Below are positions 1-64,000 of a stretch of 64,000 nucleotides of DNA, one piece after another; positions within the stretch are counted from its first letter, which is position 1; every line of letters begins with the position of its first letter. The notes below the pieces were generated by a model. That model saw only the letters and a program-made list of their open reading frames with translations, was not told the origin of the DNA and ran no database searches. The translations under genes and the position numbers were made by a program. This DNA is from Elusimicrobia bacterium RIFOXYA12_FULL_51_18 (GTDB taxonomy: Bacteria; Elusimicrobiota; Elusimicrobia; Elusimicrobiales; UBA9959): contig MGVA01000068.1 of the NCBI GenBank assembly GCA_001800245.1, positions 62,001 to 126,000 on the forward strand, read 5' to 3'.

Positions 1-129
1 ATCCGCCCGCCGGTCCGGCCGGAGGATCGTCACAGGTTCCAGGCCGCGGGTATATGAAACGCGGCTTGCCTGTCTGTCGGGAGAACTTGTTCTATACGGC
101 AGGGGAATTTTTTTAACAGGGGAGGAATT
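1..129 (+). other. Window start, probable tail of an upstream gene
   Basis: Two forward frames are open from the left edge. One stops at 55-57. The other stays open to a TGA at 130-132 that would overlap the next start codon as ATGA. Neither tail is recognisable, so I do not assign a product. A strong Shine-Dalgarno (GGGGAGGA, about 119-126) precedes the gene at 130. Confidence 0.3.
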
Positions 130-627
130 ATGAAAAATATTTATGGCCTTGTTTTTATCCTGGTTCTGGCCGTTTTCCGGCCCGCTATTTCCAATGCGGC
201 GTCCGAGCCGGCCGGCGCCCAGAAGATATTGATATCTACGGGTACGGCAAGCGCGGCGCCGGCCGCGCAGAAACAGGCGCCGAAACAGAAAGCCGTTCCT
301 CCGGCCGCCCGGAAAAATATTCAAAAGGCCGCGCCGGCAGAGGAAGAAGGAGAAGGCGCCGTTATGATAGATTCCCGGAGCGACGATGACCGTTCGGGCC
401 GCTTCGACGATAACGAGGCCAAAGCGGATGCCGAAACCGAGGAGGTGAATGTTCCCGGCGGTATGCCGTCTTCATACGGCCAGCTTAAAGGCGCTTTTAA
501 CGACGGGGGAAGAAGCCTGCTGGTCTTTGAAAACGAGGACGGTCTGATGGCCTTGGTGCAGATTTTCTTAGGCAAAAGCGAGGTCACCTGGAAGCTGGTT
601 TCAAAAATTCCACGGAGCGCGGATTAA
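130..627 (+). CDS. Exported hypothetical protein, Ala/Pro-rich
   Basis: A 165-residue protein with a Sec signal peptide over about residues 1-24 (hydrophobic core LVFILVLAVF, cleavage near SNA|A). A low-complexity Ala/Pro/Gln/Lys segment covers about 28-70 and an acidic Asp/Glu-rich segment about 70-107. The C-terminal 60 residues look folded and end in a β-rich stretch. The start is supported by GGGGAGGA a few bases upstream. I do not recognise the family. The disordered middle suggests a periplasmic or envelope linker protein, which is inference only. Confidence 0.7.
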   Translation: MKNIYGLVFILVLAVFRPAISNAASEPAGAQKILISTGTASAAPAAQKQAPKQKAVPPAARKNIQKAAPAEEEGEGAVMIDSRSDDDRSGRFDDNEAKADAETEEVNVPGGMPSSYGQLKGAFNDGGRSLLVFENEDGLMALVQIFLGKSEVTWKLVSKIPRSAD

Positions 628-727
628 TAGTCAGCGGCGCAAAGGAGCGGGTAAAAAACGGCCAAAAGATCCCATCACGATGTTTCAGCGGACGGTTAAA
701 TTGATAGAATGGTTTTAGAGGTATTTT

Positions 728-916
728 ATGAAAAGAAAAGAACTTGTGCGTTATCTTATGCAGAACGGCTGTGTGCTTTCAAGGGAGGGCGGCAAATATT
801 CCGTTTTTACCAACCCCGCAACCAATAAAGAGATCCCCGTCACCAGGCATACCGAGATCGCGGATTTTACCGTCAGAAAAATATGCAAAGAACTGGGGTT
901 AGAACCTCCCAGATGA
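728..916 (+). CDS. Solitary HicA-like protein (YcfA fold)
   Basis: 62 residues with the HicA pattern: an N-terminal KRKELVRYL helix, a GGKYSVFTNP strand pair, a PVTRH turn and a C-terminal VRKICKELG helix. HicA toxins are mRNA interferases of the double-stranded RNA-binding fold whose catalytic His lies in a GSH or GGNH motif. Aligned by eye, that His is Tyr24 here. No HicB antitoxin is adjacent: the next gene, overlapping by ATGA, is a lipoprotein. The gene may therefore be a domesticated or inactive HicA. Family membership is fairly sure; activity is doubtful. Confidence 0.75.
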   Translation: MKRKELVRYLMQNGCVLSREGGKYSVFTNPATNKEIPVTRHTEIADFTVRKICKELGLEPPR

Positions 917-1299
917 GGCAAGGTTTTTTTTTAGTATTCCTGTTGTTTGCGGCGGCCTGCGCCTCTTCCAGATCCGATGTCATCCAGGTTGGGCCCTGGT
1001 TTCCCGCTAAATCTGCCTCTGAGGTTCAGGTCTTTTCTTCCAGGGAACAGATTCTAAAGCCTTGGGGCGCCATAGCTATAATCCACAGCGATAAATTCCA
1101 CACCGGAGATGAAGCCGCCGGCAGCCGCCTGAAAAAATCGGCCAGGAAGCTGGCCGCCGGGATGGGCGCCGACGGCGTTATTATCGGCGAAGAGACGATA
1201 ATGGCCGAACCCGGACTGGGCGTTTACCGGGAATCGGAAACCTATATCAGCGCCCTCGCTTTTAAATATGCCGCAGACATCTCAACCGCCTCAAAATAG
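913..1299 (+). CDS. Small putative lipoprotein
   Basis: 128 residues from the ATG at 913, which overlaps the stop of the HicA-like gene as ATGA; an in-frame ATG at 883 is less likely. The N-terminus has a hydrophobic stretch ending in FAAACASS, a plausible though imperfect lipobox with Cys at about residue 16. The rest contains a segment with Ala-Arg-Lys-rich helix followed by GADGVIIGEE, similar in style to small lipoproteins with a YbjQ-like βαβ fold, but I cannot name the family. Translational coupling to the upstream gene is likely. Confidence 0.6.
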   Translation: MRQGFFLVFLLFAAACASSRSDVIQVGPWFPAKSASEVQVFSSREQILKPWGAIAIIHSDKFHTGDEAAGSRLKKSARKLAAGMGADGVIIGEETIMAEPGLGVYRESETYISALAFKYAADISTASK

Positions 1300-1984
1300 C
1301 TTTCGGGTGAGTGTCGCCTGCGAACCGCTGGAAGCCCGCGTCTGGCGGGGCAGGGGTATAGTCATAGACCTGTTCAGGTTCTCGAACACCGTTTGCGCGC
1401 TTTTAAAAAGCGGCCGCAGGGACGTGCGGGTGTATGCCGGCCCCGCCCATGCCGCGGCCGTGAAAGCCCTTGAAAACGGTTCGGATCTTTTTTCGGAGAT
1501 AAATTTCCCGCCTGAAGTAGAGAAATATGACAATTCCCCTTACCTCGCGCTCCACGCTTGCGACGCCTCCCGGCCGGCGCTTATCGTAACCAACTCGGGG
1601 TCTCCGGCGGTCATGTCTTTGGTCAGGGCGGAAGAGATACTTGTGGGATGTTTCGCTAACATGCCCTTCGTGGCGCGGTACTGCCGTAAAAACCCCATGG
1701 ATACCCTCATAGTTCCGGCCTGCCTGTCCTATGACCGCGGGCATGTGGAGGATTTTATCTGCGCCCGGGCCCTTGCCGACGCTATCGAAGGCCGGGATTC
1801 CTTCCTGGCGGCGGTAGAAGAGATACAGAAGAGCGGCAGGGTGCTGGACTTTATGGCCGGCAGGCTTGAAACCGGCAAGAAGGACGTAGAGCTTATCCTG
1901 AAGAACGGAACCATGGATGTGGTGCCCAAAGTAAGATTATCGGGCGTGCATGGAATAGTGGAGAACGCGGTATGCAAGGATTAG
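1268..1984 (+). CDS. ComB-family 2-phosphosulfolactate phosphatase-like protein
   Basis: 238 residues. ComB enzymes are Mg-dependent acid phosphatases that hydrolyse 2-phosphosulfolactate. Family-like features are the N-terminal GIVIDLFRFSNTVCALL segment, the NSPYLAL segment (ComB proteins have a similar GNSP), VTNSGSPAV (the TTNGT block of the family) and the LIVPACLS block. The ATG at 1268 overlaps the upstream gene by 32 bases; a GTG at 1307 just after that gene's stop is an alternative start. The gene sits directly before queC. No coenzyme M or sulfolactate pathway partner is visible, so the substrate is open. Confidence 0.7.
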   Translation: MPQTSQPPQNSFRVSVACEPLEARVWRGRGIVIDLFRFSNTVCALLKSGRRDVRVYAGPAHAAAVKALENGSDLFSEINFPPEVEKYDNSPYLALHACDASRPALIVTNSGSPAVMSLVRAEEILVGCFANMPFVARYCRKNPMDTLIVPACLSYDRGHVEDFICARALADAIEGRDSFLAAVEEIQKSGRVLDFMAGRLETGKKDVELILKNGTMDVVPKVRLSGVHGIVENAVCKD

Positions 1985-1996
1985 ACAGGTTCACGT

Positions 1997-2677
1997 ATGA
2001 AACAAAAAAAAGCCGTAGTTCTTTTTTCCGGAGGACTGGATTCGACCACCGCGCTTTGCTGGGCCATGAGCCGCGGCTGCGTCTGCGAGGCCGTTTCGTT
2101 CGATTACGGTCAGCGCCACAAAAGAGAGACCCTCAGCGCCCGCCGCATAGCCCGTATGCTGGGTGTGAAACTTTATGAAATAAAACTGGTTTTTCCCTGG
2201 CTGGGAGTCAGTTCGCTTGTGGATCCTGAAAAACGGCTGCCCGATCTCGGGCTTTCAAAAATAGGCGCCGGCAAAACCATTCCTTCCACATATGTGCCGG
2301 GCAGGAATCTTGTTTTTGCCTCTATAGGCGTTTCGCTTGCCGACGCGGTGGGGGCCGGGGCGGTGGTTATGGGCCCCAATGTCATAGATTATTCCGGTTA
2401 TCCGGATTGCCGCCCCGAATTTTACAGCGCGTTGGAAAAGGCTGTGGCGGCCGGCACACGGGAGGGTGCGGCCGGCAGGAAAATAAAATTGCTTACGCCG
2501 CTTATCCGTCTGAGCAAGAAAGAGATAATAAAACTCGCGCTCAAGCTGAAGGCGCCGCTAAAATATTCCTGGTCCTGTTACGCCGGAGGTTCCAGGCCCT
2601 GCGGGAGTTGCGATTCCTGCAAACTTAGAACTAAAGGTTTTAAAGACGCCGGCATTCCCGACCCGGCGTTAAAATAA
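1997..2677 (+). CDS. queC: 7-cyano-7-deazaguanine (preQ0) synthase
   Basis: 226 residues, normal length. QueC converts 7-carboxy-7-deazaguanine to preQ0 using ATP and ammonia. Visible are the N-type ATP pyrophosphatase loop SGGLDS (residues 11-16), the FDYGQRH segment, the TYVPGRNLVF block and four zinc ligands at the C-terminus (Cys194, 202, 205, 208, in the pattern CxxxxxxxCGSCDSC). It lies 4 bases upstream of queE, so the two consecutive steps are co-transcribed. No queD, queF or tgt is in the window. Confidence 0.95.
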   Translation: MKQKKAVVLFSGGLDSTTALCWAMSRGCVCEAVSFDYGQRHKRETLSARRIARMLGVKLYEIKLVFPWLGVSSLVDPEKRLPDLGLSKIGAGKTIPSTYVPGRNLVFASIGVSLADAVGAGAVVMGPNVIDYSGYPDCRPEFYSALEKAVAAGTREGAAGRKIKLLTPLIRLSKKEIIKLALKLKAPLKYSWSCYAGGSRPCGSCDSCKLRTKGFKDAGIPDPALK

Positions 2678-2681
2678 ATTC

Positions 2682-3377
2682 ATGTCCGCTATAGATACCG
2701 CAAATATCTACGAGATCTTTTGCTCCATCCAGGGCGAAGGTCTTTACGCGGGGCAGAAGCAGATTTTTGTGCGCTTTGCCGGGTGTAATCTAAGCTGCGC
2801 TTATTGCGATGAGCCGGCGGCCCGAAGCGGGGGGGAACGGACGGCTTTGTCCGCGATCAAAAGAATCATAAAACAACTGGCGTTCAAGGAACGTGCGCGC
2901 GCGGTTTCATTCACGGGTGGTGAACCGCTGCTCCAACACAAGGCTTTAAAAGAACTTGCTTTGTACGCCGGAAGCTTGAAACTTCAGACCCATCTTGAAA
3001 CCAACGGTGTCTGCCATCGGGAACTTAAAGAAGTTCTGTCGGCGATAGACGTGGTGGCGGCGGATATAAAACTGCCGGGGTCTGCCGGCGGGGCTCTCTG
3101 GAAGGAACATGGAAAATTCCTGTCTCTGGCGCCAAAAAAGACTTTTGTGAAAATAGTGGTGACTTCCGATACCGCTCCGGCCGAATTCAGGAAAGGAGTT
3201 AAGCTGGCCGCTTCGGTATGCGGCCGGATGCCGTTCTATATACAGCCGGTGACGCCGCGGGGGCGGTTAAGGCCGCCTTCGGCGGAACAATTGGCCGGTT
3301 TTTACAGGTTCGCGGTTTCAAAGCTGGAACATGTCAGAATATTCCCGCAGCTTCATAAGCTGTGGAAAGTCAAGTAA
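2682..3377 (+). CDS. queE: 7-carboxy-7-deazaguanine synthase, radical SAM
   Basis: 231 residues. QueE is the radical SAM enzyme that ring-contracts 6-carboxytetrahydropterin to 7-carboxy-7-deazaguanine. Seen are EIFCSIQGEG at the N-terminus, the cluster motif CNLSCAYC (Cys35, 39, 42), FTGGEPLLQ and the LETNG segment. QIFVRFAGC is typical of the family. It follows queC with a 4-base gap. The C-terminal SKLEHVRIFPQLHK also matches QueE proteins. Confidence 0.95.
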   Translation: MSAIDTANIYEIFCSIQGEGLYAGQKQIFVRFAGCNLSCAYCDEPAARSGGERTALSAIKRIIKQLAFKERARAVSFTGGEPLLQHKALKELALYAGSLKLQTHLETNGVCHRELKEVLSAIDVVAADIKLPGSAGGALWKEHGKFLSLAPKKTFVKIVVTSDTAPAEFRKGVKLAASVCGRMPFYIQPVTPRGRLRPPSAEQLAGFYRFAVSKLEHVRIFPQLHKLWKVK

Positions 3378-3400
3378 GTCAAAAAGGCACCAGCTTTTTT

Positions 3401-3430
3401 CTTGTAGCTGTCTAGCCGCCCAGCCGTTTC
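3401..3430 (+). repeat. 8-bp repeat array, short copy
   Basis: TAGCTGTC TAGCCGCC CAGCCGTT: three to four units of the degenerate octamer (reverse orientation, consensus TAGCTGTC/TAGCCGCC) directly before the Shine-Dalgarno of the gene at 3447. Confidence 0.7.
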
Positions 3431-3446
3431 GCCAAGGAGTCGCTTT

Positions 3447-3752
3447 ATGAACGAGGAATCATTTCTGATAGACTGCCCCATGTGCAAGGCGCGCATAGAG
3501 GTGGAGAAAAAAACCGGCAAAGTCCTCAGACATTGGGAGAAACCCATGGTCAAGGAGGGCTCGGACCAGATGAAAGACGCCCTGGAAAAAATAAAGGACA
3601 ATAAATCCAGGCTGGACGATTATTTTTCCAAGGCCCGGGGGGAGATGGAACGGAAGAAAAAAGAGCTCCTGGAAAATTTTGAAAAGGAAAAGAAGCGCAT
3701 CAAGGATTCCGGAGACACTTCAAGGCCCATAAATCCGATGGATCTGGATTAG
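3447..3752 (+). CDS. Hypothetical protein with CxxC and coiled coil
   Basis: 101 residues. A CPMC pair (Cys10, Cys13) sits in an N-terminal zinc-ribbon-like half site with no second pair. Residues about 45-90 are a charged, Lys/Glu-rich helix that should form a coiled coil. AAGGAG precedes the start by a normal distance. The gene lies between two 8-bp repeat arrays. I do not recognise a family; a cytoplasmic nucleic-acid- or protein-binding role is possible but unsupported. Confidence 0.7.
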   Translation: MNEESFLIDCPMCKARIEVEKKTGKVLRHWEKPMVKEGSDQMKDALEKIKDNKSRLDDYFSKARGEMERKKKELLENFEKEKKRIKDSGDTSRPINPMDLD

Positions 3753-3756
3753 GGGG

Positions 3757-3886
3757 AGCGACGGCTGGACAGCGAAACAGCTGGGCAGCTAGACGGCTAG
3801 ACAGCTCAAAAGCAAGACAGCTAGTCAGCTGGACAGCAAGTTTGTGTGTTTCTGGCCGCCTAGCTGCCTAGCTGTCTAGCGGCCTC
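3757..3886 (+). repeat. 8-bp repeat array with inverted arm
   Basis: About ten units read in phase as GACGGCTG, GACAGCGA, ACAGCTGG, GCAGCTAG and so on (consensus GACAGCTA). A short unrelated spacer with TTTCTGGC follows, then units in the opposite orientation (GCCTAGCT, GTCTAGCG). The two arms are complementary. The right arm overlaps the 3' end of the minus-strand gene ending at 3876. Confidence 0.8.
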
Positions 3887-4952
3887 GTTCCAACACCAGC
3901 GTCCGGTATGGCGGCATGCGGAGGTTTTTTCCTCCGGGCAGAATTTGGTCAAGGTATCGCTTTTCTTCAAAGAGGGGGCGCCAGTCCTTTAAAAATTCCG
4001 CGTTGACCGGGATCTCCGAAGCGGAGGGATTCAGCAGAAACATCCGGCGTTTGCCGCCTTTTAGGATAACTCTTACGGCCAGGCGCGGGTCAAGCCCCGC
4101 TGGCGGCTCTACATCCTCTCCTTTTTCCAGTATGGGCTTAAGCGCGTTTATTTCGGAGGCGATCTTTTTGAAAAGGAACCAGCGCTCGGGCCAGGCGTCC
4201 AGGGTTTTCCCTTCCTGTGAAAAAGTGAAATAAAACAATCCTTCCGCTCCCCTTACAATGGCCAGGTATGTCATGAACCGTATTTCGATGAACGTCGGAA
4301 ACCTGCCGATCCGCTTCGGCTCGCGCCGCTGAGGGTAGATTTTCCAGTCAAAGGCCTGGAGAACGGCCCAAACCGGTTTCCTCTGGTTCTTTCCATCCAG
4401 GATTTTCGCGGCCGATTTGACCAGTGCCACATGGTAGCCCACTGATTCCGTCTTCAGGTGCGGTACCGGGTACCAGTCCACCATAAGCGCGTCGGCTGTC
4501 GCGGCGTAGGAGAAGGCGGCGGCCCCGTCGCCCATTACAAAAACCGTCCGCTGTCGCGGAGACCAGGTTTTTGTTTTAAGGTTCAGCTTTTCAAGTTCCG
4601 CCGGGGGCAGGCTGTGGACTTCCGGTTCATCGTATAGATACCAGGCCAGGATAGGCCAGTCTTTCGCTTTTTCGGAGTAAGGTGAATTCATTACGCGGTC
4701 CGGATAAGCCGCCATTCTGAGTTTTAATTTTTTTGATTCCTCGGCCAGTTCCGCTAAAACCGCCGGATCCTGTGTGTAGGCAAGAAAACAGTTAAAACCC
4801 GCCTCTTTTATGACCGTCAGGTCTCTTTTCGTGGCGGCTCCGTACATGCACAATGGGAAACCGCCTTCCATAGCGCCTGCCGCGCCGCAGCCGGTCGCCA
4901 GAATGCAGGCAAGCAGGGCAAAGCGTGGTATAAGCGGAAATTTTATTTTCAT
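3876..4952 (-). CDS. Putative lipoprotein with glycosidase-like TIM barrel
   Basis: 358 residues on the minus strand. The N-terminus is a lipoprotein-type signal: a hydrophobic run then LATGC with Cys22. The body alternates strands and helices as in a (βα)8 barrel, with GFNCFLAYTQD, WYLYDEPEVH (a possible acidic active-site strand) and VRGAEGLFYFTF near the end, followed by a small β domain. This resembles uncharacterised glycoside-hydrolase-like lipoproteins; I cannot name the family or substrate. It is transcribed divergently from the FecR-like gene. Confidence 0.6.
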   Translation of the reverse strand: MKIKFPLIPRFALLACILATGCGAAGAMEGGFPLCMYGAATKRDLTVIKEAGFNCFLAYTQDPAVLAELAEESKKLKLRMAAYPDRVMNSPYSEKAKDWPILAWYLYDEPEVHSLPPAELEKLNLKTKTWSPRQRTVFVMGDGAAAFSYAATADALMVDWYPVPHLKTESVGYHVALVKSAAKILDGKNQRKPVWAVLQAFDWKIYPQRREPKRIGRFPTFIEIRFMTYLAIVRGAEGLFYFTFSQEGKTLDAWPERWFLFKKIASEINALKPILEKGEDVEPPAGLDPRLAVRVILKGGKRRMFLLNPSASEIPVNAEFLKDWRPLFEEKRYLDQILPGGKNLRMPPYRTLVLERGR

Positions 4953-4986
4953 ATCATTGATTGTATCAAATCAAAGCTGTTTTTTC

Positions 4987-5016
4987 TTGACAGGCCATGA
5001 CCGGAGTTGTTAATAT
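4987..5016 (+). promoter_or_regulatory. σ70-type promoter for the FecR-like gene
   Basis: TTGACA at 4987-4992, 18-base spacer, then TAATAT at 5011-5016. It lies about 50 bases before the ATG at 5065 in the gap between divergent genes. Confidence 0.5.
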
Positions 5017-5064
5017 ATTGGAGGTGGGTTGCCGTTTCAACTTATTCCAGCTAAGGAGAGTTTG

Positions 5065-5790
5065 ATGAAATATATAAAACTGATGGCTTTCATCTTCTTG
5101 TTTTTAAGCGCCGGGTTTGCCGCCGCTGCCGAAGCGCCGGCTAATCCCGCGAAGCCGAACTCCGCTCCCGCAGCCGATCGGACCGTCAAGATCACTAAAA
5201 TAGCCGGCACGGTACAGCTGATGAAAGACGGCGCGGTCTTTATGACCATAAAGCCTGGCGACGCTATTCCCGTTGATCTGGATTCCAACGTTACCTTCCA
5301 TGTTGTGGACGGCACCATAGAAGTGGAAGCCGGCGGCATGAAGATAAACGGGGTCAGCGGTTCCGAATTCAAACCCACCTTCTCCAACGGGGCCATGACT
5401 GTGTCTTCCCAGGGCAGCGGTTCCGTGGAGGTGAAAAGCGCTTCCGGTTACTCCGTTGTTATGCCTTCCGGCAGTGAAGTGAAAATGACCAATACTGGCA
5501 CGACCATGGATGTGGAAGTTCAAAAAGGGCGCGCCGTGGTCAGCGATCCCACAGGCGGCGGTACCAGGATCGTAAATACGGGTGAAACCGCATCGGTGCC
5601 TTCGGCTCCCGCGGTAGTGGTCCAGGCTGAAACGCCCAAGGAAGCGCCTAAAACAGAGCCAACGGAAGAGGCGGCTGTTGATAATCAGGGCGGCAATTCC
5701 CCGGATCCCACTGTGTATGTTCCTGAATCCGGCGTTATCGTGACCCAGGAAGCCACCGAAGCGACCGAAGTCAGCGCCTCTACCCCTTGA
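5065..5790 (+). CDS. Periplasmic FecR-domain protein
   Basis: 241 residues from the ATG at 5065, chosen because AAGGAG lies 7 bases upstream and a signal peptide (MAFIFLFLSAGFAAAAEA) starts there; a longer in-frame start at 5029 lacks both. The mature part has the FecR-type β fold: VKITKIAGTVQLMKDG, KPGDAIPV, TVEVKS-like and VVMPSGSEVKM repeats, usually found in proteins that sense or scaffold in the periplasm. A Thr/Glu/Pro-rich tail follows. It precedes an outer-membrane barrel gene by 46 bases, so the two probably act together at the envelope. Confidence 0.75.
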   Translation: MKYIKLMAFIFLFLSAGFAAAAEAPANPAKPNSAPAADRTVKITKIAGTVQLMKDGAVFMTIKPGDAIPVDLDSNVTFHVVDGTIEVEAGGMKINGVSGSEFKPTFSNGAMTVSSQGSGSVEVKSASGYSVVMPSGSEVKMTNTGTTMDVEVQKGRAVVSDPTGGGTRIVNTGETASVPSAPAVVVQAETPKEAPKTEPTEEAAVDNQGGNSPDPTVYVPESGVIVTQEATEATEVSASTP

Positions 5791-5836
5791 TTTAAGATTG
5801 CTACGGCTCGGATATAAATACCTTTAAGGAGATACG

Positions 5837-7006
5837 ATGAAAAAATTGATTATTGCAATGTGTTTGGTTCTGCCGGCCGCTTCCGCGCCGGCGATGCAGA
5901 ATTTTAAGCTGGGCGGGATAGATATAAAACCTATCGTCACCATTCAGGAGAAATATGATAGCAATATTTATCTGACTCGGGACATCGCTAAAGCCTCTTT
6001 GATCAACCGTTCGTCCGCGGGCATCGGTTTTATGAGCAAGGAAGGTTCGCGGCTTGCCATAAAGGGTGCTTATTCGATCGAGGGCCTGTTTTATTCAAGG
6101 GCGCACCGCATAAACGACGCAGTGCATCACAATGCCAATATAAATGTGGAGCAAAAGCTGGCGGGCGACAGGACATTGGTTCTGGACGAGAAGTATATGG
6201 CCACCACGGATCAGGCAACTTCCGAGCTTACGGCGCGCTCCAAACGCGTGCAGAATATAGCCGGGCTTAACTTCTACTCGCCTTTGAGGGGCAGGCTTGG
6301 TTTCGGCATAGACGTCCAGCATACCGTCAATGACTATCTGTCGTCCAGAAATAAAGCCCTGGACCGGGATGAGATCCTTGCCGGCGCCGATTTAAATTTT
6401 AAGCTTCAGCCTAAAACAAAACTATTCGCTGCTTATCACTTCGGTTCGCTCAAATATAAGGAGCGCACCCTTGCCGGTTCCGGCGACGCTCTTTACAGCA
6501 ATGTGGATCTGGGTCTGACCGGAAATATCGCCCCCAAACTTACCGGTAATCTGACGGCCGGCGCCCAGTTCCGGTTGTACAGGAAAGACCTTGCCGACGC
6601 TTCCAACAGCAGGACCACCGGCGGCTACGGCGCCCAGCTTAACTGGCGCCCCATGGAAAAAACCGAGGTTGTACTGTATGGAAAGCGCGCCAACGTGGAA
6701 TCCACCTTTGCCGACAGCCGCTTTTATACCTCCACGCTAAACGACCTTAGCGCGTCCAGGGAATTGAATAAATTCAAAGCCGGCGTCGGCATTAGCTATG
6801 AGTCGGTCCGGTACCCGGAAGAAACGCCCGGTTCCAATGCCAAGCGCCGTGACAGCAACTATAACGGCCGGGCCACCCTGGACTACAATGTGCAGAAATG
6901 GCTTAAGGCCGGGGTTGGTTACAACTATAAGACCCGCCGGTCCAATGAAAGGTCTAATAACTACGTGGACAACGTGGTGACTTTGGAAGTCAAAGGTCTG
7001 TTCTAA
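5837..7006 (+). CDS. Outer-membrane β-barrel protein
   Basis: 389 residues with a signal peptide (LIIAMCLVLPAASAPAM) and then a series of amphipathic β-strands with alternating hydrophobic residues, ending VVTLEVKGLF with the terminal aromatic Phe typical of BAM-inserted barrels. EKYDSNIYLT near the mature start is a motif common in large barrels of polysaccharide-secretion loci. It may be the outer-membrane partner of the exopolysaccharide system, but that link is inference from position and style. AAGGAG precedes the start; a terminator follows. Confidence 0.75.
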   Translation: MKKLIIAMCLVLPAASAPAMQNFKLGGIDIKPIVTIQEKYDSNIYLTRDIAKASLINRSSAGIGFMSKEGSRLAIKGAYSIEGLFYSRAHRINDAVHHNANINVEQKLAGDRTLVLDEKYMATTDQATSELTARSKRVQNIAGLNFYSPLRGRLGFGIDVQHTVNDYLSSRNKALDRDEILAGADLNFKLQPKTKLFAAYHFGSLKYKERTLAGSGDALYSNVDLGLTGNIAPKLTGNLTAGAQFRLYRKDLADASNSRTTGGYGAQLNWRPMEKTEVVLYGKRANVESTFADSRFYTSTLNDLSASRELNKFKAGVGISYESVRYPEETPGSNAKRRDSNYNGRATLDYNVQKWLKAGVGYNYKTRRSNERSNNYVDNVVTLEVKGLF

Positions 7007-7025
7007 AACTTATTATTATAAAAAA

Positions 7026-7060
7026 ATGCCGTCCGATAATCTCGGACGGCATTTTTTTTA
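7026..7060 (+). terminator. Rho-independent terminator
   Basis: A perfect inverted repeat, ATGCCGTCCGA (7026-7036) with TCGGACGGCAT (7042-7052) and a 5-base loop, followed by a run of T. It closes the FecR-barrel operon. Confidence 0.92.
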
Positions 7061-7128
7061 TATCCCCGGGAGGGTCCTATACGGGTCTGGGGATGAAGGG
7101 GCTAAACCCTGGACAGGCCCCCGAATTT

Positions 7129-7581
7129 TTAGAAGGTTTTTCCACTGTCTGTTTTCTTAACCAACTGTTCCACCGCCACGCGTATTTCCGTTAACACTTC
7201 TTCAAATGCCTTATCGTTCTTTCCCATAGGGTCCCGCAGGTCCGCGCCGCTGAGGCCGTTGCAATAGTCCAGGAAAAGGTGCATCTTGCGCAGACTTTGG
7301 GGAAACTTGTCGGCCAGATGCTCAAAATGGCAGGTTTCCATAACAAGTATAAGGTCGGCCCAGTTGATGTCGGTTTCAGTTATAAGCGTGGGTGTGTGTG
7401 CGGTGTCGGTTATCCCCATGCGGTTAAGAAAAGCGCTTATCTGCCGCGGCATTTTACAGTAAGCCTGCGCCGCGGTTCCGCGCGATCTTGCCTCGAACCC
7501 CGCGCCGCCGGCATGCAGCAGCATTTTCTCCGCGGCCGGGCTTCGGCACATATTACCGGTGCAAACAAAAAGTACTTTCAT
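7129..7581 (-). CDS. wzb: Low-molecular-weight protein tyrosine phosphatase (Wzb-type)
   Basis: 150 residues from the ATG at 7581, which has GAGG at a proper distance; the ATG two codons earlier sits directly on that GAGG. The phosphatase loop is VCTGNMCRSP (nucleophile Cys7, Arg13), and RDPMG near residue 117 supplies the general acid. Such enzymes dephosphorylate Wzc-type BY-kinases and so cycle capsule or EPS assembly. Wza and Wzc homologues lie 4-5 kb away in the same region, supporting that role. It is on the opposite strand, separated from them by repeat arrays. Confidence 0.88.
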   Translation of the reverse strand: MKVLFVCTGNMCRSPAAEKMLLHAGGAGFEARSRGTAAQAYCKMPRQISAFLNRMGITDTAHTPTLITETDINWADLILVMETCHFEHLADKFPQSLRKMHLFLDYCNGLSGADLRDPMGKNDKAFEEVLTEIRVAVEQLVKKTDSGKTF

Positions 7582-7667
7582 CCTCAAAGTTTATCATTTT
7601 TATATAAGGTAGTTGCCCGCCACCGCCCTAAAGCGATAGAATTGAGGAAGTCCCGGCGGAATGGCTA

Positions 7668-7790
7668 TACAGCTGGGCAGCCAGGCGGCTGGACAGCTAG
7701 ACAGCCAGAATTGCTAAAACAAGGCTAGGCAGCCAGAAGCTACATTAACGGCGGGACGGCTAGACGGCTGGACAGCCAGAAAATAGAAAA
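7668..7790 (+). repeat. 8-bp repeat array
   Basis: Forward-oriented octamer units (CAGCTGGG CAGCCAGG CGGCTGGA CAGCTAGA CAGCCAGA), an interruption, a second cluster at about 7715-7735 and a third at 7751-7780 (GGGACGGCTAGACGGCTGGACAGC). It lies between the phosphatase gene and the four-helix-bundle gene. The remaining bases to 7874 contain no gene that I can see. Confidence 0.8.
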
Positions 7791-7874
7791 ACTTGTTGGG
7801 GCCCCAGGTTACTCTTCTCGTCTGATCCTTTTCCCAAGCTAGGCCTCAGTAGTTATCCAGCTGTTTCTTTTTTT

Positions 7875-8243
7875 ATGGAATCAATTGATAGATATAAAAA
7901 TTTTGAGGTTTGGAAAGAAGCCGATAAATTAGCGTTGGAAATTTACCGTGCCACAAAACAGTTCCCAAAAGAGGAACTCTACGGCTTAACCTCGCAACTT
8001 AGAAGGGCGGCCCTGTCTATCCCAACCAATATCGTTGAGGGCTATGCGCGAAAAGGTGACAAAGAACTATCCCATTTCCTGGACATTTCCTTCGCTTCCC
8101 TGTCAGAAACAAAGTACCTGCTATATTTCTCAAAAAATTTAGATTATATAACTGTAGATAAATATGAAAGTCTGGAGAAACTATCCAGTGAGGTAGGGGC
8201 CAAACTGTGGAAATTTATAGAGGTAGTAAGGCATAATAAATAG
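7875..8243 (+). CDS. Four-helix bundle protein (S23/IVS family)
   Basis: 122 residues, full length for the family first seen in 23S rRNA intervening sequences. Typical blocks are FEVWKEADKLALEIY, FPKEELYGLTSQLRRAALSIPTNIVEGYAR and FLDISFASLSETKYLL. The family forms a homopentameric helical bundle of unknown role. No rRNA is near. The gene stands alone between two 8-bp repeat arrays and is more AT-rich than its neighbours, which suggests a mobile passenger. Confidence 0.88.
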   Translation: MESIDRYKNFEVWKEADKLALEIYRATKQFPKEELYGLTSQLRRAALSIPTNIVEGYARKGDKELSHFLDISFASLSETKYLLYFSKNLDYITVDKYESLEKLSSEVGAKLWKFIEVVRHNK

Positions 8244-8317
8244 TCTAGCTGCCAAGCTGTCTAGCTTTTGCGCTGTCTAGCCGCCTAGCTGTCGAGCCGA
8301 CCAGCCGTCCCGCCGTC
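8243..8317 (+). repeat. 8-bp repeat array, reverse orientation
   Basis: Units such as TAGCTGCC AAGCTGTC TAGCTTTT GCGCTGTC TAGCCGCC TAGCTGTC GAGCCGAC CAGCCGTC. It ends 9 bases before the O-antigen ligase start and is complementary to the array at 7668-7790. Confidence 0.8.
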
Positions 8318-8325
8318 TTATTCTT

Positions 8326-10062
8326 ATGGAAATTTTTCTTTTATTATCTCTGGTCTTCGCGCCGCTGGCTTTCGCAAGTGTGGAACCCTGGGCTCTTGCT
8401 ATACTTCAAATTTCCGCTTTTTCCGCGGTCGTCTTCCTCCTCAAGCGCCCCCGGCCACTCTATGATGCTTCAACAAATAAGAATCTTCTGCTTTCCATCC
8501 TTGCCGTGGCTTTCCTGGGCCTGTGCCAGGCCATCAGCGAGAATTCCATAAACGCTCCATCCATGCTTATATTTACAACCTGGCGGCCCGCCACGCTTAA
8601 CGCCGTGCTGTTATGGTTCTTATACGCCGCGGCCTTGTTTTACGTTCCTCAGATAATAAAAACTCCGGGACAGTTGAAAAGGCTTATGTGGGCTGTTTTT
8701 GGCATGGGGGTTTTTATTTCGCTGTTCGGCATGTTGCAGAAAACAGGCGAAAATACAATGGTTTACGGTCTGCGCCTGGTAAAAGGCGAACCCTTCGGCC
8801 CCTATGTGAACAGGGATCACGCGGCGTTGTTTCTCATCATGTCCGCAATGGCCGGGGCTGGGATATTTTTTTCCGGTTTCAGGAACCTGTTTGTCCACCA
8901 GAGTCGCAAGCGTTTCTTTGACCTTGCCGCCATTCAGTTTCTTAAAGCCGTAATGCTGTGCGCTGTGGTGTATGGAGTTATCAAAACCGGGTCCAGAGGG
9001 GGGCTGCATTCGCTTGTGGTAGCAGCCGCTGTCATGGCCTTTATCTCCACCTCGTTCATGAAACTCAAAGTTTACAGGTACGCGGCCCGGGTTTTTATAG
9101 TCCTTTTCATTGCCGGCTATGGGGTGCTGCTTTACAATAACCGTATGCTTCTTGGGTTTTATAACGGAGTTCTTGTCAATTCTGTTACTGTGCGTTTTTC
9201 AATGTATAAAAGCGGGTTGGAGATGTTTAAAGATTTTCCGCTTTTCGGTTCCGGGCTTGGCGCGGTGGAACACGGCTTTCCGTATTACCAGCGGCAGAGT
9301 TGGGGGCTGGTGCGGCATGTCCACAGCGACTGGCTTGAACTTTTTTTACAGATCGGCCTGGTTGGCGGATTCATCTATCTGGCGGGGCTTGTAGTCGCGC
9401 TGCGTAAGTTTTTTCGCATCTGGACAAAATGCCCTTCTTTTACAGTCAAGTCACTTTACGGGGGGGGACTAGGGGCTGTTTTGGCGGCTTCCCTGCATAA
9501 CTTGGTAGAGTTCGGCTCTCAAATGCCGGCAAACGCATTATTTTTTTATGTTTTGATAGGGGGCCTGGCCTCCAAGCCGGCTGCCGAAAGCGGCAAGTTC
9601 CGTTATGACTCCGAAACTGAAGAAGAGGATACGCCGCTTAAAAGATACATCGCTTTACCTGCCGCGGCGGCCGCATGCGTTATGATGTTTTTTACTATCC
9701 CTTCGGTTATAGGCTGGTGGTATAATTTCCGTTCAAAGGGGGTTTCCTATGAGAAAAAAGTTATTTACCGCGCCTCCGCTCTTGATTGGGAGCCCTCCCC
9801 GCGTTATGCGTTCCGGCTTGGCGCCGACTATTATAACCAGGCGCTTAAAAACAGATCCGAAGCTTATGAGCTGTTTAATAAGTCCATGCAAACCATTGAG
9901 CCATATCTACGCCGCGTTCCTGTAAATTCCGACCTAACCCTGCTAAAAAACAACCTTCTTTACCAACTAGCCGCCCAGCCGCCTAGTCGTCCCGCCGTCC
10001 CGCTGCCCCGCCGTCCCGCCGTCCCGCCGTCCCGCCGCCCCTTTAACCGCTCTAACCCTTAA
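8326..10062 (+). CDS. O-antigen ligase/polymerase family membrane protein
   Basis: 578 residues with about ten predicted membrane helices in the first 420 residues. The Wzy_C/WaaL signature loop is visible as RHVHSDWLELFLQIGLVGG (from about residue 330), with FGSGLGAVEH before it. Proteins of this family ligate or polymerise undecaprenyl-linked glycans at the periplasmic face. A soluble C-terminal part follows. The last 30 or so residues (from about QLAAQPPSRP) are Pro/Arg-rich because the frame runs into the adjacent 8-bp repeat array, so the original end of the gene has been replaced. No Shine-Dalgarno is evident. Confidence 0.85.
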   Translation: MEIFLLLSLVFAPLAFASVEPWALAILQISAFSAVVFLLKRPRPLYDASTNKNLLLSILAVAFLGLCQAISENSINAPSMLIFTTWRPATLNAVLLWFLYAAALFYVPQIIKTPGQLKRLMWAVFGMGVFISLFGMLQKTGENTMVYGLRLVKGEPFGPYVNRDHAALFLIMSAMAGAGIFFSGFRNLFVHQSRKRFFDLAAIQFLKAVMLCAVVYGVIKTGSRGGLHSLVVAAAVMAFISTSFMKLKVYRYAARVFIVLFIAGYGVLLYNNRMLLGFYNGVLVNSVTVRFSMYKSGLEMFKDFPLFGSGLGAVEHGFPYYQRQSWGLVRHVHSDWLELFLQIGLVGGFIYLAGLVVALRKFFRIWTKCPSFTVKSLYGGGLGAVLAASLHNLVEFGSQMPANALFFYVLIGGLASKPAAESGKFRYDSETEEEDTPLKRYIALPAAAAACVMMFFTIPSVIGWWYNFRSKGVSYEKKVIYRASALDWEPSPRYAFRLGADYYNQALKNRSEAYELFNKSMQTIEPYLRRVPVNSDLTLLKNNLLYQLAAQPPSRPAVPLPRRPAVPPSRRPFNRSNP

Positions 10063-10140
10063 ATTCCCCACCATCTTTCGCAGTTCTGGCTGCCTAGCTG
10101 TCCAGCCGCCAAGCCGTCCCGCTGTCGTGTCTTCCCGCCT
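9966..10140 (+). repeat. 8-bp repeat array overlapping the ligase 3' end
   Basis: Reverse-oriented units (TAGCCGCC CAGCCGCC TAGTCGTC) followed by a run of CCGCCGTCC, then a second cluster at 10087-10135 (GGCTGCCTAGCTGTCCAGCCG). The first part is translated as the C-terminus of the ligase gene; the second lies just before the promoter of the gene at 10181. Confidence 0.8.
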
Positions 10141-10143
10141 CCC

Positions 10144-10172
10144 TTGATAATTACCCATTTATGACTTATAAT
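10144..10172 (+). promoter_or_regulatory. σ70 promoter, leaderless start
   Basis: TTGATA (10144-10149), exact 17-base spacer, consensus TATAAT (10167-10172). The ATG of the XRE gene is at 10181, so transcription should begin at or within two bases of it. No Shine-Dalgarno is possible. Confidence 0.75.
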
Positions 10173-10186
10173 ATTCATATATGAAT
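10173..10186 (+). promoter_or_regulatory. Palindromic operator over the start codon
   Basis: ATTCATATATGAAT is a perfect 14-base palindrome between the -10 box and codon 2 of the XRE-family gene. It is a likely autoregulatory site for that protein. Confidence 0.6.
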
Positions 10187-10966
10187 AACATAAATATAGC
10201 TTTTGGCCGGATGCTGCGGGTTAAGCGTGGAGAGATGAAATTATCTCAGACCGAGTTCGCCGGCAGGGTCCGGTGGCCACAGACCACCGTTTCGCGCGTT
10301 GAGCAGGGCCGGCGCAGCGTTACGCTCACCGAATTGCTCGCTGTGGCGCGGGCTTGCCGCTGCTCAGTTGCAGAGTTGCTTGGTGATTTATGCGGGTGGG
10401 CGGCCGGCGCGCCCAGTGCCCAGGCTCCCTCTGAACAACCGGGTTTCACTCCGGGCTTTAGTGTCGCCTTTGCAAGTGAGGATGCGATGCTTTCTCAGTT
10501 GGCGCGCTATGGGACCAGGTTTATTGGGGCAGAAACACAGCCTGCCTTCGCCACCCTTCCGTTTGAAGAGGTTCTTCTGGCGGCGCTTCACTTTTCCAAT
10601 GAGCCCCGGATATTTGAAGCGCTTCCCGCCCTTATCCTTAAGAACGCGCATTGTCTTGATTGGAACAAGCTGCTTTCCGGCGCATATGTTTTTCATCTTC
10701 AAAACCGTCTTGGGATGGTTGTCGCCGCTTCGCTGCAACTTAAGTCTTTAACAACGGGGTTGGATAAAAAGGTGTGGTCCGCTCTTCAGGTTGCGCATGA
10801 CACGCTGGCCGAGGGGAAACTTGACCATGAAGAAGTTGTGGGGCCGCGCCCCAAAACCGACGAGGCGTTGGCGTTTCTGCGGAGCCGCACTCCCGGGTGG
10901 CTCAGTTTTTGGCATGGCATGGGGGCCGCTGATTTAAAATCGTTTCAGCGCTGGCTGACGCGATGA
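10181..10966 (+). CDS. XRE-family regulator, first gene of a putative toxin-antitoxin pair
   Basis: 261 residues. Residues about 10-65 are a Cro/CI-type helix-turn-helix (MLRVKRGEMKLSQTEFAGRV, then TTVSRVEQGRRSVTLTELL). The remaining 190 residues are an uncharacterised helical domain. The gene overlaps the downstream nucleotidyltransferase-like gene by four bases (ATGA). A regulator coupled to a nucleotidyltransferase-like partner with an autoregulatory palindrome is the architecture of a toxin-antitoxin or defence module. The partner assignment is by context only. Confidence 0.75.
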   Translation: MNNINIAFGRMLRVKRGEMKLSQTEFAGRVRWPQTTVSRVEQGRRSVTLTELLAVARACRCSVAELLGDLCGWAAGAPSAQAPSEQPGFTPGFSVAFASEDAMLSQLARYGTRFIGAETQPAFATLPFEEVLLAALHFSNEPRIFEALPALILKNAHCLDWNKLLSGAYVFHLQNRLGMVVAASLQLKSLTTGLDKKVWSALQVAHDTLAEGKLDHEEVVGPRPKTDEALAFLRSRTPGWLSFWHGMGAADLKSFQRWLTR

Positions 10967-11541
10967 AACTTGCAAGAGAATCGGAATTTTGGAGTTTCTT
11001 CCGGGATATTGACGAGCGCTTGAGCAAAGAGAATCTTGCGGAAAAAGTTCCGCTCTATATCTTTGGCGGTGCGGCGGCCGTTATCGCGTATGGTTCCCGG
11101 CGTGGCACACTGGATATCGATGCCTATGTTGAGGACCGCGCAATTAAGAAAAAACTTCTTAACTGGGCGGGGCAGGGTTCGGAATTGGAAAATAGGCACG
11201 GCTTTTATTTGCATAGCGCTAACACAGAACTAATGCTTATAGAAACCCCTGACTGGAAGTATAGAAGTGTGGAGATTCTGCGCGGCAAATTGAGGCATAT
11301 TCGAGTTATGGCGGTGAGCAAGGAAGACCTGATCCTCAGTAAACTCAGTCGCTATAATGACCGTGATCGTGAGGATATCCAGTTCATTACAGGTAAATAC
11401 AACATCAATTCTGACAGGTTGATTAAATACTATAAATCCGCTCGACAATATTTTGTGGGCAATCTTGAAATGCTTGATACCACATTTAATATAGTCTTAA
11501 AAGAGCATTTTGGTCTAAGCCCCCAGTCTTTTGCGGCCTAG
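10963..11541 (+). CDS. Nucleotidyltransferase-like protein (DUF6036/AbiEii-like)
   Basis: 192 residues. The nucleotidyltransferase core is visible: LYIFGGAAAVIAYGSRR with GG at 35-36, then LDIDAYVED giving Asp51 and Asp53 as metal ligands, and AVSKEDLILSKLSRYNDRDREDI, a block typical of this fold in DUF6036/AbiEii-like proteins. In related systems the enzyme adds nucleotides to tRNA or to a partner protein. Which of the two genes here is the toxin cannot be decided from sequence. It is translationally coupled to the XRE gene. Confidence 0.72.
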   Translation: MKLARESEFWSFFRDIDERLSKENLAEKVPLYIFGGAAAVIAYGSRRGTLDIDAYVEDRAIKKKLLNWAGQGSELENRHGFYLHSANTELMLIETPDWKYRSVEILRGKLRHIRVMAVSKEDLILSKLSRYNDRDREDIQFITGKYNINSDRLIKYYKSARQYFVGNLEMLDTTFNIVLKEHFGLSPQSFAA

Positions 11542-11612
11542 CCTCCCCGCCGCTCCGTAGTTTTTGTAGTTTCTGGCGGCTATCCAGCCGCCTAGCCGTC
11601 TCGCTGCCCCCT
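11541..11612 (+). repeat. 8-bp repeat array, short copy
   Basis: TTTCTGGCGGCTATCCAGCCG then CCTAGCCG TCTCGCTG: degraded reverse-oriented units just upstream of wza. A TATAAT at 11621-11626 lies only 7 bases before the wza ATG, implying a leaderless or near-leaderless mRNA. Confidence 0.7.
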
Positions 11613-11632
11613 GATTTTGCTATAATAATATT

Positions 11633-12349
11633 ATGCGAAGAGCAATTCTTTTAATTGTCACCATGTTCCTGTTTGGCTGCGCAGCGCCGCGTCAAAATAC
11701 CGCTGTTCTTCCTTCAATGCCGGAGATCCTTACTCCGCAGTCCGTAGGCGCCGCCGTGCCCGCTTTCACGGCCTCCTCACAGGAACAGCAGCAGCTTATA
11801 GAAGAGCGTATTCTTCAGAGCGCGCTGGATCAGAAAAGTAAAAGCCAGGCCAATTACAAGATCCAGCCCGGAGATCTGCTTGAAATAATAGTGTTCAAAG
11901 AAAGCGACATGGGCCGCACTTTACGCATAAGCGGCAACGGCACCGTTACTTTTCCTTTGGCCGGCAATCTTAAATTGTCGGAACTCTCGGTTCCCGAGGC
12001 GGAAAGCTTCCTTGCCGTAAAGCTTTCGGACTACATAAAAGCTCCCCAGGTCACCATTCTTATCAAGGAATACGGCAACAAGCAGATCTATGTGCTGGGA
12101 GAGGTTAAAAAGCCAGGCGCTATTCAATTGCCTACCGAGCGCAAACTGACCGTGCTTGAAGCTATCACCCTGGCCGGCGGTTTCACCGATATAGCCGCCC
12201 CCGACAGGACCAAAGTGCTGCGCAACGCCAACGGCCAGAACCAGAGCATAGAAGTTAAAATTTCGCGCATAACCAAAGAGGGCGACAAATCCGCCGATAT
12301 CTTTCTGGAACCCAACGACACCGTGTTTGTTCCGCAAAGCTTTTTCTAA
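11633..12349 (+). CDS. wza: Polysaccharide export lipoprotein (Wza/OPX family)
   Basis: 238 residues. Lipoprotein signal MFLFGCAAP with Cys at about residue 16. The Poly_export domain starts at NYKIQPGDLLEIIVFKE and includes GNGTVTFPLAGNL; a SLBB-type domain follows (IYVLGEVKKPGAIQLP, LTVLEAITLAGGFTDIA). Wza-type proteins form the outer-membrane channel for EPS or capsule and dock on Wzc. It is short compared with E. coli Wza, with one clear SLBB repeat. The BY-kinase gene follows 17 bases later. Confidence 0.92.
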   Translation: MRRAILLIVTMFLFGCAAPRQNTAVLPSMPEILTPQSVGAAVPAFTASSQEQQQLIEERILQSALDQKSKSQANYKIQPGDLLEIIVFKESDMGRTLRISGNGTVTFPLAGNLKLSELSVPEAESFLAVKLSDYIKAPQVTILIKEYGNKQIYVLGEVKKPGAIQLPTERKLTVLEAITLAGGFTDIAAPDRTKVLRNANGQNQSIEVKISRITKEGDKSADIFLEPNDTVFVPQSFF

Positions 12350-12366
12350 AATTGCGGTGAATATTT

Positions 12367-14136
12367 ATGAATGAAACCAACTCCGAAAGCGACTTTGAAA
12401 TTGATTTCGCCGGCTACCTTGAAATTTTTTTAAGAAGGATCTGGGTAGTGGTTTCCGTTTGGGCGGCGGTAGTAATTATCGCGGCCCTTATCACTTTCAA
12501 TATACGGCCGGTTTATCAATCCTCAAGCCTGATAGTTATTGAAAAAGAACGCGGCGGTTCCGCCAATGTTTACCAGGGCGGCCCCACGGTTGAGCGCAGC
12601 AACGAGGACTATTACCAGACCCAGTACAAGCTTCTGAAAAGCGAAACTTTGCTGAAAGCCGTTTATCAGAAACTGAATTTGGCGATAGTTGAGGATTTTG
12701 CCGGTGGTCCTGGCACATTAAATTCTGCGGTGATCATAGCGCCTGTTCCAAGGAGCCGGTTGGTTTATATACGCGCCAATTCTCATGACCCAAGAGTTTC
12801 AGCCGATATCGCCAACGCCGTGGCTTCGGTTTATATTGATCAGAATTTAAGCAACCAGCTTTTTATTTCCAAAGATGTTTTAAACGCCCTGCAGAACAAC
12901 CAGTCCATGGCCGAGTCCAGGAAGCTTTTTGAATCGCTCCCGGCGGTGGTTAACAATATTCTCATACAGCAGTTTAAGAAAGACGCTTCAAACCTGCGGG
13001 CTCAGTCGGCGGAACTCTCCAGCCGATATATGCCCCGCCATCCCCAGTTGTTGTCTATTAATGCCAATCTTCAGGCCGTCGAAGACCAGATCCGTAATGA
13101 AACCGACAAGATAATCCAGAGCCTTAAAATAGATCTGTCCGGTCAGCTTATGGGCAACAATATCCGGCTCATAGACCCTGCCGCGCCCGTACCAACGCCC
13201 ATCAAACCGCGCAAGTTGTTCAATATGTTGCTCGCTTTTTTCGGCGGCCTTGTTCTGGGCCTTTTCGCGGCTATGCTGGTAGAAATTGTAGATCAGACCC
13301 TGCGCACCCAGGAAGATGTGGAGCATAAGCTTAAACTGCCGTTTTTGGGCATAGTGCCGTTTACCCAGCAGAGCAAGTCAAAAACGGTTTACGGCCATAT
13401 GCTTCTGGCGGAACACTCGCTTACCAGCGAAGCCGTGCGTAATTTGCGTACCATGGTGGATTTCGCCGAGGTTTCGCAAAAAAACAAATCCTTTATGATC
13501 ACCAGCGCCATCCAGGGGGAAGGCAAAAGCTATATAGGCGTAAATCTGGCGGTCGCCATAGCGCAGGCGGGGGAAAAGGTGCTTATTGTGGACGGAGATT
13601 TGCGCCGCTCCACCCTGCACAGGGTATTTCGGGTCTCTAATGCGGGCGGCCTCAGTAATTTTCTTGCCGCCGGTCGCAATGTGGAAGACCTGAGCCGGCT
13701 TGTTCAGCCCACGGATGTGGAAAACCTTTCACTCTTAACCTGCGGCCCCCGGCCGCCGAATCCGGCTGAATTGCTTAACACCCCCAGGCTTTCAGCCTTT
13801 TTGTCCTGGGCCGGCGCCCAATATGACCGCATTATTATAGATTGTCCGCCAATATTTCCGATAAGTGACGCTTTGCTCTGGGGCAAATACGTAAACAGTG
13901 TCGTGTTTGTGTCAAAGTTCGGCAAAACGCGTGTGCCCTTAATTAAAACCGCTATTAAACAGCTTAATTCCTCCGGCATCAAGGTTCTTGGCGTGGTGGT
14001 AAACATGTCCAAATTCGGCGGGCTGACCTACTCCTATTACGGTTCCCATTATTACAAATATAACTACCATTACGGCGCCGAAGACTCTGAAAAATCGGAA
14101 TCGTCCACCCGCAAGTCCCCGTCCGCAAAAGCATAG
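12367..14136 (+). CDS. wzc: Polysaccharide co-polymerase and BY-kinase (Wzc family)
   Basis: 589 residues. The N-terminal Wzz domain has a membrane helix (about 27-50, VVSVWAAVVIIAALITF), a coiled periplasmic part and a second helix near 280-300 after the Pro-rich APVPTPIKPRK. The cytoplasmic kinase has Walker A QGEGKS (383-388), Walker A' LIVDGDLRRS (about 408) and Walker B IIIDCPPIFP. The C-terminus carries a tyrosine cluster (about 555-569, YSYYGSHYYKYNYHY) for autophosphorylation. With Wza and the Wzb-type phosphatase this completes the phosphorylation cycle controlling polymer length and export. Confidence 0.95.
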   Translation: MNETNSESDFEIDFAGYLEIFLRRIWVVVSVWAAVVIIAALITFNIRPVYQSSSLIVIEKERGGSANVYQGGPTVERSNEDYYQTQYKLLKSETLLKAVYQKLNLAIVEDFAGGPGTLNSAVIIAPVPRSRLVYIRANSHDPRVSADIANAVASVYIDQNLSNQLFISKDVLNALQNNQSMAESRKLFESLPAVVNNILIQQFKKDASNLRAQSAELSSRYMPRHPQLLSINANLQAVEDQIRNETDKIIQSLKIDLSGQLMGNNIRLIDPAAPVPTPIKPRKLFNMLLAFFGGLVLGLFAAMLVEIVDQTLRTQEDVEHKLKLPFLGIVPFTQQSKSKTVYGHMLLAEHSLTSEAVRNLRTMVDFAEVSQKNKSFMITSAIQGEGKSYIGVNLAVAIAQAGEKVLIVDGDLRRSTLHRVFRVSNAGGLSNFLAAGRNVEDLSRLVQPTDVENLSLLTCGPRPPNPAELLNTPRLSAFLSWAGAQYDRIIIDCPPIFPISDALLWGKYVNSVVFVSKFGKTRVPLIKTAIKQLNSSGIKVLGVVVNMSKFGGLTYSYYGSHYYKYNYHYGAEDSEKSESSTRKSPSAKA

Positions 14137-14160
14137 CTGTCCCGCTGTCTAGCTGCCAAA
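14133..14160 (+). repeat. 8-bp repeat, three units
   Basis: TAGCTGTC CCGCTGTC TAGCTGCC between wzc and gmd; the array starts at the wzc stop codon. Confidence 0.65.
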
Positions 14161-14171
14161 TGGTTCCGCTT

Positions 14172-15221
14172 ATGAAAAAAGCTCTTATAACAGGAGTGCG
14201 CGGCCAAGATGGCGCTTACCTTTCGCAATTGCTGATATCCAAGGGATACGAAGTTTACGGTGCCGACCGCAGCGGAGATTCCGGACGCTGGCGCCTCAGC
14301 GAACTGGGCATTGAAGGGCGTGTGAAGGATGTTTGCCTGGACATGCTGGAGCTAAGCAATATAATGGATGTGCTGGAAAAGATCCAGCCGGATGAAATAT
14401 ATAACTTCGCCGCCCAGAGCTTCGTAACAATGTCCTTCGAGCAACCTATACTTACGGCGGAAATAAACGCCGTTGGCGTCACCCGCCTGTTGGAGGCCAT
14501 ACGCAAAGCTCGACCTGCCGCCAGGTTTTATCAGGCCTCCACTGCCGAGATATTTGGCAGTACTGGGCCTGTCACGCAGAGCGAGTCCACCGCTTTCCAT
14601 CCCAAAAGCCCTTACAGCGTTTCAAAGCTTTACGCGCACTGGATAACCGTAAACTACCGAGAAGCCTACAATCTCCACGCCTCATGCGGCATAATGTTCA
14701 ACCACGAAAGCCCTCTGCGCGGGGAAGAATTTATTACGCGCAAGATTACCAGCGCCGTAGCCAAGATCAGAAAGGGGCTGCAGGAGAAAGTGTTGGTCGG
14801 TAACTTGGAAGCAAGCCGCGACTGGGGTTACGCTAAGGAGTACGTTGAGGCCATCTGGCTTATGCTTCAGCAACCCAAGGCTGATGATTATATCCTGGCC
14901 ACCGGTGAGTCCCACACCGTGAGGGAGTTTGTCGAGGCGGCTTTCATTGCCGCCGGATTTAAATTGGAATGGAGTGGTACGGGGTTGACTGAAAAAGGGG
15001 TGGACGGTATTACCGGTAAAACCCTTGTTGAGGTATCGGGTGATTTTTACCGCCCCACCGAGGTGGATGCGCTAATGGGTAATGCCGCGAAAGCAAAGGA
15101 AAAGCTCGGTTGGCAGCCGAAGACAAAATTTAAAGACCTAGTGGCTTTGATGGTGGAAGCGGATATCAAACGCCTTGAACAACAAAAAATGAAAAATAGA
15201 CGTTCCTCCGATAAGCAATGA
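14172..15221 (+). CDS. gmd: GDP-mannose 4,6-dehydratase
   Basis: 349 residues from the ATG at 14172; an ATG at 14160 lies in repeat sequence and is less likely. GDP-mannose 4,6-dehydratase makes GDP-4-keto-6-deoxymannose. Seen are the NADP loop TGVRGQDGAYL, YGADRSGDSGRW, FGST with the catalytic region SPYSVSKLYAHW (YxxxK), FNHESPLRGEEFITRK and SRDWGYAKEYVEA. It feeds the GDP-fucose synthase at 15792 and possibly the perosamine-type aminotransferase at 17194. Confidence 0.95.
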   Translation: MKKALITGVRGQDGAYLSQLLISKGYEVYGADRSGDSGRWRLSELGIEGRVKDVCLDMLELSNIMDVLEKIQPDEIYNFAAQSFVTMSFEQPILTAEINAVGVTRLLEAIRKARPAARFYQASTAEIFGSTGPVTQSESTAFHPKSPYSVSKLYAHWITVNYREAYNLHASCGIMFNHESPLRGEEFITRKITSAVAKIRKGLQEKVLVGNLEASRDWGYAKEYVEAIWLMLQQPKADDYILATGESHTVREFVEAAFIAAGFKLEWSGTGLTEKGVDGITGKTLVEVSGDFYRPTEVDALMGNAAKAKEKLGWQPKTKFKDLVALMVEADIKRLEQQKMKNRRSSDKQ

Positions 15222-15346
15222 TCCGTTTATCTCCAATATCCCGCCCCGCCGTCTGTACTCTTAGTCACCTTCCCTCCATCCCGCCACAAATTATATAATA
15301 AGGATATCGAAAGGTGGTTGGGTTGGTTCCTAATATGGTCATTCTG

Positions 15347-15370
15347 GCTGTCCAGCCGTCTAGCTGTTAA
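15347..15370 (+). repeat. 8-bp repeat, last copy before the repeat-free block
   Basis: GGCTGTCCAGCCGTCTAGCTG: three reverse-oriented units. By eye no further array occurs until 42.8 kb. Confidence 0.65.
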
Positions 15371-15379
15371 GCAATATTT

Positions 15380-15740
15380 ATGGATTTATCGTCAAAACGG
15401 ATAATGTTGACCGGGGGAGCGGGATTTCTCGGCTCGTTCGTGTCCGAAAAATTAAAAGTGGATTTTAAGCGTCTCAAGACCGGATTCGTTGTTGTCTTTT
15501 ACCGCCCAAAGTGGGAGCAGGGCGAAGGATTAGGGGAAGATGGTCAGAACGGAAAAACTAAGGAGAAAACTAAGGAGATATTTGCGGATAAAATCTTGGC
15601 CGCTATAAAAGCGAACCCAGGCATTAAGACCCGCGAATTAATGGATATTTGCGGGCTGTCTGACAGTGGTATCGAATGGAATTTGAGGAAGCTTAAGGCT
15701 GTAGGCCGGCTACGCCGAATAGGTCCCGACAAAGGCGGCC

Positions 15741-15763
<23 letters not shown>
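15380..15763 (+). CDS. Chimeric remnant: fcl 5' end joined to the tail of an AlbA-type regulator
   Basis: 127 residues. Residues 1-26 match the N-terminus of the GDP-fucose synthase at 15792 in 24 of 26 positions ([12 protein letters not shown] block), but the two DNA stretches differ at about 21 of 78 bases, nearly all synonymous. From residue 27 the sequence switches to the end of an AlbA_2/RecG-like ATP-binding regulator: FKRLKTGFVVVFYRP, a KTKEKTKE linker and a winged helix ending in the IGPDKGGHWEV signature. The product cannot be a working enzyme. It looks like a recombination scar. The reading frame is intact, so expression cannot be excluded. Confidence 0.7.
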
Positions 15764-16745
<982 letters not shown>

Positions 16746-16757
16746 GGCAGTAAACCT

Positions 16758-17192
16758 ATGATAAAAGAATCCAAAGTAAAAGGTCTTGAATACCTCTACC
16801 ATGACGGCGAATTATACTGCTTGGTCCTTCGCAGCGATTACGGCGGTGATTCCATCTCCTTTTTTACGCCTCAGACCTTCTCCCAGCAGCTTGGCTACCT
16901 CCCGCATAAAAAGGGCAACATCATAAGGCCGCACCGCCATGTTATCAGCAAGCGCGAGGTCCTGCACACCCAGGAAGTTCTTTTTATTAAAAAAGGGAAG
17001 GTAAAGATTAACTTCTACGATTTGTCTCATGCCCACGTCGGCAGTGAAACTGTTTCAATCGGAGACCTGGTCCTGCTTTGCGGCGGCGGCCACGGCTTTG
17101 AAATGCTGGAAGAGTCTATAATGATAGAGGTTAAGCAAGGCCCCTATACCGGTGAAGACGACAAGGTGCGCTTTGAAGGAGTAGAAAAATAA
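16758..17192 (+). CDS. Cupin-fold protein of the polysaccharide locus
   Basis: 144 residues. A double-stranded β-helix is suggested by IIRPHRHVISKREV (metal-binding His pair), QEVLFIKKGKVKINFYD, and VSIGDLVLLCGGGHGFEML (third His). Such small cupins in sugar loci include nucleotide-sugar isomerases and WxcM-like proteins. It lies one base before the aminotransferase gene, which suggests a joint role in making or modifying an amino- or keto-sugar. The exact reaction is not determinable. Confidence 0.7.
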   Translation: MIKESKVKGLEYLYHDGELYCLVLRSDYGGDSISFFTPQTFSQQLGYLPHKKGNIIRPHRHVISKREVLHTQEVLFIKKGKVKINFYDLSHAHVGSETVSIGDLVLLCGGGHGFEMLEESIMIEVKQGPYTGEDDKVRFEGVEK

Positions 17193-17193
17193 T

Positions 17194-18309
17194 ATGATAC
17201 CTGTAAACGAACCATTAGTAACCGAGAAAGAGCTGGCTTATGTGACTGATGCCGTTAAAAGCGGCTGGATCTCTTCTGAAGGCGTTTATATAGACCGTTT
17301 CGAGGCGGCCGTGGCAAAATATGTTGGGAGGAAGTATGCTGTAGCCGTAAATAACGGAACCAGTGCTCTGATACTGGCAGTCAGAGCCCTAAACCTGCTT
17401 CCTGGTAGTGAAGTCATTATCCCATCTTTTACCATTATTTCTTGCGCTCTCGCCTGCATAAATAATGACTTGGTACCTGTTTTTGTAGATGCTGAGCCGC
17501 TGACCTGGAATCTGGATGTCTCCAAAATCGAAGCCAAAATAACCTCTAAAACCAAAGCTATAATGCCGGTGCATATCTACGGCCACCCCGCCGAGATGTT
17601 TGAAATAGAACGCATAGCCAAAAAGCATAATCTCATAATTATTGAAGATTTTGCCGAAGCCATAGGATCCGAATATAAAGGCCGCAAATGTGGCAGTTTC
17701 GGCGATATAAGCTGCGTCAGCTTTTATGCTAATAAGGTAATAACCACCGGTGAGGGGGGGATGTGCCTTACTGATAACCCGGATCTCGCTGCAAAACTTA
17801 AGAAATTAAAGAACCTTGCCTTTATTCCGGAAACGCGTTTTATCCATCAAGAACTTGGCTTTAACTTCAGAATGACCAATGTGCAGGCTGCCATGGGCCT
17901 GGCCCAAACCGAGCATGTAGTGGCGCATGTTGAGAAGAAGCGGCATATAGGCGCAATGTATAATAAGTTGCTTGCGCCTCTTGCTGAAAAAGGTTTAGTC
18001 ACGCTTCCCGTTGAACTCGAAGGCATTGTGAATACGTACTGGATGTACGGCGTGGTTCTCTCCGATCGTCTGAACATTACAGCCGCCCAGATGATGGAAA
18101 AGTTGAAAGGGATGGGGATACAGACCCGCCCGTTCTTTTATCCCATGCATCAGCAGCCGGCCTTTGAAAAATTCTCCTGGTATAAAAAGCAGGTTCTGCA
18201 TGTTTCAGAAAAACTTTATAAATATGGTTTCTATCTGCCCACCGGTCTAACTCTTGCCGACGCTCAGGTAGAAAGTTCAGCTAATGCTCTTATAAAGGCG
18301 GTTTCATGA
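17194..18309 (+). CDS. DegT/DnrJ/EryC1/StrS sugar aminotransferase (perosamine synthase-like)
   Basis: 371 residues, full length. PLP-dependent transamination of a nucleotide keto-sugar. Seen are GWISSEG, VNNGTSAL, IIEDFAEAIGSEYKG and the PLP lysine in FYANKVITTGEGG (Lys181). The N-terminal pattern VNEPLVTEKEL and the neighbouring gmd fit GDP-4-keto-6-deoxymannose as substrate, giving GDP-perosamine, but other keto-sugars are possible. It overlaps the next gene by four bases. Confidence 0.88.
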   Translation: MIPVNEPLVTEKELAYVTDAVKSGWISSEGVYIDRFEAAVAKYVGRKYAVAVNNGTSALILAVRALNLLPGSEVIIPSFTIISCALACINNDLVPVFVDAEPLTWNLDVSKIEAKITSKTKAIMPVHIYGHPAEMFEIERIAKKHNLIIIEDFAEAIGSEYKGRKCGSFGDISCVSFYANKVITTGEGGMCLTDNPDLAAKLKKLKNLAFIPETRFIHQELGFNFRMTNVQAAMGLAQTEHVVAHVEKKRHIGAMYNKLLAPLAEKGLVTLPVELEGIVNTYWMYGVVLSDRLNITAAQMMEKLKGMGIQTRPFFYPMHQQPAFEKFSWYKKQVLHVSEKLYKYGFYLPTGLTLADAQVESSANALIKAVS

Positions 18310-19067
18310 GCGTATTTAATAAAACCTATGCCGGCTTCTATGATTCCCTTTACGGGGACAAGGACTATAAAGCTGAATGCGCTTTTTTAGAGAAGATTTT
18401 TAAGAAATACAAAGCAGTGCCCCGTAGTATACTCGACCTCGGCTGCGGAACCGGCGCCCATGACGTGCTGTTAACCCGGAAAGGGTATAAGGTTACCGGC
18501 GTTGACCGGTCGGCACATATGCTAAGCCTGGCTAGGGAAAAGGCCGCGGAACTGGGCCTTAGCGTAGAATACCTCCTAGGCGATATCTCCCGCCTTAACC
18601 TTAAACGTAAATTCGGTGCTGTAATCTCTATGTTTGCTGTTATGGGGTACCAGACCACTAATGAAGCCTTTTCTGCTGCCTGCAAACTAGCCAGGCAAAG
18701 CCTTAAGCCCGGCGGCGTGTTTATCTTCGACTGCTGGAACGGTTTTGCTGTGTTGCAGGACAAACCCACAATAAAGATCAAGAAGATTCCCGCCCCGGAT
18801 GGCAGCCAGCTCATCCGGCATACCACCCCGGAATTCGATTTCATGCGCCACCTGGTACACATTAATTTCAGAACGCAAAAAGTTGTTAGGGGAAAGATAA
18901 TTGAAGATGTTAAAGAGTCCCATCCTATGCGGTTCTTTTTTCCACAAGAAATTAAGTATTTCCTGGAATCGGCTGGGTATAAAAAAGTTGATTTCTATCC
19001 CTGTTTTGACCATGGAAAAGCATTAACCGAAAATACCTGGAATATGGTAATTGTCGCCAAAAACTAG
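18306..19067 (+). CDS. Class I SAM-dependent methyltransferase
   Basis: 253 residues. Motif I ILDLGCGTGAHD (about 41-52), an acidic loop in VTGVDRSAHML and GGVFIFDCWNG as motif III. The overall pattern resembles methyltransferases of sugar pathways that act on amino or hydroxyl groups. Its ATGA overlap with the aminotransferase suggests it modifies the same sugar, for example by N-methylation; this is inference. Confidence 0.85.
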   Translation: MSVFNKTYAGFYDSLYGDKDYKAECAFLEKIFKKYKAVPRSILDLGCGTGAHDVLLTRKGYKVTGVDRSAHMLSLAREKAAELGLSVEYLLGDISRLNLKRKFGAVISMFAVMGYQTTNEAFSAACKLARQSLKPGGVFIFDCWNGFAVLQDKPTIKIKKIPAPDGSQLIRHTTPEFDFMRHLVHINFRTQKVVRGKIIEDVKESHPMRFFFPQEIKYFLESAGYKKVDFYPCFDHGKALTENTWNMVIVAKN

Positions 19068-19189
19068 TTTTTTATTTTCAATGCGGCTAAAAAAGTAATT
19101 TATAACATAGGTCGGCAATACTGAAAAGTAATGTCGGATGTTTTGTGGCGTTAAATCTCCGCACGAATCAGTAAATGGGATAAGCTAAA

Positions 19190-20506
19190 ATGACTGAGAA
19201 TGAAAACAAAAAGAGTGTTTATGTCGGAATGAGTGCGGATTTGTTGCACCATGGACACATGAATATCCTCCGCGTTGCGCGGGAACTTGGGGATGTAACA
19301 GTAGGGCTTCTTACTGACAGGGCTATTGCAAGTTATAAACGGCTTCCTTACTTAACCTATGAAGAACGCCGGGGCGTAGTCGAAAACATTAAAGGTGTTG
19401 TACAAGTTGTGCCCCAGGAAACACTGGACTATGTCGAAAATTTAAAAAAATACAAGCCGGCTTATGTAGTGCATGGATCCGATTGGAGGGAAGGTCAGCA
19501 AAAAGAAACCAGGGAACGCGTAATACTAGCCCTCGCGGAGTGGGGAGGAAAACTCGTTGAGCCTGAATACACCGATGGGATTTCTTCTACGCGGCTAATC
19601 AATGAGTTGAAAGAAGTCGGTACCACCCCGCAGGTGCGGATGCGTCAACTTATTCGACTTCTCCAGGCAAAAAAGATTGTCAGAATCATTGAGGCGCATA
19701 ACGGTCTTTCTGCGCTTATAGCGGAAAATGTGTCAGTTGAAAAAGATGGAAAAAAACGTGAATTCGATGGTATGTGGCTTAGTAGTTTGACAGATTCCAC
19801 CGCTAAGGGGCATCCGGATATTGAAATTGTGGATCGGACATCGCGATTTAGCACGATTAATGAGATTATGGAGGTAACCACTAAGCCGATAATTTATGAC
19901 GGCGATACTGGAGGGGTTCCCGAGCATTTCCCGTATTTGGTTCGTACCTTAGAAAGGTTAGGCGTTTCAGCTGTAATCATAGAAGATAAGCTAGGGTTGA
20001 AAAAAAATTCCCTTTTTGGCACTGACGTTCAACAAACCCAAGATACTATTGAAGGGTTCTCTTTTAAGATTCGCGAAGGAAAAAAAGCCTGTGTTACCAG
20101 TGATTTTATGATCATTGCCCGGATTGAGAGTCTTATTATGGGCAAGAGTGTGGAAGATGCTATAACGCGCGCCAAGGCGTATATCGAATCCGGATCAGAC
20201 GGAATCATGATTCATAGCTGTAAAAAAGACGGCACCGATATCCGCAATTTTTGTGAGGAATACAGGAAATTAAAATTACACTCCCCTCTGGTAGCGGTGC
20301 CAACTTCATACAATCAATTTACAGAGGAAGAACTTGGGGAGATGGGCATCAATATCGTGATTTATGCAAACCATCTATTGCGCAGCGCCTACCCGGCTAT
20401 GAAGCTAACAGCTGAAACCATTCTTAAAAATAGCCGTTCGCTTGAGGCTGATGCTATGTGCATGTCTATTAGCGATATACTTACACTCATCCCGGGAGGG
20501 AAATAG
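19190..20506 (+). CDS. aepX: Phosphoenolpyruvate mutase with N-terminal cytidylyltransferase
   Basis: 438 residues, two domains. Residues about 8-140 are a TagD-type nucleotidyltransferase: HHGH (20-23) and ISST (131-134). Residues about 150-438 are PEP mutase: [15 protein letters not shown], and the diagnostic EDK (265-267) with KKNS (271-274). PEP mutase forms phosphonopyruvate, the entry to nearly all natural phosphonates. The fused transferase could activate a later phosphonate as its CMP ester. The next gene begins on the last base of its stop codon. There is no clear Shine-Dalgarno; the upstream gap is 122 bases. Confidence 0.95.
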
Positions 20507-21645
20507 TGCTGGCATGTTCCGACTTCTTTAATGCCCTGACCGATGCTGGGTTCCGTTCTTATGCGGGAGTGCCCGATTCTCTGCTTAAAAACTTTTGCGC
20601 GTATGTCACAGACCATGTTCCGGAAACCTCACATTGCATTACAGCCAATGAAGGGGCTGCTGTTGCCCTAGAAGCCGGGCGATATCTGGCTACTGGCGAT
20701 ATTGGAGTCGTTTATCTTCAGAACTCCGGCCTGGGAAATGCAGTAAACCCCATCACTTCATTATTAGACCCAGAGGTGTACTCTATCCCGGTCCTGTTTT
20801 TAATCGGCTGGCGTGGGGAACCTGGTGTTAAGGATGAACCCCAGCATGTTAAGCAGGGGAAAAATATGATTGCGATTCTGGATGCGTTGGACGTCCCTTA
20901 CCGTATCCTACCTGTAGACATTGAAAGCGCAAGAATGGTTATTCAAGAAGCCAAAATAAGCATAAAAAAGAATTTGCGCTCTTATGCTCTTATTGTTAAA
21001 AAAGATACATTCGACAGCTATAAATTGAAAAATGTTCCGCAGCCAGCCAGCGATTTAAAGCGGGAAGAGGCTATTGAGTTGGTCCTTAAGAATATCGAGG
21101 AGCAAGCCATCGTTGTTTCCACAACAGGAATGATTTCGCGCGAAGTTTTTGAGTACAGAACACGAACTAAAGCTGAACACAATCGCGATTTTCTTACTGT
21201 GGGCTCAATGGGCCACGCGTCACAGATAGCTCTTGGTATCGCCTTGTCATGTAAATCGCGCCCTGTTTACTGTCTCGATGGCGATGGTGCCCTTCTTATG
21301 CATATGGGCTCAGCCGCCATACTCGCTTCGATGGCACCCAAAAATATGACACATATAGTTTTAAATAATGGCGCTCATGATTCTGTAGGGGGGCAACCAA
21401 CTATTGCTTTACAGATTAATCTGATCCAATTTGCGCAATCTTTGGGATACACGGTGGTTTCTCGTGCAAGCATACCCGAGGAAGTTGAAGTATGGCTAAA
21501 ATCTAATAGTAATGTAGACGGCCCTAAGTTCTTAGAAATCAGGGTCGCACCCGGTGCACGTATTGACTTGGGACGACCAACAGTGATGCCTAAGGATAAT
21601 AAAGTCGCATTCATGAACTACTGCAAGCAGAGCACCAAATTATAA
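20506..21645 (+). CDS. aepY: Phosphonopyruvate decarboxylase
   Basis: 379 residues starting at a GTG that shares a base with the aepX stop. A TPP enzyme that drives the PEP mutase equilibrium by decarboxylating phosphonopyruvate to phosphonoacetaldehyde. Visible are the N-terminal GVPDSLLKNFCAYV with ANEGAAVALEAGRY, the TPP motif LDGDGALLMHMG and the family signature NNGAHDSVGGQPT. Confidence 0.95.
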   Translation: MLACSDFFNALTDAGFRSYAGVPDSLLKNFCAYVTDHVPETSHCITANEGAAVALEAGRYLATGDIGVVYLQNSGLGNAVNPITSLLDPEVYSIPVLFLIGWRGEPGVKDEPQHVKQGKNMIAILDALDVPYRILPVDIESARMVIQEAKISIKKNLRSYALIVKKDTFDSYKLKNVPQPASDLKREEAIELVLKNIEEQAIVVSTTGMISREVFEYRTRTKAEHNRDFLTVGSMGHASQIALGIALSCKSRPVYCLDGDGALLMHMGSAAILASMAPKNMTHIVLNNGAHDSVGGQPTIALQINLIQFAQSLGYTVVSRASIPEEVEVWLKSNSNVDGPKFLEIRVAPGARIDLGRPTVMPKDNKVAFMNYCKQSTKL

Positions 21646-21675
21646 GTGTAGAACTACGGCAAAATTAATCAATTC

Positions 21676-22827
21676 ATGGAATGGACATACCACAACCCAG
21701 TTAAAGTCACATTCGGCGTTGAAGCCTATAGGAGCATTTCCTGCTATGTGGGAGATCGTAAAGCATTGGTAATCTCAACAACTGGGTTTGTTAATCGCGG
21801 TGGTTTGGATTCGCTCAAAGAAATTTTAGGCGATAAGATTGCTGGGGTTGTTAGTAACGTGCGCCCTAATCCAGATGTTGAAGATATGGCGCAATTATGC
21901 GCCGATAGTCATCAATATAACTTCGATGTAATCGTTGCAATTGGAGGAGGCAGTGTTATTGATGCCGCGAAGATTCTTGGAGCTGGAATGGGGAGTTGGG
22001 GGGAAACCCCCGCAACTATACGAGATTTTTTATCTAATGGCGCGAAGGTTAATTCAGGCGGCATAAAACCTGTTATTGCCATCCCCACTACAGCTGGTAC
22101 AGGAAGCGAGGTTACTCCATTTGCAACTATCTGGGATAATTCTTTGCACAAAAAATTTTCTATAGACAATCCTGGATTATATCCGGAAGTTGCGATAGTT
22201 GACCCAAAACTGACTTATTCTTTGCCAGAATTGCACACTATTACAACAGGTTTGGATGCTGTTTCACAGGCCTTTGAATCAATTTGGAATCGAAAGGCTA
22301 GCCCGGCAACAATCGCAATCGCTACACAATCGTTATCGTATTCTCTCAAAGCGCTTCCTTTATTAGTGTGGGATATCCGAGATGAGAAGGCAAGAAATGA
22401 ATTAATGGCGGCCAGCCTGCTAGCTGGTTTGGCAATAAGCCAGACTCGCACAGGGATTGCTCATTCAATTTCTTACCCGCTTACCGCACATTATGGGCTG
22501 CCGCATGGGTTGGCATGTAGCTTTACCTTGCCTGCTATTCTGGAGTTTAATCTACAACATGATGATGGTCGTTTTGCTCAATTAGCTTCTTCATTGGGTA
22601 AATCTGGAACAGAAGAGTTAGTTGTTTGTTTGAAACGTTTATTGGGCGAATGCAAAATTTATATGCGGATTAGGGAGTATATTCCTTCATCAATTGCTGT
22701 AATCTCGCTCTTAAAAGAGATGTTTGTTCCAGAAAGGGCAAACAATAATATGATCCCCATAGACTACAAAATAGTTCAGTTTTTTCTTGAGAAAAGCCTG
22801 GAATCGGGAATAGATGCATTACACTAG
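21676..22827 (+). CDS. Iron-type alcohol dehydrogenase, probable phosphonoacetaldehyde reductase
   Basis: 383 residues. Group III alcohol dehydrogenase: IGGGSVIDAAK nucleotide loop, PTTAGTGSEVTPFAT, and the metal-ligand region AHSISYPLTAHYGLPHG. Directly after aepXY, it most likely reduces phosphonoacetaldehyde to 2-hydroxyethylphosphonate (as PhpC does). There is no AEP transaminase, so the hydroxyethyl rather than aminoethyl branch is favoured. Codon use is clearly more AT-rich than in gmd and fcl. Confidence 0.85.
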   Translation: MEWTYHNPVKVTFGVEAYRSISCYVGDRKALVISTTGFVNRGGLDSLKEILGDKIAGVVSNVRPNPDVEDMAQLCADSHQYNFDVIVAIGGGSVIDAAKILGAGMGSWGETPATIRDFLSNGAKVNSGGIKPVIAIPTTAGTGSEVTPFATIWDNSLHKKFSIDNPGLYPEVAIVDPKLTYSLPELHTITTGLDAVSQAFESIWNRKASPATIAIATQSLSYSLKALPLLVWDIRDEKARNELMAASLLAGLAISQTRTGIAHSISYPLTAHYGLPHGLACSFTLPAILEFNLQHDDGRFAQLASSLGKSGTEELVVCLKRLLGECKIYMRIREYIPSSIAVISLLKEMFVPERANNNMIPIDYKIVQFFLEKSLESGIDALH

Positions 22828-22950
22828 GCGATACATGAACGAGAAAGCGCAATCGTAAATGATCTATAGCTTTGTATAGTGTGCAGATTCACTAGCAGTT
22901 TCCGCCAGGGAGTTCCCTGGAATAAAAGTAGAGTAATATGCGAGGTCATT

Positions 22951-23778
22951 ATGTCAGTAATCTTTGAATGGAAGCAGGAAGATTTTGAAAAATTAATAAA
23001 CAATTGCGCAACTGAACCTGTTACTCCGTATATATTGAAATATTTGCCAAAAGACGGTCGGTTGCTTGAAGCCGGCTGCGGTTCAGGAAGATTTGTTTAT
23101 TATTTAAATAGCCTCGGATATAAAATAACTGGTTTAGAGGTTGGAGATAAAATGGTTGACCTTGTAAATCAGGTCTATCCACATCTTGATATTCTCCGTG
23201 GCGATGTCAGGGATCTCCCTTTTCCTGATGAATCGTTTTCGGGCTTGCTTTCTTTAGGTGTAATAGAGCATATTGTTGAAGGCATGGAGCGACCGATTTC
23301 GGAAATGTGGCGCGTTTTAAAAAAAGGTGGCTATGCGCTTGTTATTGTTCCAAGTTTTAATTACATTCGTAGGATAAAATACCCGCTTGGGATTTATCAT
23401 ATTCGCTCTTTAGCTGGGTTGCTAAAACGTGCAATTATTTCTAAGCTTTCAAATTCACCCTCTGAAAAAATATATAAAACTTCATTGAAAACCCTTAAAA
23501 AGACAGATTTCCACTCTTGGCCCGCCCTTGGCGATTTTTATGAGTATCGATTAACTAAAAAACAATTCGAGGATCAACTCCTTGCTGCTGGATTTTCGAT
23601 AATCGATAGTGTCCCGACATCACAGATTGACGGTGTTTACCATGAATTCGGGAGCGTATTCGTGTCCTTGAAGAATCACACATTTTATCCAAATGCCGTA
23701 GGCAAATGGTTGAATTCTACTCTTTCTAAAATACCATTCTGTCATAATCATATGCATTTATGTGTGGTGAAGAAATAG
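22951..23778 (+). CDS. SAM-dependent methyltransferase
   Basis: 275 residues from the ATG at 22951, preceded by GAGG; a longer frame from 22879 has no ribosome site. Motif I is RLLEAGCGSGRFVYYL; SLGVIEHIVEG and LKKGGYALVIVPS are motifs II and III of the Methyltransf_11 type. The position between phosphonate and transfer genes suggests methylation of a glycan or phosphonate, but the substrate is unknown. Confidence 0.85.
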   Translation: MSVIFEWKQEDFEKLINNCATEPVTPYILKYLPKDGRLLEAGCGSGRFVYYLNSLGYKITGLEVGDKMVDLVNQVYPHLDILRGDVRDLPFPDESFSGLLSLGVIEHIVEGMERPISEMWRVLKKGGYALVIVPSFNYIRRIKYPLGIYHIRSLAGLLKRAIISKLSNSPSEKIYKTSLKTLKKTDFHSWPALGDFYEYRLTKKQFEDQLLAAGFSIIDSVPTSQIDGVYHEFGSVFVSLKNHTFYPNAVGKWLNSTLSKIPFCHNHMHLCVVKK

Positions 23779-23856
23779 CGCAGAAATATTGTTGTGTGGA
23801 AATAAATCTAATCGGTCCAGTATTGTGGATTTGGAGCATTCGTGAGGTTTTTATCT

Positions 23857-25704
23857 ATGACTTCTAAACAATTAAATATAGTGCTCTTAGTAACCGATGG
23901 GCATGGTTATTATACTGGCAATATGGATTGGGGCACAAAAGAATTTAAGAATTTAAAAGATAGATTAGATAATCTTAAGCTTGTGGAAAAAGGGTTTGTT
24001 AAATTCTCTAATGTAATGTCCCCTGCCGTGTCGACTATTATGTCAGTGGAAAGTATAATGAGTGGGATATATGCGGCGAAAAGCCATAAACTGCATTGGC
24101 GGGAATGGCCTAAATGGGACATCTTTAACCATCCTGTGCTAAGTAGTTTCCTTAAACAGCTCGGTTATTCAGTAACAGGTTTTTCATACCTGTTGAATAG
24201 CGAAAACTGGCTTCCGTGTATCAATTGTTATAACCCAGAATTGTATAAAAACTATCCTTCGATAAAGCGCGATACCCACTCCCATGAGGCGGTTCTTGCC
24301 GCAGTAAAACATTATTTTGCGAATGCATTTAAAGGTGATAAGCCGGGTTTCTTTATTGTGCATTCTATTTTTATCTTTGACATGTGGGATGAATTAATGA
24401 AAGAGTTTTCTTCAAATGGTTTTACAGAAGAAAATACTATCTTTATTCTAACGGCCGACCATTATTTCCCAAAGAATTTTGGTAGACAGTGGCTGCTAGG
24501 TGAAAGGAACGGATCGTTACTTGGCCACCATATCGACCTTACAGAGTACAACGTCCGTGTGCCACTGTATTTAAGATATCCAGGTTCCAAAGGATTTGAA
24601 AGTAGTGAACTTGTTTCTGGTGTCGATATCGCTCCGACATTAGTAGACTTACTCGGGGTTTCTGCTCAATGGCCAGCCAAATTCGATGGAGTAAGCCTTG
24701 TGCCTTTACTCAAAGGCGATCCGATTCCTGCCAGAATGCTTAGAGCTGATAATATTTATCCCTATCAAATAGGTGAGCAACAAGGGCGAGTTACGGCTAT
24801 ACGCAAAGGGAAGTATAAATACGTTTTCCGCCCTGACCCTCCTTCATCATATATAGCATATAGGCTTGATGAAGACTGGTCTGTAGTTCTTGAGCGGGAA
24901 GAATTTTATGATATTGACGCTGATCCACAGGAAGCCCGAAATCTCATTCATAATGAGTCTCAATACATTCAAGAAGAAGTGTTGCAATGCAGGGAGTTTC
25001 TAAAAAAAACAAATCAGGATATCACTATATTTCACTTGTCAACTTTGCGCGAGGCCTTTCAGCGTAATGACCTGGCAAATAAATTATTTTCCGGAAAGAA
25101 AACCGGTAATCTCCTATGTATACAAAGCACACATAATGTCGTTTTTGAATCAATTCTCCGTGTACTTCAGGCAGAACTTCCTGGCTGGAATATCGACATT
25201 GTAATAAAGGCCGGTAATTCTCTGCAACTGCCCGGAATACGCAAATCCATACATTATTTCGATAATAATGTCTATCAAAAAGATAAATTCATTAAGGCTA
25301 TGGATTCAAATAGCTTGCAGCATTATGACATCATAATTAATACCTCAAATATCCCCATGGGCGATTACTCAGCTGTCTACGATCCGGTTCACCATCCTGT
25401 TGGTGACTTCATTATCACACAAGAGATAATGAACTGCCTGAAAACTGATATGAGAGCGAGTCTGTGTTTAGATATGACATATGGATTCGCTAATCCTTAC
25501 TCTGTTTCCGGTAATCGTAAATTTTGGCAATTGTATTCGCCGAGAAAGTTATTGTTCGCTTTTCTTGCTTATTTAATGCATAGATTTGAGCCAGAACTGA
25601 GGAAAATAAAGAAAGCACTACCGAATAATAATCAATTTCCCAAAATAAATCAGTATCTGTCTGAAAGGATAATTGTTACGAAGAAGAATCAATGTAATGA
25701 GTGA
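23857..25704 (+). CDS. Alkaline-phosphatase-superfamily protein with extra C-terminal domain
   Basis: 615 residues from the ATG at 23857. The sulfatase/phosphotransferase core covers about residues 5-395: VLLVTDGHG (metal Asp14), SPAVSTIMSVESIMSG, LTADHYFP and LGHHIDLTEYNVRVPLYL, VSGVDIAPTLVDLLGV. The nucleophile position is Ser59/Thr60, not the C/S-x-P-x-R of sulfatases, so a phospho- or phosphonotransferase or phosphodiesterase is more likely. Residues about 410-615 are a separate α/β domain starting LLCIQSTHNVVFESILRVLQ, similar in style to the N-terminus of GT9-like transferases. No signal peptide or membrane helix, so it appears cytoplasmic. Next to the phosphonate genes it could handle phosphonate-decorated sugars. 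Confidence 0.7.
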   Translation: MTSKQLNIVLLVTDGHGYYTGNMDWGTKEFKNLKDRLDNLKLVEKGFVKFSNVMSPAVSTIMSVESIMSGIYAAKSHKLHWREWPKWDIFNHPVLSSFLKQLGYSVTGFSYLLNSENWLPCINCYNPELYKNYPSIKRDTHSHEAVLAAVKHYFANAFKGDKPGFFIVHSIFIFDMWDELMKEFSSNGFTEENTIFILTADHYFPKNFGRQWLLGERNGSLLGHHIDLTEYNVRVPLYLRYPGSKGFESSELVSGVDIAPTLVDLLGVSAQWPAKFDGVSLVPLLKGDPIPARMLRADNIYPYQIGEQQGRVTAIRKGKYKYVFRPDPPSSYIAYRLDEDWSVVLEREEFYDIDADPQEARNLIHNESQYIQEEVLQCREFLKKTNQDITIFHLSTLREAFQRNDLANKLFSGKKTGNLLCIQSTHNVVFESILRVLQAELPGWNIDIVIKAGNSLQLPGIRKSIHYFDNNVYQKDKFIKAMDSNSLQHYDIIINTSNIPMGDYSAVYDPVHHPVGDFIITQEIMNCLKTDMRASLCLDMTYGFANPYSVSGNRKFWQLYSPRKLLFAFLAYLMHRFEPELRKIKKALPNNNQFPKINQYLSERIIVTKKNQCNE

Positions 25705-27160
25705 ACTTCAAGAAGTGAAAATTACTGATATAAAGCACCGCTCAATTAAGGCTGCTAAATGGAGTGCATTATCTGAAATTTCGACACGTTTAATCGCCCC
25801 TATAGTCACCCTTATTCTGGCCCGCCTCCTTGCCCCATCTGATTTTGGTGTTGTAAGCGTAGCCACTATAGCTATTGGCTTAGCGCAAACATTCCAGGAA
25901 TTTGGTTTTGGAAAGGCTTTGATTCAAACCAATGAAAATGTGGAGGTGTATGCTAATAATGCATTTTGGATTAATGTCGGAATGGGAGTTTTTCTTTATA
26001 CGGCAATTTTATTCACTGCTCCCGCCATCTCGAGATTTTTTGACAGTCCACAAAGTATAGCCGTTCTTAGAACCCTATGCCTACAACTAATTTTTACTAG
26101 CTTTTCCTCGGTGCAGGCTTCCTTCTTACAACGGAGTATGAATTTCAAAGCAATATTTGTAGTCCGCCTTACTTCCTCTTTCCTGCCAGGCATTGTCTCA
26201 GTTGTAATGGCGCTGCAAGGAATGGGTGTTTGGGCTTTAGTATTTGGCTCATTAGTGGGTGCTATAACACAAGCCATATTGTATTGGAGGTTAAGTACAT
26301 GGCGCCCATGTTGGAGATTTGATTTGATCGTATTGAAAAGAATGGTAATGTTCTCTAGATGGGTTCTTTTGGAAGGTGTTTTTGCCTGGCTTATTACATG
26401 GGGGGATTCTGTAGTACTTGGGCATTATTTAGGCGTAGAGGTCTTGGGTATTTATCGTGTTGGTTCAACCGCAATTGCTATCATATCAACCATTGTTTTT
26501 ACTCCGATTATTTCTATTGCATTTTCATTCTTTTCACGGCTCCAATCTAATCTCGATGAGTTAAAGAATTCTTATAATAAGCTCACTCAATTGATTGTTG
26601 TCATAGCCATTCCCATCGGAATTGGGCTTGCATTGTTGTCCAAACCAATAGTAATTATCTTTTTGGATAAAAAATGGGTTGGCACTGAAATAGTTATTTC
26701 TATTATGGCTATAAGATTGGCGCTAGGATGGCTAGTCGGTTTGAATTCAACAGTTTATACAGCACTTGCACGGCCTGATTTAAATGTCAAGCTTTTGCTT
26801 CTTGTTACGATTATCTCAATACCATCGTATATATTCGGCGCTCATTATGGGTTACTAGTGTTTTGCCTAATGCGCCTTCTAACTGCAATTATTGACAATT
26901 GTATAAATTACTATATTGCCAGGAATTTGCTTCAATTGTCATTGTCAACCTTGCTTGAACCTGTTGCTGTCGCCTTATGGGGCACTGCTTTTATGGGCGC
27001 GAGTATTATCGGAATAATGAAATTAACAGCCATAAATACCTGGCCAATATTTATTGCTGTTGTCTTAATAGCTATGATCTCTTATCTGGTAAGCCTTACT
27101 GTAATAAAAAAGGATTTTGTCATCTGGTGCTACAATTACGGGAAACAAGTGCTTCAATGA
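25697..27160 (+). CDS. wzx: Polysaccharide flippase (Wzx, MOP superfamily)
   Basis: 487 residues from the ATG at 25697, overlapping the upstream stop by 8 bases. About 12-14 membrane helices. The N-terminal AAKWSALSEISTRLIAPIV and LARLLAPSDFGVVSVATIAI are characteristic of Polysacc_synt_2-type flippases (WzxC/TuaB group). It moves lipid-linked repeat units to the periplasmic face for the Wzy and Wza/Wzc genes in this locus. Confidence 0.92.
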   Translation: MSELQEVKITDIKHRSIKAAKWSALSEISTRLIAPIVTLILARLLAPSDFGVVSVATIAIGLAQTFQEFGFGKALIQTNENVEVYANNAFWINVGMGVFLYTAILFTAPAISRFFDSPQSIAVLRTLCLQLIFTSFSSVQASFLQRSMNFKAIFVVRLTSSFLPGIVSVVMALQGMGVWALVFGSLVGAITQAILYWRLSTWRPCWRFDLIVLKRMVMFSRWVLLEGVFAWLITWGDSVVLGHYLGVEVLGIYRVGSTAIAIISTIVFTPIISIAFSFFSRLQSNLDELKNSYNKLTQLIVVIAIPIGIGLALLSKPIVIIFLDKKWVGTEIVISIMAIRLALGWLVGLNSTVYTALARPDLNVKLLLLVTIISIPSYIFGAHYGLLVFCLMRLLTAIIDNCINYYIARNLLQLSLSTLLEPVAVALWGTAFMGASIIGIMKLTAINTWPIFIAVVLIAMISYLVSLTVIKKDFVIWCYNYGKQVLQ

Positions 27161-27223
27161 ACCCTGTTTTGTCATTTAGATTAAAGTGTGGTGTAAAATA
27201 GATACAAAGGTGTCTTATTCAAA

Positions 27224-28273
27224 ATGGAAAATGTCACTGTACTTTGGAATAATACAAATGGCACTGAATTCGAAAGAAGTATCCCATTGTTGTGGAGCGG
27301 AAAACGGAATGTAAAACTAGGCTTTAAAAATAACATAAATATCCTATTTCTTAACGGTTACAACCAATTGGGGAAGGGTTATATTGCCTCCTTGGAAAAT
27401 ATTGGATATGGTGTTCACGATGTTGCTGGAATTTATGAAAGATACGCTGCAAAATATAATCAATTAAATAGATTCGGCGATTACGGGAAGAAATGTTTCC
27501 TGAGGTGGCTAGTTATAAGAGATTTCTTTAATAAATCCTCGTTTATACATTACGATGGAGACATTCTTTTTAACGATAGCCCGGAACACCTGGGAGAAGC
27601 CTTGGGGAAATACACATTCGTCCTTCAGGGTTGCCCCGCTTTTGTTTCTGTCCATGACACGATTTGGTTAGATAAATACGAAAATGCATTGGGTAAATTT
27701 GTCAATGATCTCGAAGGCTATTCAGCAATGGCTTGGGAGCAACGAAAAGGATGGGAGGAGTCTTTTAAAATCAAATGGGCAGGCTCAAGATATGCCGAAG
27801 TTATATCGAGTGACCAGGATTTAATTTCACATCTTATTCATACCGATCAATTGCCGCAAACTGCTCCCGATATCGTTAAAGCAGCTGTACCAGGGGTTAT
27901 GCTCATTGAGAACCCCTTATATTTGTTCTCCCACCATGAAGGGATGTTGCCTCTTAAGTACACAAGAGTTAACTCAGTTGATTATTTCAATGGGGAAAAA
28001 GTGGGATTTTGGCATATACAGTCCTATTTTGCACATTATTTGAGTCAAGTGTACTTCAGAAAATGCTTTCTAAATGTGCCGCTGAGGGTTCCAAACTTGC
28101 TTGAGCCTATGCAAAAAATAGATAAAGTGATTTCCACATCTTTCCGCATAGCAAGTAGGTTGATACGGGGCAAGTCAAATAGGATTGATTTATACCGATA
28201 TTTCTTTGAAGAAAATGATTTGTCTGCTGTTTTCAATAATGCCATATTCTGGAAGAAGGTTTTTACGAAGTAA
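27224..28273 (+). CDS. Putative glycosyltransferase with DxD motif
   Basis: 349 residues with no close family that I can name. FIHYDGDILF carries a DxD motif (Asp111, Asp113) after an N-terminal α/β segment, as in GT-A transferases, and later residues include SSDQDLISHL and LFSHHEGMLPLKY. The order fits a nucleotide-sugar transferase acting in the cytoplasm. It is AT-rich like its neighbours. Confidence 0.6.
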   Translation: MENVTVLWNNTNGTEFERSIPLLWSGKRNVKLGFKNNINILFLNGYNQLGKGYIASLENIGYGVHDVAGIYERYAAKYNQLNRFGDYGKKCFLRWLVIRDFFNKSSFIHYDGDILFNDSPEHLGEALGKYTFVLQGCPAFVSVHDTIWLDKYENALGKFVNDLEGYSAMAWEQRKGWEESFKIKWAGSRYAEVISSDQDLISHLIHTDQLPQTAPDIVKAAVPGVMLIENPLYLFSHHEGMLPLKYTRVNSVDYFNGEKVGFWHIQSYFAHYLSQVYFRKCFLNVPLRVPNLLEPMQKIDKVISTSFRIASRLIRGKSNRIDLYRYFFEENDLSAVFNNAIFWKKVFTK

Positions 28274-28331
28274 TTCTTTTCATTATCCTGTGTGTTAGGG
28301 TTTGTTTTATATAAATTTAGGAACAACAACT

Positions 28332-29534
28332 ATGAAAGTCGCAGTTATCTTCGAAGACATACTTGATAGTGGAGGCGGATTTCAGCAGGCACTTTCGACT
28401 GCGTGCCTTTTAAATAAGCACCATGATACATACACATACGTCTTTTATACCACGCAGAAACAAAATATTGAAATATTAGGCAGGTCTGGGGCTGAAGCAC
28501 ATTTTCTTAATCCCCGTTCAATAAGTAATCTTATCTACAGGGTTTATGACAGGTTCTTTAAATATGGAACAGCTAGGCGATGGCTTCAGTTTATAAGCTT
28601 CAGCGAGTCTCCTTTCGAGAAGGTTCTTATTAATAATCAGGTAGATTTGATTTATTTCCTTCGCCCTTCAGCTCTTGTGTTATTCCTGGCTAAAACCAAT
28701 TATATTATCACAGTCTGGGACCTTTGCCACCGGGATCATCCTGAGTTTCCTGAAGTTAATTTCGAAGGGGAATTTGAGGGCCGAGAAAACTTATTAATAA
28801 ATACCCTTCATAAAGCTGTAGCAGTCTTGGCAGATTCGGAATCTGGCAAGGCCAATATTATACGACGATACGGATGTGATCCAGAGAGAATCTTCGTGGC
28901 CCAATTTCTTCCAGCAATCGGGATAAGGGCTGGCCAATTTATAGATATCAGGAAGAGATATTCCTTGAAGAATAAATATATCTTTTATCCAGCGCAATTC
29001 TGGTCGCATAAAAACCATATATATATCCTTGACGGATTGAAGCTGCTACGTCATAAATTCGGTGTGGAAATTGATGCTGTTTTTTCAGGATCTGATAAAG
29101 GAAATCTTCAATTTGTGCTTAATTACGCCAGGAAACTTGGACTAGAAAGCAATGTGCATTATGTCGGATTTGTTCCCACTGAAGAGATGTCTTCTTTTTA
29201 TAAGCACGCCGTCGCACTTGTTATGCCGACCTATTTCGGCCCAACTAACATTCCTCCTTTAGAGGCATTCACTCTGGGGTGTCCCGTTTGCTATTCTGAC
29301 CTTCCTGGATTGCGGGATCAGGTGCGCGATGCAGTATTCCTGATGGATTTGGATGAGCCGGAATCTATGGCGAACCATATTATGACTATACTGTCTGCCC
29401 CGGAGATTGTTCAAGAGAAAATAAACCGAGGCAAGCAGTTACTGTCGCAATGGACCGCAAATGACTATTGGAATGTCCTCCGTGAAATATTTGATAAATA
29501 TTCCATGAAAATGCGGTGTTGGAAAAATGAATAA
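28332..29534 (+). CDS. GT4-type glycosyltransferase
   Basis: 400 residues from the ATG at 28332, where VAVIFEDILDSGGGFQQAL forms the first Rossmann strand and glycine loop; ten upstream in-frame codons look non-coding. The GT-B C-terminal donor site is seen in YIFYPAQFWSHKNH, YVGFVPTEEMSSFYKHA and MPTYFGPTNIPPLEAFTLG, with the conserved Glu in PPLEA. It adds one sugar to the lipid-linked repeat unit; donor unknown. Confidence 0.88.
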   Translation: MKVAVIFEDILDSGGGFQQALSTACLLNKHHDTYTYVFYTTQKQNIEILGRSGAEAHFLNPRSISNLIYRVYDRFFKYGTARRWLQFISFSESPFEKVLINNQVDLIYFLRPSALVLFLAKTNYIITVWDLCHRDHPEFPEVNFEGEFEGRENLLINTLHKAVAVLADSESGKANIIRRYGCDPERIFVAQFLPAIGIRAGQFIDIRKRYSLKNKYIFYPAQFWSHKNHIYILDGLKLLRHKFGVEIDAVFSGSDKGNLQFVLNYARKLGLESNVHYVGFVPTEEMSSFYKHAVALVMPTYFGPTNIPPLEAFTLGCPVCYSDLPGLRDQVRDAVFLMDLDEPESMANHIMTILSAPEIVQEKINRGKQLLSQWTANDYWNVLREIFDKYSMKMRCWKNE

Positions 29535-29550
29535 GCCCTACAACTAAATC

Positions 29551-30783
29551 ATGAACAGTTATGTTATTTCTAATTTGTATTTTTATACAGTGCTTGGGGG
29601 CTATTTAATTGCTATCGCTTTATTCAATCTTTTGTATGGTGAGTCCGTTCCAGGAACAATAGGATATGTATTCGCGGTGCCAACTATAGTGTTTTGGGTT
29701 AGGTCAGCTTTGTTTTCAAAAAGATCTCGGCGATTACCTGCTTTCTTTTATAAATATATAGCATTTGGCGCTGTTTTCTTTGTTTGGGTGCTGTTTACTT
29801 CAATAGTAAACGGAATCAATGATGAGCAAATATTTAAGAAATTCTTTGTGTATTTTATGTCTTTTTCTATTATTCCTTATCTTACCGGTTTAGTAATAGC
29901 TTCACGCATTGATGAATTAAATGTGAAATGGGCTTATGTGGTTTGTCTGATTCTCATTGTATTAGGTGTTGCTTCAGGTATTGAGAATCGTGATTTGCTT
30001 CTCAATGGGAGTTATCGAATAACTGGTTACGCGAATTTGGGTGAAAATGATTATGGTGTCATCTTGGGTTGTTATTCGATAATTTCCTGTTTCGCGCTTT
30101 ATTGCTCTAATCTCAATCCGCTAGTTCGGATTGGCTCAATTTTGTTTTTGGTTATTGTCTCCCCAATTCTGGCATTTTATTCTGGATCTATGGGGGGACT
30201 TCTTTCATTGTATTCTGTATTGCTGCTTATTTTTTTACTTTCAGCGCTAAAGAATACAAATGCTTTTATTATGTTCTTCCTGAAAGCAATTGGGGTTGTG
30301 GGTTTATCGTTTATGTTATTTATGGCGGTCGTAAACTATGGAAAAAATACAGCTATTTTTGGCGGCGGTGAGAATATCTCTAAATATTTGGCTAGATTTG
30401 AAGCTATCGGAAATGCGGATTGGAGTAATATCGAGCAAGCAAGAAGTTCTTTGATGTCACTTTATTGGGGGCAATTCCTTGCCAATCCGCTAATAGGTAG
30501 CGGATTCGGTAATCGCGAGGGAGTGAGAAGTGACCCACATAATTTTATTATAGAACTTCTTGGCGAAACTGGTTTGGTCTCTCTTTTGCTCTTCTTGGTT
30601 ATTTTCTTGCCAGGCCTTAGAAAATCCTTTTATATACTAAAAAGCTATGGAAGAAATAGTGTCTTGTATTTAATTGCGGTGGCTTTTATTGCTTACTCTT
30701 GTGAATCATTATTCTCCGGGAGTATTTTTATTAATCCGCTTTTATGGATGCTTATGGGGATTCTCCCAAGTCAGCGAGTATGA
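29551..30783 (+). CDS. wzy: O-antigen polymerase (Wzy)
   Basis: 410 residues with about 11 membrane helices and a periplasmic loop between about residues 268 and 335 that contains SGFGNREGVRSDPHNFIIELLGETGLVSL, matching the Wzy_C core. It would polymerise repeat units flipped by Wzx. The protein is separate from the ligase at 8326, giving the locus one polymerase and one ligase-like enzyme. The next gene starts one base after its stop. Confidence 0.85.
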   Translation: MNSYVISNLYFYTVLGGYLIAIALFNLLYGESVPGTIGYVFAVPTIVFWVRSALFSKRSRRLPAFFYKYIAFGAVFFVWVLFTSIVNGINDEQIFKKFFVYFMSFSIIPYLTGLVIASRIDELNVKWAYVVCLILIVLGVASGIENRDLLLNGSYRITGYANLGENDYGVILGCYSIISCFALYCSNLNPLVRIGSILFLVIVSPILAFYSGSMGGLLSLYSVLLLIFLLSALKNTNAFIMFFLKAIGVVGLSFMLFMAVVNYGKNTAIFGGGENISKYLARFEAIGNADWSNIEQARSSLMSLYWGQFLANPLIGSGFGNREGVRSDPHNFIIELLGETGLVSLLLFLVIFLPGLRKSFYILKSYGRNSVLYLIAVAFIAYSCESLFSGSIFINPLLWMLMGILPSQRV

Positions 30784-30784
30784 A

Positions 30785-31969
30785 ATGAAAATATGTCTTA
30801 TATTTGGCACATATCCACCGATGAAAGATGGCGGTGCTGGCTTTGTTTACAATCTAGTTAACGCTTTAACCGCATTAGGGGTATCAGTGTCTGTCTTAAC
30901 CTCAGGGAAAGTTAGAGAATCCTTTTTAAGAACGCCTGGCGTTACAGTTTTTCCTGTAATTGATGATTGGGCGGGGCTGGACGGATTTTATGCAATGAGA
31001 AAAGCCATTACATCTATTAACCCGGATGTTATACATGTAATATACCCAAGTTCTTTTTTCGGGAATAATTATAAACTTCCTTTTTTTATCAAATTATTTT
31101 TTAGAAGACCTGTAGTCGTTACCATGTTTTCAATGTTTAAAACCGGTTCATATTTCACTACAAAATTAGGAATACTTGCTTTAATTTTATCAGCAGATTA
31201 TCTTATGTCTCATGATTTTCTGTATATACAATTCCTTAAGAAGTATTTATTCTTTAAAAAAAAGAGAATATCTTTTGTGCCGGTGGGAAACAATCTTCTA
31301 TCGACTCTTGCTAATGTTGATAAATATCAGCTTAGGGGGCAATGCGATTTAGAGCAAGATAAGATTTATTTAGCTTTTTCGGGGCAAATAGATGTTTCAA
31401 AAGGAGTGGAAACTCTCTTGCGCGCGCTTAAAATTCTTCATAAAAACGGTTACTCTACAGTAAGATTATTGATGGTGGGCTCCGGTGACCGTATACGTGC
31501 GAGTGAAGGTGAAGGCTATGATGAAAAATATTCAGATTACAGCCGGAAAATATTTAGTTTGATGCATGACCTCTGTTTGCAAGATAAAATAGTGTGGACT
31601 GGATATGTCAGTGCCGATAAATTCAACGAATATATGAAATGTGCGGATCTGGCGGTCTTCCCTTTTAAGGCAAATGTTATCGGGCGCAGCAGTCTAATTA
31701 ATGCCTTGTCTTTGGGGCTACCCGTTATTACTACTGTTGATCATTCGGGTAACCTATTAAAAGATAAGTATAATATTCTAATGGTTAATTCTGGTAATCC
31801 CCAAGAGTTGGCGGCCGCAGTCGTGTGCTTGTTAAAATCCCCCACATTAACGAAGAATATTGCTGCCGGCGGGAGAGAATTATTCCAAAATGTTTTTACG
31901 TGGGAGGCGATTGCGGAAAAAACGCTTGAAATATATGGCAAAGCCATGCGTAGGGGCTGGTTCAAATAA
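30785..31969 (+). CDS. GT4-type glycosyltransferase
   Basis: 394 residues from the ATG at 30785, just after the wzy stop; an earlier in-frame ATG at 30674 would read over the wzy end. N-terminal ICLIFGTYPPMKDGGAGFVYNL (acceptor domain); C-terminal donor domain with FSGQIDVSKGVETLLRAL, GYVSADKFNEYMKCADLAVFPF and INALSLGLPVITT. The usual E-x7-E donor motif is replaced by RSSLINALSLG, which is unusual but seen in some members. Confidence 0.85.
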   Translation: MKICLIFGTYPPMKDGGAGFVYNLVNALTALGVSVSVLTSGKVRESFLRTPGVTVFPVIDDWAGLDGFYAMRKAITSINPDVIHVIYPSSFFGNNYKLPFFIKLFFRRPVVVTMFSMFKTGSYFTTKLGILALILSADYLMSHDFLYIQFLKKYLFFKKKRISFVPVGNNLLSTLANVDKYQLRGQCDLEQDKIYLAFSGQIDVSKGVETLLRALKILHKNGYSTVRLLMVGSGDRIRASEGEGYDEKYSDYSRKIFSLMHDLCLQDKIVWTGYVSADKFNEYMKCADLAVFPFKANVIGRSSLINALSLGLPVITTVDHSGNLLKDKYNILMVNSGNPQELAAAVVCLLKSPTLTKNIAAGGRELFQNVFTWEAIAEKTLEIYGKAMRRGWFK

Positions 31970-31970
31970 T

Positions 31971-32600
31971 ATGAATATAGATGGCACTCGCTATGGAGAA
32001 GCTTTAGCTCTTTTGAAAAAAGGGGAGAAACTTCTTGATGTCGGTTGTGGGAAAGGTTTGTTCTCCAAATTGGCAATGCCGTATTTTAAGTCTGTCGCTG
32101 GAATCGACGTGTCTGAGCAGGCTTTGCTGGGGTTAGACGCATTAGGCATTAAGACCTATGCCGTCGATTTAGATAAAGACCTAATGCCACTTGAGAACGA
32201 GACGTTCAACTCGTTAGTTTGCCTGGATGTTATAGAGCATGTTTTAGAGCCGGAAAAATTCGTCCGTGAGTGTGCTCGCGTCCTTGCTAATGGCGGGCAA
32301 ATTATTATCTCAACTCCGAATATAAGGTATTTAAAACATTTGCTTGTCCTGGGCTTTTGTGGAAGATTTCCTCGTACCTCATCCGATATATCTAGATATG
32401 ACGGTGGACATCTGCATTATTTCACGATTTCAGATATTGAGAAGATCTTGCTCTTGTGTGGGTTCAAAATCGTGGCAACAAATGGTGTTATTCCTAGCCC
32501 TTACTTGGCATTTCTGCGGCCATTCAAGAAATTATGGTTTATTAAGGAGTTCTTTTCTGCAGGGTTTATCATCGAGGCTGTTAAATCTGGCGTAAGATAA
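31971..32600 (+). CDS. SAM-dependent methyltransferase
   Basis: 209 residues from the ATG at 31971, one base after the preceding stop. KLLDVGCGKGLFSKLA is motif I, CLDVIEHVLEPEKFVRECARVL and GGQIIISTPNIRYLKHL are motifs II and III of the Methyltransf_11/23 type found in O-antigen loci. Substrate unknown, probably a sugar hydroxyl. The next 170 bases contain no gene that I can see. Confidence 0.85.
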   Translation: MNIDGTRYGEALALLKKGEKLLDVGCGKGLFSKLAMPYFKSVAGIDVSEQALLGLDALGIKTYAVDLDKDLMPLENETFNSLVCLDVIEHVLEPEKFVRECARVLANGGQIIISTPNIRYLKHLLVLGFCGRFPRTSSDISRYDGGHLHYFTISDIEKILLLCGFKIVATNGVIPSPYLAFLRPFKKLWFIKEFFSAGFIIEAVKSGVR

Positions 32601-32773
32601 CTGTATTTGTGTTCCATTGGTTTATGTAAATATTTAACGATCTTCACCTGCATCTTCAATTTCACAAATTTGTGCTGATTGCAAATGATTAAATCAGGGC
32701 CTTAAATCAAAGAACTCGCGAATACTGTTTGCTTAATCACACTTGATATGGATTAGTGGTGTCAGGAACTACC

Positions 32774-33784
32774 ATGGCACTTATTACATATAATGATAAA
32801 ATTAATACTTTTCGTGCGATAACCTCAGATTTGTTGTCGTGTAATATCTCATTGTCTGAATTAGCTGGGAAATCGATAAGTATTAGTCGGCAAACTGACC
32901 CAATCATCTCCTCGCCATCGTATTTTATCCTGAAAGCCTTCCGAGTTTTAGGAATGGATAAATATCATATCAAAGTAGTCCAAAGAAATTTGCGTATTCG
33001 CGATTTTGTCCGTAAGCGCTTATGTATATCTGGACAGCAAGTTTGCGCGAATCCAGTTTTTATCCTGAGAGTTGACGACTTTCCAAGATGGGACATCCCC
33101 TCCAGGGATTACAGGATTTTCCATAATATTCTTAAAGAGTGGTCTATCCCATATTTATTGGGTGTGACTCCAAAACTGTGTGAATTTCCTTTAGATCCCG
33201 ACTGTTGTAACTTCCGTAGTCTAAACGAGGATGAGAGCGCAATTTTAAATGAGGTAGCAGAATCCGGGGCGGAATTCGCAGTTCATGGCTGTACTCACAA
33301 AACAATAGCCGCCTTGCGCCATTCGGAGATAGTCGGAATTGGTCCTTTGGCACTTAATAGACTTATACAAATGGCGCTGTTTGAATTTGATAAGGCAGGG
33401 TTAGTAACAAATTATTTCATCCCGCCTTTTAATAGTATTGATTCACAATCATTTGCTGAGTTGTCTAAGTATTTTAAGGTAATCTGTGGAGGTCCTGAGA
33501 GTATTCCGGAAATGGGATTGACAATTTCCCCGGTTATTGTTAATGACACTATTTTTATGCCAAGTTATCGTCCAGCTTATGGGCGTGCCTTCGAAGTCGC
33601 TAGATTTGTTGAAGAAATATCTAATCTAGCTGAGCCCGTGATTGTCCCATTGACTTTGCATTGGGCATGGGAGAGGGATAACAACTTTGTTGATGTGAAA
33701 AGATTGTGCTCTCTTTTGTCTGGAAAAGTTGCGACTTGGAGTTCCGTTGCAGGTACAATCTTTAAAAGTCTAAAGGTAAAATAA
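32774..33784 (+). CDS. Polysaccharide deacetylase-like protein (NodB/DUF2334 fold)
   Basis: 336 residues from the ATG at 32774; a GTG at 32756 is possible. The catalytic core is recognisable: FILRVDDFPRWD (the Asp-Asp base and metal ligand) and FAVHGCTH (His-x3-His metal pair), then YFIPPFNSIDSQSF as the substrate-groove strand. Such enzymes remove N- or O-acetyl groups from glycans. There is no signal peptide, so it may act on a nucleotide- or lipid-linked sugar in the cytoplasm. Its stop overlaps the next start (TAATG). Confidence 0.78.
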   Translation: MALITYNDKINTFRAITSDLLSCNISLSELAGKSISISRQTDPIISSPSYFILKAFRVLGMDKYHIKVVQRNLRIRDFVRKRLCISGQQVCANPVFILRVDDFPRWDIPSRDYRIFHNILKEWSIPYLLGVTPKLCEFPLDPDCCNFRSLNEDESAILNEVAESGAEFAVHGCTHKTIAALRHSEIVGIGPLALNRLIQMALFEFDKAGLVTNYFIPPFNSIDSQSFAELSKYFKVICGGPESIPEMGLTISPVIVNDTIFMPSYRPAYGRAFEVARFVEEISNLAEPVIVPLTLHWAWERDNNFVDVKRLCSLLSGKVATWSSVAGTIFKSLKVK

Positions 33785-34650
33785 TGAAAATAGAGGAAAT
33801 ACAGGATTTATTGGTTTGTCCAGATGATGGACAGGGTTTAAGTAGCGCCATAGATGGTTCATTATCGTGTGTGAGTTGTGGTAAAAATTTTAAGTACATA
33901 GATAAATCATTTTTAGAAATCCTGCCATTAAAATTCAGCGATTGGGATGCGGATTCAGCAAGGATGCGCGAAATCGAAGGCGCATATCGGAATATGTTTC
34001 AAAGCAGTTTTTCCTGGGGTGTTCCTTCACACATGTGGGGAGAACTAGATAAAGCTTCAATGGGGTATCAGTGTTTTGTCCGTGCCGAAAGGCGGAAAAT
34101 ATTAAACATGCTTAAACCGGCCAAGGATTCAATCGCTGTGGATGTTTCTGCATGCGCCGGGAACTATTCTTGTTTTCTCGCTGAGTATGTTAAGGTTATG
34201 TTCCATTGTGATCTTCATTCTCCATCTTTGGTCTACGCATACAGACATAAGCGTGATAACATGTTCTTTTTGCGTTCCCCTTATCACAATATTCCATTAA
34301 AAAATGCAGCATTTGATTATGTGTTTTGCACAGATACGATAATACGTGGATTCTCTCATGATTTGAAATTATTGTCAGAGATTTATAGATTGCTGAAAAA
34401 AGGAGGGAAAGCTGTTGTTGATTTTCATAATAAAAACTGGATAACGTCCTCTGAATCGGTACGGTTTTATTCTCCGGCAGATATAGAAGTGCTTATGCGC
34501 ATGGCCGGGATTGACAACTACTCTGTGACTCCCTTTGGCTATGTCCCGCTTAAAACTATCATACATAAGGCAAGTTACGAGATTCTGGACAATATCTGTG
34601 GTTTCTTCCTGCCGTGCCAGAGGAATCTCGTTGTAATTATTAAAGAATAA
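33784..34650 (+). CDS. Methyltransferase with Trm112-like N-terminus
   Basis: 288 residues. Residues 1-45 resemble the Trm112/UPF0434 zinc knuckle (LLVCPDDG, LSCVSCGKNF) but with only three Cys (12, 29, 32). The methyltransferase core follows, with a divergent motif I (VDVSACAGNYSCFLAEY), FDYVFCTDTIIRGFSHD and LLKKGGKAVVDFHNK. Overlapping starts and stops (TAATG on both sides) couple it to its neighbours. Substrate unknown. Confidence 0.8.
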   Translation: MKIEEIQDLLVCPDDGQGLSSAIDGSLSCVSCGKNFKYIDKSFLEILPLKFSDWDADSARMREIEGAYRNMFQSSFSWGVPSHMWGELDKASMGYQCFVRAERRKILNMLKPAKDSIAVDVSACAGNYSCFLAEYVKVMFHCDLHSPSLVYAYRHKRDNMFFLRSPYHNIPLKNAAFDYVFCTDTIIRGFSHDLKLLSEIYRLLKKGGKAVVDFHNKNWITSSESVRFYSPADIEVLMRMAGIDNYSVTPFGYVPLKTIIHKASYEILDNICGFFLPCQRNLVVIIKE

Positions 34651-35786
34651 TGAAAAACGCGCTTTTCGTAATAACATCAAATGTGAGCGGGGGGGGTGAG
34701 CTTTTTTTTCTTGAGATGGTTTCACGCTTGGACCGGACCAAATTTAGGGTTTTCGTTGCTTGTCCAAAAAGCTGCTATATTTGGAATGAACTTTGTGTGA
34801 ACCAGGATATCTATCTGAAAGAACTTCCTATCGGTCCTAAACTCGGGATAAAAACTATTCTGGATATCGCGTTATGGCCGATTTACCTGGTTCATTTCTT
34901 AACGCTTTTCTTGAAGTTGAATAAGAAAGATAGCATAGATTTCTGCTTTTTTCAATACAAGAAAGAACAACTTATAGGCTCAATCGCTGCTTTCTTCTTT
35001 GGAATACCAGTTTTTTGGGTCGAACATACCCCTGTGTATAACATGTCTTTCGGAATAGCAAGATTGCTGAAGCCATTCTACAGATTTGTGGGGAAATTAG
35101 CGGTTACAAAACTAATCGTGTTTTCAAAAAAAGCTGCTGATTCTTTGACCAAAATCAGAATTCCTGAAAAGAAGATTCGCATTTTGAATATAGGTGTTGA
35201 CCTAACCATCTATAAGGGTGCTTCTAATTTCGGATTGAGTAGTAAAATTAAAGTTGTAGGCGTTGTTTCGCGTCTAGCGACTAATAAGGGCATCGAAAAT
35301 GTAATCGGGGCTATGCCGCAGATATTACGCAAGTATCCCGATGTGGAATTGCATATCGCCGGTACTGGGAATTTTGCTCTCAGCTTGAAGAAGTTATCTG
35401 AAGATCTTGCTCTTGGCGAAAAAGTTAAGTTTTATGGCTATATCCATAATTCAAAAATTCCTGAATTTCTGGATCATGTTCACGTGTATGTTATGCCATC
35501 TTATTCTGAGGGAACTCCGTTGTCGCTGATTGAAGCTATGGCTGCCGCGAAAGTAATTATAGCCACTGATGTTGGTGCTGTAACAGAAATGATGCGGGAT
35601 GGGTTTGATGGACTTATTGTTAGTGCGCAATCTACTTCCGCGATAGCAGATTCTATTTTGAGAGTATTTGGAAATTGGGATAGCTATCAGCAATTAGGTC
35701 TGAATGCTAGGAAAACAGCGCTTGTTAGTTTTGATATAAATAGAACAGTACGTTCGTTCGAAGATGTTTTCATGGAAAATACCTGA
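34650..35786 (+). CDS. GT4-type glycosyltransferase
   Basis: 378 residues. N-terminal ITSNVSGGGELFFLEMVSRL forms the acceptor-domain loop; VVGVVSRLATNKGIENVIGA, LHIAGTG and the donor motif SYSEGTPLSLIEAMAA (E-x7-E) complete a canonical GT4 enzyme. HTPVYNMSFGIARLLKPFYR is typical of sugar transferases in O-antigen loci. Its start overlaps the previous stop as TAATG. Confidence 0.9.
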   Translation: MKNALFVITSNVSGGGELFFLEMVSRLDRTKFRVFVACPKSCYIWNELCVNQDIYLKELPIGPKLGIKTILDIALWPIYLVHFLTLFLKLNKKDSIDFCFFQYKKEQLIGSIAAFFFGIPVFWVEHTPVYNMSFGIARLLKPFYRFVGKLAVTKLIVFSKKAADSLTKIRIPEKKIRILNIGVDLTIYKGASNFGLSSKIKVVGVVSRLATNKGIENVIGAMPQILRKYPDVELHIAGTGNFALSLKKLSEDLALGEKVKFYGYIHNSKIPEFLDHVHVYVMPSYSEGTPLSLIEAMAAAKVIIATDVGAVTEMMRDGFDGLIVSAQSTSAIADSILRVFGNWDSYQQLGLNARKTALVSFDINRTVRSFEDVFMENT

Positions 35787-35830
35787 AATATCGCTGATTC
35801 GGCAGGCTTTATTTAGGTTCTTAAGTTAAT

Positions 35831-36778
35831 ATGAAAAATATCCTAATACTCGGCGGCCTTGGGTTCATTGGAAGAAATCTGGTTGAGGAATTATATAATC
35901 CCCTGGACTATTCATTAATAGTTTTTGACGCCCCGACTGCTCAGGCTGCAAGTGGAAATGTCCCAGCACAGTTTATATTTTATGGCGGGGATTTTAATCT
36001 TGAATCTGATCTTGAAAGGGTTTTTAAGGAAAATGCAATAGACTTAGTTGTACACTTTATCTCCACTACAATACCTGCCGGATCAACGGGCGCAGAAATT
36101 GTTTATGATATTGAGTCTAATCTTGTTCCAACCGTGAAATTATTGGGCCTTATGCGTAAGTACCTGGTTCGCAAAATAGTTTTTGCTTCTTCCGGAGGCA
36201 CAGTGTACGGCCTTCCTCTAACTAATCTTTCCTCTCGCAATATCCCGGAGACTAGCGAAACTAACCCAATTTGCTCTCACGGGGCGGTTAAACTTGCAAT
36301 CGAGAAATATATCTGCCTGAGCTCGTATCTTTATGATGTGCAGTATCTGATTCTGCGAATATCCAATCCTTACGGAGAACACCATTCTTCGTTAAGGCAA
36401 GGGCTTATCAATGTTACCCTTAAAAAAGCGATAAATAATCAGACGCTTAGAATATGGGGCGACGGTGAAATCGTACGTGACTATATATACGTTAAAGACT
36501 GCGTGAAAGTTATTAAGCAGCTTATAGACAAGGGGGCTTCGGGAGAGATATTGAATATCGGTTCTGGAGTAGGGTACTCCATTAATGAAATTGTGGCTAT
36601 TGTACAGAATGTCGCGGGCGATTTTAAGGTAGAGAGGGAAAAGGCACGTAAATTTGACGTCCCGAGGTCTGTTTTGGATATTAGCAAGCTTAAGGCCTTG
36701 GTCGATTTCCAGCCTACAGATATTCATTCTGGAATAAAAAAGACTTTTGATTGGATTATGAAAAATCGGCCAGCATGA
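35831..36778 (+). CDS. NAD-dependent epimerase/dehydratase with His in place of catalytic Tyr
   Basis: 315 residues, extended SDR family. ILGGLGFIGRNL is the NAD loop; VVHFISTTIP, VFASSGGTVYG and the LRISNPYGEHH block resemble UDP-glucose 4-epimerases. The expected YxxxK reads H-G-A-V-K (His150, Lys154) in PICSHGAVKLAIEKY, a single-base change from Tyr. Either the enzyme is inactive, or it works differently. It may make UDP-galactose or a related sugar. Confidence 0.82.
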   Translation: MKNILILGGLGFIGRNLVEELYNPLDYSLIVFDAPTAQAASGNVPAQFIFYGGDFNLESDLERVFKENAIDLVVHFISTTIPAGSTGAEIVYDIESNLVPTVKLLGLMRKYLVRKIVFASSGGTVYGLPLTNLSSRNIPETSETNPICSHGAVKLAIEKYICLSSYLYDVQYLILRISNPYGEHHSSLRQGLINVTLKKAINNQTLRIWGDGEIVRDYIYVKDCVKVIKQLIDKGASGEILNIGSGVGYSINEIVAIVQNVAGDFKVEREKARKFDVPRSVLDISKLKALVDFQPTDIHSGIKKTFDWIMKNRPA

Positions 36779-36814
36779 CTCCTGCCCCAATTCGGTAAAT
36801 AGTGGGCCATTCTG

Positions 36815-38047
36815 ATGTCAACAGACAGCAGCGGGCTAGAGAAGTTGAGTTGTTATACAATGAAGCGATTATTAAATAAAGATGTTTTGTGCTTTGCGGG
36901 GGCAGACTGGAACAATCCTCTATGGACAAACAGACAGCATATCATGTCCAGATTGGCTTCCGGTAATAGAATAATCTATGTCGAATCAATTGCTCTTCGC
37001 TCTGCTAATCTTACAAGCGGAGCTGATGTCGGTAGAATTATTCGCAAACTTAAGCAGTTAGTTTCACCATTGCGGAAAGTACAGGACACTTTGTGGGTTT
37101 TAACTCCATTTATTATTCCTTTTAATGCGCGTCTTTTCAGGTTGCTAAACGATTTCCTTTTGTTTTTACAAATATCAGTCGCGATGAAGTATGTCGGCTT
37201 TTCTAAACCAATTTTATGGGCCTACCTACCGCAAGCGCTGGGCCTTATTCGGAGATTTAGCTTTTCAGCCATAATATACCATTGCGTTGATGAGTATTCG
37301 GCAATACCAGGAGTAAGTGGTGATTATTTTAAAAAGATTGAGGATGAATTTATTCGCCAAAGTAATGTGGTCTTCGTGACATCAATGGGCTTGCTTGAAT
37401 CAAAAGGTAAGCAGAAAAAAGAAACATATTATTTGCCGAATGTGGCCGATTATGAATTGTTTTCAAAGGCCAGATCTCCAGAAACTACAATTCCAGCAAT
37501 CTTATCCAACAATAGTAAATCTGTTATCGGTTATATCGGGAATTTGTGCGACCATAAGGTGGATATTGAGTTGCTTATAGCTGTAGCTGATACTTTTCGG
37601 GAATCGAATCTAGTTATTGTGGGTCCCATATGGGGTGGAGATAATAAAACCGACTTGCTGATTAACGACCTGAAATCATACACCAATGTGAGTATGTGCG
37701 GGGCGCAGTCTCGGGAATTACTCCCGGGTTTTCTTAAGTCATTTAGCGTTTGTCTTGTCCCCTATAAATTTAATAACTACACTAAGAACTGTTTCCCTTT
37801 AAAAATTCATGAATATCTGGCTTCCGGCAAACCGGTTGTTGCTAGTGCGCTTTCCGCTATTCGTGATTATAGTGAGGTTATGTATTTTTCCGCTACTAAG
37901 GAAGAATTTCTTGGTAATATTAGGATAGCAATGTTCGAAAATGATAATCCTAAACGAGATAAACGCATACAGCTTGCCTCTCATAATACCTGGGAAAATA
38001 GAATTTTATCAATGGAGAAAATACTTTCCGAATTGAAACTTATATGA
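36815..38047 (+). CDS. GT-B glycosyltransferase (TuaH-like)
   Basis: 410 residues; an in-frame ATG at 36860 is an alternative start and may be the real one. DVLCFAGADWNNPLWTNRQ and HCVDEYSAIPG are blocks of the TuaH-like group, and the donor motif is FPLKIHEYLASGKPVVAS. VIGYIGNLCDHKVDIELL marks the second Rossmann domain. It ends four bases into the next gene (ATGA). Donor and linkage unknown. Confidence 0.82.
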   Translation: MSTDSSGLEKLSCYTMKRLLNKDVLCFAGADWNNPLWTNRQHIMSRLASGNRIIYVESIALRSANLTSGADVGRIIRKLKQLVSPLRKVQDTLWVLTPFIIPFNARLFRLLNDFLLFLQISVAMKYVGFSKPILWAYLPQALGLIRRFSFSAIIYHCVDEYSAIPGVSGDYFKKIEDEFIRQSNVVFVTSMGLLESKGKQKKETYYLPNVADYELFSKARSPETTIPAILSNNSKSVIGYIGNLCDHKVDIELLIAVADTFRESNLVIVGPIWGGDNKTDLLINDLKSYTNVSMCGAQSRELLPGFLKSFSVCLVPYKFNNYTKNCFPLKIHEYLASGKPVVASALSAIRDYSEVMYFSATKEEFLGNIRIAMFENDNPKRDKRIQLASHNTWENRILSMEKILSELKLI

Positions 38048-39183
38048 ATACTCGGAAAACAAGAATTTTACAGGCTAACAAACTTTATTATCCATATATA
38101 GGCGGGATTGAAACCATTGTTCAGCAAATTGCCGAGGGCTTGGCGGGGAAGTTTGCAATGGAGGTCCTGACTTGTAATACAGTATTTTTCAATAGTAAGG
38201 AGGTGATCAATGATGTTGCTGTAACTAGGCTCCGTGCGTTTAATCTGAAATCTTTAACGACTATGCCGATTTCATTGGCCTACCCTTTTGTGTTTAAAGA
38301 AAGATCCTCAAAATATGACGTTTCTCTTATTCATGCTCCTTTTCCACTTGGGGAGATGGGGGCGCTGCTTGCTAATAAAAATACGAAGATAGTCTGCTGG
38401 TGGCACAGTGATATAATAAGGCAAAAAAAATTATTAAAAGTTTATAAGTATATTGTTAATAGATATTTGGAAAGAGTTGATCACATTGTTGTTGCCACAC
38501 CCGGCCATATCACAAGTTCCATTTTTTTAAATAAATTTAAGTATAAATGCTCAGTAATTCCATATGGCGTTGATATCACTAGGTTCACCTTAACCCCAGA
38601 TTTGCAATCTCATATTGCAAACCTTCGAATAAAACATGGCCCCAGAATTATCTTGTTTGTGGGCAGGTTGGTTTATTACAAGGGATGTGAGTACCTTTTG
38701 GAAGCGATGAAGAATGTTGATGCCAAATTGATTGTGATTGGCAGCGGGCCACTGAATGGAATCTTGCAGGATACAATAACCCACGAAGGCTTAAGAGATA
38801 AGGTGGAAACTATTCCCTCAGTTTCTGAAGAGGATTTGCGGGCTTATTATCACGCCTGTGATATATTTGTGCTGCCTTCCGTAGAGAACAGTGAAGGTTT
38901 TGGAATTGTGCAAATTGAAGCCATGGCATGTAAAAAACCGGTTATTAACACTTCTTTACCTACAGGTGTTCCCTGGGTGAGCGTGAACGGACTTACTGGT
39001 TTTACCGTTCCTCCGCGTGATTCTGAATCCCTTGCAAATGCTATAAACAAGTTACTTATGGATAGTGATTTGAGACTGCGGTTTGGAGAGAATGCCCGGA
39101 ATAGAGTCCTGGAGCATTTTACATTGGATAAAATGTTAAGTTCAATAGGGACACTTTTTTCTGCGCTTGGGCATAAAAGATAG
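38044..39183 (+). CDS. GT4-type glycosyltransferase (mannosyltransferase-like)
   Basis: 379 residues. ANKLYYPYIGGIETIVQQIA is a classical GT4 N-terminus; ILFVGRLVYYKGCEYLLEAM and SVENSEGFGIVQIEAMA (donor Glu pair) follow, similar to GDP-mannose-dependent α-mannosyltransferases such as WbdA/PimB-type proteins. With gmd and fcl in the locus a GDP-sugar donor is plausible. Confidence 0.9.
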   Translation: MNTRKTRILQANKLYYPYIGGIETIVQQIAEGLAGKFAMEVLTCNTVFFNSKEVINDVAVTRLRAFNLKSLTTMPISLAYPFVFKERSSKYDVSLIHAPFPLGEMGALLANKNTKIVCWWHSDIIRQKKLLKVYKYIVNRYLERVDHIVVATPGHITSSIFLNKFKYKCSVIPYGVDITRFTLTPDLQSHIANLRIKHGPRIILFVGRLVYYKGCEYLLEAMKNVDAKLIVIGSGPLNGILQDTITHEGLRDKVETIPSVSEEDLRAYYHACDIFVLPSVENSEGFGIVQIEAMACKKPVINTSLPTGVPWVSVNGLTGFTVPPRDSESLANAINKLLMDSDLRLRFGENARNRVLEHFTLDKMLSSIGTLFSALGHKR

Positions 39184-39264
39184 TCGCAAGTAAAGCAAAT
39201 GGCTGTCTGTATACTCAACATAACATAACGGAATATTCCCCATAATTATGAGGCTCAATTTTAC

Positions 39265-40803
39265 ATGCGCATAGTTGTTACCGGTGCTGCCGGATTTATA
39301 GGCTTGCATTTATGCAAGGCGCTCCAAAGTAAGGGATTTGAGGTAATTGCCTGTGTACGGAACACGTGTGGTGCCCTTTCACTGCCTGCCGGGGTGGAGC
39401 CGTTGGTTCTTGGCACCATAGACAACAATACCAATTGGGACAACGTGCTGAAAAAGGGGGATATTGTTGTTCACCTAGCCGGCCGCGCCCATGTTATAAA
39501 AGAAAAATCACTGGATCCATTGGCGGAATTTCGCGCAGTTAATCGGGACGCTACAAAAACCTTAGCTTTGGCATGCGTCCGTAAAGGCGTGAATAGATTA
39601 GTATTCCTAAGTTCTATCGGTGTCAATGGTAATGCAAATACAGGCCAACCTTTTTCTGAGGCTGATTCTCCGGCCCCGATGGACCATTATGCCGTGTCTA
39701 AATTGGAGGCGGAACAAGAGCTTTCAGTTATAAGTCGTGAAAAAGGCTTACTTTTTACTGTTATCCGCCCTCCGCTTGTATACGGCCCGGGAAATCCTGG
39801 TAATTTCCTCCGTTTGCTTCGGTTGGCAGCTTCCGGCCTGCCGCTACCATTTGCCGCCTTCGAAAATAAGCGCAGTATGGTTTTTGTGGGTAACCTGGCT
39901 GACGCCATTATTGTGTGCATGATAGCACCGGCGGCTATCGGTAAAACGTATATTGTCTCTAATGGGCGGGATGTTTCACCCGCTGAATTGGTTGCTTTTA
40001 TAAGGGAGAAATTAGGGTTGCCGTTGCGGCTTTATTATTTTTCACCGATTCTTATTCGCGCGGCTGCTAACCTGGCGGGTTTTGGCGTAGCATTTGAAAA
40101 GCTTACTGCTTCGCTTCTTGTGGACTCCTCAAGGATAAATTATGAACTTGACTGGAAGCCACCTTTTTCCTTAGCAAGCGGATTAGCTGAAACTGTTGAA
40201 TGGTATGAAAACATTGTCTCCGCCCGGGAGGTTAAGTACAGTGTGAAACGCGTTTTTGATGTTATCTCGGCCCTGTTCGCCCTTACTATTTTTGGCTTTC
40301 CTATGCTTTTATTGTCACTACTGGTAAAATTAACTTCGCAAGGCCCGGCGTTATACTGGTCTGACCGGATTGGCCGAGGGAATAAAATTTTCAAAATGCC
40401 AAAATTCCGCACCATGCGCGTTGATACTCCACCTATGGCTACCCACCTTATGACCGAGCCGGAGAGGTACTTGACGCCGATTGGTAGCTTTCTGCGCAGA
40501 ACCAGTCTGGATGAGCTTCCTCAACTGTTAAGCATACTGTATGGGGATATGAGTTTTGTGGGCCCCCGGCCTGCACTTTTTAACCAGGCTGACCTTATAG
40601 CCTTTCGCACAACCAAAAGCATACACTGCATTACTCCGGGGCTTACCGGTTGGGCGCAGGTTAATGGCCGGGATGATCTGGCTATTTCGGTTAAGGTTGA
40701 ATATGATGAGTTTTATTTAAAGAATTGGTCTTTTGCTTTTGACCTTAAGATTCTGGTGATGACGGTTATTCAGGCGGTGATGGGGAAAGGGGTTAGCCAC
40801 TAG
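39265..40803 (+). CDS. Fusion of WbpV-like SDR and initiating sugar transferase (WbaP/PglC type)
   Basis: 512 residues. Residues 1-315 are an extended SDR close to WbpV/4-reductases and UDP-HexNAc epimerases: VTGAAGFIGLHL, VVHLAGRAHVIKE, VFLSSIGVNG, MDHYAVSKLEAEQEL (YxxxK) and IRPPLVYGPG. Residues about 325-512 are a monotopic phosphoglycosyltransferase: KRVFDVISALFAL re-entrant helix, FRTMRVDT, the catalytic Asp-Glu in SLDELPQL, VGPRPALFNQ and PGLTGWAQVNGRD. The fusion would make and load the first sugar-phosphate onto undecaprenyl phosphate in one polypeptide. It is GC-richer than the genes before it. Confidence 0.9.
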   Translation: MRIVVTGAAGFIGLHLCKALQSKGFEVIACVRNTCGALSLPAGVEPLVLGTIDNNTNWDNVLKKGDIVVHLAGRAHVIKEKSLDPLAEFRAVNRDATKTLALACVRKGVNRLVFLSSIGVNGNANTGQPFSEADSPAPMDHYAVSKLEAEQELSVISREKGLLFTVIRPPLVYGPGNPGNFLRLLRLAASGLPLPFAAFENKRSMVFVGNLADAIIVCMIAPAAIGKTYIVSNGRDVSPAELVAFIREKLGLPLRLYYFSPILIRAAANLAGFGVAFEKLTASLLVDSSRINYELDWKPPFSLASGLAETVEWYENIVSAREVKYSVKRVFDVISALFALTIFGFPMLLLSLLVKLTSQGPALYWSDRIGRGNKIFKMPKFRTMRVDTPPMATHLMTEPERYLTPIGSFLRRTSLDELPQLLSILYGDMSFVGPRPALFNQADLIAFRTTKSIHCITPGLTGWAQVNGRDDLAISVKVEYDEFYLKNWSFAFDLKILVMTVIQAVMGKGVSH

Positions 40804-40820
40804 GGGAAGGGGAAAACGGA

Positions 40821-40856
40821 AGAGGCCAAACCTCAGGGGGATGAGGTTCGGCCTCT
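40821..40856 (+). terminator. Hairpin after the fusion gene
   Basis: AGAGGCCAAACCTCA (40821-40835) pairs with TGAGGTTCGGCCTCT (40842-40856) with one mismatch and a 6-base loop. No T tract follows, so it is either a Rho-assisted stop or an mRNA end stabiliser. Confidence 0.6.
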
Positions 40857-40926
40857 GGGGACAGGGAAAGGGAGTGTAACGGGGGTTACATTGCTTTTTA
40901 GGGGGATTCTTGGGATACTATTTACT

Positions 40927-41246
40927 ATGAAGAAGCATGTGGAAAAGTACGCTAGGAGCCTGTCCGACATAAGCAATTTCGCCTGCAATTGCCGCTTTTT
41001 GCCTGCGCCTTCGCACCACTCAACTTACAGGTTCATTGGAGCCTGCTCGTTTCGCGTTGCTTCGGCTCGGCTTCAAAATCGACAATTTCGGCATGAAAGC
41101 CTTATGTCGGACAGGCTCCTAGGCTATTGGTTCCCCTATTGGACGGCGCCGCTGTCGCTTTGGCCTATTTTCTGGCCTTTCTTTTAAGGTTTGATTTTAC
41201 CCTGCCGCCAGAATTTGCATCCAGCTTCTTAGAACAGAGAAGATAG
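40927..41246 (+). pseudogene. 5' remnant of a capD/pglF-type gene, split by a MITE
   Basis: Removing bases 40956-41122 (the insertion plus one CTAG) joins the frame exactly and gives 50 codons, from MKKHVEKYARLLVPLL to a stop at 41244. The product contains ALAYFLAFLLRFDFTLPPEF, matching the membrane N-terminus of the intact gene at 43062 (YWLVFQLRFDFHLPANEF). Only this end of the gene remains. It is evidence of an earlier copy at this place. Confidence 0.75.
40956..41118. mobile_element. 163-bp MITE-like element with 18-bp inverted ends
   Basis: Perfect 18-base terminal inverted repeats (GAGCCTGTCCGACATAAG at 40956-40973 and its complement at 41101-41118). Both ends are flanked by CTAG (40952-40955 and 41119-41122), a likely 4-base target duplication. 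There is no room for a transposase. Because the CTAG-flanked removal restores an open frame, the boundaries are well supported. The family is not identified. Confidence 0.8.
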
Positions 41247-41269
41247 TGGGGGCTCATTTTAACACTATA

Positions 41270-41308
41270 TAGCATAGTAAGCATTTATATTATGTGTTTA
41301 CTATGCTA
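41270..41308 (+). promoter_or_regulatory. Operator/promoter of the abiE operon
   Basis: TAGCATAGTAA (41270-41280) and its exact complement TTACTATGCTA (41298-41308) flank 17 bases just before the AbiEi start. AbiEi-type antitoxins autorepress through inverted repeats, so this is the probable site. A TAATAT at 41307-41312 could be the -10 box. Confidence 0.7.
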
Positions 41309-41318
41309 ATATATTGGT

Positions 41319-41960
41319 ATGAATGTGGATATACGGCGGCAGATAGCGGGTGAAGAGTTTGACTACCAAACTCTTATGGCGTTGCTTTCGGCGTACAGCA
41401 ACCCCGCAATGAAGATATGCGCCCTTATTAAGGCGGGGGACATTATCCGGGTAAAAAAGGGGCTCTATGTTTTTGGGGAGCGCCACCGCAGGCGGCCTTA
41501 CTCCATGGAACTGCTTGCTAATTTAATCTACGGACCCTCCATGGTTTCTTCCGACTATATGCTTGCGCATTATGGCTTAATTCCCGAGGCTGTTTACGCT
41601 TTAACCTCGGCCACATTTAAAAGACCTAAAACCTTTAATACGCCCTTGGGCGTGTTTATGTATAAGCAGGCCCCCGCCCGGTATTATCCTGTGGGAATGC
41701 GCCGGATCGAATTTAAAGGGGGGGCGTTTCTGGCCGCTTCCCCGGAGCGCGCGCTGGCGGATAAAATTCGCGAGGATGCCGGTAATATACTCAATAACCA
41801 AAAAGAGGCGGAGCGGTATTTGTTTGAAGACCTGCGCCTGGACGAGGAAGGTTTTTTTGCCATGGACGCCGCGTTGCTTGAGGAATGCGCCCGGTTGGCT
41901 CGTTCGCGTAAAATAAAATTTTGCGCGGCTGCGCTTAAAAAGAGAAAGATGAATAAATGA
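41319..41960 (+). CDS. abiEi: AbiEi-type antitoxin
   Basis: 213 residues. Residues about 15-55 form a winged helix (YQTLMALLSAYSNPAMKICALIKAGDIIRVKKGLYVFGE compresses to the N-terminal AbiEi_4 pattern), followed by the AbiEi core with LANLIYGPSMVSSDYMLAHYGLIPE and the SPERALADKIRED block. It represses its own promoter and neutralises the nucleotidyltransferase toxin in type IV systems. It overlaps the toxin gene by four bases (ATGA). Confidence 0.88.
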   Translation: MNVDIRRQIAGEEFDYQTLMALLSAYSNPAMKICALIKAGDIIRVKKGLYVFGERHRRRPYSMELLANLIYGPSMVSSDYMLAHYGLIPEAVYALTSATFKRPKTFNTPLGVFMYKQAPARYYPVGMRRIEFKGGAFLAASPERALADKIREDAGNILNNQKEAERYLFEDLRLDEEGFFAMDAALLEECARLARSRKIKFCAAALKKRKMNK

Positions 41961-42808
41961 ACCCCGCTATAGAAACAATGTTGGCGCGGTATTCTTTCGC
42001 GTCTAACGAGGACAAGTTGAGAGCCTTGCGTGAGATACTGCAGGAGACCGCTCTTTTGGGGCTTTGGAGGGGGAAATTTTTTGAGCATGCGGCCTTCTAC
42101 GGAGGAACGGCGCTTCGTGTTCTTTACGGCCTGGACCGTTTCAGCGAGGATATGGACTTTTCCCTCTTGAAACCGGACCCGGGTTTCCGGCTGGAGCCGT
42201 ATTGCGGTTTTATAAAAGACGAACTTACGGCGTTTGGATTTACAGCGGATATAGAGGTTAAAAAAAAGGCGGGAGGCGGGCAGGTAAAGTCGGCTTTTCT
42301 TAAGGCTGACACTCTGGAGCAGTTGCTTGTTATAGGCATGGAAGGGGAAAGCGGGTTGCCGCTAACCAAAATTAAGATAGAAATTGACGCCGATCCGCCG
42401 CCGTTGTTTAAAGTCGAATCACGTGTGCTGCTTAATCCTATTCCTTTCAATGTTAAGGTTTTTGCTCCATCATCCATGTTTGCCGGCAAAATGCACGCGC
42501 TTCTTTGCCGTGGCTGGAAGACCCGCGTAAAAGGCCGAGACTGGTACGACTTTGTGTGGTTTGTAGGTCGGAGAACGCCTGTTGATCTACGGCACCTTGA
42601 GCAAAGGATGCGCCAGAGCGGGGACTGGGCCAAGGACGGCCCGCTTACGGAGGCAGCTTTCCGGAGTCTGCTGAGCCGGCATATAGCTTCCGTAAATATC
42701 GCGCAGGCAAAAGATGACGTTTCCCGTTTTTTGGCGGCGCCTGATGCTGTGGCCGTCTGGTCAAAAGAGTTTTTTATGGATGTGGTGGGCAGAGTTGCAA
42801 CAGAGTAG
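41957..42808 (+). CDS. abiEii: AbiEii-type nucleotidyltransferase toxin
   Basis: 283 residues. The GSX10DXD-type core is clear: FYGGTALRVLYGLDRFSEDMDFSLL (GG at 49-50, Asp65 and Asp67 as metal ligands), then LTKIKIEIDADPP and FAGKMHALLCRGWKTRVKGRDWYD, the AbiEii signature. Such toxins transfer nucleotides (e.g. onto tRNA) and cause growth arrest, often in phage defence. The pair stands between the capD remnant and the intact capD-like gene. Confidence 0.9.
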   Translation: MNPAIETMLARYSFASNEDKLRALREILQETALLGLWRGKFFEHAAFYGGTALRVLYGLDRFSEDMDFSLLKPDPGFRLEPYCGFIKDELTAFGFTADIEVKKKAGGGQVKSAFLKADTLEQLLVIGMEGESGLPLTKIKIEIDADPPPLFKVESRVLLNPIPFNVKVFAPSSMFAGKMHALLCRGWKTRVKGRDWYDFVWFVGRRTPVDLRHLEQRMRQSGDWAKDGPLTEAAFRSLLSRHIASVNIAQAKDDVSRFLAAPDAVAVWSKEFFMDVVGRVATE

Positions 42809-42811
42809 GGG

Positions 42812-42992
42812 ATGGGACAGCGGGACGGCTGGGCAGCTAGGCGGCTAGACAGGGACGGCTAGAACTGCGAAGAAGGCTGGACAGCGGGACAGCTAGGCAA
42901 CTGGAGGACTTTGAGAAACTGGGGATTAAACTTCGGTCTCGTTCTCTGGCAGTCCAGCTGTCTAGCCGCCCCGCCGCCCCGCTGTCCAACTG
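42812..42992 (+). repeat. 8-bp repeat array with inverted arm
   Basis: Forward units at 42816-42905 (GACAGCGG GACGGCTG GGCAGCTA GGCGGCTA), then a 45-base linker, then reverse units at 42950-42990 (CAGCTGTC TAGCCGCC CCGCCGCC). The linker is the reverse complement of the linker in the arrays at 44.9 and 50.1 kb (ACTTCGGTCTCGTTCTCTGG). First array to the right of the repeat-free block. Confidence 0.85.
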
Positions 42993-43061
42993 GGGATGTA
43001 ACATCTGTTACACTTTCTGGGCGGCTTTTAATTTATATAATATTAGCAGGTACTTGGGATT

Positions 43062-44975
43062 ATGATCAAGAAACACTCGCGGTGGTTCATATTTGTCGCC
43101 GATACGGTTGCGATATGCTTTTCTTATTGGCTGGTTTTCCAGCTGAGGTTTGATTTTCATCTGCCGGCAAATGAATTCGACCATTTTGTAAAGACCCTGC
43201 CTATAGTGCTCGCGCTCAGATTGGCGGCGTTCCATTACTTTGGTCTGTACCGCGGTATATGGCGTTACGCCAGCATCGATGATCTTGTGAATATTTTTAA
43301 AGCGGTTATCGCAAGCCAGGTGGCCTTGGCGGCGATCATCCTGTTCTTATGGCATTCCGGCTTTCCGCGTTCGGCGCTGGTGATAGAGCCTGTGCTGACT
43401 CTGGTTTTTGTGGGGGGGATAAGGTTTGCCATACGCGCCACCAGGGAAATCCGTTATGAGAGCAAGACCAAAGAAAACCATATCAAAGTCCTTATTTTCG
43501 GCGCGGGCGATCTTGGAGAAGGCGTGCTGCGGGATTTGAAGCGAAATAAAACGCATAAATATGAGGTTGTGGGTTTTCTGGACGATGACGCAGGCCTTTG
43601 GGACCACCGTATCCACGGAGTGTCTATACTAGGCGGGCGAAGAGCGCTGGGCCGGGTTATAGAAAAGTACGGCGTGGCCGAAGTGGTTGTTGCCGTGAAT
43701 CATTCGCGCGGGCCGCTTATTAAGGAACTTATGGCCCATTGCCCCGGCGCGCAATGCCGCGTGCAGTTTAAGACCGTGCCCACGCTGGAAGAGCATTTAA
43801 GCCATAAAAGCGCCGGTTTCCCAGTGAGAAAACTGGAGCTTTCCGATCTGCTGTCGCGTAAGAAGATAAATTTGGACATGGCCGCCCTGCACAGCATTCT
43901 TTCCGGTAAGACCGTGCTGGTTACCGGCGCTGGCGGCACTATAGGCGCCGAACTCTGCCGGCAAATTTTAAATTACAAACCTAAGCTGATCTTGATGCTG
44001 GACAATCACAACACCGCCATGTTCTATATTGAAAAGGAATTAAAGGAGGCGGGGCACGGCGCGCAGATCATGGCTGTTATGGGGGACGCGGGCGATGAGA
44101 TCCTGCTGAAGAACCTGTTTGAAACCCACGCTCCGCAGGTGGTGTTCCATGCGGCGGCGCATAAACATGTGCCGTTGATGGAGTCCAATCCGCAGGAAGC
44201 CGTGCGCAATAATACGCTGGCCACTTATGCGCTGGCGGAGGCGGCGACAAAATACAAGGCGGAACGCTTCCTTTATATTTCCACGGATAAGGCCGTAAGG
44301 CCCTCCAGCGTTATGGGGGCAAGCAAGCGGCTGGGAGAAATGGTGGTGCGCGCTTTTGCCAAAGTCAACGGTACCCGCTGCATGTCGGTGCGGTTCGGCA
44401 ATGTGCTGGGCAGTTCCGGCAGCGCGGTGCGTATTTTTCAGGAGCAGATCCAGGCCGGGGGGCCGGTTACGGTTACCCACCCCGAGGTTATACGTTATTT
44501 TATGACGGTGGAGGAGGCCATACAGCTTATTCTGCAGGCCTGCGCGATGGGACAGGGCGGCGAGATCTTTGTGCTGAATATGGGTACGCCCATAAAAGTG
44601 GCGGAATTGGCGCGCAATCTTATTGTGCTTAACGGGCTTGAGCCCGGCAAGGATATTGAAATAAAATTTACCGGCATGCGCCCGGGCGAGAAGATGTATG
44701 AGGAACTGTTCCGCGAAGGCGATATCCGTAAGGATACCGGCCACCCGGATATTTTTATGGCGATCCCCGAAGAGAGCGATATTGAGATCTTAAAAGAGCA
44801 AATGAGTTCCCTGCGCCTGTTATGCGGGCTGCCCGACCCTGTTCCGCTGCTGAATGGTATACGCAGGCTGGTAGCCTCTTATACGGGCAGGCCGGAGGGC
44901 GGGACGGCTAGGCAGCTAGACGGAGAAACAGCTGGGCAGCTAGACAGCGGGACAGCTAGACAGCTAGGCAACTAG
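43062..44975 (+). CDS. Membrane-bound nucleotide-sugar 4,6-dehydratase (WbpM/CapD/PglF family)
   Basis: 637 residues. Four N-terminal membrane helices (to about 125), a CoA-binding-like domain (LIFGAGDLGEGVLRDL), then an SDR domain with VTGAGGTIGAELCRQIL and STDKAVRPSSVMGASKR, where Met replaces the usual Tyr as in WbpM-type UDP-GlcNAc 4,6-dehydratases. Its product would feed a WbpV-like reductase such as that at 39265. The last 25 residues are three copies of an eight-residue pattern (G/E-T-A-R/G-Q-L-D/G) because the frame runs into the 8-bp array. TATAAT at 43036-43041 gives a 14-base leader. Confidence 0.9.
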   Translation: MIKKHSRWFIFVADTVAICFSYWLVFQLRFDFHLPANEFDHFVKTLPIVLALRLAAFHYFGLYRGIWRYASIDDLVNIFKAVIASQVALAAIILFLWHSGFPRSALVIEPVLTLVFVGGIRFAIRATREIRYESKTKENHIKVLIFGAGDLGEGVLRDLKRNKTHKYEVVGFLDDDAGLWDHRIHGVSILGGRRALGRVIEKYGVAEVVVAVNHSRGPLIKELMAHCPGAQCRVQFKTVPTLEEHLSHKSAGFPVRKLELSDLLSRKKINLDMAALHSILSGKTVLVTGAGGTIGAELCRQILNYKPKLILMLDNHNTAMFYIEKELKEAGHGAQIMAVMGDAGDEILLKNLFETHAPQVVFHAAAHKHVPLMESNPQEAVRNNTLATYALAEAATKYKAERFLYISTDKAVRPSSVMGASKRLGEMVVRAFAKVNGTRCMSVRFGNVLGSSGSAVRIFQEQIQAGGPVTVTHPEVIRYFMTVEEAIQLILQACAMGQGGEIFVLNMGTPIKVAELARNLIVLNGLEPGKDIEIKFTGMRPGEKMYEELFREGDIRKDTGHPDIFMAIPEESDIEILKEQMSSLRLLCGLPDPVPLLNGIRRLVASYTGRPEGGTARQLDGETAGQLDSGTARQLGN

Positions 44976-45152
44976 ACCGCCAGAGAACGAAACCGGAGTT
45001 TAATTCCCAATTTCTCAAAGCCGCTCAACTGGACGGCTGGACTGCTAGGCGGCTGGACCGCTAGACAGCCAGAGAGAAAAACCTAAATCCTCCCCCAATT
45101 CCCATAGCTGCCCCGCTGTCTAGCCGCCTCTCCGCCCAGCTGTCCCGCCGTT
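44888..45152 (+). repeat. 8-bp repeat array with long conserved linker
   Basis: Forward units (GGGACGGC TAGGCAGC TAGACGGA) overlap the capD-like 3' end; further forward units occupy about 45027-45070, and reverse units end the block (about 45105-45150). The linker (CGGAGTTTAATTCCCAATTTC and AAAGCCGCTCAACTGGAC) and AAATCCTCCCCCAATTCC recur almost unchanged at 50.1-50.2 kb. Confidence 0.85.
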
Positions 45153-45202
45153 TTTATATTTCCGATGGAAAATACGTTCCAAAAAACCTAGAATATAGCC
45201 CT

Positions 45203-45742
45203 ATGCACGAAGATTTGCAGGAAATCCTCATTACGGAAGAGGTTCTTCAGGAGCGCGTTCAAAAACTTGCGGCGCAGATCTCGCGGGACTATAAGGGCCG
45301 TTGTATCACGCTGGTCGGGGTTTTGAAAGGCTGCGTGCCTTTTCTTTCCGATCTGCTCAAGCGCCTTGAGGTGGATACCAATGTTGATTTTATGATGCTT
45401 TCGTCGTATTCCGGCTCGCAATCCACGGGGGTGGTGCGTACCATCCTGGACTTAAAGCAGAATATAGAGAAGAAGGATGTGTTGATCGTGGAGGATATTG
45501 TGGACTCGGGGCTTACCATGGGCTATATGCTTAAGAACCTGAGCACCAGGCAGCCCAGATCGCTTGAGATCTGCACTCTGCTGGATAAGCCCAGCTGCCG
45601 CAAGACCAAGGTTCCGATAAAATATAAGGGGTTCGTGATCCCTGAAAAGTTTGTGGTGGGCTATGGCCTGGATTATAACGAACTTTACAGGAACCTGCCG
45701 TACATAGGAGTGCTTAAGAAATCGGCCGTTAAGGGGTTGTGA
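45203..45742 (+). CDS. hpt: Hypoxanthine phosphoribosyltransferase
   Basis: 179 residues, normal length. Purine salvage: converts hypoxanthine or guanine with PRPP to IMP or GMP. The PRPP motif VLIVEDIVDSGLTMGYM, the N-terminal VGVLKGCVPFLSDL, the flexible-loop block MMLSSYSGSQSTG and the C-terminal FVVGYGLDYNELYRNLPYIG are all present. A TAGAAT box at 45189-45194 lies 8 bases before the ATG, implying an almost leaderless message. ftsH follows. Confidence 0.95.
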   Translation: MHEDLQEILITEEVLQERVQKLAAQISRDYKGRCITLVGVLKGCVPFLSDLLKRLEVDTNVDFMMLSSYSGSQSTGVVRTILDLKQNIEKKDVLIVEDIVDSGLTMGYMLKNLSTRQPRSLEICTLLDKPSCRKTKVPIKYKGFVIPEKFVVGYGLDYNELYRNLPYIGVLKKSAVKGL

Positions 45743-45795
45743 ACCAGGTTCCGCCGTGTAATTAAGCCACAGACTAGCTTCAAAGGAAAGAGAAA

Positions 45796-47619
45796 ATGCC
45801 CTTAAAAAAGAATTTAAAACAAATGCTGTTCTGGCTGCTGGCCTTCACGCTTTTTATAGCCGTGTACCAGAACGTTAAGAATATCGAAAAGGAAAAAGAG
45901 CTACCTTATTCCGAATTCAAGGCCAAGGTCAAAGCCGGAGAGGTGCTGAAAGTCACCATGCGCCCCGACCTCATAAAAGGCGAATATAAAGAGGGGGATA
46001 AAACCGCGGCTTTCCGGACTATTCCGCTGAACGACGACAAGCTTGTGGAAGATATGAACGCCGGCGGGGTTAAAAGTTATTCCGGCGAAGCCGACAAAAG
46101 CTGGATCACCAGCCTTATTATAAATCTGGGGTGGATAGCCGTGTTCGTGTTCCTGTGGTGGTTCCTGTTCTTCCGTCAGGCGCAGATGGGTGGCAAGCAG
46201 GCGATGTCGTTCGGCAAGTCCCGCGCCAAGCAGCAGGACCTGAAGAAGCAGAAAGTGACTTTTAAGGATGTCGCGGGCTGCGATGAGACCAAAGACGAGC
46301 TGATGGATATAGTGGATTACCTTAAAAATCCCAAGAAATACCGGATGCTGGGCGGCGAATTGCCCAAGGGCGTGCTTTTGTACGGCCCTCCCGGAACCGG
46401 GAAAACTTTGCTGGCGCGCGCCATAGCGGGCGAGGCGGGCGTGCCGTTCTTTACTTCTTCCGGTTCGGAATTCGTGGAAATGTTCGTGGGCGTGGGAGCT
46501 TCGCGCGTGCGCGATCTTTTTGAGCGCGCCAAGAAAAGCGCCCCCGCCATAGTATTCGTGGACGAGCTGGACGCCGTGGCCCGCGCCCGCTTCGCCGGCA
46601 TAGGCGGCGGCCACGACGAACGCGAGCAGACCCTGAACCAGATGCTGGTGGAGCTGGACGGGTTTGAGTCGAACGAAGGCATAATTCTTATCGGCGCTAC
46701 CAATCGCCCGGACGTGCTGGATCCGGCGCTTCTGAGGCCCGGCAGGTTCGACCGCCGCATTAATGTGCCCGTACCCGATATCAAGGGCCGCACCGAGATC
46801 CTGCAGGTGCACGCCCGCAAGGTGAAGATGGGGCCGGATACCGATCTGAGCATTATAGCCAGGCATACTCCGGGTTTTGTGGGCGCCGACCTTGCCAATA
46901 TTGTAAATGAAGCCGCCATCATGGCCGCCAAGAAAGAGAGGAAAGTGGTGGAACAAAAAGATATAGAGGAAGCCATAGAAAAAATGATAGCCGGTCCGCA
47001 GAGAAAATCCCGTATTATCTCCGAAAAGGAGAAAAAGATAGTGGCCTATCACGAGGCCGGCCACGCGCTGGTCGCACGGCTGCTGCCGGGCTGCGATCCG
47101 GTCCATAAGGTGTCCATCATTCCCCGGGGGCCGGCTTTGGGCTACACGCTGCAACTGCCGCTTGAGGATAAGTACCTTACTTCAAAGTCCGAGATCTTAA
47201 ATAAGCTTTCCGTTCTGCTGGGCGGCCGCGCGGCCGAGGAGCTGACTTTCCATGACGTTACCACCGGGGCCACGGACGACCTCTCCAAAGTTACCAGCTA
47301 CGCGCAGAAGATGGTAACCGAGTTCGGTATGAGCGAAAAAATAGGGACGATTTCGCTGAAGAAAGACGAATCCGAGGTGTTCCTGGGCCGGGACCTTATG
47401 CGCCAGCCGGGCTATTCCAACGAGACCGCCAAGAACGTGGACGACGAGGTGAAGCGCATAGTGCTTGAGTGCCTGGTGAAGACAAAAGAGATCCTGACGG
47501 TCAATAAAAAAGCTTTGGACGCCATTGCCGCGGCTCTTGTGGAAAAAGAGGTTATAGACGCGGCGGAAATGGATACATTGATGAAAGGTTTAGAGCCGGA
47601 AGGCGTAAAAAGTTGCTGA
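45796..47619 (+). CDS. ftsH: ATP-dependent zinc metalloprotease FtsH
   Basis: 607 residues. Two membrane helices (about 10-25 and 108-127) enclose a small periplasmic domain. AAA+ module: Walker A GPPGTGKT (197-204), Walker [10 protein letters not shown], second region of homology [20 protein letters not shown]. The M41 protease site is HEAGH (419-423), with the third zinc Asp in [10 protein letters not shown]. It degrades misassembled membrane proteins and short-lived regulators. A Shine-Dalgarno AAAGGAAAG precedes the start. Confidence 0.97.
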
Positions 47620-47667
47620 GAATTTACATTTGCGTTTTGACTTTTGATATCCCGCGCAGTGAGGGCC

Positions 47668-48480
47668 ATGAGCTATCTTAAGAGTGTTATAGATATTTTT
47701 GTCGTCTATTACATCGTGTACCGGCTTATCCTTCTTATCAAGGATACCCGGGCCATGAATGTGGTCTGGGGCGTATTCATTCTTGCCATCATTACTTCCC
47801 TTGCCAAATACTCGGGCCTGGGCGCCACCGTCTGGCTGCTTCAGCAGTTCTGGGTGGCCGGCATCTTCCTTCTGATCGTGGTTTTTCAGCCCGAGATACG
47901 CGTGGCGCTGGCCAATATCGGTTCCAACCCGCTTGGCCGCATGCTGATCTCGCAGGAGTACCGTTTTATAGCGGAGCTGATGGAGGCCATGCGGTTCGCC
48001 GCTGAAAAGAAAACGGGCATGCTGATAGTGCTGGAGCAGGATATGGGGCTGCGCGATATAGTTGAGACCGGCGTGCGCGTGAACGGAGAAGTTTCCAAGG
48101 AACTTCTGCTTACCATCTTCCACCCCAATACCCAGCTTCACGACGGAGCCGTGGTTATAGCCAACAACCGCCTTGTGGCGGCCGGGTGTATTCTGCCGCT
48201 TACGGAACAGCATGAGCTTTCCAAGATCCTGGGCATGCGCCATCGCGCGGCGCTGGGCCTGAGCGAAATTGCCGACGCTATAATACTGACGGTGTCGGAA
48301 GAGACCGGGCTTATCTCCATTTCCAGGAACGGCAAGTTGCAGCAGGCCGTGGATCCGAAAGATCTTGAGGCTATGCTCTATCAGCTTTACCGCGCCAAAA
48401 CCGAAAAAACGCTCTTGCGCAAGGGGCCCAGGCCCCAGCCGCAGGCCGAACCCCAGGCGCCCCGGGAAAAAGCGGTATGA
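47668..48480 (+). CDS. cdaA: Diadenylate cyclase (CdaA)
   Basis: 270 residues from the ATG at 47668, which has GAGGG upstream. Three N-terminal membrane helices, then the DAC domain with LHDGAVVIANNRLVAAGC (DGA motif) and GMRHRAALGLSE (RHR motif). It makes c-di-AMP, which controls potassium and osmotic balance. The Pro-rich C-terminus is unremarkable. It follows ftsH and overlaps a 32-residue membrane peptide by ATGA. Confidence 0.93.
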   Translation: MSYLKSVIDIFVVYYIVYRLILLIKDTRAMNVVWGVFILAIITSLAKYSGLGATVWLLQQFWVAGIFLLIVVFQPEIRVALANIGSNPLGRMLISQEYRFIAELMEAMRFAAEKKTGMLIVLEQDMGLRDIVETGVRVNGEVSKELLLTIFHPNTQLHDGAVVIANNRLVAAGCILPLTEQHELSKILGMRHRAALGLSEIADAIILTVSEETGLISISRNGKLQQAVDPKDLEAMLYQLYRAKTEKTLLRKGPRPQPQAEPQAPREKAV

Positions 48481-48575
48481 ATACCCCCGAACTTATAACC
48501 AGAAATTGGAAGATCAAATTGATCTCCCTTATCATCGCCCTTCTCATATGGTATTTCATAGTGGGAACCATTTAA
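48477..48575 (+). CDS. Miniature CdaR-like membrane anchor (32 residues)
   Basis: A 32-codon frame starting MNTPELITRNWKIKLISLII and ending WYFIVGTI. It overlaps the cdaA stop as ATGA. The N-terminus of CdaR (YbbR), the usual partner downstream of cdaA, has the same form: a short basic segment, W-K/A-K-L-L-S-L, and one helix ending LLWYFV. Here the YbbR repeat domains are missing and the frame stops just after the helix. It is probably translated by coupling and could still bind CdaA in the membrane. Too short for automatic gene calling. Confidence 0.65.
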   Translation: MNTPELITRNWKIKLISLIIALLIWYFIVGTI

Positions 48576-48593
48576 AAGAATAAAGGGGGGAAA

Positions 48594-49298
48594 ATGTCAT
48601 TAGGAAAGTTCATATCTTATTGCATACTGGCAGCGGCGGTCTTATATTGCTGTCTGACCTTTTTCCCAAAAGTTCTTTTCAGCAATACCTACAGATATAA
48701 AAACATCACCGTTTATACACGCGCCCCGGTAACGGGGCCTACGGACGCGGTCCTTACAAGGGTGTATGACGCCGTAGTCGCCGATGACTTTTTCGACCCT
48801 GGACAGAAGTTCGAGATCTACCTGGCCGGCGGCTATGCGGAATATACGTTTCTGGCGCCGTTCTGCCGGAAAACCGGCGCTTGCGTGCATCCCGCCACCA
48901 ATAAAATATTTATTGCCTCGTCGGATTTTGATAAAAACCAGGCCTATGGCCGTGAGGCGGGGCTCAATCCCCGTATCCTTGAAAGCGTTATGATCCATGA
49001 GCTGGTGCTGGCGCAACTGAAAAATAATTTTGGAGCCATGAATTATATAGCTCTCAAGCCCTGGCTTAAAGACGGCTACGCTGAGCATATCGCGCGGGAG
49101 ACCGTAGAAATGGACCCGGCCGCGATCTGCGGAGAAAGGGATAAGAACGCTCCGCTCATCCCGTATCTGGAGAGCCGGCTTATACTGAATCTGGTGAAGG
49201 GGGAAGCCGCTGATCTGACTTATCCCGCGTTTATGAAAGAGAATAGTAATTATGAAAGCCTGCTTAAGCGCGTGATGGAGAGATATTGCAGTAAATAA
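48594..49298 (+). CDS. Membrane-anchored protein with degenerate metallopeptidase motif
   Basis: 234 residues; one N-terminal membrane helix (about 6-28) and an extracytoplasmic domain. SVMIHELVLAQLKN followed by WLKDGYAEHIARET resembles the gluzincin layout (HExxH then W-x-x-E/D-G-x-A), but the second His of HExxH is Leu139. Likely an inactive peptidase or substrate-binding derivative. AAGGGGGGAAA precedes the start. Confidence 0.6.
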   Translation: MSLGKFISYCILAAAVLYCCLTFFPKVLFSNTYRYKNITVYTRAPVTGPTDAVLTRVYDAVVADDFFDPGQKFEIYLAGGYAEYTFLAPFCRKTGACVHPATNKIFIASSDFDKNQAYGREAGLNPRILESVMIHELVLAQLKNNFGAMNYIALKPWLKDGYAEHIARETVEMDPAAICGERDKNAPLIPYLESRLILNLVKGEAADLTYPAFMKENSNYESLLKRVMERYCSK

Positions 49299-49324
49299 GC
49301 GGCCGCCGCGTTTTTTCAGCTGAT

Positions 49325-50014
49325 ATGTCCAAAAAAATTCTGTTGGTGGATGATGATAAAACCGTGCTTGATTCGACCAGGAGATACCTCCAGGGCCGCG
49401 GCTTTCAGATAGTGCATACGGACAACGGTGCCGAAGCGGTCATACTTGCCAGGGAATCCAGGCCCGACCTGGTAATCACCGACGCGGAGATGAAGGGGCT
49501 GGACGGTTTTGCCCTGTGCAGGGTGATAAAGGAAACTCCCGGACTGTCAAAGGTTCCGGTCATTATAATCTCCGGCCGGAAAATAAAAGAGGAAGATATC
49601 CTGGCCGGCTATAACAAAGGCGCTGATGACTATATCCTGAAGCCTTTCTCGTTCGCGGTACTGCTTGCCAAGCTGAACGCGGTGATGAAGCGTTATGAGG
49701 CCTTCCGGGAAAAGACCGAAAATGTTTCCAGGCTCGGCATGGTGATAGATCCGGCCGGGCGCACCGTAACCATAAAGGGAGAAGTCATAAAGCTGGCCAG
49801 AAAAGAATTCGACCTGCTGACCGCGCTGATAATGGAAAAGGGGCGGTTGTTGAACGTGCCCTATCTCCTTGAAACCGTTTGGGGTTATGATCCCGCCAGT
49901 TACAACGACCCGCATACCGTGGGCGTCCACATCTCTTCGCTCCGTAAAAAGATAGGCCCTGAAATAGGCGCCCGTATCATAAGCGTTACGGGGCACGGCT
50001 ATAAGTTCGAGTAG
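49325..50014 (+). CDS. OmpR-family response regulator
   Basis: 229 residues. Receiver domain 1-120 with LLVDDDKTV, phosphoacceptor Asp53 (VITDAEMKGLDG) and Lys in ILKPFS. A winged-helix DNA-binding domain follows (LARKEFDLLTALIMEKGRLL, LLETVWGYDPA, VGVHISSLRKKIG). No histidine kinase is adjacent, so it is an orphan here. It ends at an 8-bp array. Confidence 0.92.
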   Translation: MSKKILLVDDDKTVLDSTRRYLQGRGFQIVHTDNGAEAVILARESRPDLVITDAEMKGLDGFALCRVIKETPGLSKVPVIIISGRKIKEEDILAGYNKGADDYILKPFSFAVLLAKLNAVMKRYEAFREKTENVSRLGMVIDPAGRTVTIKGEVIKLARKEFDLLTALIMEKGRLLNVPYLLETVWGYDPASYNDPHTVGVHISSLRKKIGPEIGARIISVTGHGYKFE

Positions 50015-50015
50015 G

Positions 50016-50280
50016 AAAGACGGCGGGACAGCTAGGCGGCTGGGCAGCTAGACTGCCAGAGAAACAGTTACTGCTGGACAGCCAGGCGGCTAGACAGCTG
50101 GACTGTCAGAGAGAAAAACCGAAGTTTAATCCCCAATTTTTCAAAGCCGCTCAACTGGACTGCTAGACGGCTAGATAGCTGGACTGCCAGAGAGAAAAAC
50201 CGAAATCCTCCCCCAATTCCTATAGCCGCCCCGCTGTCTAGCAGTTGAGCCGCCTAGCCGCCTAGCTGTCCCGCCGTCCC
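50016..50280 (+). repeat. 8-bp repeat array with long conserved linker
   Basis: Forward units (GGCGGGAC AGCTAGGC GGCTGGGC AGCTAGAC) to about 50110, a linker shared with the 45-kb array (AACCGAAGTTTAATCCCCAA, CAAAGCCGCTCAACTGGAC), more forward units, AAATCCTCCCCCAATTCC, then reverse units (CCGCTGTC TAGCAGTT GAGCCGCC TAGCCGCC TAGCTGTC). The rest of this 348-base gap holds only the upstream region of the next gene. Confidence 0.85.
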
Positions 50281-50362
50281 TAAACATTTGATTAAAATTT
50301 GATAATTTACTGGTCTTTCCCATATCTTCGCCTGTTAAACTATTCAAGCGGCGGGAGGATAT

Positions 50363-51277
50363 ATGACCAGAAACAATTTGGTTTTGACCAGGATCTTTTT
50401 AACCTTGTTATTTCCGTTTTTCTGCGGTCTCCGGCCTGTTCAGGCCAACGATAATGTTTACAAGAAAATGGCGGCGGACATCGCCAAGTACTCCAGTATA
50501 AATAAAGTGAAGAGTATCGCCGTTCTGGCCTTTTCCCGCAAGGCCAGGACGTCCCGCGAGGAGAGCGAGTACGTCTCGGAGCGGCTGCTGACCTGCCTGG
50601 CGGAATCGGGAAAAGTGAAATTGCTGGAAAGAAGCCAGCTTGACCAAGTGCTTCAGGAACAGAAGCTTGGGCTGGCCGGCCTGACCGAAGGGGTGGAGGA
50701 TAAAAAAGAGGGCGCTCTCTCCTCCGCGGACGTGATCATAATAGGCGTGGTTTTCGGCACCGCCGACCACCTGAAGATAATAGCCAAAATGATAGACCCC
50801 GGGACAGGCGCGGTGCTGCATGTAATTGAGGCCCAGACTGAAAGGCAGTGGGACATGGTCATGGAAAGGCCGGGATTTGAGTTCGATGTGCTGGATATGA
50901 CGGTGCTGGTGGGTATGTTCGCGGACGAGGCGAAGCTCCCGGCGCTTAACGATTTCAGGGACGCCCCCAGGAACGTCGAAACCGGCGACTGTAGCGCCAG
51001 GCGGACCAGGCTTATAAAGCATCAAGCCTCGGCGATGGAGGCTAAGGCTAAGTATTGGGCGCTTAAGATGCGGGACCCGGATTTTTCCAGCGAGATCCTC
51101 ACCAGGAACCCGGGCGGGGAAATAGCCGATCCCCAGATGAAGAAAATATTTTACCGGCTGCTGGATGAAATGTACAAATCTGACGACGCTCCGCGTTTAT
51201 CTTTTTCCGAGGAAGAAGAAGTGAGAAAAATTATGGAGGAAGAGAAGAGATTGTCGGATGACTGCGGGCTGCATTAA
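50363..51277 (+). CDS. Exported CsgG/TolB-N-like protein
   Basis: 304 residues with a signal peptide (LTLLFPFFCGLRPVQA). The central part has the CsgG/FlgO-type fold: KSIAVLAFSRKA, YVSERLLTCLAESGKVKLLERSQLDQVLQEQKLG, then ADVIIIGVVFGTADHLKIIAKMIDPGTGAVL. These proteins bind or form complexes at the outer membrane. The C-terminal 100 residues are charged and helical. GCGGGAGGA precedes the start. Its end overlaps the convergent response regulator gene by four bases. Confidence 0.78.
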   Translation: MTRNNLVLTRIFLTLLFPFFCGLRPVQANDNVYKKMAADIAKYSSINKVKSIAVLAFSRKARTSREESEYVSERLLTCLAESGKVKLLERSQLDQVLQEQKLGLAGLTEGVEDKKEGALSSADVIIIGVVFGTADHLKIIAKMIDPGTGAVLHVIEAQTERQWDMVMERPGFEFDVLDMTVLVGMFADEAKLPALNDFRDAPRNVETGDCSARRTRLIKHQASAMEAKAKYWALKMRDPDFSSEILTRNPGGEIADPQMKKIFYRLLDEMYKSDDAPRLSFSEEEEVRKIMEEEKRLSDDCGLH

Positions 51278-51630
51278 ATAACTTTTTCCAGCATCTCCCT
51301 CAGTTCGCCTATGCCGAAAGGCTTTATGAGAAACCCCTCAACTTCCACGCCCGTGGCGATGGGGTTTGCAATATTGGAAACCGAGCCTGTAATGACTATG
51401 ATCTTTGCGGCGGGGCGCAGGACTTTAAGTTTCTTTATTACTTCTTCTCCCCGCAGGTCCGGCATTTTTAGGTCGCATATCACCGCGTCAAATTCTTCTT
51501 TCTCCGCGGCTGTTATCGCGGAGGCTCCGTTGACGGCCTCTGCTATTTCATAACCGCGGCTTGCCAAAGCCCGTTTGACATAGTTCCGGACTATTTCTTC
51601 ATCATCCACCACCAGAATTTTTTTAGGCAT
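51274..51630 (-). CDS. Single-domain response regulator
   Basis: 118 residues, receiver domain only: ILVVDDEEIV, phosphoacceptor Asp53 in VICDLKMPDLRG, Thr/Ser in VITGSV, Lys in LIKPFG. With the hybrid kinase gene 2 bases upstream on the same strand it probably forms a cytoplasmic relay with no DNA-binding output of its own. Confidence 0.92.
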   Translation of the reverse strand: MPKKILVVDDEEIVRNYVKRALASRGYEIAEAVNGASAITAAEKEEFDAVICDLKMPDLRGEEVIKKLKVLRPAAKIIVITGSVSNIANPIATGVEVEGFLIKPFGIGELREMLEKVI

Positions 51631-51632
51631 GG

Positions 51633-53189
51633 TTACACCGGCAGGCGCAGGGTAAAAACGGACCCTTTGCCGGCTTCGCTCTCCGCGGAGATCGTTCCGT
51701 TATGTCTGTTCAATATGCCGAGGCAGACCGATAAGCCAAGGCCGGTTCCTTTCCCGGCGGGTTTGGTCGTAAAGAAGGGGTCGAAGACCCTGTCCAGTAT
51801 CTCCCTCGGGATCCCGGCCCCGGTATCCGCGAACGAGACGGTTATCATCCGCCTTCCATCCGGGTCCGGGGATGGCGGAAGCGTACTTATTGTGATCGTT
51901 CCTCCGTCCGGCATGGCGTCCTTTGCGTTGGTAAGCAGATTCAGGAATACCTGCATTAATTGCTGGAAATCGGCGTTTACCAGCGGAAGGCTCTCGCCGA
52001 ACCGCTTGACGATCTTTATATGTTTCAATTCCATCTGCCGGGCGCAGAGGACCAGGGTTTCCTCTATCGTTTCGCTGATGTTGACCGGTTCCATCTGGGT
52101 TTTTTCTTGCCGGGCGAATGATAACAGCGATGTGATGATCTTTTTGCAGCGGAAGACCGCCTTTTCTATGTCCGTGAGGTCCTGATGGGTCTGTGTGCCC
52201 GGCGGAGTTGTTTCCAGTACCAGCTGGGTCAGGCCGAGAATCCCGGAGAGCGGGTTGTTTATTTCATGCGCCAGCCCCCCGGCCAGCTGGCCGAGCGCCG
52301 ACATCTTTTCCGCCTGGATCAGCTGGGATTGTGTTTCCTGAAGCTGCTTGTATAAATTAGCGTTCTTTAACGCCAGGTTCACCAGCGAACCGAAGATCTT
52401 GGCCTTCTGTAGGTCATTTTCGCTGAAATATTCTTCCGGCTGGCTGCGGTTGATGTTTATGAGCCCTATCAGCCCGCCGGTTTCCATCAGGGGCAGCATC
52501 ATGGCGAATTGGACGTCGCTAAGATGTTTTATGTCCGCGAATCTTTTATCTCCGGAGGGGTCCTCTATCAGCACTACCGGCTCGAACCCGTCGGCCGCCA
52601 GCCGTTTCAGCACGCGTCCGCAGACCTCAAGCCTGGAACTTTTACGCTGATCGTCTTCCAGCCCGTCGGAGATGGCGATATAAGGCCGTTCCGCCTTATC
52701 CAGCAGCACAAGCAGGGATTCGTCGGCTTTTAACACCCCGGTTACGGAATCTATCACTATCCTCAGCAATTCCTCCGATTTGATGGTAGAGAAAATAGCT
52801 TTTGTTATATCGTTGAACTTGCGCTTTGCCAGAGCTTTTTCGACGACAGTGAAAAGTTCGGTTATCTCGAAAGGTTTGTGTATGTAATCGAACGCGCCTT
52901 TCCTCATGCTCTGGACGGCGGTGCCCATGGTCCCATGCCCTGTGGCGATTATAACTTCTATGGCGGGATCAATTTTCTTTATTTCACCCATGGCCGTTAT
53001 GCCGTCCATTACCGGCATCTGGATATCCATGACCACAAGATCGAACTTTTCCGCGCTTACTTTCGCGACCGCCTGTTTCCCGTCGAACGCGTCGGAGATC
53101 TCGTAGCCTTTGCTCATAAGAGCCTCAGAGATCATTTCCGATATTTGCGCGTCGTCGTCCACGATCAGTATTTTAGCTTTGTGGTTCAT
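51633..53189 (-). CDS. Soluble sensor kinase: REC-GAF-HisKA-HATPase
   Basis: 518 residues without membrane helices. An N-terminal receiver (Asp55 in LVVMDIQMPVMDG), then a GAF domain (about 150-285), then HisKA with the phosphorylated His near 307 in GGLAHEINNPLSG, and an HATPase domain with NLLTNAKDAMPDGG and GKGTGLGLSVCLGIL. The N-terminal receiver makes it a responder-kinase in a multi-step relay. The adjacent single receiver at 51274 is the likely phosphate acceptor. Confidence 0.93.
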   Translation of the reverse strand: MNHKAKILIVDDDAQISEMISEALMSKGYEISDAFDGKQAVAKVSAEKFDLVVMDIQMPVMDGITAMGEIKKIDPAIEVIIATGHGTMGTAVQSMRKGAFDYIHKPFEITELFTVVEKALAKRKFNDITKAIFSTIKSEELLRIVIDSVTGVLKADESLLVLLDKAERPYIAISDGLEDDQRKSSRLEVCGRVLKRLAADGFEPVVLIEDPSGDKRFADIKHLSDVQFAMMLPLMETGGLIGLININRSQPEEYFSENDLQKAKIFGSLVNLALKNANLYKQLQETQSQLIQAEKMSALGQLAGGLAHEINNPLSGILGLTQLVLETTPPGTQTHQDLTDIEKAVFRCKKIITSLLSFARQEKTQMEPVNISETIEETLVLCARQMELKHIKIVKRFGESLPLVNADFQQLMQVFLNLLTNAKDAMPDGGTITISTLPPSPDPDGRRMITVSFADTGAGIPREILDRVFDPFFTTKPAGKGTGLGLSVCLGILNRHNGTISAESEAGKGSVFTLRLPV

Positions 53190-53208
53190 ATTGAAAGTCC
53201 GCTTTCCG

Positions 53209-53550
53209 TTATCCCAGCCGTTTCACTTTGTACCCCAGGCTTTTCAGTTCCGCTTCGGCGAAATCCCTGTGGTCGCCCTGAAGTTCTAGCGCGCCGAGTT
53301 TGACGGCGCCGCCCACGCCCAGCCGTTTCTTGAATTTTTTCAACAATTCTTCCTTCCCCGCCGGATGCATTTGTATCTTTTCTATCATGGTCATGCCGCT
53401 GCCTTTATGGCCGCGCCGGAACGAAACGCGCACAGGCTCCGTCTGCCTGGGCTTGCCGGAGGGGGAATTGCAGGCGCACGGGTTTTTGCCGCAGGCCGGG
53501 CACGGCGCCCGCCAGTCCGGGTCGGTGGAATAAACGATGTTATCTGGCAT
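53209..53550 (-). CDS. yciH: SUI1/eIF1-like translation factor (YciH family)
   Basis: 113 residues. The SUI1 domain occupies about 40-113: VRVSFRRGHKGSGMTMIEKI, LKKFKKRLGVGGAVKLGALELQG and FAEAELKSLGYKVKRLG, as in bacterial YciH. A Cys-rich knuckle CPACGKNPCAC precedes it. Bacterial homologues affect start-site fidelity. It lies 19 bases upstream of the sensor kinase on the same strand. Confidence 0.92.
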   Translation of the reverse strand: MPDNIVYSTDPDWRAPCPACGKNPCACNSPSGKPRQTEPVRVSFRRGHKGSGMTMIEKIQMHPAGKEELLKKFKKRLGVGGAVKLGALELQGDHRDFAEAELKSLGYKVKRLG

Positions 53551-53968
53551 TGTGGTTTTATTATATATTATCCGCGGACTATAAATGGCGTTTTGGGCGG
53601 CGGCACGTTGTGGCGCAGGAATCTGCCGCGTGCCGGTTCCTATTTATTTAACAACACTTATCCCGGTGGAGAACGTGGGCAACAGTAAAGCCGGAACATT
53701 GAGGCCGGCGCTCGGGTTCAAGATTGGCTATGTTTTTGAAGGATTCTGGACGGCCAAAGAGAAAACGTGATCCTTTAAGCAGTGAAAATCGCAACAAAAC
53801 ACCCACTCCATACGGAAATAGCGTCTTTAAAAAAGACCAAAAAGTCTTATAATCTAACACGCAGCCCGATTTTAAGGCCGTTCCTAAAATATTTTGCCCA
53901 ACCAAAAAATAACCGTCCGCCGACGACAAACCAAAAAAACTCGCCCTATTTTTGCCCTTTCTCTCAAT
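53551..53968 (+). other. Intergenic region without recognisable gene
   Basis: Short frames exist on both strands but show no family resemblance, no ribosome site and no codon bias. Just upstream of the σ54-type promoter lie pyrimidine-rich blocks (CGCCCTATTTTTGCCC) similar to those before the promoter at 61.7 kb. Confidence 0.5.
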
Positions 53969-53985
53969 TTGGCATAAAAATTGAC
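53969..53985 (+). promoter_or_regulatory. σ54-type promoter P1
   Basis: TTGGCATAAAAATTGAC: GG at 53971-53972 and TTGA ten bases on, matching the GG-N10-GC spacing of -24/-12 promoters with A in place of the last C. It lies 75 bases before the ATG at 54059. The 30 bases upstream resemble those of P3. Confidence 0.6.
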
Positions 53986-54058
53986 CTGTGTGGGGTGTAA
54001 GCAAAACCGGTGGGGGGAAACTTCTCCGGTAATATAAAACGAAGAACGGAGAAAAAAG

Positions 54059-54706
54059 ATGAAAAAGTTAATGATGGCGATAGCGGTAATAGTTAATGCG
54101 GCCTCTGGAGTCAGGGCGGAAGAGTTGAAGATGGATTTCGACAAAGGCTCTTACAGTTCCCAGAAGTTTATGGAGGCGGTCAAGGCGCAGGAGCCCAGTG
54201 TGAGTGGCATCTCTTGGAAGGCCTTCTCGGTGGAGTCCGGAAATGCGGGTGATCCCTCGGACGATTCCGCAATACTGGCGACCATTAACCGTTGCGAAAA
54301 CAAGAAGGTGGACGAAACACTGCGGGATGACTTAAAGAAATTGCTCGTATATGGCACGGCAGAAGAGAAAGCACAGTTCAACACTCCGGAGAAATATGTT
54401 TTTCCGAAAAGGCTGAATACTTTTGTGTCCTTCAGGAGTTTTGATCAACTCTCAGCAAAAGACAAGTCTCTTGGAAATTGTGTAAAATGGGCTTCAAAGG
54501 ACGTTTGTCGTGATAAGGAAATCTGGCAGACTGCCTGTCTAGCCGGGACTGTTTGGTGCTTTACGGCTGCCGGCGGAAGTTGTGGCCCTGCCGGGGCTGT
54601 TTGCACCCTTGTTAACAAAATTGTTTCGGAATGCGTACCTGTGCCGTACTGCGTTGAGTGGGATAGCGAGGCTATTCCCGGCTTCGGAAATCCAGGGGTA
54701 GTCTAG
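54059..54706 (+). CDS. Secreted Cys-rich protein of unknown function
   Basis: 215 residues with a signal peptide (MMAIAVIVNAASGVRA). The first 130 mature residues are polar. The C-terminal 80 hold nine of ten cysteines in WASKDVCRDKE, TACLAGTVWC, GGSCGPAGAVC and SECVPVPYCVEWD, around a Gly/Ala-rich hydrophobic centre. This could be a disulfide-bonded module that meets a membrane. No family is recognised. ACGGAGAAAAAAG precedes the ATG. The shared σ54-type promoter suggests it belongs to the same regulon as the peptide genes at 61.8 kb. Confidence 0.65.
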   Translation: MKKLMMAIAVIVNAASGVRAEELKMDFDKGSYSSQKFMEAVKAQEPSVSGISWKAFSVESGNAGDPSDDSAILATINRCENKKVDETLRDDLKKLLVYGTAEEKAQFNTPEKYVFPKRLNTFVSFRSFDQLSAKDKSLGNCVKWASKDVCRDKEIWQTACLAGTVWCFTAAGGSCGPAGAVCTLVNKIVSECVPVPYCVEWDSEAIPGFGNPGVV

Positions 54707-54714
54707 GACATACT

Positions 54715-54885
54715 ATGAACCTTAAAGAAAAGACTGGCATGAAAATAGGCGGAGTATCTGGAGCTCTTATATCGCTGATATTGATCTATCATGGCAAAAA
54801 AGTGTTTCCAGAGCTGATCAACACGCTGCTCATCGCTTTCGTGCCATGGATAGGCGCCACTCTTGGCGATAAATATTTAAAGTAA
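54715..54885 (+). CDS. Small membrane protein (56 residues)
   Basis: Starts MNLKEKTGMKIGGVSG eight bases after the Cys-rich gene. Two hydrophobic helices (about 13-23 and 34-48) with a short polar turn, ending ATLGDKYLK. The size and layout recall small holin-like or anchor proteins, but nothing identifies it. Probably co-transcribed with the secreted protein and possibly its membrane partner. Confidence 0.5.
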   Translation: MNLKEKTGMKIGGVSGALISLILIYHGKKVFPELINTLLIAFVPWIGATLGDKYLK

Positions 54886-54894
54886 AGCACTGTT

Positions 54895-54944
54895 GGAGTG
54901 AGGACCAGGGAGGGGGCCGTGCGGTCCTTCCCCGGCCTCACTCC
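54895..54944 (+). terminator. Hairpin after the small membrane gene
   Basis: GGAGTGAGG (54895-54903) pairs with CCTCACTCC (54936-54944); the enclosed G-rich and C-rich stretches can pair in part. No T tract follows. Confidence 0.5.
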
Positions 54945-55020
54945 GATGCCCTATGAAAACAAGCGGATAAACGGGGCCCAAAACAGGTTAGGCCGAAAGA
55001 CCCTTTCCTAAGCTGGTTCT

Positions 55021-55115
55021 GTCAGATAAGCTGTATCTATAGTATCCTTGTAATCCGGGGGATCGGCCCCGGGGCATCTACGACCGGACCTTAATCCGGT
55101 GTATCCAGGGAAAGC
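55021..55115 (+). other. Structured intergenic segment
   Basis: Two compact hairpins: CCGGGG-GATCGG-CCCCGG (55055-55072) and CCGGA-CCTTAA-TCCGG (55084-55099), each preceded by the same TAAT-CCGG word. It lies in a 320-base gap before the small peptide gene. It is not a tRNA. It could be a leader RNA or small RNA; no known riboswitch is recognised. Confidence 0.3.
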
Positions 55116-55141
55116 GTGTACGAAAGCGCCCCCTATTTTTA

Positions 55142-55159
55142 TCGGCAAACTGTATTGTA
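55142..55159 (+). promoter_or_regulatory. Weak σ54-like site P2
   Basis: TCGGCAAACTGTATTGTA has GGCA and ATTG like P1 and P3 but the spacing is one base longer, and GCGCCCCCTATTTTT lies upstream as at P1. It is 48 bases before the peptide gene at 55207. The spacing defect makes function doubtful. Confidence 0.3.
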
Positions 55160-55206
55160 ATGAGATCTCGAAACTGGTAGAATAAAAACATTGCAGGGGA
55201 GATATA

Positions 55207-55380
55207 ATGAACAAAATTAAACAAATCGCTCTTATATTCGTATACGCTATTGTCGGGCTGGTTTCCGCGTCGAATGCCACAGTATTCGATAAAGCGGGCG
55301 TGGTCACCGCCAAGAGCGCGGTGAGGGATAGTAATGATCCAAATCGCGATGGCCCGCCGCCAATGAAAATTCATAAATAA
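55207..55380 (+). CDS. Small Sec-exported peptide (57 residues)
   Basis: Starts MNKIKQIALIFVYAIVGLVS with cleavage near SASNA, leaving about 33 residues: a polar segment and a Pro-rich end (DGPPPMKIHK). AGGGGAGA precedes the ATG by 6 bases. No cysteines. Position just before the YcaO-like, peptide-binding and sensor-kinase genes suggests a secreted signal or a substrate for processing, comparable in layout to exported pro-pheromones; this is inference. No family is recognised. Confidence 0.55.
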   Translation: MNKIKQIALIFVYAIVGLVSASNATVFDKAGVVTAKSAVRDSNDPNRDGPPPMKIHK

Positions 55381-55392
55381 CCTGCGGACTTT

Positions 55393-55438
55393 TAGGATAA
55401 AGTTACGTCTAAGGGTATATCCTAATGGGTATACCCTT
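55393..55438 (+). promoter_or_regulatory. Overlapping inverted repeats before the YcaO-like gene
   Basis: TAGGATA (55393-55399) can pair with TATCCTA (55418-55424), while AAGGGTATA (55411-55419) can pair with TATACCCTT (55430-55438). The two pairings share bases 55418-55419 and interlock. The second is followed by TTACTTTT. Could be a terminator for the peptide gene, an attenuator or an operator. Confidence 0.4.
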
Positions 55439-55451
55439 TTACTTTTAAATT

Positions 55452-56387
55452 GTGATAACTACGGCTAAAACTCTTCTTAGGTTCATAGATCCGGAAACCG
55501 GGCCTATAACAAGAATCACATCGGCTCCTTATCCCAGCTTGTTCAAAAGGAGTTGGTGGCATTCTTCCGCGTTTCTACATAAAAATATCACCGGTGTAAC
55601 TGGGGAGTTTAAGATTTTTAACCAAGGTAGTGGCGGTGCTTGGAGTCCAGATAAAGAGGAAAGCCAGGTAAAAGCCGTTGTGGAGGCTATAGAGAGATGG
55701 TCTTTTTTTTATTACTCTTCCGGACAAAGCGCCGGATTAGATATTGATTCAACCACAAATGGTTTTGCGGCGTTGCCTGATAGTTTCGGAAGCGGGCCTG
55801 TGAAAGCGAACGCTTATTGTGAAGCGTTGGAAAGATGGCTGCTGGACAGAATATGGTACAACGGTGATGTCCTCCTTGTAAATTTCCCCTGGGAGCGCAC
55901 CAAGGCCCCCGCGCTATTCGGCGGGTACGCAGAACGCTTGCGCGTCTATATCACAGAAATGGCGGATATAGAGTTCCCCGATCTTTCCGATAAAAAAGTG
56001 TTTTTTTGTCTTGCCTTGTTGGAAACAGAATGTGGCGGAGTGCTGCCTGGGTCTGCGTGCGGGATGGATGTGAATACTGTGGCGGAACATGCCATTATAG
56101 AACTTTACAACCACTATCTAGTCTTTGGGAAGATAAAGAAACTTAACCCCGCGCGGCTTGACAGCCTCATTGAGGCGCGCCTTTATTATTTTGCTAGTTC
56201 AAAGTCTGCGGGAGAAATGGTTAAAACCAAAATCCAGATTGGAAAAAATTCTGTCCCGAAGATCCCCAAGTTGGCCTTTTCCGCCGCGATAATAGGGCCT
56301 TGGAACCCCGAAGTCAATGTCTACCGCGTCCTTTTGGACGGCACGGTTCCTTTCATGACGGATGGGGTCGAGCGATTTCTGGTTTAA
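55452..56387 (+). CDS. YcaO-like protein
   Basis: 311 residues from a GTG start. The YcaO ATP-binding pattern is visible: GSGGAWSPDKEESQVKAVVE followed by AIERW (Glu78, Glu81, Arg82), then TNGFAALP and KANAYCEALERWLLDRIW (the SNGxAAG and E-L-x-E-R blocks). YcaO enzymes phosphorylate peptide backbone amides to form azolines, amidines or thioamides. This one is short and lacks a C-terminal Pro-rich motif. No separate E1-like partner is present, so its role is uncertain. The next gene begins right after its stop. Confidence 0.78.
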   Translation: MITTAKTLLRFIDPETGPITRITSAPYPSLFKRSWWHSSAFLHKNITGVTGEFKIFNQGSGGAWSPDKEESQVKAVVEAIERWSFFYYSSGQSAGLDIDSTTNGFAALPDSFGSGPVKANAYCEALERWLLDRIWYNGDVLLVNFPWERTKAPALFGGYAERLRVYITEMADIEFPDLSDKKVFFCLALLETECGGVLPGSACGMDVNTVAEHAIIELYNHYLVFGKIKKLNPARLDSLIEARLYYFASSKSAGEMVKTKIQIGKNSVPKIPKLAFSAAIIGPWNPEVNVYRVLLDGTVPFMTDGVERFLV

Positions 56388-57950
56388 ATGTATTACATTG
56401 CCCGCTTTATCTGTTTTCTGTTTATTTGCCCGCTATCATTGTCAGCAGGAGATAACGCTATGAATTCGACCCCGTTCAGGTTCCTATACTGGTATCTTCC
56501 CTCGACCTTCGACACATATAAATCGGACCGCATTGATGTTTTGCCGGTGATCCGGAATATTTATGCTCCGCTGATTACTAGTTTTATGAACAGCAGGACG
56601 GAGGGAATGATCGCGGAATCGTGGAAGGTGGATCCGACAGGGAAAACATGGAGATTTAAAATACGGAAAGGACTAACTTTTGACGATGGGACGCCGATAA
56701 CTGCGGATATCGTGCTAAAGAATTTCAGAAGGATCTTGTGGCTTACACGTAAAGATGCTCTCCCCTTAAACTCGCTTATGCCGGAGGTGCGTGACTGGAA
56801 CAACTATGCTGCGCCACTTAAAAGCATCTACGCGACCGGCGATACGCTTATCTTCAAACTGAATAAACGGGCGGCAGACTTGTGCGAGATATTGGACCAG
56901 GCGATATATAGTATTGCAGATCCAAAATGTTTTGACAAAAACGCCCAATGGAAAGACGATTTCTGTTATTCGGCGTCCGGCGCATATAGGGTAAAAAGTA
57001 TTTCCAAAGAAAAAGTGGTGCTGGAATCGAGGCACGTCTTTCATTCAGTTGAGTACGCCCCTGGGGTGGTGGAAATATATGGCTCACCCGCCAATCGGGA
57101 TTTTATCGGGGCGATAACCGGAAATAGCTGTGACATGACCGTACAAATGAGCAGCAGCCTGGGGAAGGATAAGCTAAAGACGCTTACGTCCGCCGGAGTC
57201 GCCGTCACCGAAGGAATAGCGACTGATATGTATTTCATGGAACTGAATCACAAACACCCTCCATTCAGCGATCCGGCTCTTCGCCGGTCGGTCCGTGACG
57301 TATTCTTTTATATCCTACAAAACGGTTCACAACTGTCGTCGCAGGTGTCGATTGACCATTCGTTTATCCCAAAAGGGGGAATGGGATATGTGAAATTCCA
57401 CGCACCGCGCAGCGTCCGGCCGGTAAAGGGAGCCAAGGGAAAAGTCGTTATTATTTCAACTCCACTACCCGAGAAGATAACAAGCAAAGACCAGGATATC
57501 AAGATACTAGTAGAGGAGGCCCTTACCGAGTCTTTGCGGTTGCATGGCATGACTTCACACATTATCCGATTGTCCGGAAAAGAATGGTATAACCGGAAGG
57601 CAAAAGGAGCCTACGACATTATATATCGTGCGTCAGGCATATCTATTTCAGACCCATTCGTTTCCCTGCGTATGATGTTTATGAGTAAAATCGGCGCGTG
57701 TATTCCTGACCCCTCAGGCAAGATCCCTGAAATCATAAAAGAGGCCGAGGGCACGCGCGGGCCCTCAGACAGGAGGCTTTTGGCGGAAAAAATAAACAAA
57801 ACAATATTTGATGACGCGGCAGTACTGACTTTTATGCATTCAGGGCCAGTCTACCTTCATAATCAAGGCGTGGACCTGTCGCATTTCAATTCGGCCTCCG
57901 ATGTTGTAGAGTTCCGTGCTATTAGCTGGCGGCCGGAAATGGTGAAATAA
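56388..57950 (+). CDS. Oligopeptide-binding protein (SBP family 5) without a permease
   Basis: 520 residues with a signal peptide (FICFLFICPLSLSAG). The SBP_bac_5 fold is visible in GMIAESWKVDPTGKTWRFKI, RKGLTFDDGTPITADIVLKNFRRIL, SASGAYRVKSISKEKVVL and ALRRSVRDVFFYIL. These proteins normally deliver peptides to an ABC importer. None is present; instead the sensor-kinase gene follows 2 bases later. It probably senses a peptide in the periplasm on behalf of that kinase. Confidence 0.88.
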   Translation: MYYIARFICFLFICPLSLSAGDNAMNSTPFRFLYWYLPSTFDTYKSDRIDVLPVIRNIYAPLITSFMNSRTEGMIAESWKVDPTGKTWRFKIRKGLTFDDGTPITADIVLKNFRRILWLTRKDALPLNSLMPEVRDWNNYAAPLKSIYATGDTLIFKLNKRAADLCEILDQAIYSIADPKCFDKNAQWKDDFCYSASGAYRVKSISKEKVVLESRHVFHSVEYAPGVVEIYGSPANRDFIGAITGNSCDMTVQMSSSLGKDKLKTLTSAGVAVTEGIATDMYFMELNHKHPPFSDPALRRSVRDVFFYILQNGSQLSSQVSIDHSFIPKGGMGYVKFHAPRSVRPVKGAKGKVVIISTPLPEKITSKDQDIKILVEEALTESLRLHGMTSHIIRLSGKEWYNRKAKGAYDIIYRASGISISDPFVSLRMMFMSKIGACIPDPSGKIPEIIKEAEGTRGPSDRRLLAEKINKTIFDDAAVLTFMHSGPVYLHNQGVDLSHFNSASDVVEFRAISWRPEMVK

Positions 57951-57952
57951 CA

Positions 57953-60001
57953 ATGCTCTCAAAATGGCGGCTGCTTCAGATATGGTTCCTGGCTGGCGCC
58001 GTTCTGGCCATTATCTTTTCAGCGGCTTTTTTCTGGCTGTGGTCCGCCGCAAAAGAATACGGGGTCTCTTCTCTTGAAAAACAGATTACCACAACTCTTT
58101 CAAATGAACTGGCCGAAGGGAATATATTAAAGCTTGAGGCCGCGTTAGGCAAAAGTCAAAAAGAAGGAATTCTTCAGTTTGCCGAGATCCGGCAGTTTGT
58201 TCGACCGGATTCCTGGGAGACCATTTATAAGACACAGTTTCTCGGTTCGCCGGCCGTAGATCCTTTTACGGGGTTTACCTGCTCGTCCGGCCGGCTTGTA
58301 AAACCACATTTTTGGAGGGGCGTAGGCCTGCTTGTGGTGTTGCCGGGGAACATTTCAGGCGCAGATTGTCTTGCTTTATATATAGATTCAGATCTTCCGC
58401 ATGGCCTTAAAATCTTGCGTAACAGGTTGATATTGTTCGCAATATTCAGCGCCGCTGCACTTGTAGGCTTGTTTTTTATATACATGACCTCCTGGCATAA
58501 AAAGATTGTTCTTCTTGAAACAGAAAATCTGAAAGCTCATATCGACAAGCAAGCGTCCTTGACTGCCTTGGCCGCGCAGGTGGCGCATGACATACGGTCA
58601 CCCTTGTTTGCGCTGGACGCGGCGCTTAAAGATACGGCGGAACTTCCTGAAAAGAAACGTATTATAGTGCGGCATGCGGTTAATCGCATACGCGATGTGG
58701 CGAATGATCTTCTTGAAAAGAACCGGCAACAGACAAAAACCGTACCAGCCGCTGATTCTGCCGGAGAAAAATCCGAAGCGGGTGTGATATTGCAAACCTA
58801 TCTGATCTCAAGCATTGTTGATCCTATTATCACGGAAAAGCGACTGCAATTTGAGTCAAAACCAGGGATCAATATTGATTTTGAATTAACGAGGGAATCT
58901 TACGGCCTGTTCGCTAAAATCCAGCCTGTTGAGTTCCGGCGCATGATTTCTAATCTGGTCAATAACGCCGTTGAGGCTTTGGGCGATAAAGGTGCGGTAA
59001 TTATAAGTTTAGGTCATGAAAACGAAAGCATCATTTTGACAGTATCCGATAATGGCAAAGGCATACTACCCGAAATACTGGCGCGTCTTGGTCAAAAAGG
59101 CGAAACTCACGGTAAAGCCGGAGGATCGGGTCTTGGGTTGTTCCATGCCAGAACTACGGCGGAAAGTTGGGGTGGCAGTCTGACAATTACTTCGGAGCCG
59201 GGCAAGGGCAGCAAAGTCACAATAAAACTACCTAAAGCCGAAGCTCCTGATGAATTTGTGCCGGAATTGATACTTTATCCTGGCAGGCCGGTTGTTGTTC
59301 TGGACGATGACCCGAGTGTCCATCAGATATGGCAGGGCCGGTTTGAGTCCGTCCGTGTTAAAGAACATGATATTGAAGTACTCCATTTCAGTGAGCCGGA
59401 TAAATTGCGGACTTGGGTGAAAGCCAATCAGATAAAAGTCGAAAATGCCGTCTGCCTTTTTGATTATGAACTTTCAGGGTATAAAGAAACCGGATTAAGC
59501 CTGTCCGAAGAGCTTGGGCTCTGCGGTCAAACGATATTGGTCACAAGCCGCTGCGAAGAGGATCGGATAATTGCAGAATGCAGGCGTCTTAAGATACGAA
59601 TGATCCCAAAAGGATTATCCGGTTTTGTGCCTATGACGATAGGTGATAGTAAATCTCTTATTAATCCGCCTGTTTCTGCTTCGTCTTCTAAATGCGTTGT
59701 TCTGGTGGACGATGACGCGCTTACGCATATGACCTGGGAAATGGCCGCACAGGAGCACGGCATTAAATTGCAGGCATATACCGACCCGGCTGAGTTCCTC
59801 TCGCAACTGGGGGATTTTCCCAAAGACACGCCGATATACATAGATTCCGACCTTGGTGAAAATATAAAAGGCGAGGATATTGCCGCAGACCTAAGAAAAA
59901 AAGGTTTCACGAATCTTTGCCTTGCGACCGGACATCCTCCGGAGAAATTCTCCCATTTGCCCTGGCTGAAAGTGATCAGCAAAGAACCGCCGTGGGGCTG
60001 A
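57953..60001 (+). CDS. Hybrid sensor kinase with two C-terminal receiver domains
   Basis: 682 residues. Membrane helices at about 12-33 and 158-178 enclose a 125-residue periplasmic sensor. HisKA has the phosphoacceptor His212 in AAQVAHDIRSPLFAL, then an HATPase with LVNNAVEALGDKG and GGSGLGLFHART. Two receiver-like domains follow: VVVLDDDPSVHQIW with LFDYELSG, and CVVLVDDDALTHMTW with YIDSDLG. Phosphate could pass through these to a separate Hpt/DHp protein and on to the σ54 activator. The adjacent peptide-binding gene supplies the likely input. Confidence 0.9.
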   Translation: MLSKWRLLQIWFLAGAVLAIIFSAAFFWLWSAAKEYGVSSLEKQITTTLSNELAEGNILKLEAALGKSQKEGILQFAEIRQFVRPDSWETIYKTQFLGSPAVDPFTGFTCSSGRLVKPHFWRGVGLLVVLPGNISGADCLALYIDSDLPHGLKILRNRLILFAIFSAAALVGLFFIYMTSWHKKIVLLETENLKAHIDKQASLTALAAQVAHDIRSPLFALDAALKDTAELPEKKRIIVRHAVNRIRDVANDLLEKNRQQTKTVPAADSAGEKSEAGVILQTYLISSIVDPIITEKRLQFESKPGINIDFELTRESYGLFAKIQPVEFRRMISNLVNNAVEALGDKGAVIISLGHENESIILTVSDNGKGILPEILARLGQKGETHGKAGGSGLGLFHARTTAESWGGSLTITSEPGKGSKVTIKLPKAEAPDEFVPELILYPGRPVVVLDDDPSVHQIWQGRFESVRVKEHDIEVLHFSEPDKLRTWVKANQIKVENAVCLFDYELSGYKETGLSLSEELGLCGQTILVTSRCEEDRIIAECRRLKIRMIPKGLSGFVPMTIGDSKSLINPPVSASSSKCVVLVDDDALTHMTWEMAAQEHGIKLQAYTDPAEFLSQLGDFPKDTPIYIDSDLGENIKGEDIAADLRKKGFTNLCLATGHPPEKFSHLPWLKVISKEPPWG

Positions 60002-60184
60002 TTATGATTTCGGTTTTGCTTCCAACTCCGTCAGAAGCATAATAATATCCTGCGCCGCTTCGCGCATAAGCCTGATCACTTTATCCTTTTTTTCCGGAGG
60101 GCATTTTTCCAGGAGTTCCACCGCGCTTTTAAGGCCTATGGTTTTTGATTTAAGGTTGTGATATATTTTTTCATTATCGGCCAT
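60002..60184 (-). CDS. 60-residue stand-alone DHp-like protein
   Basis: Starts at the ATG at 60184, two bases after the stop of the σ54 activator gene whose last codons carry its GGAGAGG site. IYHNLKSKTIGLKSAVELLE matches the H-box helix of a HisKA/DHp domain (His8), and KKDKVIRLMREAAQDIIMLL the second helix, together one DHp hairpin with no ATPase domain. A dimer could form a four-helix bundle that passes phosphate from the receiver-bearing kinase to the activator's receiver. This function is inferred. Confidence 0.72.
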   Translation of the reverse strand: MADNEKIYHNLKSKTIGLKSAVELLEKCPPEKKDKVIRLMREAAQDIIMLLTELEAKPKS

Positions 60185-60186
60185 GA

Positions 60187-61533
60187 TTATTTCCTCTCCG
60201 TTGTTTTCAACTTCGCCAGCACGGAATACAGAAGACATTTAGAGATCTTAAGCTGGGTAAGCGTGGCGGCTTTTTTGCCGTGGTTCTCGCTTAGATTGCG
60301 GTTAATGATCCCCGCGGTAAAACGGTCCGCGGCGGCGGCAAGGCCGTGTTTAACCGCATAATCGTACTGCTCCTGTGTAACAGCCGCTGCGCCTGTCTGC
60401 TCCGGCGCGACGCATGGCGTAATGTGCCGTTGCACAGTGTCCAGCGTCACCGATCCCTGTGTGCCGGCCGCTATTAATTCCACAAAGCGCTTTAGTTCAC
60501 GGGTGTTGCCGGGCCAGTTGTGCGCCAGCAGATGTTCCCTTGCCTCCGGCTCGAACGCAAGCCGCTTCTTTCCCTTTGTAAAAGCCTGCATTAGTGGGAA
60601 GATATCGCATTTCCTCTGTGCCAGGGGTTTTAGTGCTATCGTCATGCCGTGCACGCGCTGGAAGAAATCAAAGCGCAACTTTCCCTCGGCCAGCAGTTTC
60701 TGCACGTCCTCAAGAGTGGCGCTTATTACGCGGAAGTCGGAATACTCCGGCTTGTCCGCCCCAAGTGGGTAGAACGCCTTTTCCTCAATGGCCTTAAGCA
60801 GCTTCACCTGCATATTCTGGCTCATGGCACCTATTTCATCGAGGAACAGCGTGCCCTTGTCCGCCTGCGCCAGTTTGCCTTTGCGGTTTTCATGCGCGCC
60901 GGTGAATGACCCTCTTTTATATCCAAACAACTCTGATTCCAAAAGGTCCTCAGTATAAGCCGCACAATTTATCGACACAAAGTCGCCGTCCCGGCCGGAA
61001 TGCCCGTGCAATAGCTGCGCGAGGGTGGTCTTGCCGGTGCCGGAAGGGCCAAGGAGCATCAGCGGCAGCTCCATAGCCGCGTATTTAAGAGCCTCGGACA
61101 CCAACGAGCGGGTTTCGGGGTCGTTGGTTATAAAAACTTCGGAGAAAACTTCTTGCGCTTCTTTGCCGCCGTCGCCGCGCAGATACCGGGCTATGATGGC
61201 CGCTATGTTATGGTCCTCGTTGCCCTTCACATAAAACTCTTTACAGCCAAGCGCGTAAGCCCGGCCAATGGTTTCTTCCGTATCACAACTAGACATTACC
61301 ACGGAGTAAATATTCCTTGAAACCGCCAAAGGGATAAGCTTCAGCCCGGAATAATCGTCATTCTCACCGAGCAGCAGGTCCATAAAGCAGATATCATAAT
61401 GCCCGGCCTTAAGTTTGCGTTCGGCCGTAGCTTTATCCCCGGCAAACTCCACCGCATGGCCCGCCAGGTTTTCCGACATAACCTCGCGTGCCAGCGCGTC
61501 GTCTTCAACCACAAGAATATTTAGTTTACCCAT
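60187..61533 (-). CDS. σ54-dependent response regulator (NtrC family)
   Basis: 448 residues from the ATG at 61533; the longer frame to 61728 adds non-homologous residues. Receiver with VVEDDALAREVM and phosphoacceptor Asp52. AAA+ domain: Walker A LGPSGTGKTT (161-170), GSFTGA (208-213, Ser in place of the first Ala of GAFTGA), Walker B LFLDEIGAM. The end has a Fis-like helix-turn-helix (NHGKKAATLTQLKISKCLLY). It is divergent from the precursor-peptide promoter P3 and is the obvious activator of it. The DHp-like gene follows in the same operon. Confidence 0.93.
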   Translation of the reverse strand: MGKLNILVVEDDALAREVMSENLAGHAVEFAGDKATAERKLKAGHYDICFMDLLLGENDDYSGLKLIPLAVSRNIYSVVMSSCDTEETIGRAYALGCKEFYVKGNEDHNIAAIIARYLRGDGGKEAQEVFSEVFITNDPETRSLVSEALKYAAMELPLMLLGPSGTGKTTLAQLLHGHSGRDGDFVSINCAAYTEDLLESELFGYKRGSFTGAHENRKGKLAQADKGTLFLDEIGAMSQNMQVKLLKAIEEKAFYPLGADKPEYSDFRVISATLEDVQKLLAEGKLRFDFFQRVHGMTIALKPLAQRKCDIFPLMQAFTKGKKRLAFEPEAREHLLAHNWPGNTRELKRFVELIAAGTQGSVTLDTVQRHITPCVAPEQTGAAAVTQEQYDYAVKHGLAAAADRFTAGIINRNLSENHGKKAATLTQLKISKCLLYSVLAKLKTTERK

Positions 61534-61738
61534 TAAAGCCCCCAACTTGCCGCCGTCTGATATCCAATATTGTAGCAAACCCAGGCCATATCGTCTTATA
61601 AAAGTACCATAGGGATCTAAAATAGTACGCATTACGAGTCTTTTACAAGATAAAACAAGCCGCGCTAATTCCAGGCTAAAGAGTATTCTCCGACGATAAA
61701 ACAAGGAATATGCGCCCATTTCGGCCATTTTCCGGATT

Positions 61739-61756
61739 TCGGCATAATAATTGCTC
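61739..61756 (+). promoter_or_regulatory. σ54-type promoter P3 of the peptide operon
   Basis: TCGGCATAATAATTGCTC: GG at 61741-61742 and GC at 61753-61754, exact GG-N10-GC spacing. It lies 41 bases before the first precursor ATG and 200 bases from the divergent σ54 activator gene. Upstream repeats of CCCATTT/CCATTTT/GGATTT may bind the activator. Confidence 0.75.
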
Positions 61757-61794
61757 TATACAAGAGTGTAGACTAAAAACGGATAGGAGGAAAA

Positions 61795-61899
61795 ATGGAA
61801 TTGTTTAAAATCGAAGTCGAGAAAGTTGAAGCACAAACGCGCGGCTGCGGCTGTGTATGCGTGCCTGGAGTTGGTGGTGGCGCCGGGGAAAATAAATAA
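61795..61899 (+). CDS. Precursor peptide 1 (34 residues)
   Basis: Starts MELFKIEVEKVEAQ and continues TRGCGCVCVPGVGGGAGENK. A leader of about 15 residues is followed by a core with CxCxC and a GGGAG stretch. TAGGAGG lies 5 bases before the ATG. It has a paralogue immediately downstream and a radical SAM maturase after that, so it is very probably a ribosomally made, modified peptide. Below the size limit of most gene finders. Confidence 0.85.
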   Translation: MELFKIEVEKVEAQTRGCGCVCVPGVGGGAGENK

Positions 61900-61916
61900 T
61901 AGTAAGGAGAATTCTA

Positions 61917-62024
61917 ATGAGGGAACTGTTTAAAATAGAAGTTGAAGTTCTTAACGAAACCACAACGCGTGCATGTCAATGCCTCTGCTCTGGTTTGGGT
62001 GGTGGAGCCGGCGGGGAAAAATAA
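61917..62024 (+). CDS. Precursor peptide 2 (35 residues)
   Basis: Starts MRELFKIEVEVLNETT and continues TRACQCLCSGLGGGAGGEK. It shares ELFKIEVE, TR, CxCxC and GGGAG with peptide 1, while the residues between cysteines differ (GCV against QCL). AAGGAGA precedes the start. The conserved leader and variable core positions are typical of a RiPP precursor family. Confidence 0.85.
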   Translation: MRELFKIEVEVLNETTTRACQCLCSGLGGGAGGEK

Positions 62025-62037
62025 AAAAGAAGAAAAA

Positions 62038-62065
62038 GACAGGGCGGCATTCCCGCCGCCCTGTC
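62038..62065 (+). terminator. Hairpin between precursors and maturase
   Basis: GACAGGGCGGC (62038-62048) pairs perfectly with GCCGCCCTGTC (62055-62065) over a 6-base loop. There is no T tract on this strand, so it may partly terminate or protect the short precursor mRNA and lower maturase expression. The Shine-Dalgarno of the maturase follows at 62073. Confidence 0.6.
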
Positions 62066-62086
62066 ATAAATCCAGGAGACTTTAAT

Positions 62087-63388
62087 ATGAAATTGTTTTT
62101 TGATAAAAATATTATAACCCTTAAAGAGCCCGATAATAATTTTATAATCTATAGCCCACTGATACACAAAAGGGTTAGGATAAGTAAAGCTGTTTTTATA
62201 ATAATAAATGATGTCCTTAACAATGACGGCGATGTCAATTTAAGCAAGATAAAAGAAACTATCTCAAAAGAGTTTAAAACAGCGGCTTCGGACGAGGATA
62301 TCCTATCGCAGATAAGGTATTTGGAAAAATTAAAGTTTCTGTTTAAGAAGGATACGGATAAAAACGAACTCAGCGGAACGGTTAACGACAAGATAGTAGA
62401 GGATATACAGCTGGCGGATCTGTCGACCGCCTATATGCATTTAACGATGAGGTGTAATTTTAATTGCTCGTATTGTTATAACAGGGATTGGCATAAAAAC
62501 TTCAGAGATGAACTAAAAACGGATGATTGGGCAAAAGTCGCGGACAAATTAAGCAAAACCACTATCAAACACATCAATGTCACGGGAGGGGAAGCGCTGG
62601 TCAGGAAAGATGCGGGAGTAATAATAAAAAAGTTGGCGGAATTAAAATTCAGGGTCTCGCTGCTTACGAATGGGAGTCTGTTGGGGGAAAGATATAAGGA
62701 AGTCCTCCCCTATGTGAACTCCATCGTTTTAAGCCTGGACAGTGAAAATGAGCATAGCAATGAATTAAATCGAAGCGCCATCGGATTTCAAAACATACTT
62801 CAGGTCATCAGAAAGATCACGAAAGAATTCCCCGATAAACTGGTGGTAAGAAGCGTTATCACCGCTAGCAATATAGATGAAGTTAAGGAGTTCCATGATA
62901 AATTGAAAAATGAGTATGGCGTGAAAAACACGATAAAAACCATGCTTATCCCCAATCGGATAGAGGACATTGCACAAGTTCCCGAGTTGGAAAAGATAAA
63001 GACCCTCAACGATACCGAGATCGGCGAAAGCAATGTGTATTATCGTTGTTCTGCGGGAAAGAAGATCATTGCGTTAAGCCCGTCGGGGGACATTTTTCCG
63101 TGTCAAAGCCTGATGCATGAAGAGTTTAAAATGGCGAACATCTTTGACGGAGACTGGCAGGAAAAAGTAAAAAGAAGTTCGACCGCGCTTATGCCTAAGC
63201 TTTTGGCTGAAAAGAAGGGATGCACGGATTGCCAATATAAGCATTTTTGCGGAGGCGGCTGTCCTGCAATAGGCTATAGGCTGCACGGGAATTTTGATCA
63301 TCAGCCGGATTTCCTTTGCCCTCATTTAAAAGAGCAGGCCAAGTGCAGATTGGAGAATGTGCAATCCACATGGGAGACCATCAACTGA
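62087..63388 (+). CDS. Radical SAM/SPASM peptide maturase with RRE-like N-terminus
   Basis: 433 residues from the ATG at 62087 (AGGAG upstream); a longer frame from 61973 overlaps precursor 2. Residues about 1-90 resemble a PqqD-type precursor-binding domain. The radical SAM cluster is CNFNCSYC (Cys123, 127, 130), with VTGGEALVRKD following. The SPASM region has YRCSAGKK, FPCQSL, CTDCQYKHFCGGGCPA and DFLCPHL, giving ligands for auxiliary clusters. Homologues make sactipeptide, ranthipeptide or similar crosslinks. The two upstream peptides are its likely substrates. The bond type is not predictable here. Confidence 0.92.
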   Translation: MKLFFDKNIITLKEPDNNFIIYSPLIHKRVRISKAVFIIINDVLNNDGDVNLSKIKETISKEFKTAASDEDILSQIRYLEKLKFLFKKDTDKNELSGTVNDKIVEDIQLADLSTAYMHLTMRCNFNCSYCYNRDWHKNFRDELKTDDWAKVADKLSKTTIKHINVTGGEALVRKDAGVIIKKLAELKFRVSLLTNGSLLGERYKEVLPYVNSIVLSLDSENEHSNELNRSAIGFQNILQVIRKITKEFPDKLVVRSVITASNIDEVKEFHDKLKNEYGVKNTIKTMLIPNRIEDIAQVPELEKIKTLNDTEIGESNVYYRCSAGKKIIALSPSGDIFPCQSLMHEEFKMANIFDGDWQEKVKRSSTALMPKLLAEKKGCTDCQYKHFCGGGCPAIGYRLHGNFDHQPDFLCPHLKEQAKCRLENVQSTWETIN

Positions 63389-63452
63389 GCGGCCGGCAAG
63401 CTGCTTTAAGTAGCAATTGCTGGAGCCGCAGATTCACGATCGAGGAGAACTT

Positions 63453-64000
63453 ATGAAAATAACCGGATTCGCTCGGAAATACACGGGATATATATGCCTT
63501 ATATTTGGTTTCGTCCTGTTAAAGGCTATCTTCACGTTTATAGCGCCCGTTATTATAAAAAAGATTCTGGACCAAATATCTTCCGGTTCCATAAATCCCG
63601 ACGGAATCCAAACATATTTTATCCTGTTCGCGGTAACGTTCTTCCTGTTATACGCGGTCAATTTTATATTGAGTTACTTCAATCTTAAATTTTCCTTTGT
63701 CTTCAAGGTAAATGAGCTGGAGAACCTGTATCAAAAGCTGATGCGGATAAGATACGCAGATTATTACAAGAACGGCACGGCATATTACGTAAATCGGATC
63801 ACGGTTTTTGTATATGATCTCTTTTCGCTGCTTTCAAATACATTATCCTATGCTTTCATTTCCATATTGACCATCCTGATCTCGTTTTATTTTATTTACA
63901 AAATAAACATCGGTATTTTATGGATCTCCTTTATCCTTCTGCCGCTAAATTATTTCGGTTTTAAACTCATAAACAAGAGCCTCTTAAAGAAAAGCCAGAA
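63453..64000 (+). CDS. ABC transporter, membrane domain, cut by the window end
   Basis: The first 182 codons of a protein starting MKITGFARKYTGYICLIFGF, with GAGGAG upstream. Hydrophobic helices at about 12-32, 55-75 and 128-165, with IKKILDQISSG and RIRYADYYKNGTAYYVNRIT as the coupling segments of ABC type-1 exporters. No ATPase part is in the window. Position after the maturase points to export of the modified peptides, perhaps with leader removal if a peptidase is encoded further on. Confidence 0.85.
   Translation, partial: MKITGFARKYTGYICLIFGFVLLKAIFTFIAPVIIKKILDQISSGSINPDGIQTYFILFAVTFFLLYAVNFILSYFNLKFSFVFKVNELENLYQKLMRIRYADYYKNGTAYYVNRITVFVYDLFSLLSNTLSYAFISILTILISFYFIYKINIGILWISFILLPLNYFGFKLINKSLLKKSQ

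Follow-up and report, generated by a model that had tools for sequence, protein, structure and literature searches.

The locus described here lies in a 64,000-nucleotide stretch of DNA (the window) from the 2.75 Mb draft genome of Elusimicrobia bacterium RIFOXYA12_FULL_51_18, which comprises 69 contigs. Between positions 55207 and 61757, the plus strand encodes, in this order, a small exported peptide, a YcaO-like protein, an oligopeptide-type binding protein (SBP) and a histidine kinase. The minus strand of the same block encodes a DHp-like protein and a σ54 activator, which converge on the kinase. In the intergenic region past the activator lies a predicted σ54 promoter, directed into two Cys-rich precursors, a radical SAM gene and an ABC transporter (Table 1). 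A sequence-only reading had listed the parts from the peptide to the promoter as a phosphorelay, and each of them is found where that reading had placed it.

Table 1. Genes and regulatory features of the locus. Positions refer to the window.
Feature	Position	Strand	Characteristics
σ70-like promoter before the peptide gene	55155..55183	+	TTGTAA, 17 nt, TAGAAT, extended -10; from a consensus scan only
Peptide precursor, presumed signal	55207..55380	+	57 aa; hydrophobic N-terminus, TVFDKAG, variable tail DSNDPNRDGPPPMKIHK
Terminator-like hairpin between peptide and YcaO genes	55411..55438	+	12 bp stem, T-rich tail
YcaO-fold enzyme, type 1	55452..56387	+	311 aa; PF02624 match, predicted fold
SBP_bac_5 periplasmic binding protein	56388..57950	+	Signal sequence; PF00496, E 3e-27
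Histidine kinase	57953..60001	+	TM, periplasmic sensor, TM, DHp (HDIRSP), HATPase, two receivers
DHp-like phosphotransfer protein (candidate)	60002..60184	-	60 aa, HNLKSK
REC + AAA σ54 activator	60187..61533	-	PF00072, PF00158; GSFTGA motif
Predicted σ54 promoter facing the RiPP operon	61739..61757	+	TCGGCATAATAATTGCTCT; GGCATAATAATTGCTCT at 61741
RiPP precursor 1	61795..61899	+	34 aa, ending in RGCGCVCVPGVGGGAGENK
RiPP precursor 2	61917..62024	+	35 aa, ending in RACQCLCSGLGGGAGGEK
Radical SAM peptide maturase	62087..63388	+	433 aa; SPASM-like C-terminus below cut-off
ABC transporter	63453..64000	+	Runs past the window end; 568 aa in L002

As a comparative set we used 340 genomes of the phylum Elusimicrobiota. 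Labels beginning with G denote comparison genomes or contigs (e.g. G014:C19) and those beginning with L denote loci (e.g. L060); G014:C15 and L007 are the same. With the YcaO protein as a query, relatives were found in the Elusimicrobia GWB2_63_16, HGW-Elusimicrobia-3 and GWA2_66_18.

The window's YcaO protein passes the PF02624 cut-off of 25.7 bits narrowly, with a score of 30.3 bits. Of the YcaO proteins of a second type encoded elsewhere in the phylum, two members reach 28.5 and 30.3 bits and a third stays below the cut-off at 17.8 bits. NCBIfam yielded no equivalog above cut-off for the window's YcaO, nor for its radical SAM protein. Since a search of PDB sequences with the YcaO profile found no relative, the identity of the enzyme had to be assessed by fold comparison. 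The Alphafold2 model (pLDDT 71) retrieved YcaO enzymes in all of the first 14 rows of a PDB fold search, with Z scores of 9.9–16.5 against 6.8 for the next, unrelated row; the matches include McbD, LynD, the proteins of M. kandleri and M. jannaschii, and E. coli YcaO. The ATP motifs ExxER and ExxERW are conserved and the third motif lacks the usual Gln, so that YcaO catalysis is likely rather than certain.

The SBP gene directly adjoins a kinase with a periplasmic sensor, the gene arrangement of SBP-activated kinases. As had been proposed, no dedicated permease accompanies it anywhere in the 54–64 kb region of the window. In Pfam searches of the kinase, HATPase scored above cut-off and HisKA and the C-terminal receiver below. 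The HDIRSP motif and the D, T/S and K positions of both receivers can be read directly from the sequence, in agreement with the earlier description of a double-receiver kinase. Homologues in G033 and G014:C15 retain the second receiver only.

The start of the DHp-like gene was placed at 60184, correcting an earlier reading. The protein has no Pfam match and is predicted by Alphafold2 to form a helical hairpin (pLDDT 89.7). Its histidine is conserved in 48 of the 49 matches examined, the exception being an overlapping frame. When its profile is aligned with the DHp domain of the family's own kinase, the histidine falls on that of the H-box (E 1.7e-4, probability 49.5%). A fold search with the hairpin was not diagnostic: generic hairpins were matched, with kinases at ranks 6 and 10 and E values of about 1.

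The activator probably starts at 61533 (MGKLN), which fits its homologues, and not at 61728; the 513-aa open reading frame would thus begin too early. It scores 36.2 bits against PF00072 and 184 bits against PF00158 (Sigma54_activat, E 2e-54), and a GSFTGA loop can be read at the GAFTGA position. The divergent σ54 site at 61741–61757 has no mismatch to the family pattern, for which 0.27 matches would be expected in the window even if two mismatches were allowed. In the genome of the window, the pattern has nine matches, compared to none in the reversed control. A predicted promoter of the form YTGGCATAAAAATTGCTCT is divergent to 27 of the 42 activator genes examined, with both its position and its consensus conserved. 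A search for an activator-binding motif shared by window-type activators recovered only one clear common element, which reads as the -10 box (TACAAT) of the promoter that drives the activator itself. In sister activators near rpoN-like genes, TTTTCAAATGAAAA is the shared element instead.

The operon that the window's promoter faces combines short Cys-rich precursors with a radical SAM protein and a transporter, as is characteristic of radical-SAM RiPP clusters. Downstream of the YTGGCATAAAAATTGCTCT-type promoters we find precursor-like open reading frames with radical SAM genes, exported proteins and an rpoN-like gene. RiPP precursors with a radical SAM gene are faced three times, in the window, L060 and L067 (G014:C19 and G139), and in L007 the kinase gene is directly followed by this promoter and RiPP genes. 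Elsewhere the promoter faces exported proteins (G031, G026:C70) or a receiver protein (G034), and the activators of L066, L072 and L064 face non-RiPP genes. RiPP control would therefore be one output of the regulon and not its sole output.

The convergent arrangement is found beyond the window. At eight further loci (G014:C19, G001:C83, G005:C118, G007:C70, G031:C1, G034:C73, G139:C10 and G026:C70), activators 57–86% identical to that of the window are accompanied by a DHp gene and converge on kinases with the same core. Because the arrangement of the block recurs in further genera and families of the phylum, it is not a product of chance. The conservation of gene order by which the sequence-only reading was to be judged is thus seen in several genera.

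What differs between these loci is the part upstream of the kinase. It consists of a type-1 YcaO with a type-1 SBP or of a type-2 YcaO with a type-2 SBP; in other cases an SBP adjoins a radical SAM gene (G031), is paired with a methyltransferase (G005) or stands alone (G026:C83, whose SBP groups with type 2). Judging by their position, the radical SAM protein and the methyltransferase are possibly signal-maturation enzymes. SBPs of different types are only 11–22% identical. The sensor halves of the kinases differ, whereas from residue ~190 onward these kinases are ~60–73% identical, with values of 60–71% for the kinase cores. Peptide, putative maturation enzyme, SBP and sensor domain are exchanged together on a kinase core that is kept, and the cassette of the window is one of several swappable ones, an arrangement larger than the sequence-only reading had seen.

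Ten cassettes have a DHp and activator gene within ~10 kb (the window, L067, L138, L060, L064, L105, L066, L111, L063 and L072). Six with complete flanks have no adjacent DHp or activator gene: L006, L068, L069, L007, L073 and L065, from G033, G192 (two), G014:C15, G026:C20 and G026:C83. The remaining cassettes lie on cut contigs. DHp/activator pairs are encoded elsewhere in the genomes of G033, G014 and G192, which makes signalling in trans possible. The six cassettes could be taken to mean that a peptide-YcaO-SBP-kinase operon and an activator-RiPP pair with no relation to each other have become neighbours in the window by chance. We regard this as very improbable: kinase, DHp and activator genes converge at no fewer than nine loci, the kinase core is retained when new sensors are acquired, and the σ54 promoter is shared. 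The conserved gene order in several genera and the recurring promoter lend support to the chain of binding protein, kinase, receiver, DHp, activator and promoter that had been proposed. In part, the finding that was to refute the sequence-only reading is also seen: SBP and kinase occur apart from the proposed targets in G033 and twice in G192 (type 1, with no adjacent activator or RiPP genes), and the sister activators of L066 and L072 face non-RiPP exported proteins. That the relay from SBP to promoter forms a functional unit is well supported by these comparisons and, in our view, highly probable.

The type-1 peptide family has seven members (window, G139, two copies in G033, two loci in G192, and G023), which share a hydrophobic N-terminus, the motif T-x-F-D-x-x-G and a variable tail. 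In G023, no YcaO gene is found before the contig ends. Strong matches to this family occur at seven places in the 340 genomes, all adjoining an SBP-kinase cassette, and none was found away from cassettes. The eight type-2 peptides adjoin type-2 cassettes, their strong matches are likewise confined to cassettes in the 340 genomes, and they coincide with a type-2 YcaO at 8/8 loci. Altogether, a candidate peptide is present in 17 of the 21 SBP-kinase cassettes seen in the phylum, a count that partly reflects ascertainment, as the peptides were first spotted near cassettes. None was seen in the cassettes of G014:C15, G005 and G026:C70 or in the second cassette of G031. In a blind scan, a secreted 40–80-aa open reading frame with a ribosome-binding site preceded 7 of ~22 cassettes, compared to 3 of 626 other genes (0.5%) in the same loci.

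With its conserved leader and variable tail, the dedicated exported precursor is encoded beside its presumed receptor, as is characteristic of peptide quorum-sensing systems. No σ54 site was seen upstream of the window's peptide gene. The σ70-like promoter at this position and the hairpin behind the gene would fit a signal that is made steadily and in excess over its receptor, and the hairpin may keep the peptide transcript above the transcripts of the receptor genes. Matches to the σ70-like consensus in the region are near chance level in number, and terminator-like hairpins are in total about as frequent as in shuffled sequence.

The signal-peptidase site of the peptide is not clearly conserved, so the peptide might remain anchored in the membrane. 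This would suit a relay that is real but in which the SBP senses an external oligopeptide or nutrient, the small peptide assisting the kinase or the SBP as an accessory membrane protein and not serving as the signal; kinases activated by an adjacent SBP do include small-molecule sensors, for example among those examined with AgtS and AruS (PMC11113362). An accessory protein should be conserved throughout, however, and it is the tails of the peptides that vary. Moreover, the cassette includes a putative maturation enzyme, and two type-2 peptides from different genera (L101, L102), whose SBPs are 75% identical, have the nearly identical tail KTPPAKSALG. A further argument comes from Opitutales, where two contigs encode a distant relative of the type-1 YcaO (25% identity). 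In front of both lies the gene of an exported peptide in which GCAQLPCYHRDFN occurs three times, a single core in triplicate; such repetition of a core is typical of the precursors of secreted signals, for example that of the yeast mating factor. A scan of the neighbouring genes on one of the contigs showed a divergent 1361-aa Reg_prop kinase that has REC and Hpt domains, and the other contig has a 1362-aa open reading frame in the corresponding place. Taken together, we consider sensing of an external ligand unlikely.

A different role for peptide and enzyme is suggested by the fact that YcaO enzymes mostly make bioactive RiPPs and that antibiotic-sensing kinases with binding proteins exist. 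The peptide and the YcaO could form an independent RiPP, for example a bacteriocin, to which SBP and kinase respond as a self-protection or detection unit. Such a cassette has to do without a transporter or immunity gene, its output would control a second, unrelated RiPP operon, and its peptide has an export signal of its own at the N-terminus. These features make a bacteriocin origin distinctly improbable.

We therefore return to the reading of the locus as a swappable peptide-signal cassette that feeds one phosphorelay, most likely through an autoinducing, YcaO-modified pheromone, and we hold it with moderate confidence. That the neighbouring peptide is the ligand of SBP and kinase, and is modified by the YcaO, appears reasonably probable. 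The 57-aa precursor would be synthesized in the cytoplasm and exported, probably after modification by the YcaO, its variable C-terminal part becoming the signal. The periplasmic SBP would capture this peptide and, because no permease is present, present it to the periplasmic domain of the kinase. The kinase would phosphorylate its own receiver or receivers, from which the phosphate may be handed first to the DHp-like protein, at its conserved histidine, and then to the activator's receiver. The activator would then open the divergent σ54 promoter at 61741 and switch on the radical-SAM RiPP operon, presumably in a density-dependent (quorum) manner. That the peptide, the putative maturation enzyme, the SBP and the sensor domain of the kinase vary together supports the idea of a dedicated, self-made peptide signal. 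The suggestion that the circuit senses prey or neighbours was dropped, since the cassette itself encodes the candidate signal, beside its presumed receptor.

Peptide signalling in bacteria of the Gram-negative type is poorly known and, to our knowledge, YcaO enzymes have been associated with antibiotics and with the modification of proteins but not with signals. With about even confidence, we propose an undescribed class of pheromones in bacteria with two membranes, defined by an exported precursor, a YcaO or other RiPP enzyme, an oligopeptide SBP and a kinase, in which swappable cassettes feed a single DHp-σ54 relay with other RiPPs and exported proteins under its control; Opitutales would offer a parallel. 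If this is correct, a small exported open reading frame, a RiPP enzyme, an SBP without permease and a kinase form a gene signature for modified-peptide pheromones, which pairs each pheromone with its likely receptor. The natural swaps of signal, enzyme, SBP and sensor on one kinase core would make specificity directly testable. The locus would further provide a candidate for a minimal, 60-aa phosphotransferase and, for a phylum with hardly any cultured members, a possible means of triggering silent RiPP clusters.

LuxP/LuxQ is a known SBP-activated sensor kinase system. Sensor kinases with nearby SBPs are also found in P. aeruginosa, namely AgtS and AruS (PMC11113362). In all of these, as in the cassette, the gene of a periplasmic SBP adjoins that of a membrane histidine kinase, through which it is thought to signal. 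The cassette differs in having its own peptide gene and putative maturation enzyme, an SBP of the oligopeptide type, and sensors that are swapped onto one kinase core.

ComX and AIP are modified-peptide pheromones whose maturation enzymes are ComQ and AgrB. They share with the cassette a small precursor, a variable signal part, a dedicated maturation enzyme and a histidine kinase receptor, all encoded adjacently. In the cassette, however, a YcaO (possibly a radical SAM protein or methyltransferase) takes the place of ComQ or AgrB, an SBP stands in between, two membranes are involved and the output is σ54-dependent. The DHp-like protein is reminiscent of Spo0B and ChpT, phosphorelay phosphotransferases of the DHp type, in being a putative histidine phosphotransferase that resembles the DHp helices of a kinase. 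Unlike these, it is a bare 60-aa hairpin without an ATPase-like domain and is co-encoded with a σ54 activator.

On the output side, streptococcal Rgg/SHP systems use a secreted small peptide to control a radical-SAM RiPP operon (PMC8092268). Peptide control of such an operon is also what we propose for the cassette. Streptococci import their pheromone to a cytoplasmic regulator and are not known to modify it with a YcaO, whereas the cassette would rely on an extracytoplasmic SBP-kinase phosphorelay. Among Bacteroidales RiPP clusters, one has HK/RR genes, and the relevant passages of PMC10352776 describe no such cassette. Within open-access full texts, we found no paper that unites a YcaO, a binding protein and a kinase within a single signalling system; a description elsewhere is possible. 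Each element has known counterparts, the combination appears to be new, and it has a reasonable prospect of meriting a separate class.

A σ54 promoter of the cassette type recurs within the window itself: a near-copy at 53971, GGCATAAAAATTGACCT, in which the -12 GC is changed to GA, precedes a Cys-rich exported protein of 215 aa. A VDFD(G/K)-like N-terminal start is found in other proteins under the same σ54 promoter elsewhere in this genome, and proteins with a similar start lie divergent to the activators of the relatives' loci L066 and L072. The receiver/receiver-kinase pair, separate from the cassette, is only distantly related to the cassette kinase.

Features within the window and in relatives' loci
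Feature	Location	Strand
Cys-rich exported protein, 215 aa	window 54059-54706 (with promoter, 53971-54706)	
Receiver and receiver-kinase pair	window 51274-53189	-
RiPP precursor family members	L060:11787; L067:15861-16342; L007:6642-6149	
Exported precursor before YcaO, with three tandem copies of a core that contains Cys	L099:7390-7700; L100:7392-7706	

The RiPP precursor family shares the leader SLNMT-GE-LTLEKAADRMEFEALPL and has cores rich in Cys/Asn. Its members are accompanied by a radical SAM protein and an HELGH-bearing membrane protein, possibly a protease.

The family also has a widespread second activator-DHp pair, seen at L075, L067:7566, L106, L109, L110, L114 and L138. A short rpoN-like gene (Sigma54_DBD, 341-355 aa) adjoins it in L110 and L138, and same-sized genes occupy this position in others of these loci. 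The upstream palindrome TTTTCAAATGAAAA, common to several of these loci, may be an activator site.

Read by eye, transposase-like fragments lie immediately 5' of two cassettes (L006:1-950 and L069:8373-8909), hinting at horizontal movement. Separately, window 22000-40000 has a G+C of 38-42%, against 50-55% on both sides, with a long run of + strand ORFs, and is possibly an acquired cluster.

Outside Elusimicrobiota, both Opitutales contigs with a distant type-1 YcaO relative carry the tandem-repeat precursor; in L100, a Reg_prop hybrid kinase with Hpt lies divergent to the precursor-YcaO genes.

Follow-up and report, generated by a model that had tools for sequence, protein, structure and literature searches.

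The right end of the window, the 64 kb of DNA analyzed here (bases 62001–126000 of contig C68 in a 2.75 Mb draft genome, probably that of an elusimicrobium), carries a cassette of four genes behind a sigma-54 promoter. These encode two short precursor peptides, a radical SAM/SPASM maturase, and an ABC exporter. From its sequence, the best interpretation of the locus is a new orphan RiPP cassette, most likely a sactipeptide-like one. The cassette is taken as four genes because the exporter is followed by a phosphosugar mutase gene of the housekeeping type (glmM by eye); neither a leader protease nor an immunity gene occurs within it. A first-pass annotation had described a two-precursor radical SAM peptide locus under sigma-54 control, and the gene set, domains, and promoter all agree with that description. 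It had also called such control unusual. This holds against the published systems that we found, but within this bacterial family the arrangement is the common one, and what is of interest is therefore the sigma-54 regulon rather than the single locus, which alone is of moderate interest.

Precursor peptides

Precursor peptide 1 (34 amino acids, MELFKIEVEKVEAQTRGCGCVCVPGVGGGAGENK) is encoded at 61795–61899 and its paralogue, peptide 2 (35 amino acids, MRELFKIEVEVLNETTTRACQCLCSGLGGGAGGEK), at 61917–62024, both on the plus strand and both preceded by Shine-Dalgarno sequences. Both have the leader ELFKIEVE, and in both the CxCxC core is succeeded by GGGAG. In pairwise alignment they are 67% identical, with the three cysteines and GGGAG invariant. 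The 33 aligned codons comprise 12 that are identical, 10 with synonymous changes, and 11 with replacements, and synonymous codons thus preserve 10 of the 22 residues common to both peptides. This pattern indicates that the frames are under coding constraint and that the two ORFs are truly coding, which bears out the paralogous pair picked out in the first-pass annotation.

The core layout is the same in both peptides: CxCxC, then P/S-G-x-GGGAG. Cysteine donors lie in the first half and small residues, the potential acceptors, in the second, as is characteristic of sactipeptides. The cores contain no aromatic residue and almost no Asp or Glu, with one acidic residue near the C-terminus in each. 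A profile search with the two peptides over 295 genomes of the phylum returned the peptides themselves and otherwise chance matches, with no convincing homologue. Neither peptide passes the cut-off of any curated precursor model.

Maturase and exporter

The maturase (62087–63388, plus strand; 433 amino acids from an ATG start at 62087) is assigned as a radical SAM/SPASM RiPP enzyme from its PF04055 match (E 1.3e-21), its cysteines, and its fold. It has the CxxxCxxC motif and, by alignment, every invariant cysteine of the SPASM domain, despite a weak SPASM match (E 0.014). In its AlphaFold model (mean pLDDT 72.6), the N-terminus has a PqqD-like order of strands and three helices (local pLDDT 55–79). 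The best whole-chain fold matches of the model are the RRE-bearing maturases CteB, SuiB, TigE, and SkfB, with CteB (5wgg) nearest (E 4.6e-20). The PqqD-like N-terminus noted earlier thus finds support in the model but not in Pfam, whose PqqD family has no match in the maturase, and we predict an RRE domain here with modest confidence.

A profile of 24 related enzymes, many of them SCIFF maturases and so favoring CteB, likewise placed CteB first (E 5e-128), then SkfB, with SuiB and TigE also near. A single-sequence search also ranked CteB and SkfB first. Identity to characterized enzymes is about 20–28%, and the NCBIfam models yield numerous weak hits from a wide range of chemistries (ScmE, CbpB, mycofactocin, PapB, and SCIFF). 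None of the curated maturase models passes its cut-off: scores against the sactipeptide models are 80 bits for StsB (cut-off 625), 64 for SkfB (300), and 58 for AlbA (850), and those against the ranthipeptide models, for a system with three cysteines only, are 86 for TIGR03974 (425) and 87 for NF047865 (340). Radical SAM RiPP enzymes vary widely in chemistry, and in view of this and of the low identity, a thioether product can be predicted only weakly.

Close relatives of the maturase are absent from the 295 phylum genomes and from the GTDB scan. At E 1e-20, only three other genomes of the 295 have matches. The nearest (L019) is 27% identical, and its locus has two tandem 34-amino acid peptides with Cys/Gly-rich C-terminal cores (MANDFEVYSGDVEPNSSCTGSCLCGGTNCGGSGG) and no sigma-54 site; the other two (L020 and L021) belong to a different RiPP type. 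Scanning GTDB genomes with the single maturase sequence yielded nothing. A scan with a two-sequence alignment yielded 80 loci, mostly of clostridial SCIFF maturases, near which no similar peptides were seen. Viral contigs had one radical SAM locus, which is unrelated, and plasmids had distant radical SAM genes only.

Between precursor 2 and the maturase gene lies a perfect 11-bp hairpin (62038–62065, plus strand; −25.5 kcal/mol, z −5.5 versus shuffles), a candidate attenuator or processing site that would favor precursor over enzyme. The ABC exporter begins at 63453 on the plus strand and runs past the end of the window at 64000 to about 65159. The full gene encodes 568 amino acids with a transmembrane and a nucleotide-binding domain (PF00664 and PF00005), in keeping with the exporter originally called, and it has no C39 peptidase domain. 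Its closest counterpart, at 35% identity, is in a sigma-54-controlled Cys-peptide/radical SAM cluster (L255), whose precursors (CSVCAECTEC...AAGSAGLIITHNF) resemble classical sactipeptides. In L255 (3771–4346), three near-identical tandem precursor copies, one interrupted by N, stand before one radical SAM gene.

Promoter and adjacent regulator

The promoter CGGCATAATAATTGCT (61740–61755, plus strand; extended match CTATACAAGAGTGTAG to about 61772) is the sole perfect match to YGGCAYN5TTGCW in the window (0.39 expected), with GG and GC dinucleotides ten bases apart in a −24/−12 context. Taken by itself, such a lone match would argue weakly for a promoter; backed by comparison, the case becomes strong. 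The same extended sequence occurs at the same place in loci of orthologues of RR1, the AAA+ activator encoded beside the promoter, and it also recurs genome-wide. The correctly spaced −24/−12 promoter claimed ahead of the peptides is thereby strongly supported. The genome also encodes one PF04552 protein (sigma-54, on contig C55). In the cassette promoter, the first base (C instead of T) and some inner bases depart from the family consensus.

The response regulator RR1 (60187–61533, minus strand) is divergent from the cassette. It has a receiver (PF00072) and a sigma-54 AAA+ domain (PF00158, 184 bits) with a GSFTGA loop; Pfam calls no HTH in it, and its C-terminus looks Fis-like by eye. An extended −10-like element, TGCTACAAT (61569–61577, minus strand), is conserved, with ATTGTAGCA invariant in five loci, and is the probable promoter of RR1. 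Convergent with RR1 is a membrane histidine kinase with a receiver-like C-terminal part (57953–60001, plus strand; PF02518), and this convergent pair is maintained in relatives. A 78-amino acid ORF without a Pfam match (60002–60238, minus strand) lies between the two and overlaps the end of RR1.

The kinase belongs to an operon whose first gene encodes a YcaO-domain protein (55452–56387, plus strand; PF02624, 30 bits) and whose second encodes a periplasmic oligopeptide-type solute-binding protein (56388–57950, plus strand; PF00496, 96 bits). This order is conserved in five loci (the window, L111, L112, L113, and L114). In L112–L114, the three-gene unit occurs without a nearby cassette of the CxCxC-GGGAG type, and in L111 it lies beside a quite different precursor. 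Action of YcaO on the CxCxC peptides was considered and set aside, since its gene belongs to the kinase operon, and this three-gene unit is also found where no such peptides are encoded. A YcaO gene within a sensor operon lacking a peptide partner, as in the window (55452–60001) and in L111–L114, is odd.

A box, CTCCGACG (61688–61695, plus strand), lies 52 bp upstream of the −24 element, a position conserved in relatives. It is present at −52/−53 also in L165, L111, and L166 (one mismatch) and at a second site in the window, 53970 (one mismatch), and is not found at this position in other sigma-54 sites. This box is a candidate site for binding by RR1, the NtrC-type regulator encoded next to it. 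Inverted repeats near RR1 (GTCTTATAAAAG) were also considered as binding sites and rejected, CTCCGACG instead being the box at a fixed distance.

RR1 has orthologues of 73–85% identity in seven genomes. Four of the seven (G225, G087, G145, and G209) have a sigma-54 site 179–220 bp upstream of the orthologue, and similarity among these upstream regions extends beyond the promoter. The genes behind it vary. In G225 they are two Cys-rich precursors (76 and 65 amino acids) with radical SAM and M50-like genes, and G087 has a relative of that cluster; in G145 the site leads into a secreted protein, and in G209 into a 692-amino acid response-regulator protein. At L111 and L165, the orthologue is divergent from a different cluster of Cys-rich precursor, radical SAM, and M50-like genes. 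The three other orthologue loci (L167–L169) have neither the sigma-54 site nor a cassette. The regulator is thus kept while its target is exchanged.

The second site in the window, TGGCATAAAAATTGAC (53970–53985, plus strand), is weaker, and its box is CGCCGACG (53918–53925). It precedes a secreted Cys-rich protein (54059–54706) and then a 56-amino acid membrane ORF (54715–54885), which could be a bacteriocin/immunity pair. Relatives followed by a small membrane ORF lie at sigma-54 sites in G145 and G208 as well.

A sigma-54 regulon in the family

We searched for an extended promoter signature of 21 nt (TGGCATAAAAATTGCTCTGTA), with the reversed pattern as control. The source genome has 8 sites at two mismatches; a looser form of the pattern, allowing three mismatches, gives 12, and the control gives 0. 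Four of its sites (C55 31384, 37212, and 42913, and the cassette locus) have a same-strand radical SAM gene within 2.5 kb, as compared with 0.03 such neighbors expected per site from the 71 radical SAM genes (P about 2e-4, taking ten sites). The extended pattern has 137 matches in 59 family genomes, 36 of which are positive. The reversed pattern has no match in the 295 phylum genomes, and in the whole-phylum scan 28 of the 29 positive genomes belong to the same family as the source. Within the 59 family genomes, sites are present in 35 of the 46 that have sigma-54 and in 1 of the 13 that do not (p 1.2e-5; the sites are related by descent, and Fisher p values overstate their independence).

Of 100 first ORFs, 94 start no more than 100 nt from the site. 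A radical SAM or LanKC gene lies within 5 kb of 36 of the 97 sites with enough flanking sequence, versus 8 of 467 control segments, although related genomes are not independent; most of the 97 have no radical SAM gene nearby. By a crude classifier, about 60 of the 97 lead into proteins whose starts resemble signal peptides, many with a DFDG motif after the signal. At least five sites lead into the sigma-54 gene itself.

Three class III lanthipeptide clusters (L267, L270, and L282), each with LanKC, tandem precursors, and an ABC transporter, are under the same sigma-54 promoter. LanKC scores 735–738 bits in the two clusters scanned (cut-off 575), and class III precursors are also above cut-off, which independently confirms that true RiPPs lie under this promoter. 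One of the three clusters is from the genus of the source genome. Precursor repeats were also seen: three near-identical tandem precursor genes, each with its own sigma-54 promoter, at L274 317–1300, and a 55-amino acid precursor with a threefold repeat (FTSGFNRAPELE) between a sigma-54 site and a radical SAM gene at about 8602 (minus strand) of L279.

The sigma-54 of the source genome is unusually short (351 amino acids; L170 8681–9733, on C55), and Pfam recognizes only its DNA-binding domain. Its gene carries the same type of promoter and is divergent, in the source and in many other genomes, from RR2, a paralogue of RR1 (about 58% identical). Some family genomes have two to four sigma-54 copies, some of these with stop codons in the search frame. 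The sites fall into two groups. Those linked to RR1, the window sites at 61740 and 53970 included, have CTCCGACG, or one mismatch to it, 52–53 bp upstream. A perfect palindrome, TCAAATGAAAATATTTTCATTTGA, matches at 42 of 106 sites, mostly 70–120 bp upstream, versus 3 of 1060 shuffled regions. We infer that the CTCCGACG box is read by RR1 and the palindrome by RR2. The cassette, which neighbors a kinase/NtrC-type pair, belongs to the sub-regulon that the CTCCGACG box marks.

Comparison with known systems

The cassette resembles sactipeptide systems (subtilosin A/AlbA, SKF/SkfB, ruminococcin C, and streptosactin/GggB) in having a radical SAM/SPASM maturase, a short precursor in which Cys donors precede the acceptors, and ABC export. 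A CxC donor pair is described for RumC2 and a Gly acceptor for streptosactin (PMC8172795); for streptosactin GggA/GggB, the likeness is drawn from the published description only (PMC8172795). Unlike these systems, the cassette has no sequence family match and no peptidase, and it has CxCxC spacing, a GGGAG tail, a dedicated two-component pair, and sigma-54 control. The earlier statement that the peptides fit no class therefore stands insofar as no curated precursor or maturase model passes, but they are laid out like sactipeptides, among which CxC donors and a Gly acceptor have each been described (PMC8172795). The SCIFF/CteB ranthipeptide system provides the closest solved structure, both by the SCIFF-rich profile and by fold, yet the cassette peptides have three cysteines rather than six and no SCIFF core, and TIGR03974 stays far below its cut-off. 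The class III lanthipeptide loci of the family share tandem short precursors and the same kind of promoter with the cassette, but differ in enzyme and chemistry and are related to it as regulon members only.

In Myxococcus xanthus, sigma-54 and its enhancer-binding proteins control polyketide and non-ribosomal peptide genes (PMC7910581), and there too an NtrC-type activator and −24/−12 promoters drive natural product genes (PMC7910581). In contrast, the promoters in that organism are mostly intragenic, whereas here they lie just before the first gene, and the targets here are RiPPs and secreted proteins under a short sigma-54. Sigma-54 has been linked more generally to the cell exterior (PMC3162934). 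A search of 5.4 million open-access papers turned up no description of a sigma-54 regulon centered on RiPPs.

Proposed mechanism and alternatives

We consider it likely that the cassette is driven by RR1 and sigma-54 and makes an exported, sactipeptide-like product. The kinase would sense a signal, perhaps via the periplasmic peptide-binding protein, and phosphorylate the divergent RR1. Bound near CTCCGACG, about 52 bp upstream, RR1 would drive sigma-54 polymerase at 61740–61755, and the hairpin after precursor 2 would cause the precursors to be made in excess over the enzyme. The PqqD-like domain of the maturase would bind the ELFKIEVE leaders, and its Fe-S clusters would join the CxCxC sulfurs to residues of the Gly-rich second half, giving a nested thioether hairpin that the ABC protein would export. 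The cassette is one of at least eight sigma-54 targets in the genome, several others of which are peptide-modification loci. The thioether prediction draws on the nearest relatives of the enzyme, the order of Cys before Gly, and the absence of aromatic residues from the cores, which also argues against cyclophane or Trp/Tyr crosslinks. There is perhaps an even chance that the crosslinks are sulfur to α-carbon bonds.

The same cassette might instead carry out other chemistry, such as epimerization or β/γ (ranthipeptide) links to Asp or Glu, or its cysteines might stay free and bind a metal, e.g., copper. We regard this as possible though rather doubtful: the best NCBIfam scores are scattered and all far below cut-off, and CxCxC is by itself a good metal ligand set, but the complete SPASM set and the CteB/SkfB-like fold favor oxidative crosslinking. 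Asp/Glu links, which PapB-type enzymes make (PMC9413430), are unlikely given the scarcity of acidic residues in the cores. The product might be a signal rather than a secreted antimicrobial, with the solute-binding protein and kinase encoded alongside sensing the peptide in an autoinducing circuit. The pairing of a peptide-type binding protein and a kinase in an operon adjoining the cassette and the existence of two precursor variants are consistent with this, but it appears unlikely, as the sensor is not matched to the peptide, the conserved three-gene unit occurring elsewhere with no such cassette or with a different precursor.

Least probable of all, and very improbable in our view, is an incidental link in which the motif marks genomic islands or is itself a repeat hitch-hiking with peptide clusters. 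Several sites do cluster on contig C55, and tandem copies accompany the precursor in some genomes (L274). Against this, the reversed pattern is never matched, nearly all first ORFs (94%) start within 100 nt of the site, the sites co-occur with the sigma-54 gene, sites on many contigs also precede that gene and secreted proteins, and two separate boxes lie upstream at fixed distances.

A wider proposal, for and against which we see about equal odds, builds on regulation by sigma-54. In this one family, the short sigma-54 may have become a controller devoted to ribosomal peptides that act as weapons or signals, with two activators using separate boxes to switch interchangeable precursor/maturase cassettes of several RiPP classes; the CxCxC-GGGAG cassette would be a member specific to its species, and its crosslink chemistry would be new. 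One promoter signature of 21 nt picks out short RiPP precursors from several classes, many of them without a family model, in a poorly studied family. It also points to a likely biological role for sigma-54 in the lineage and offers a ready means to prioritize precursor/maturase pairs lacking annotation for expression. Thanks to the two-box arrangement, it can be tested directly which signals trigger the peptides.
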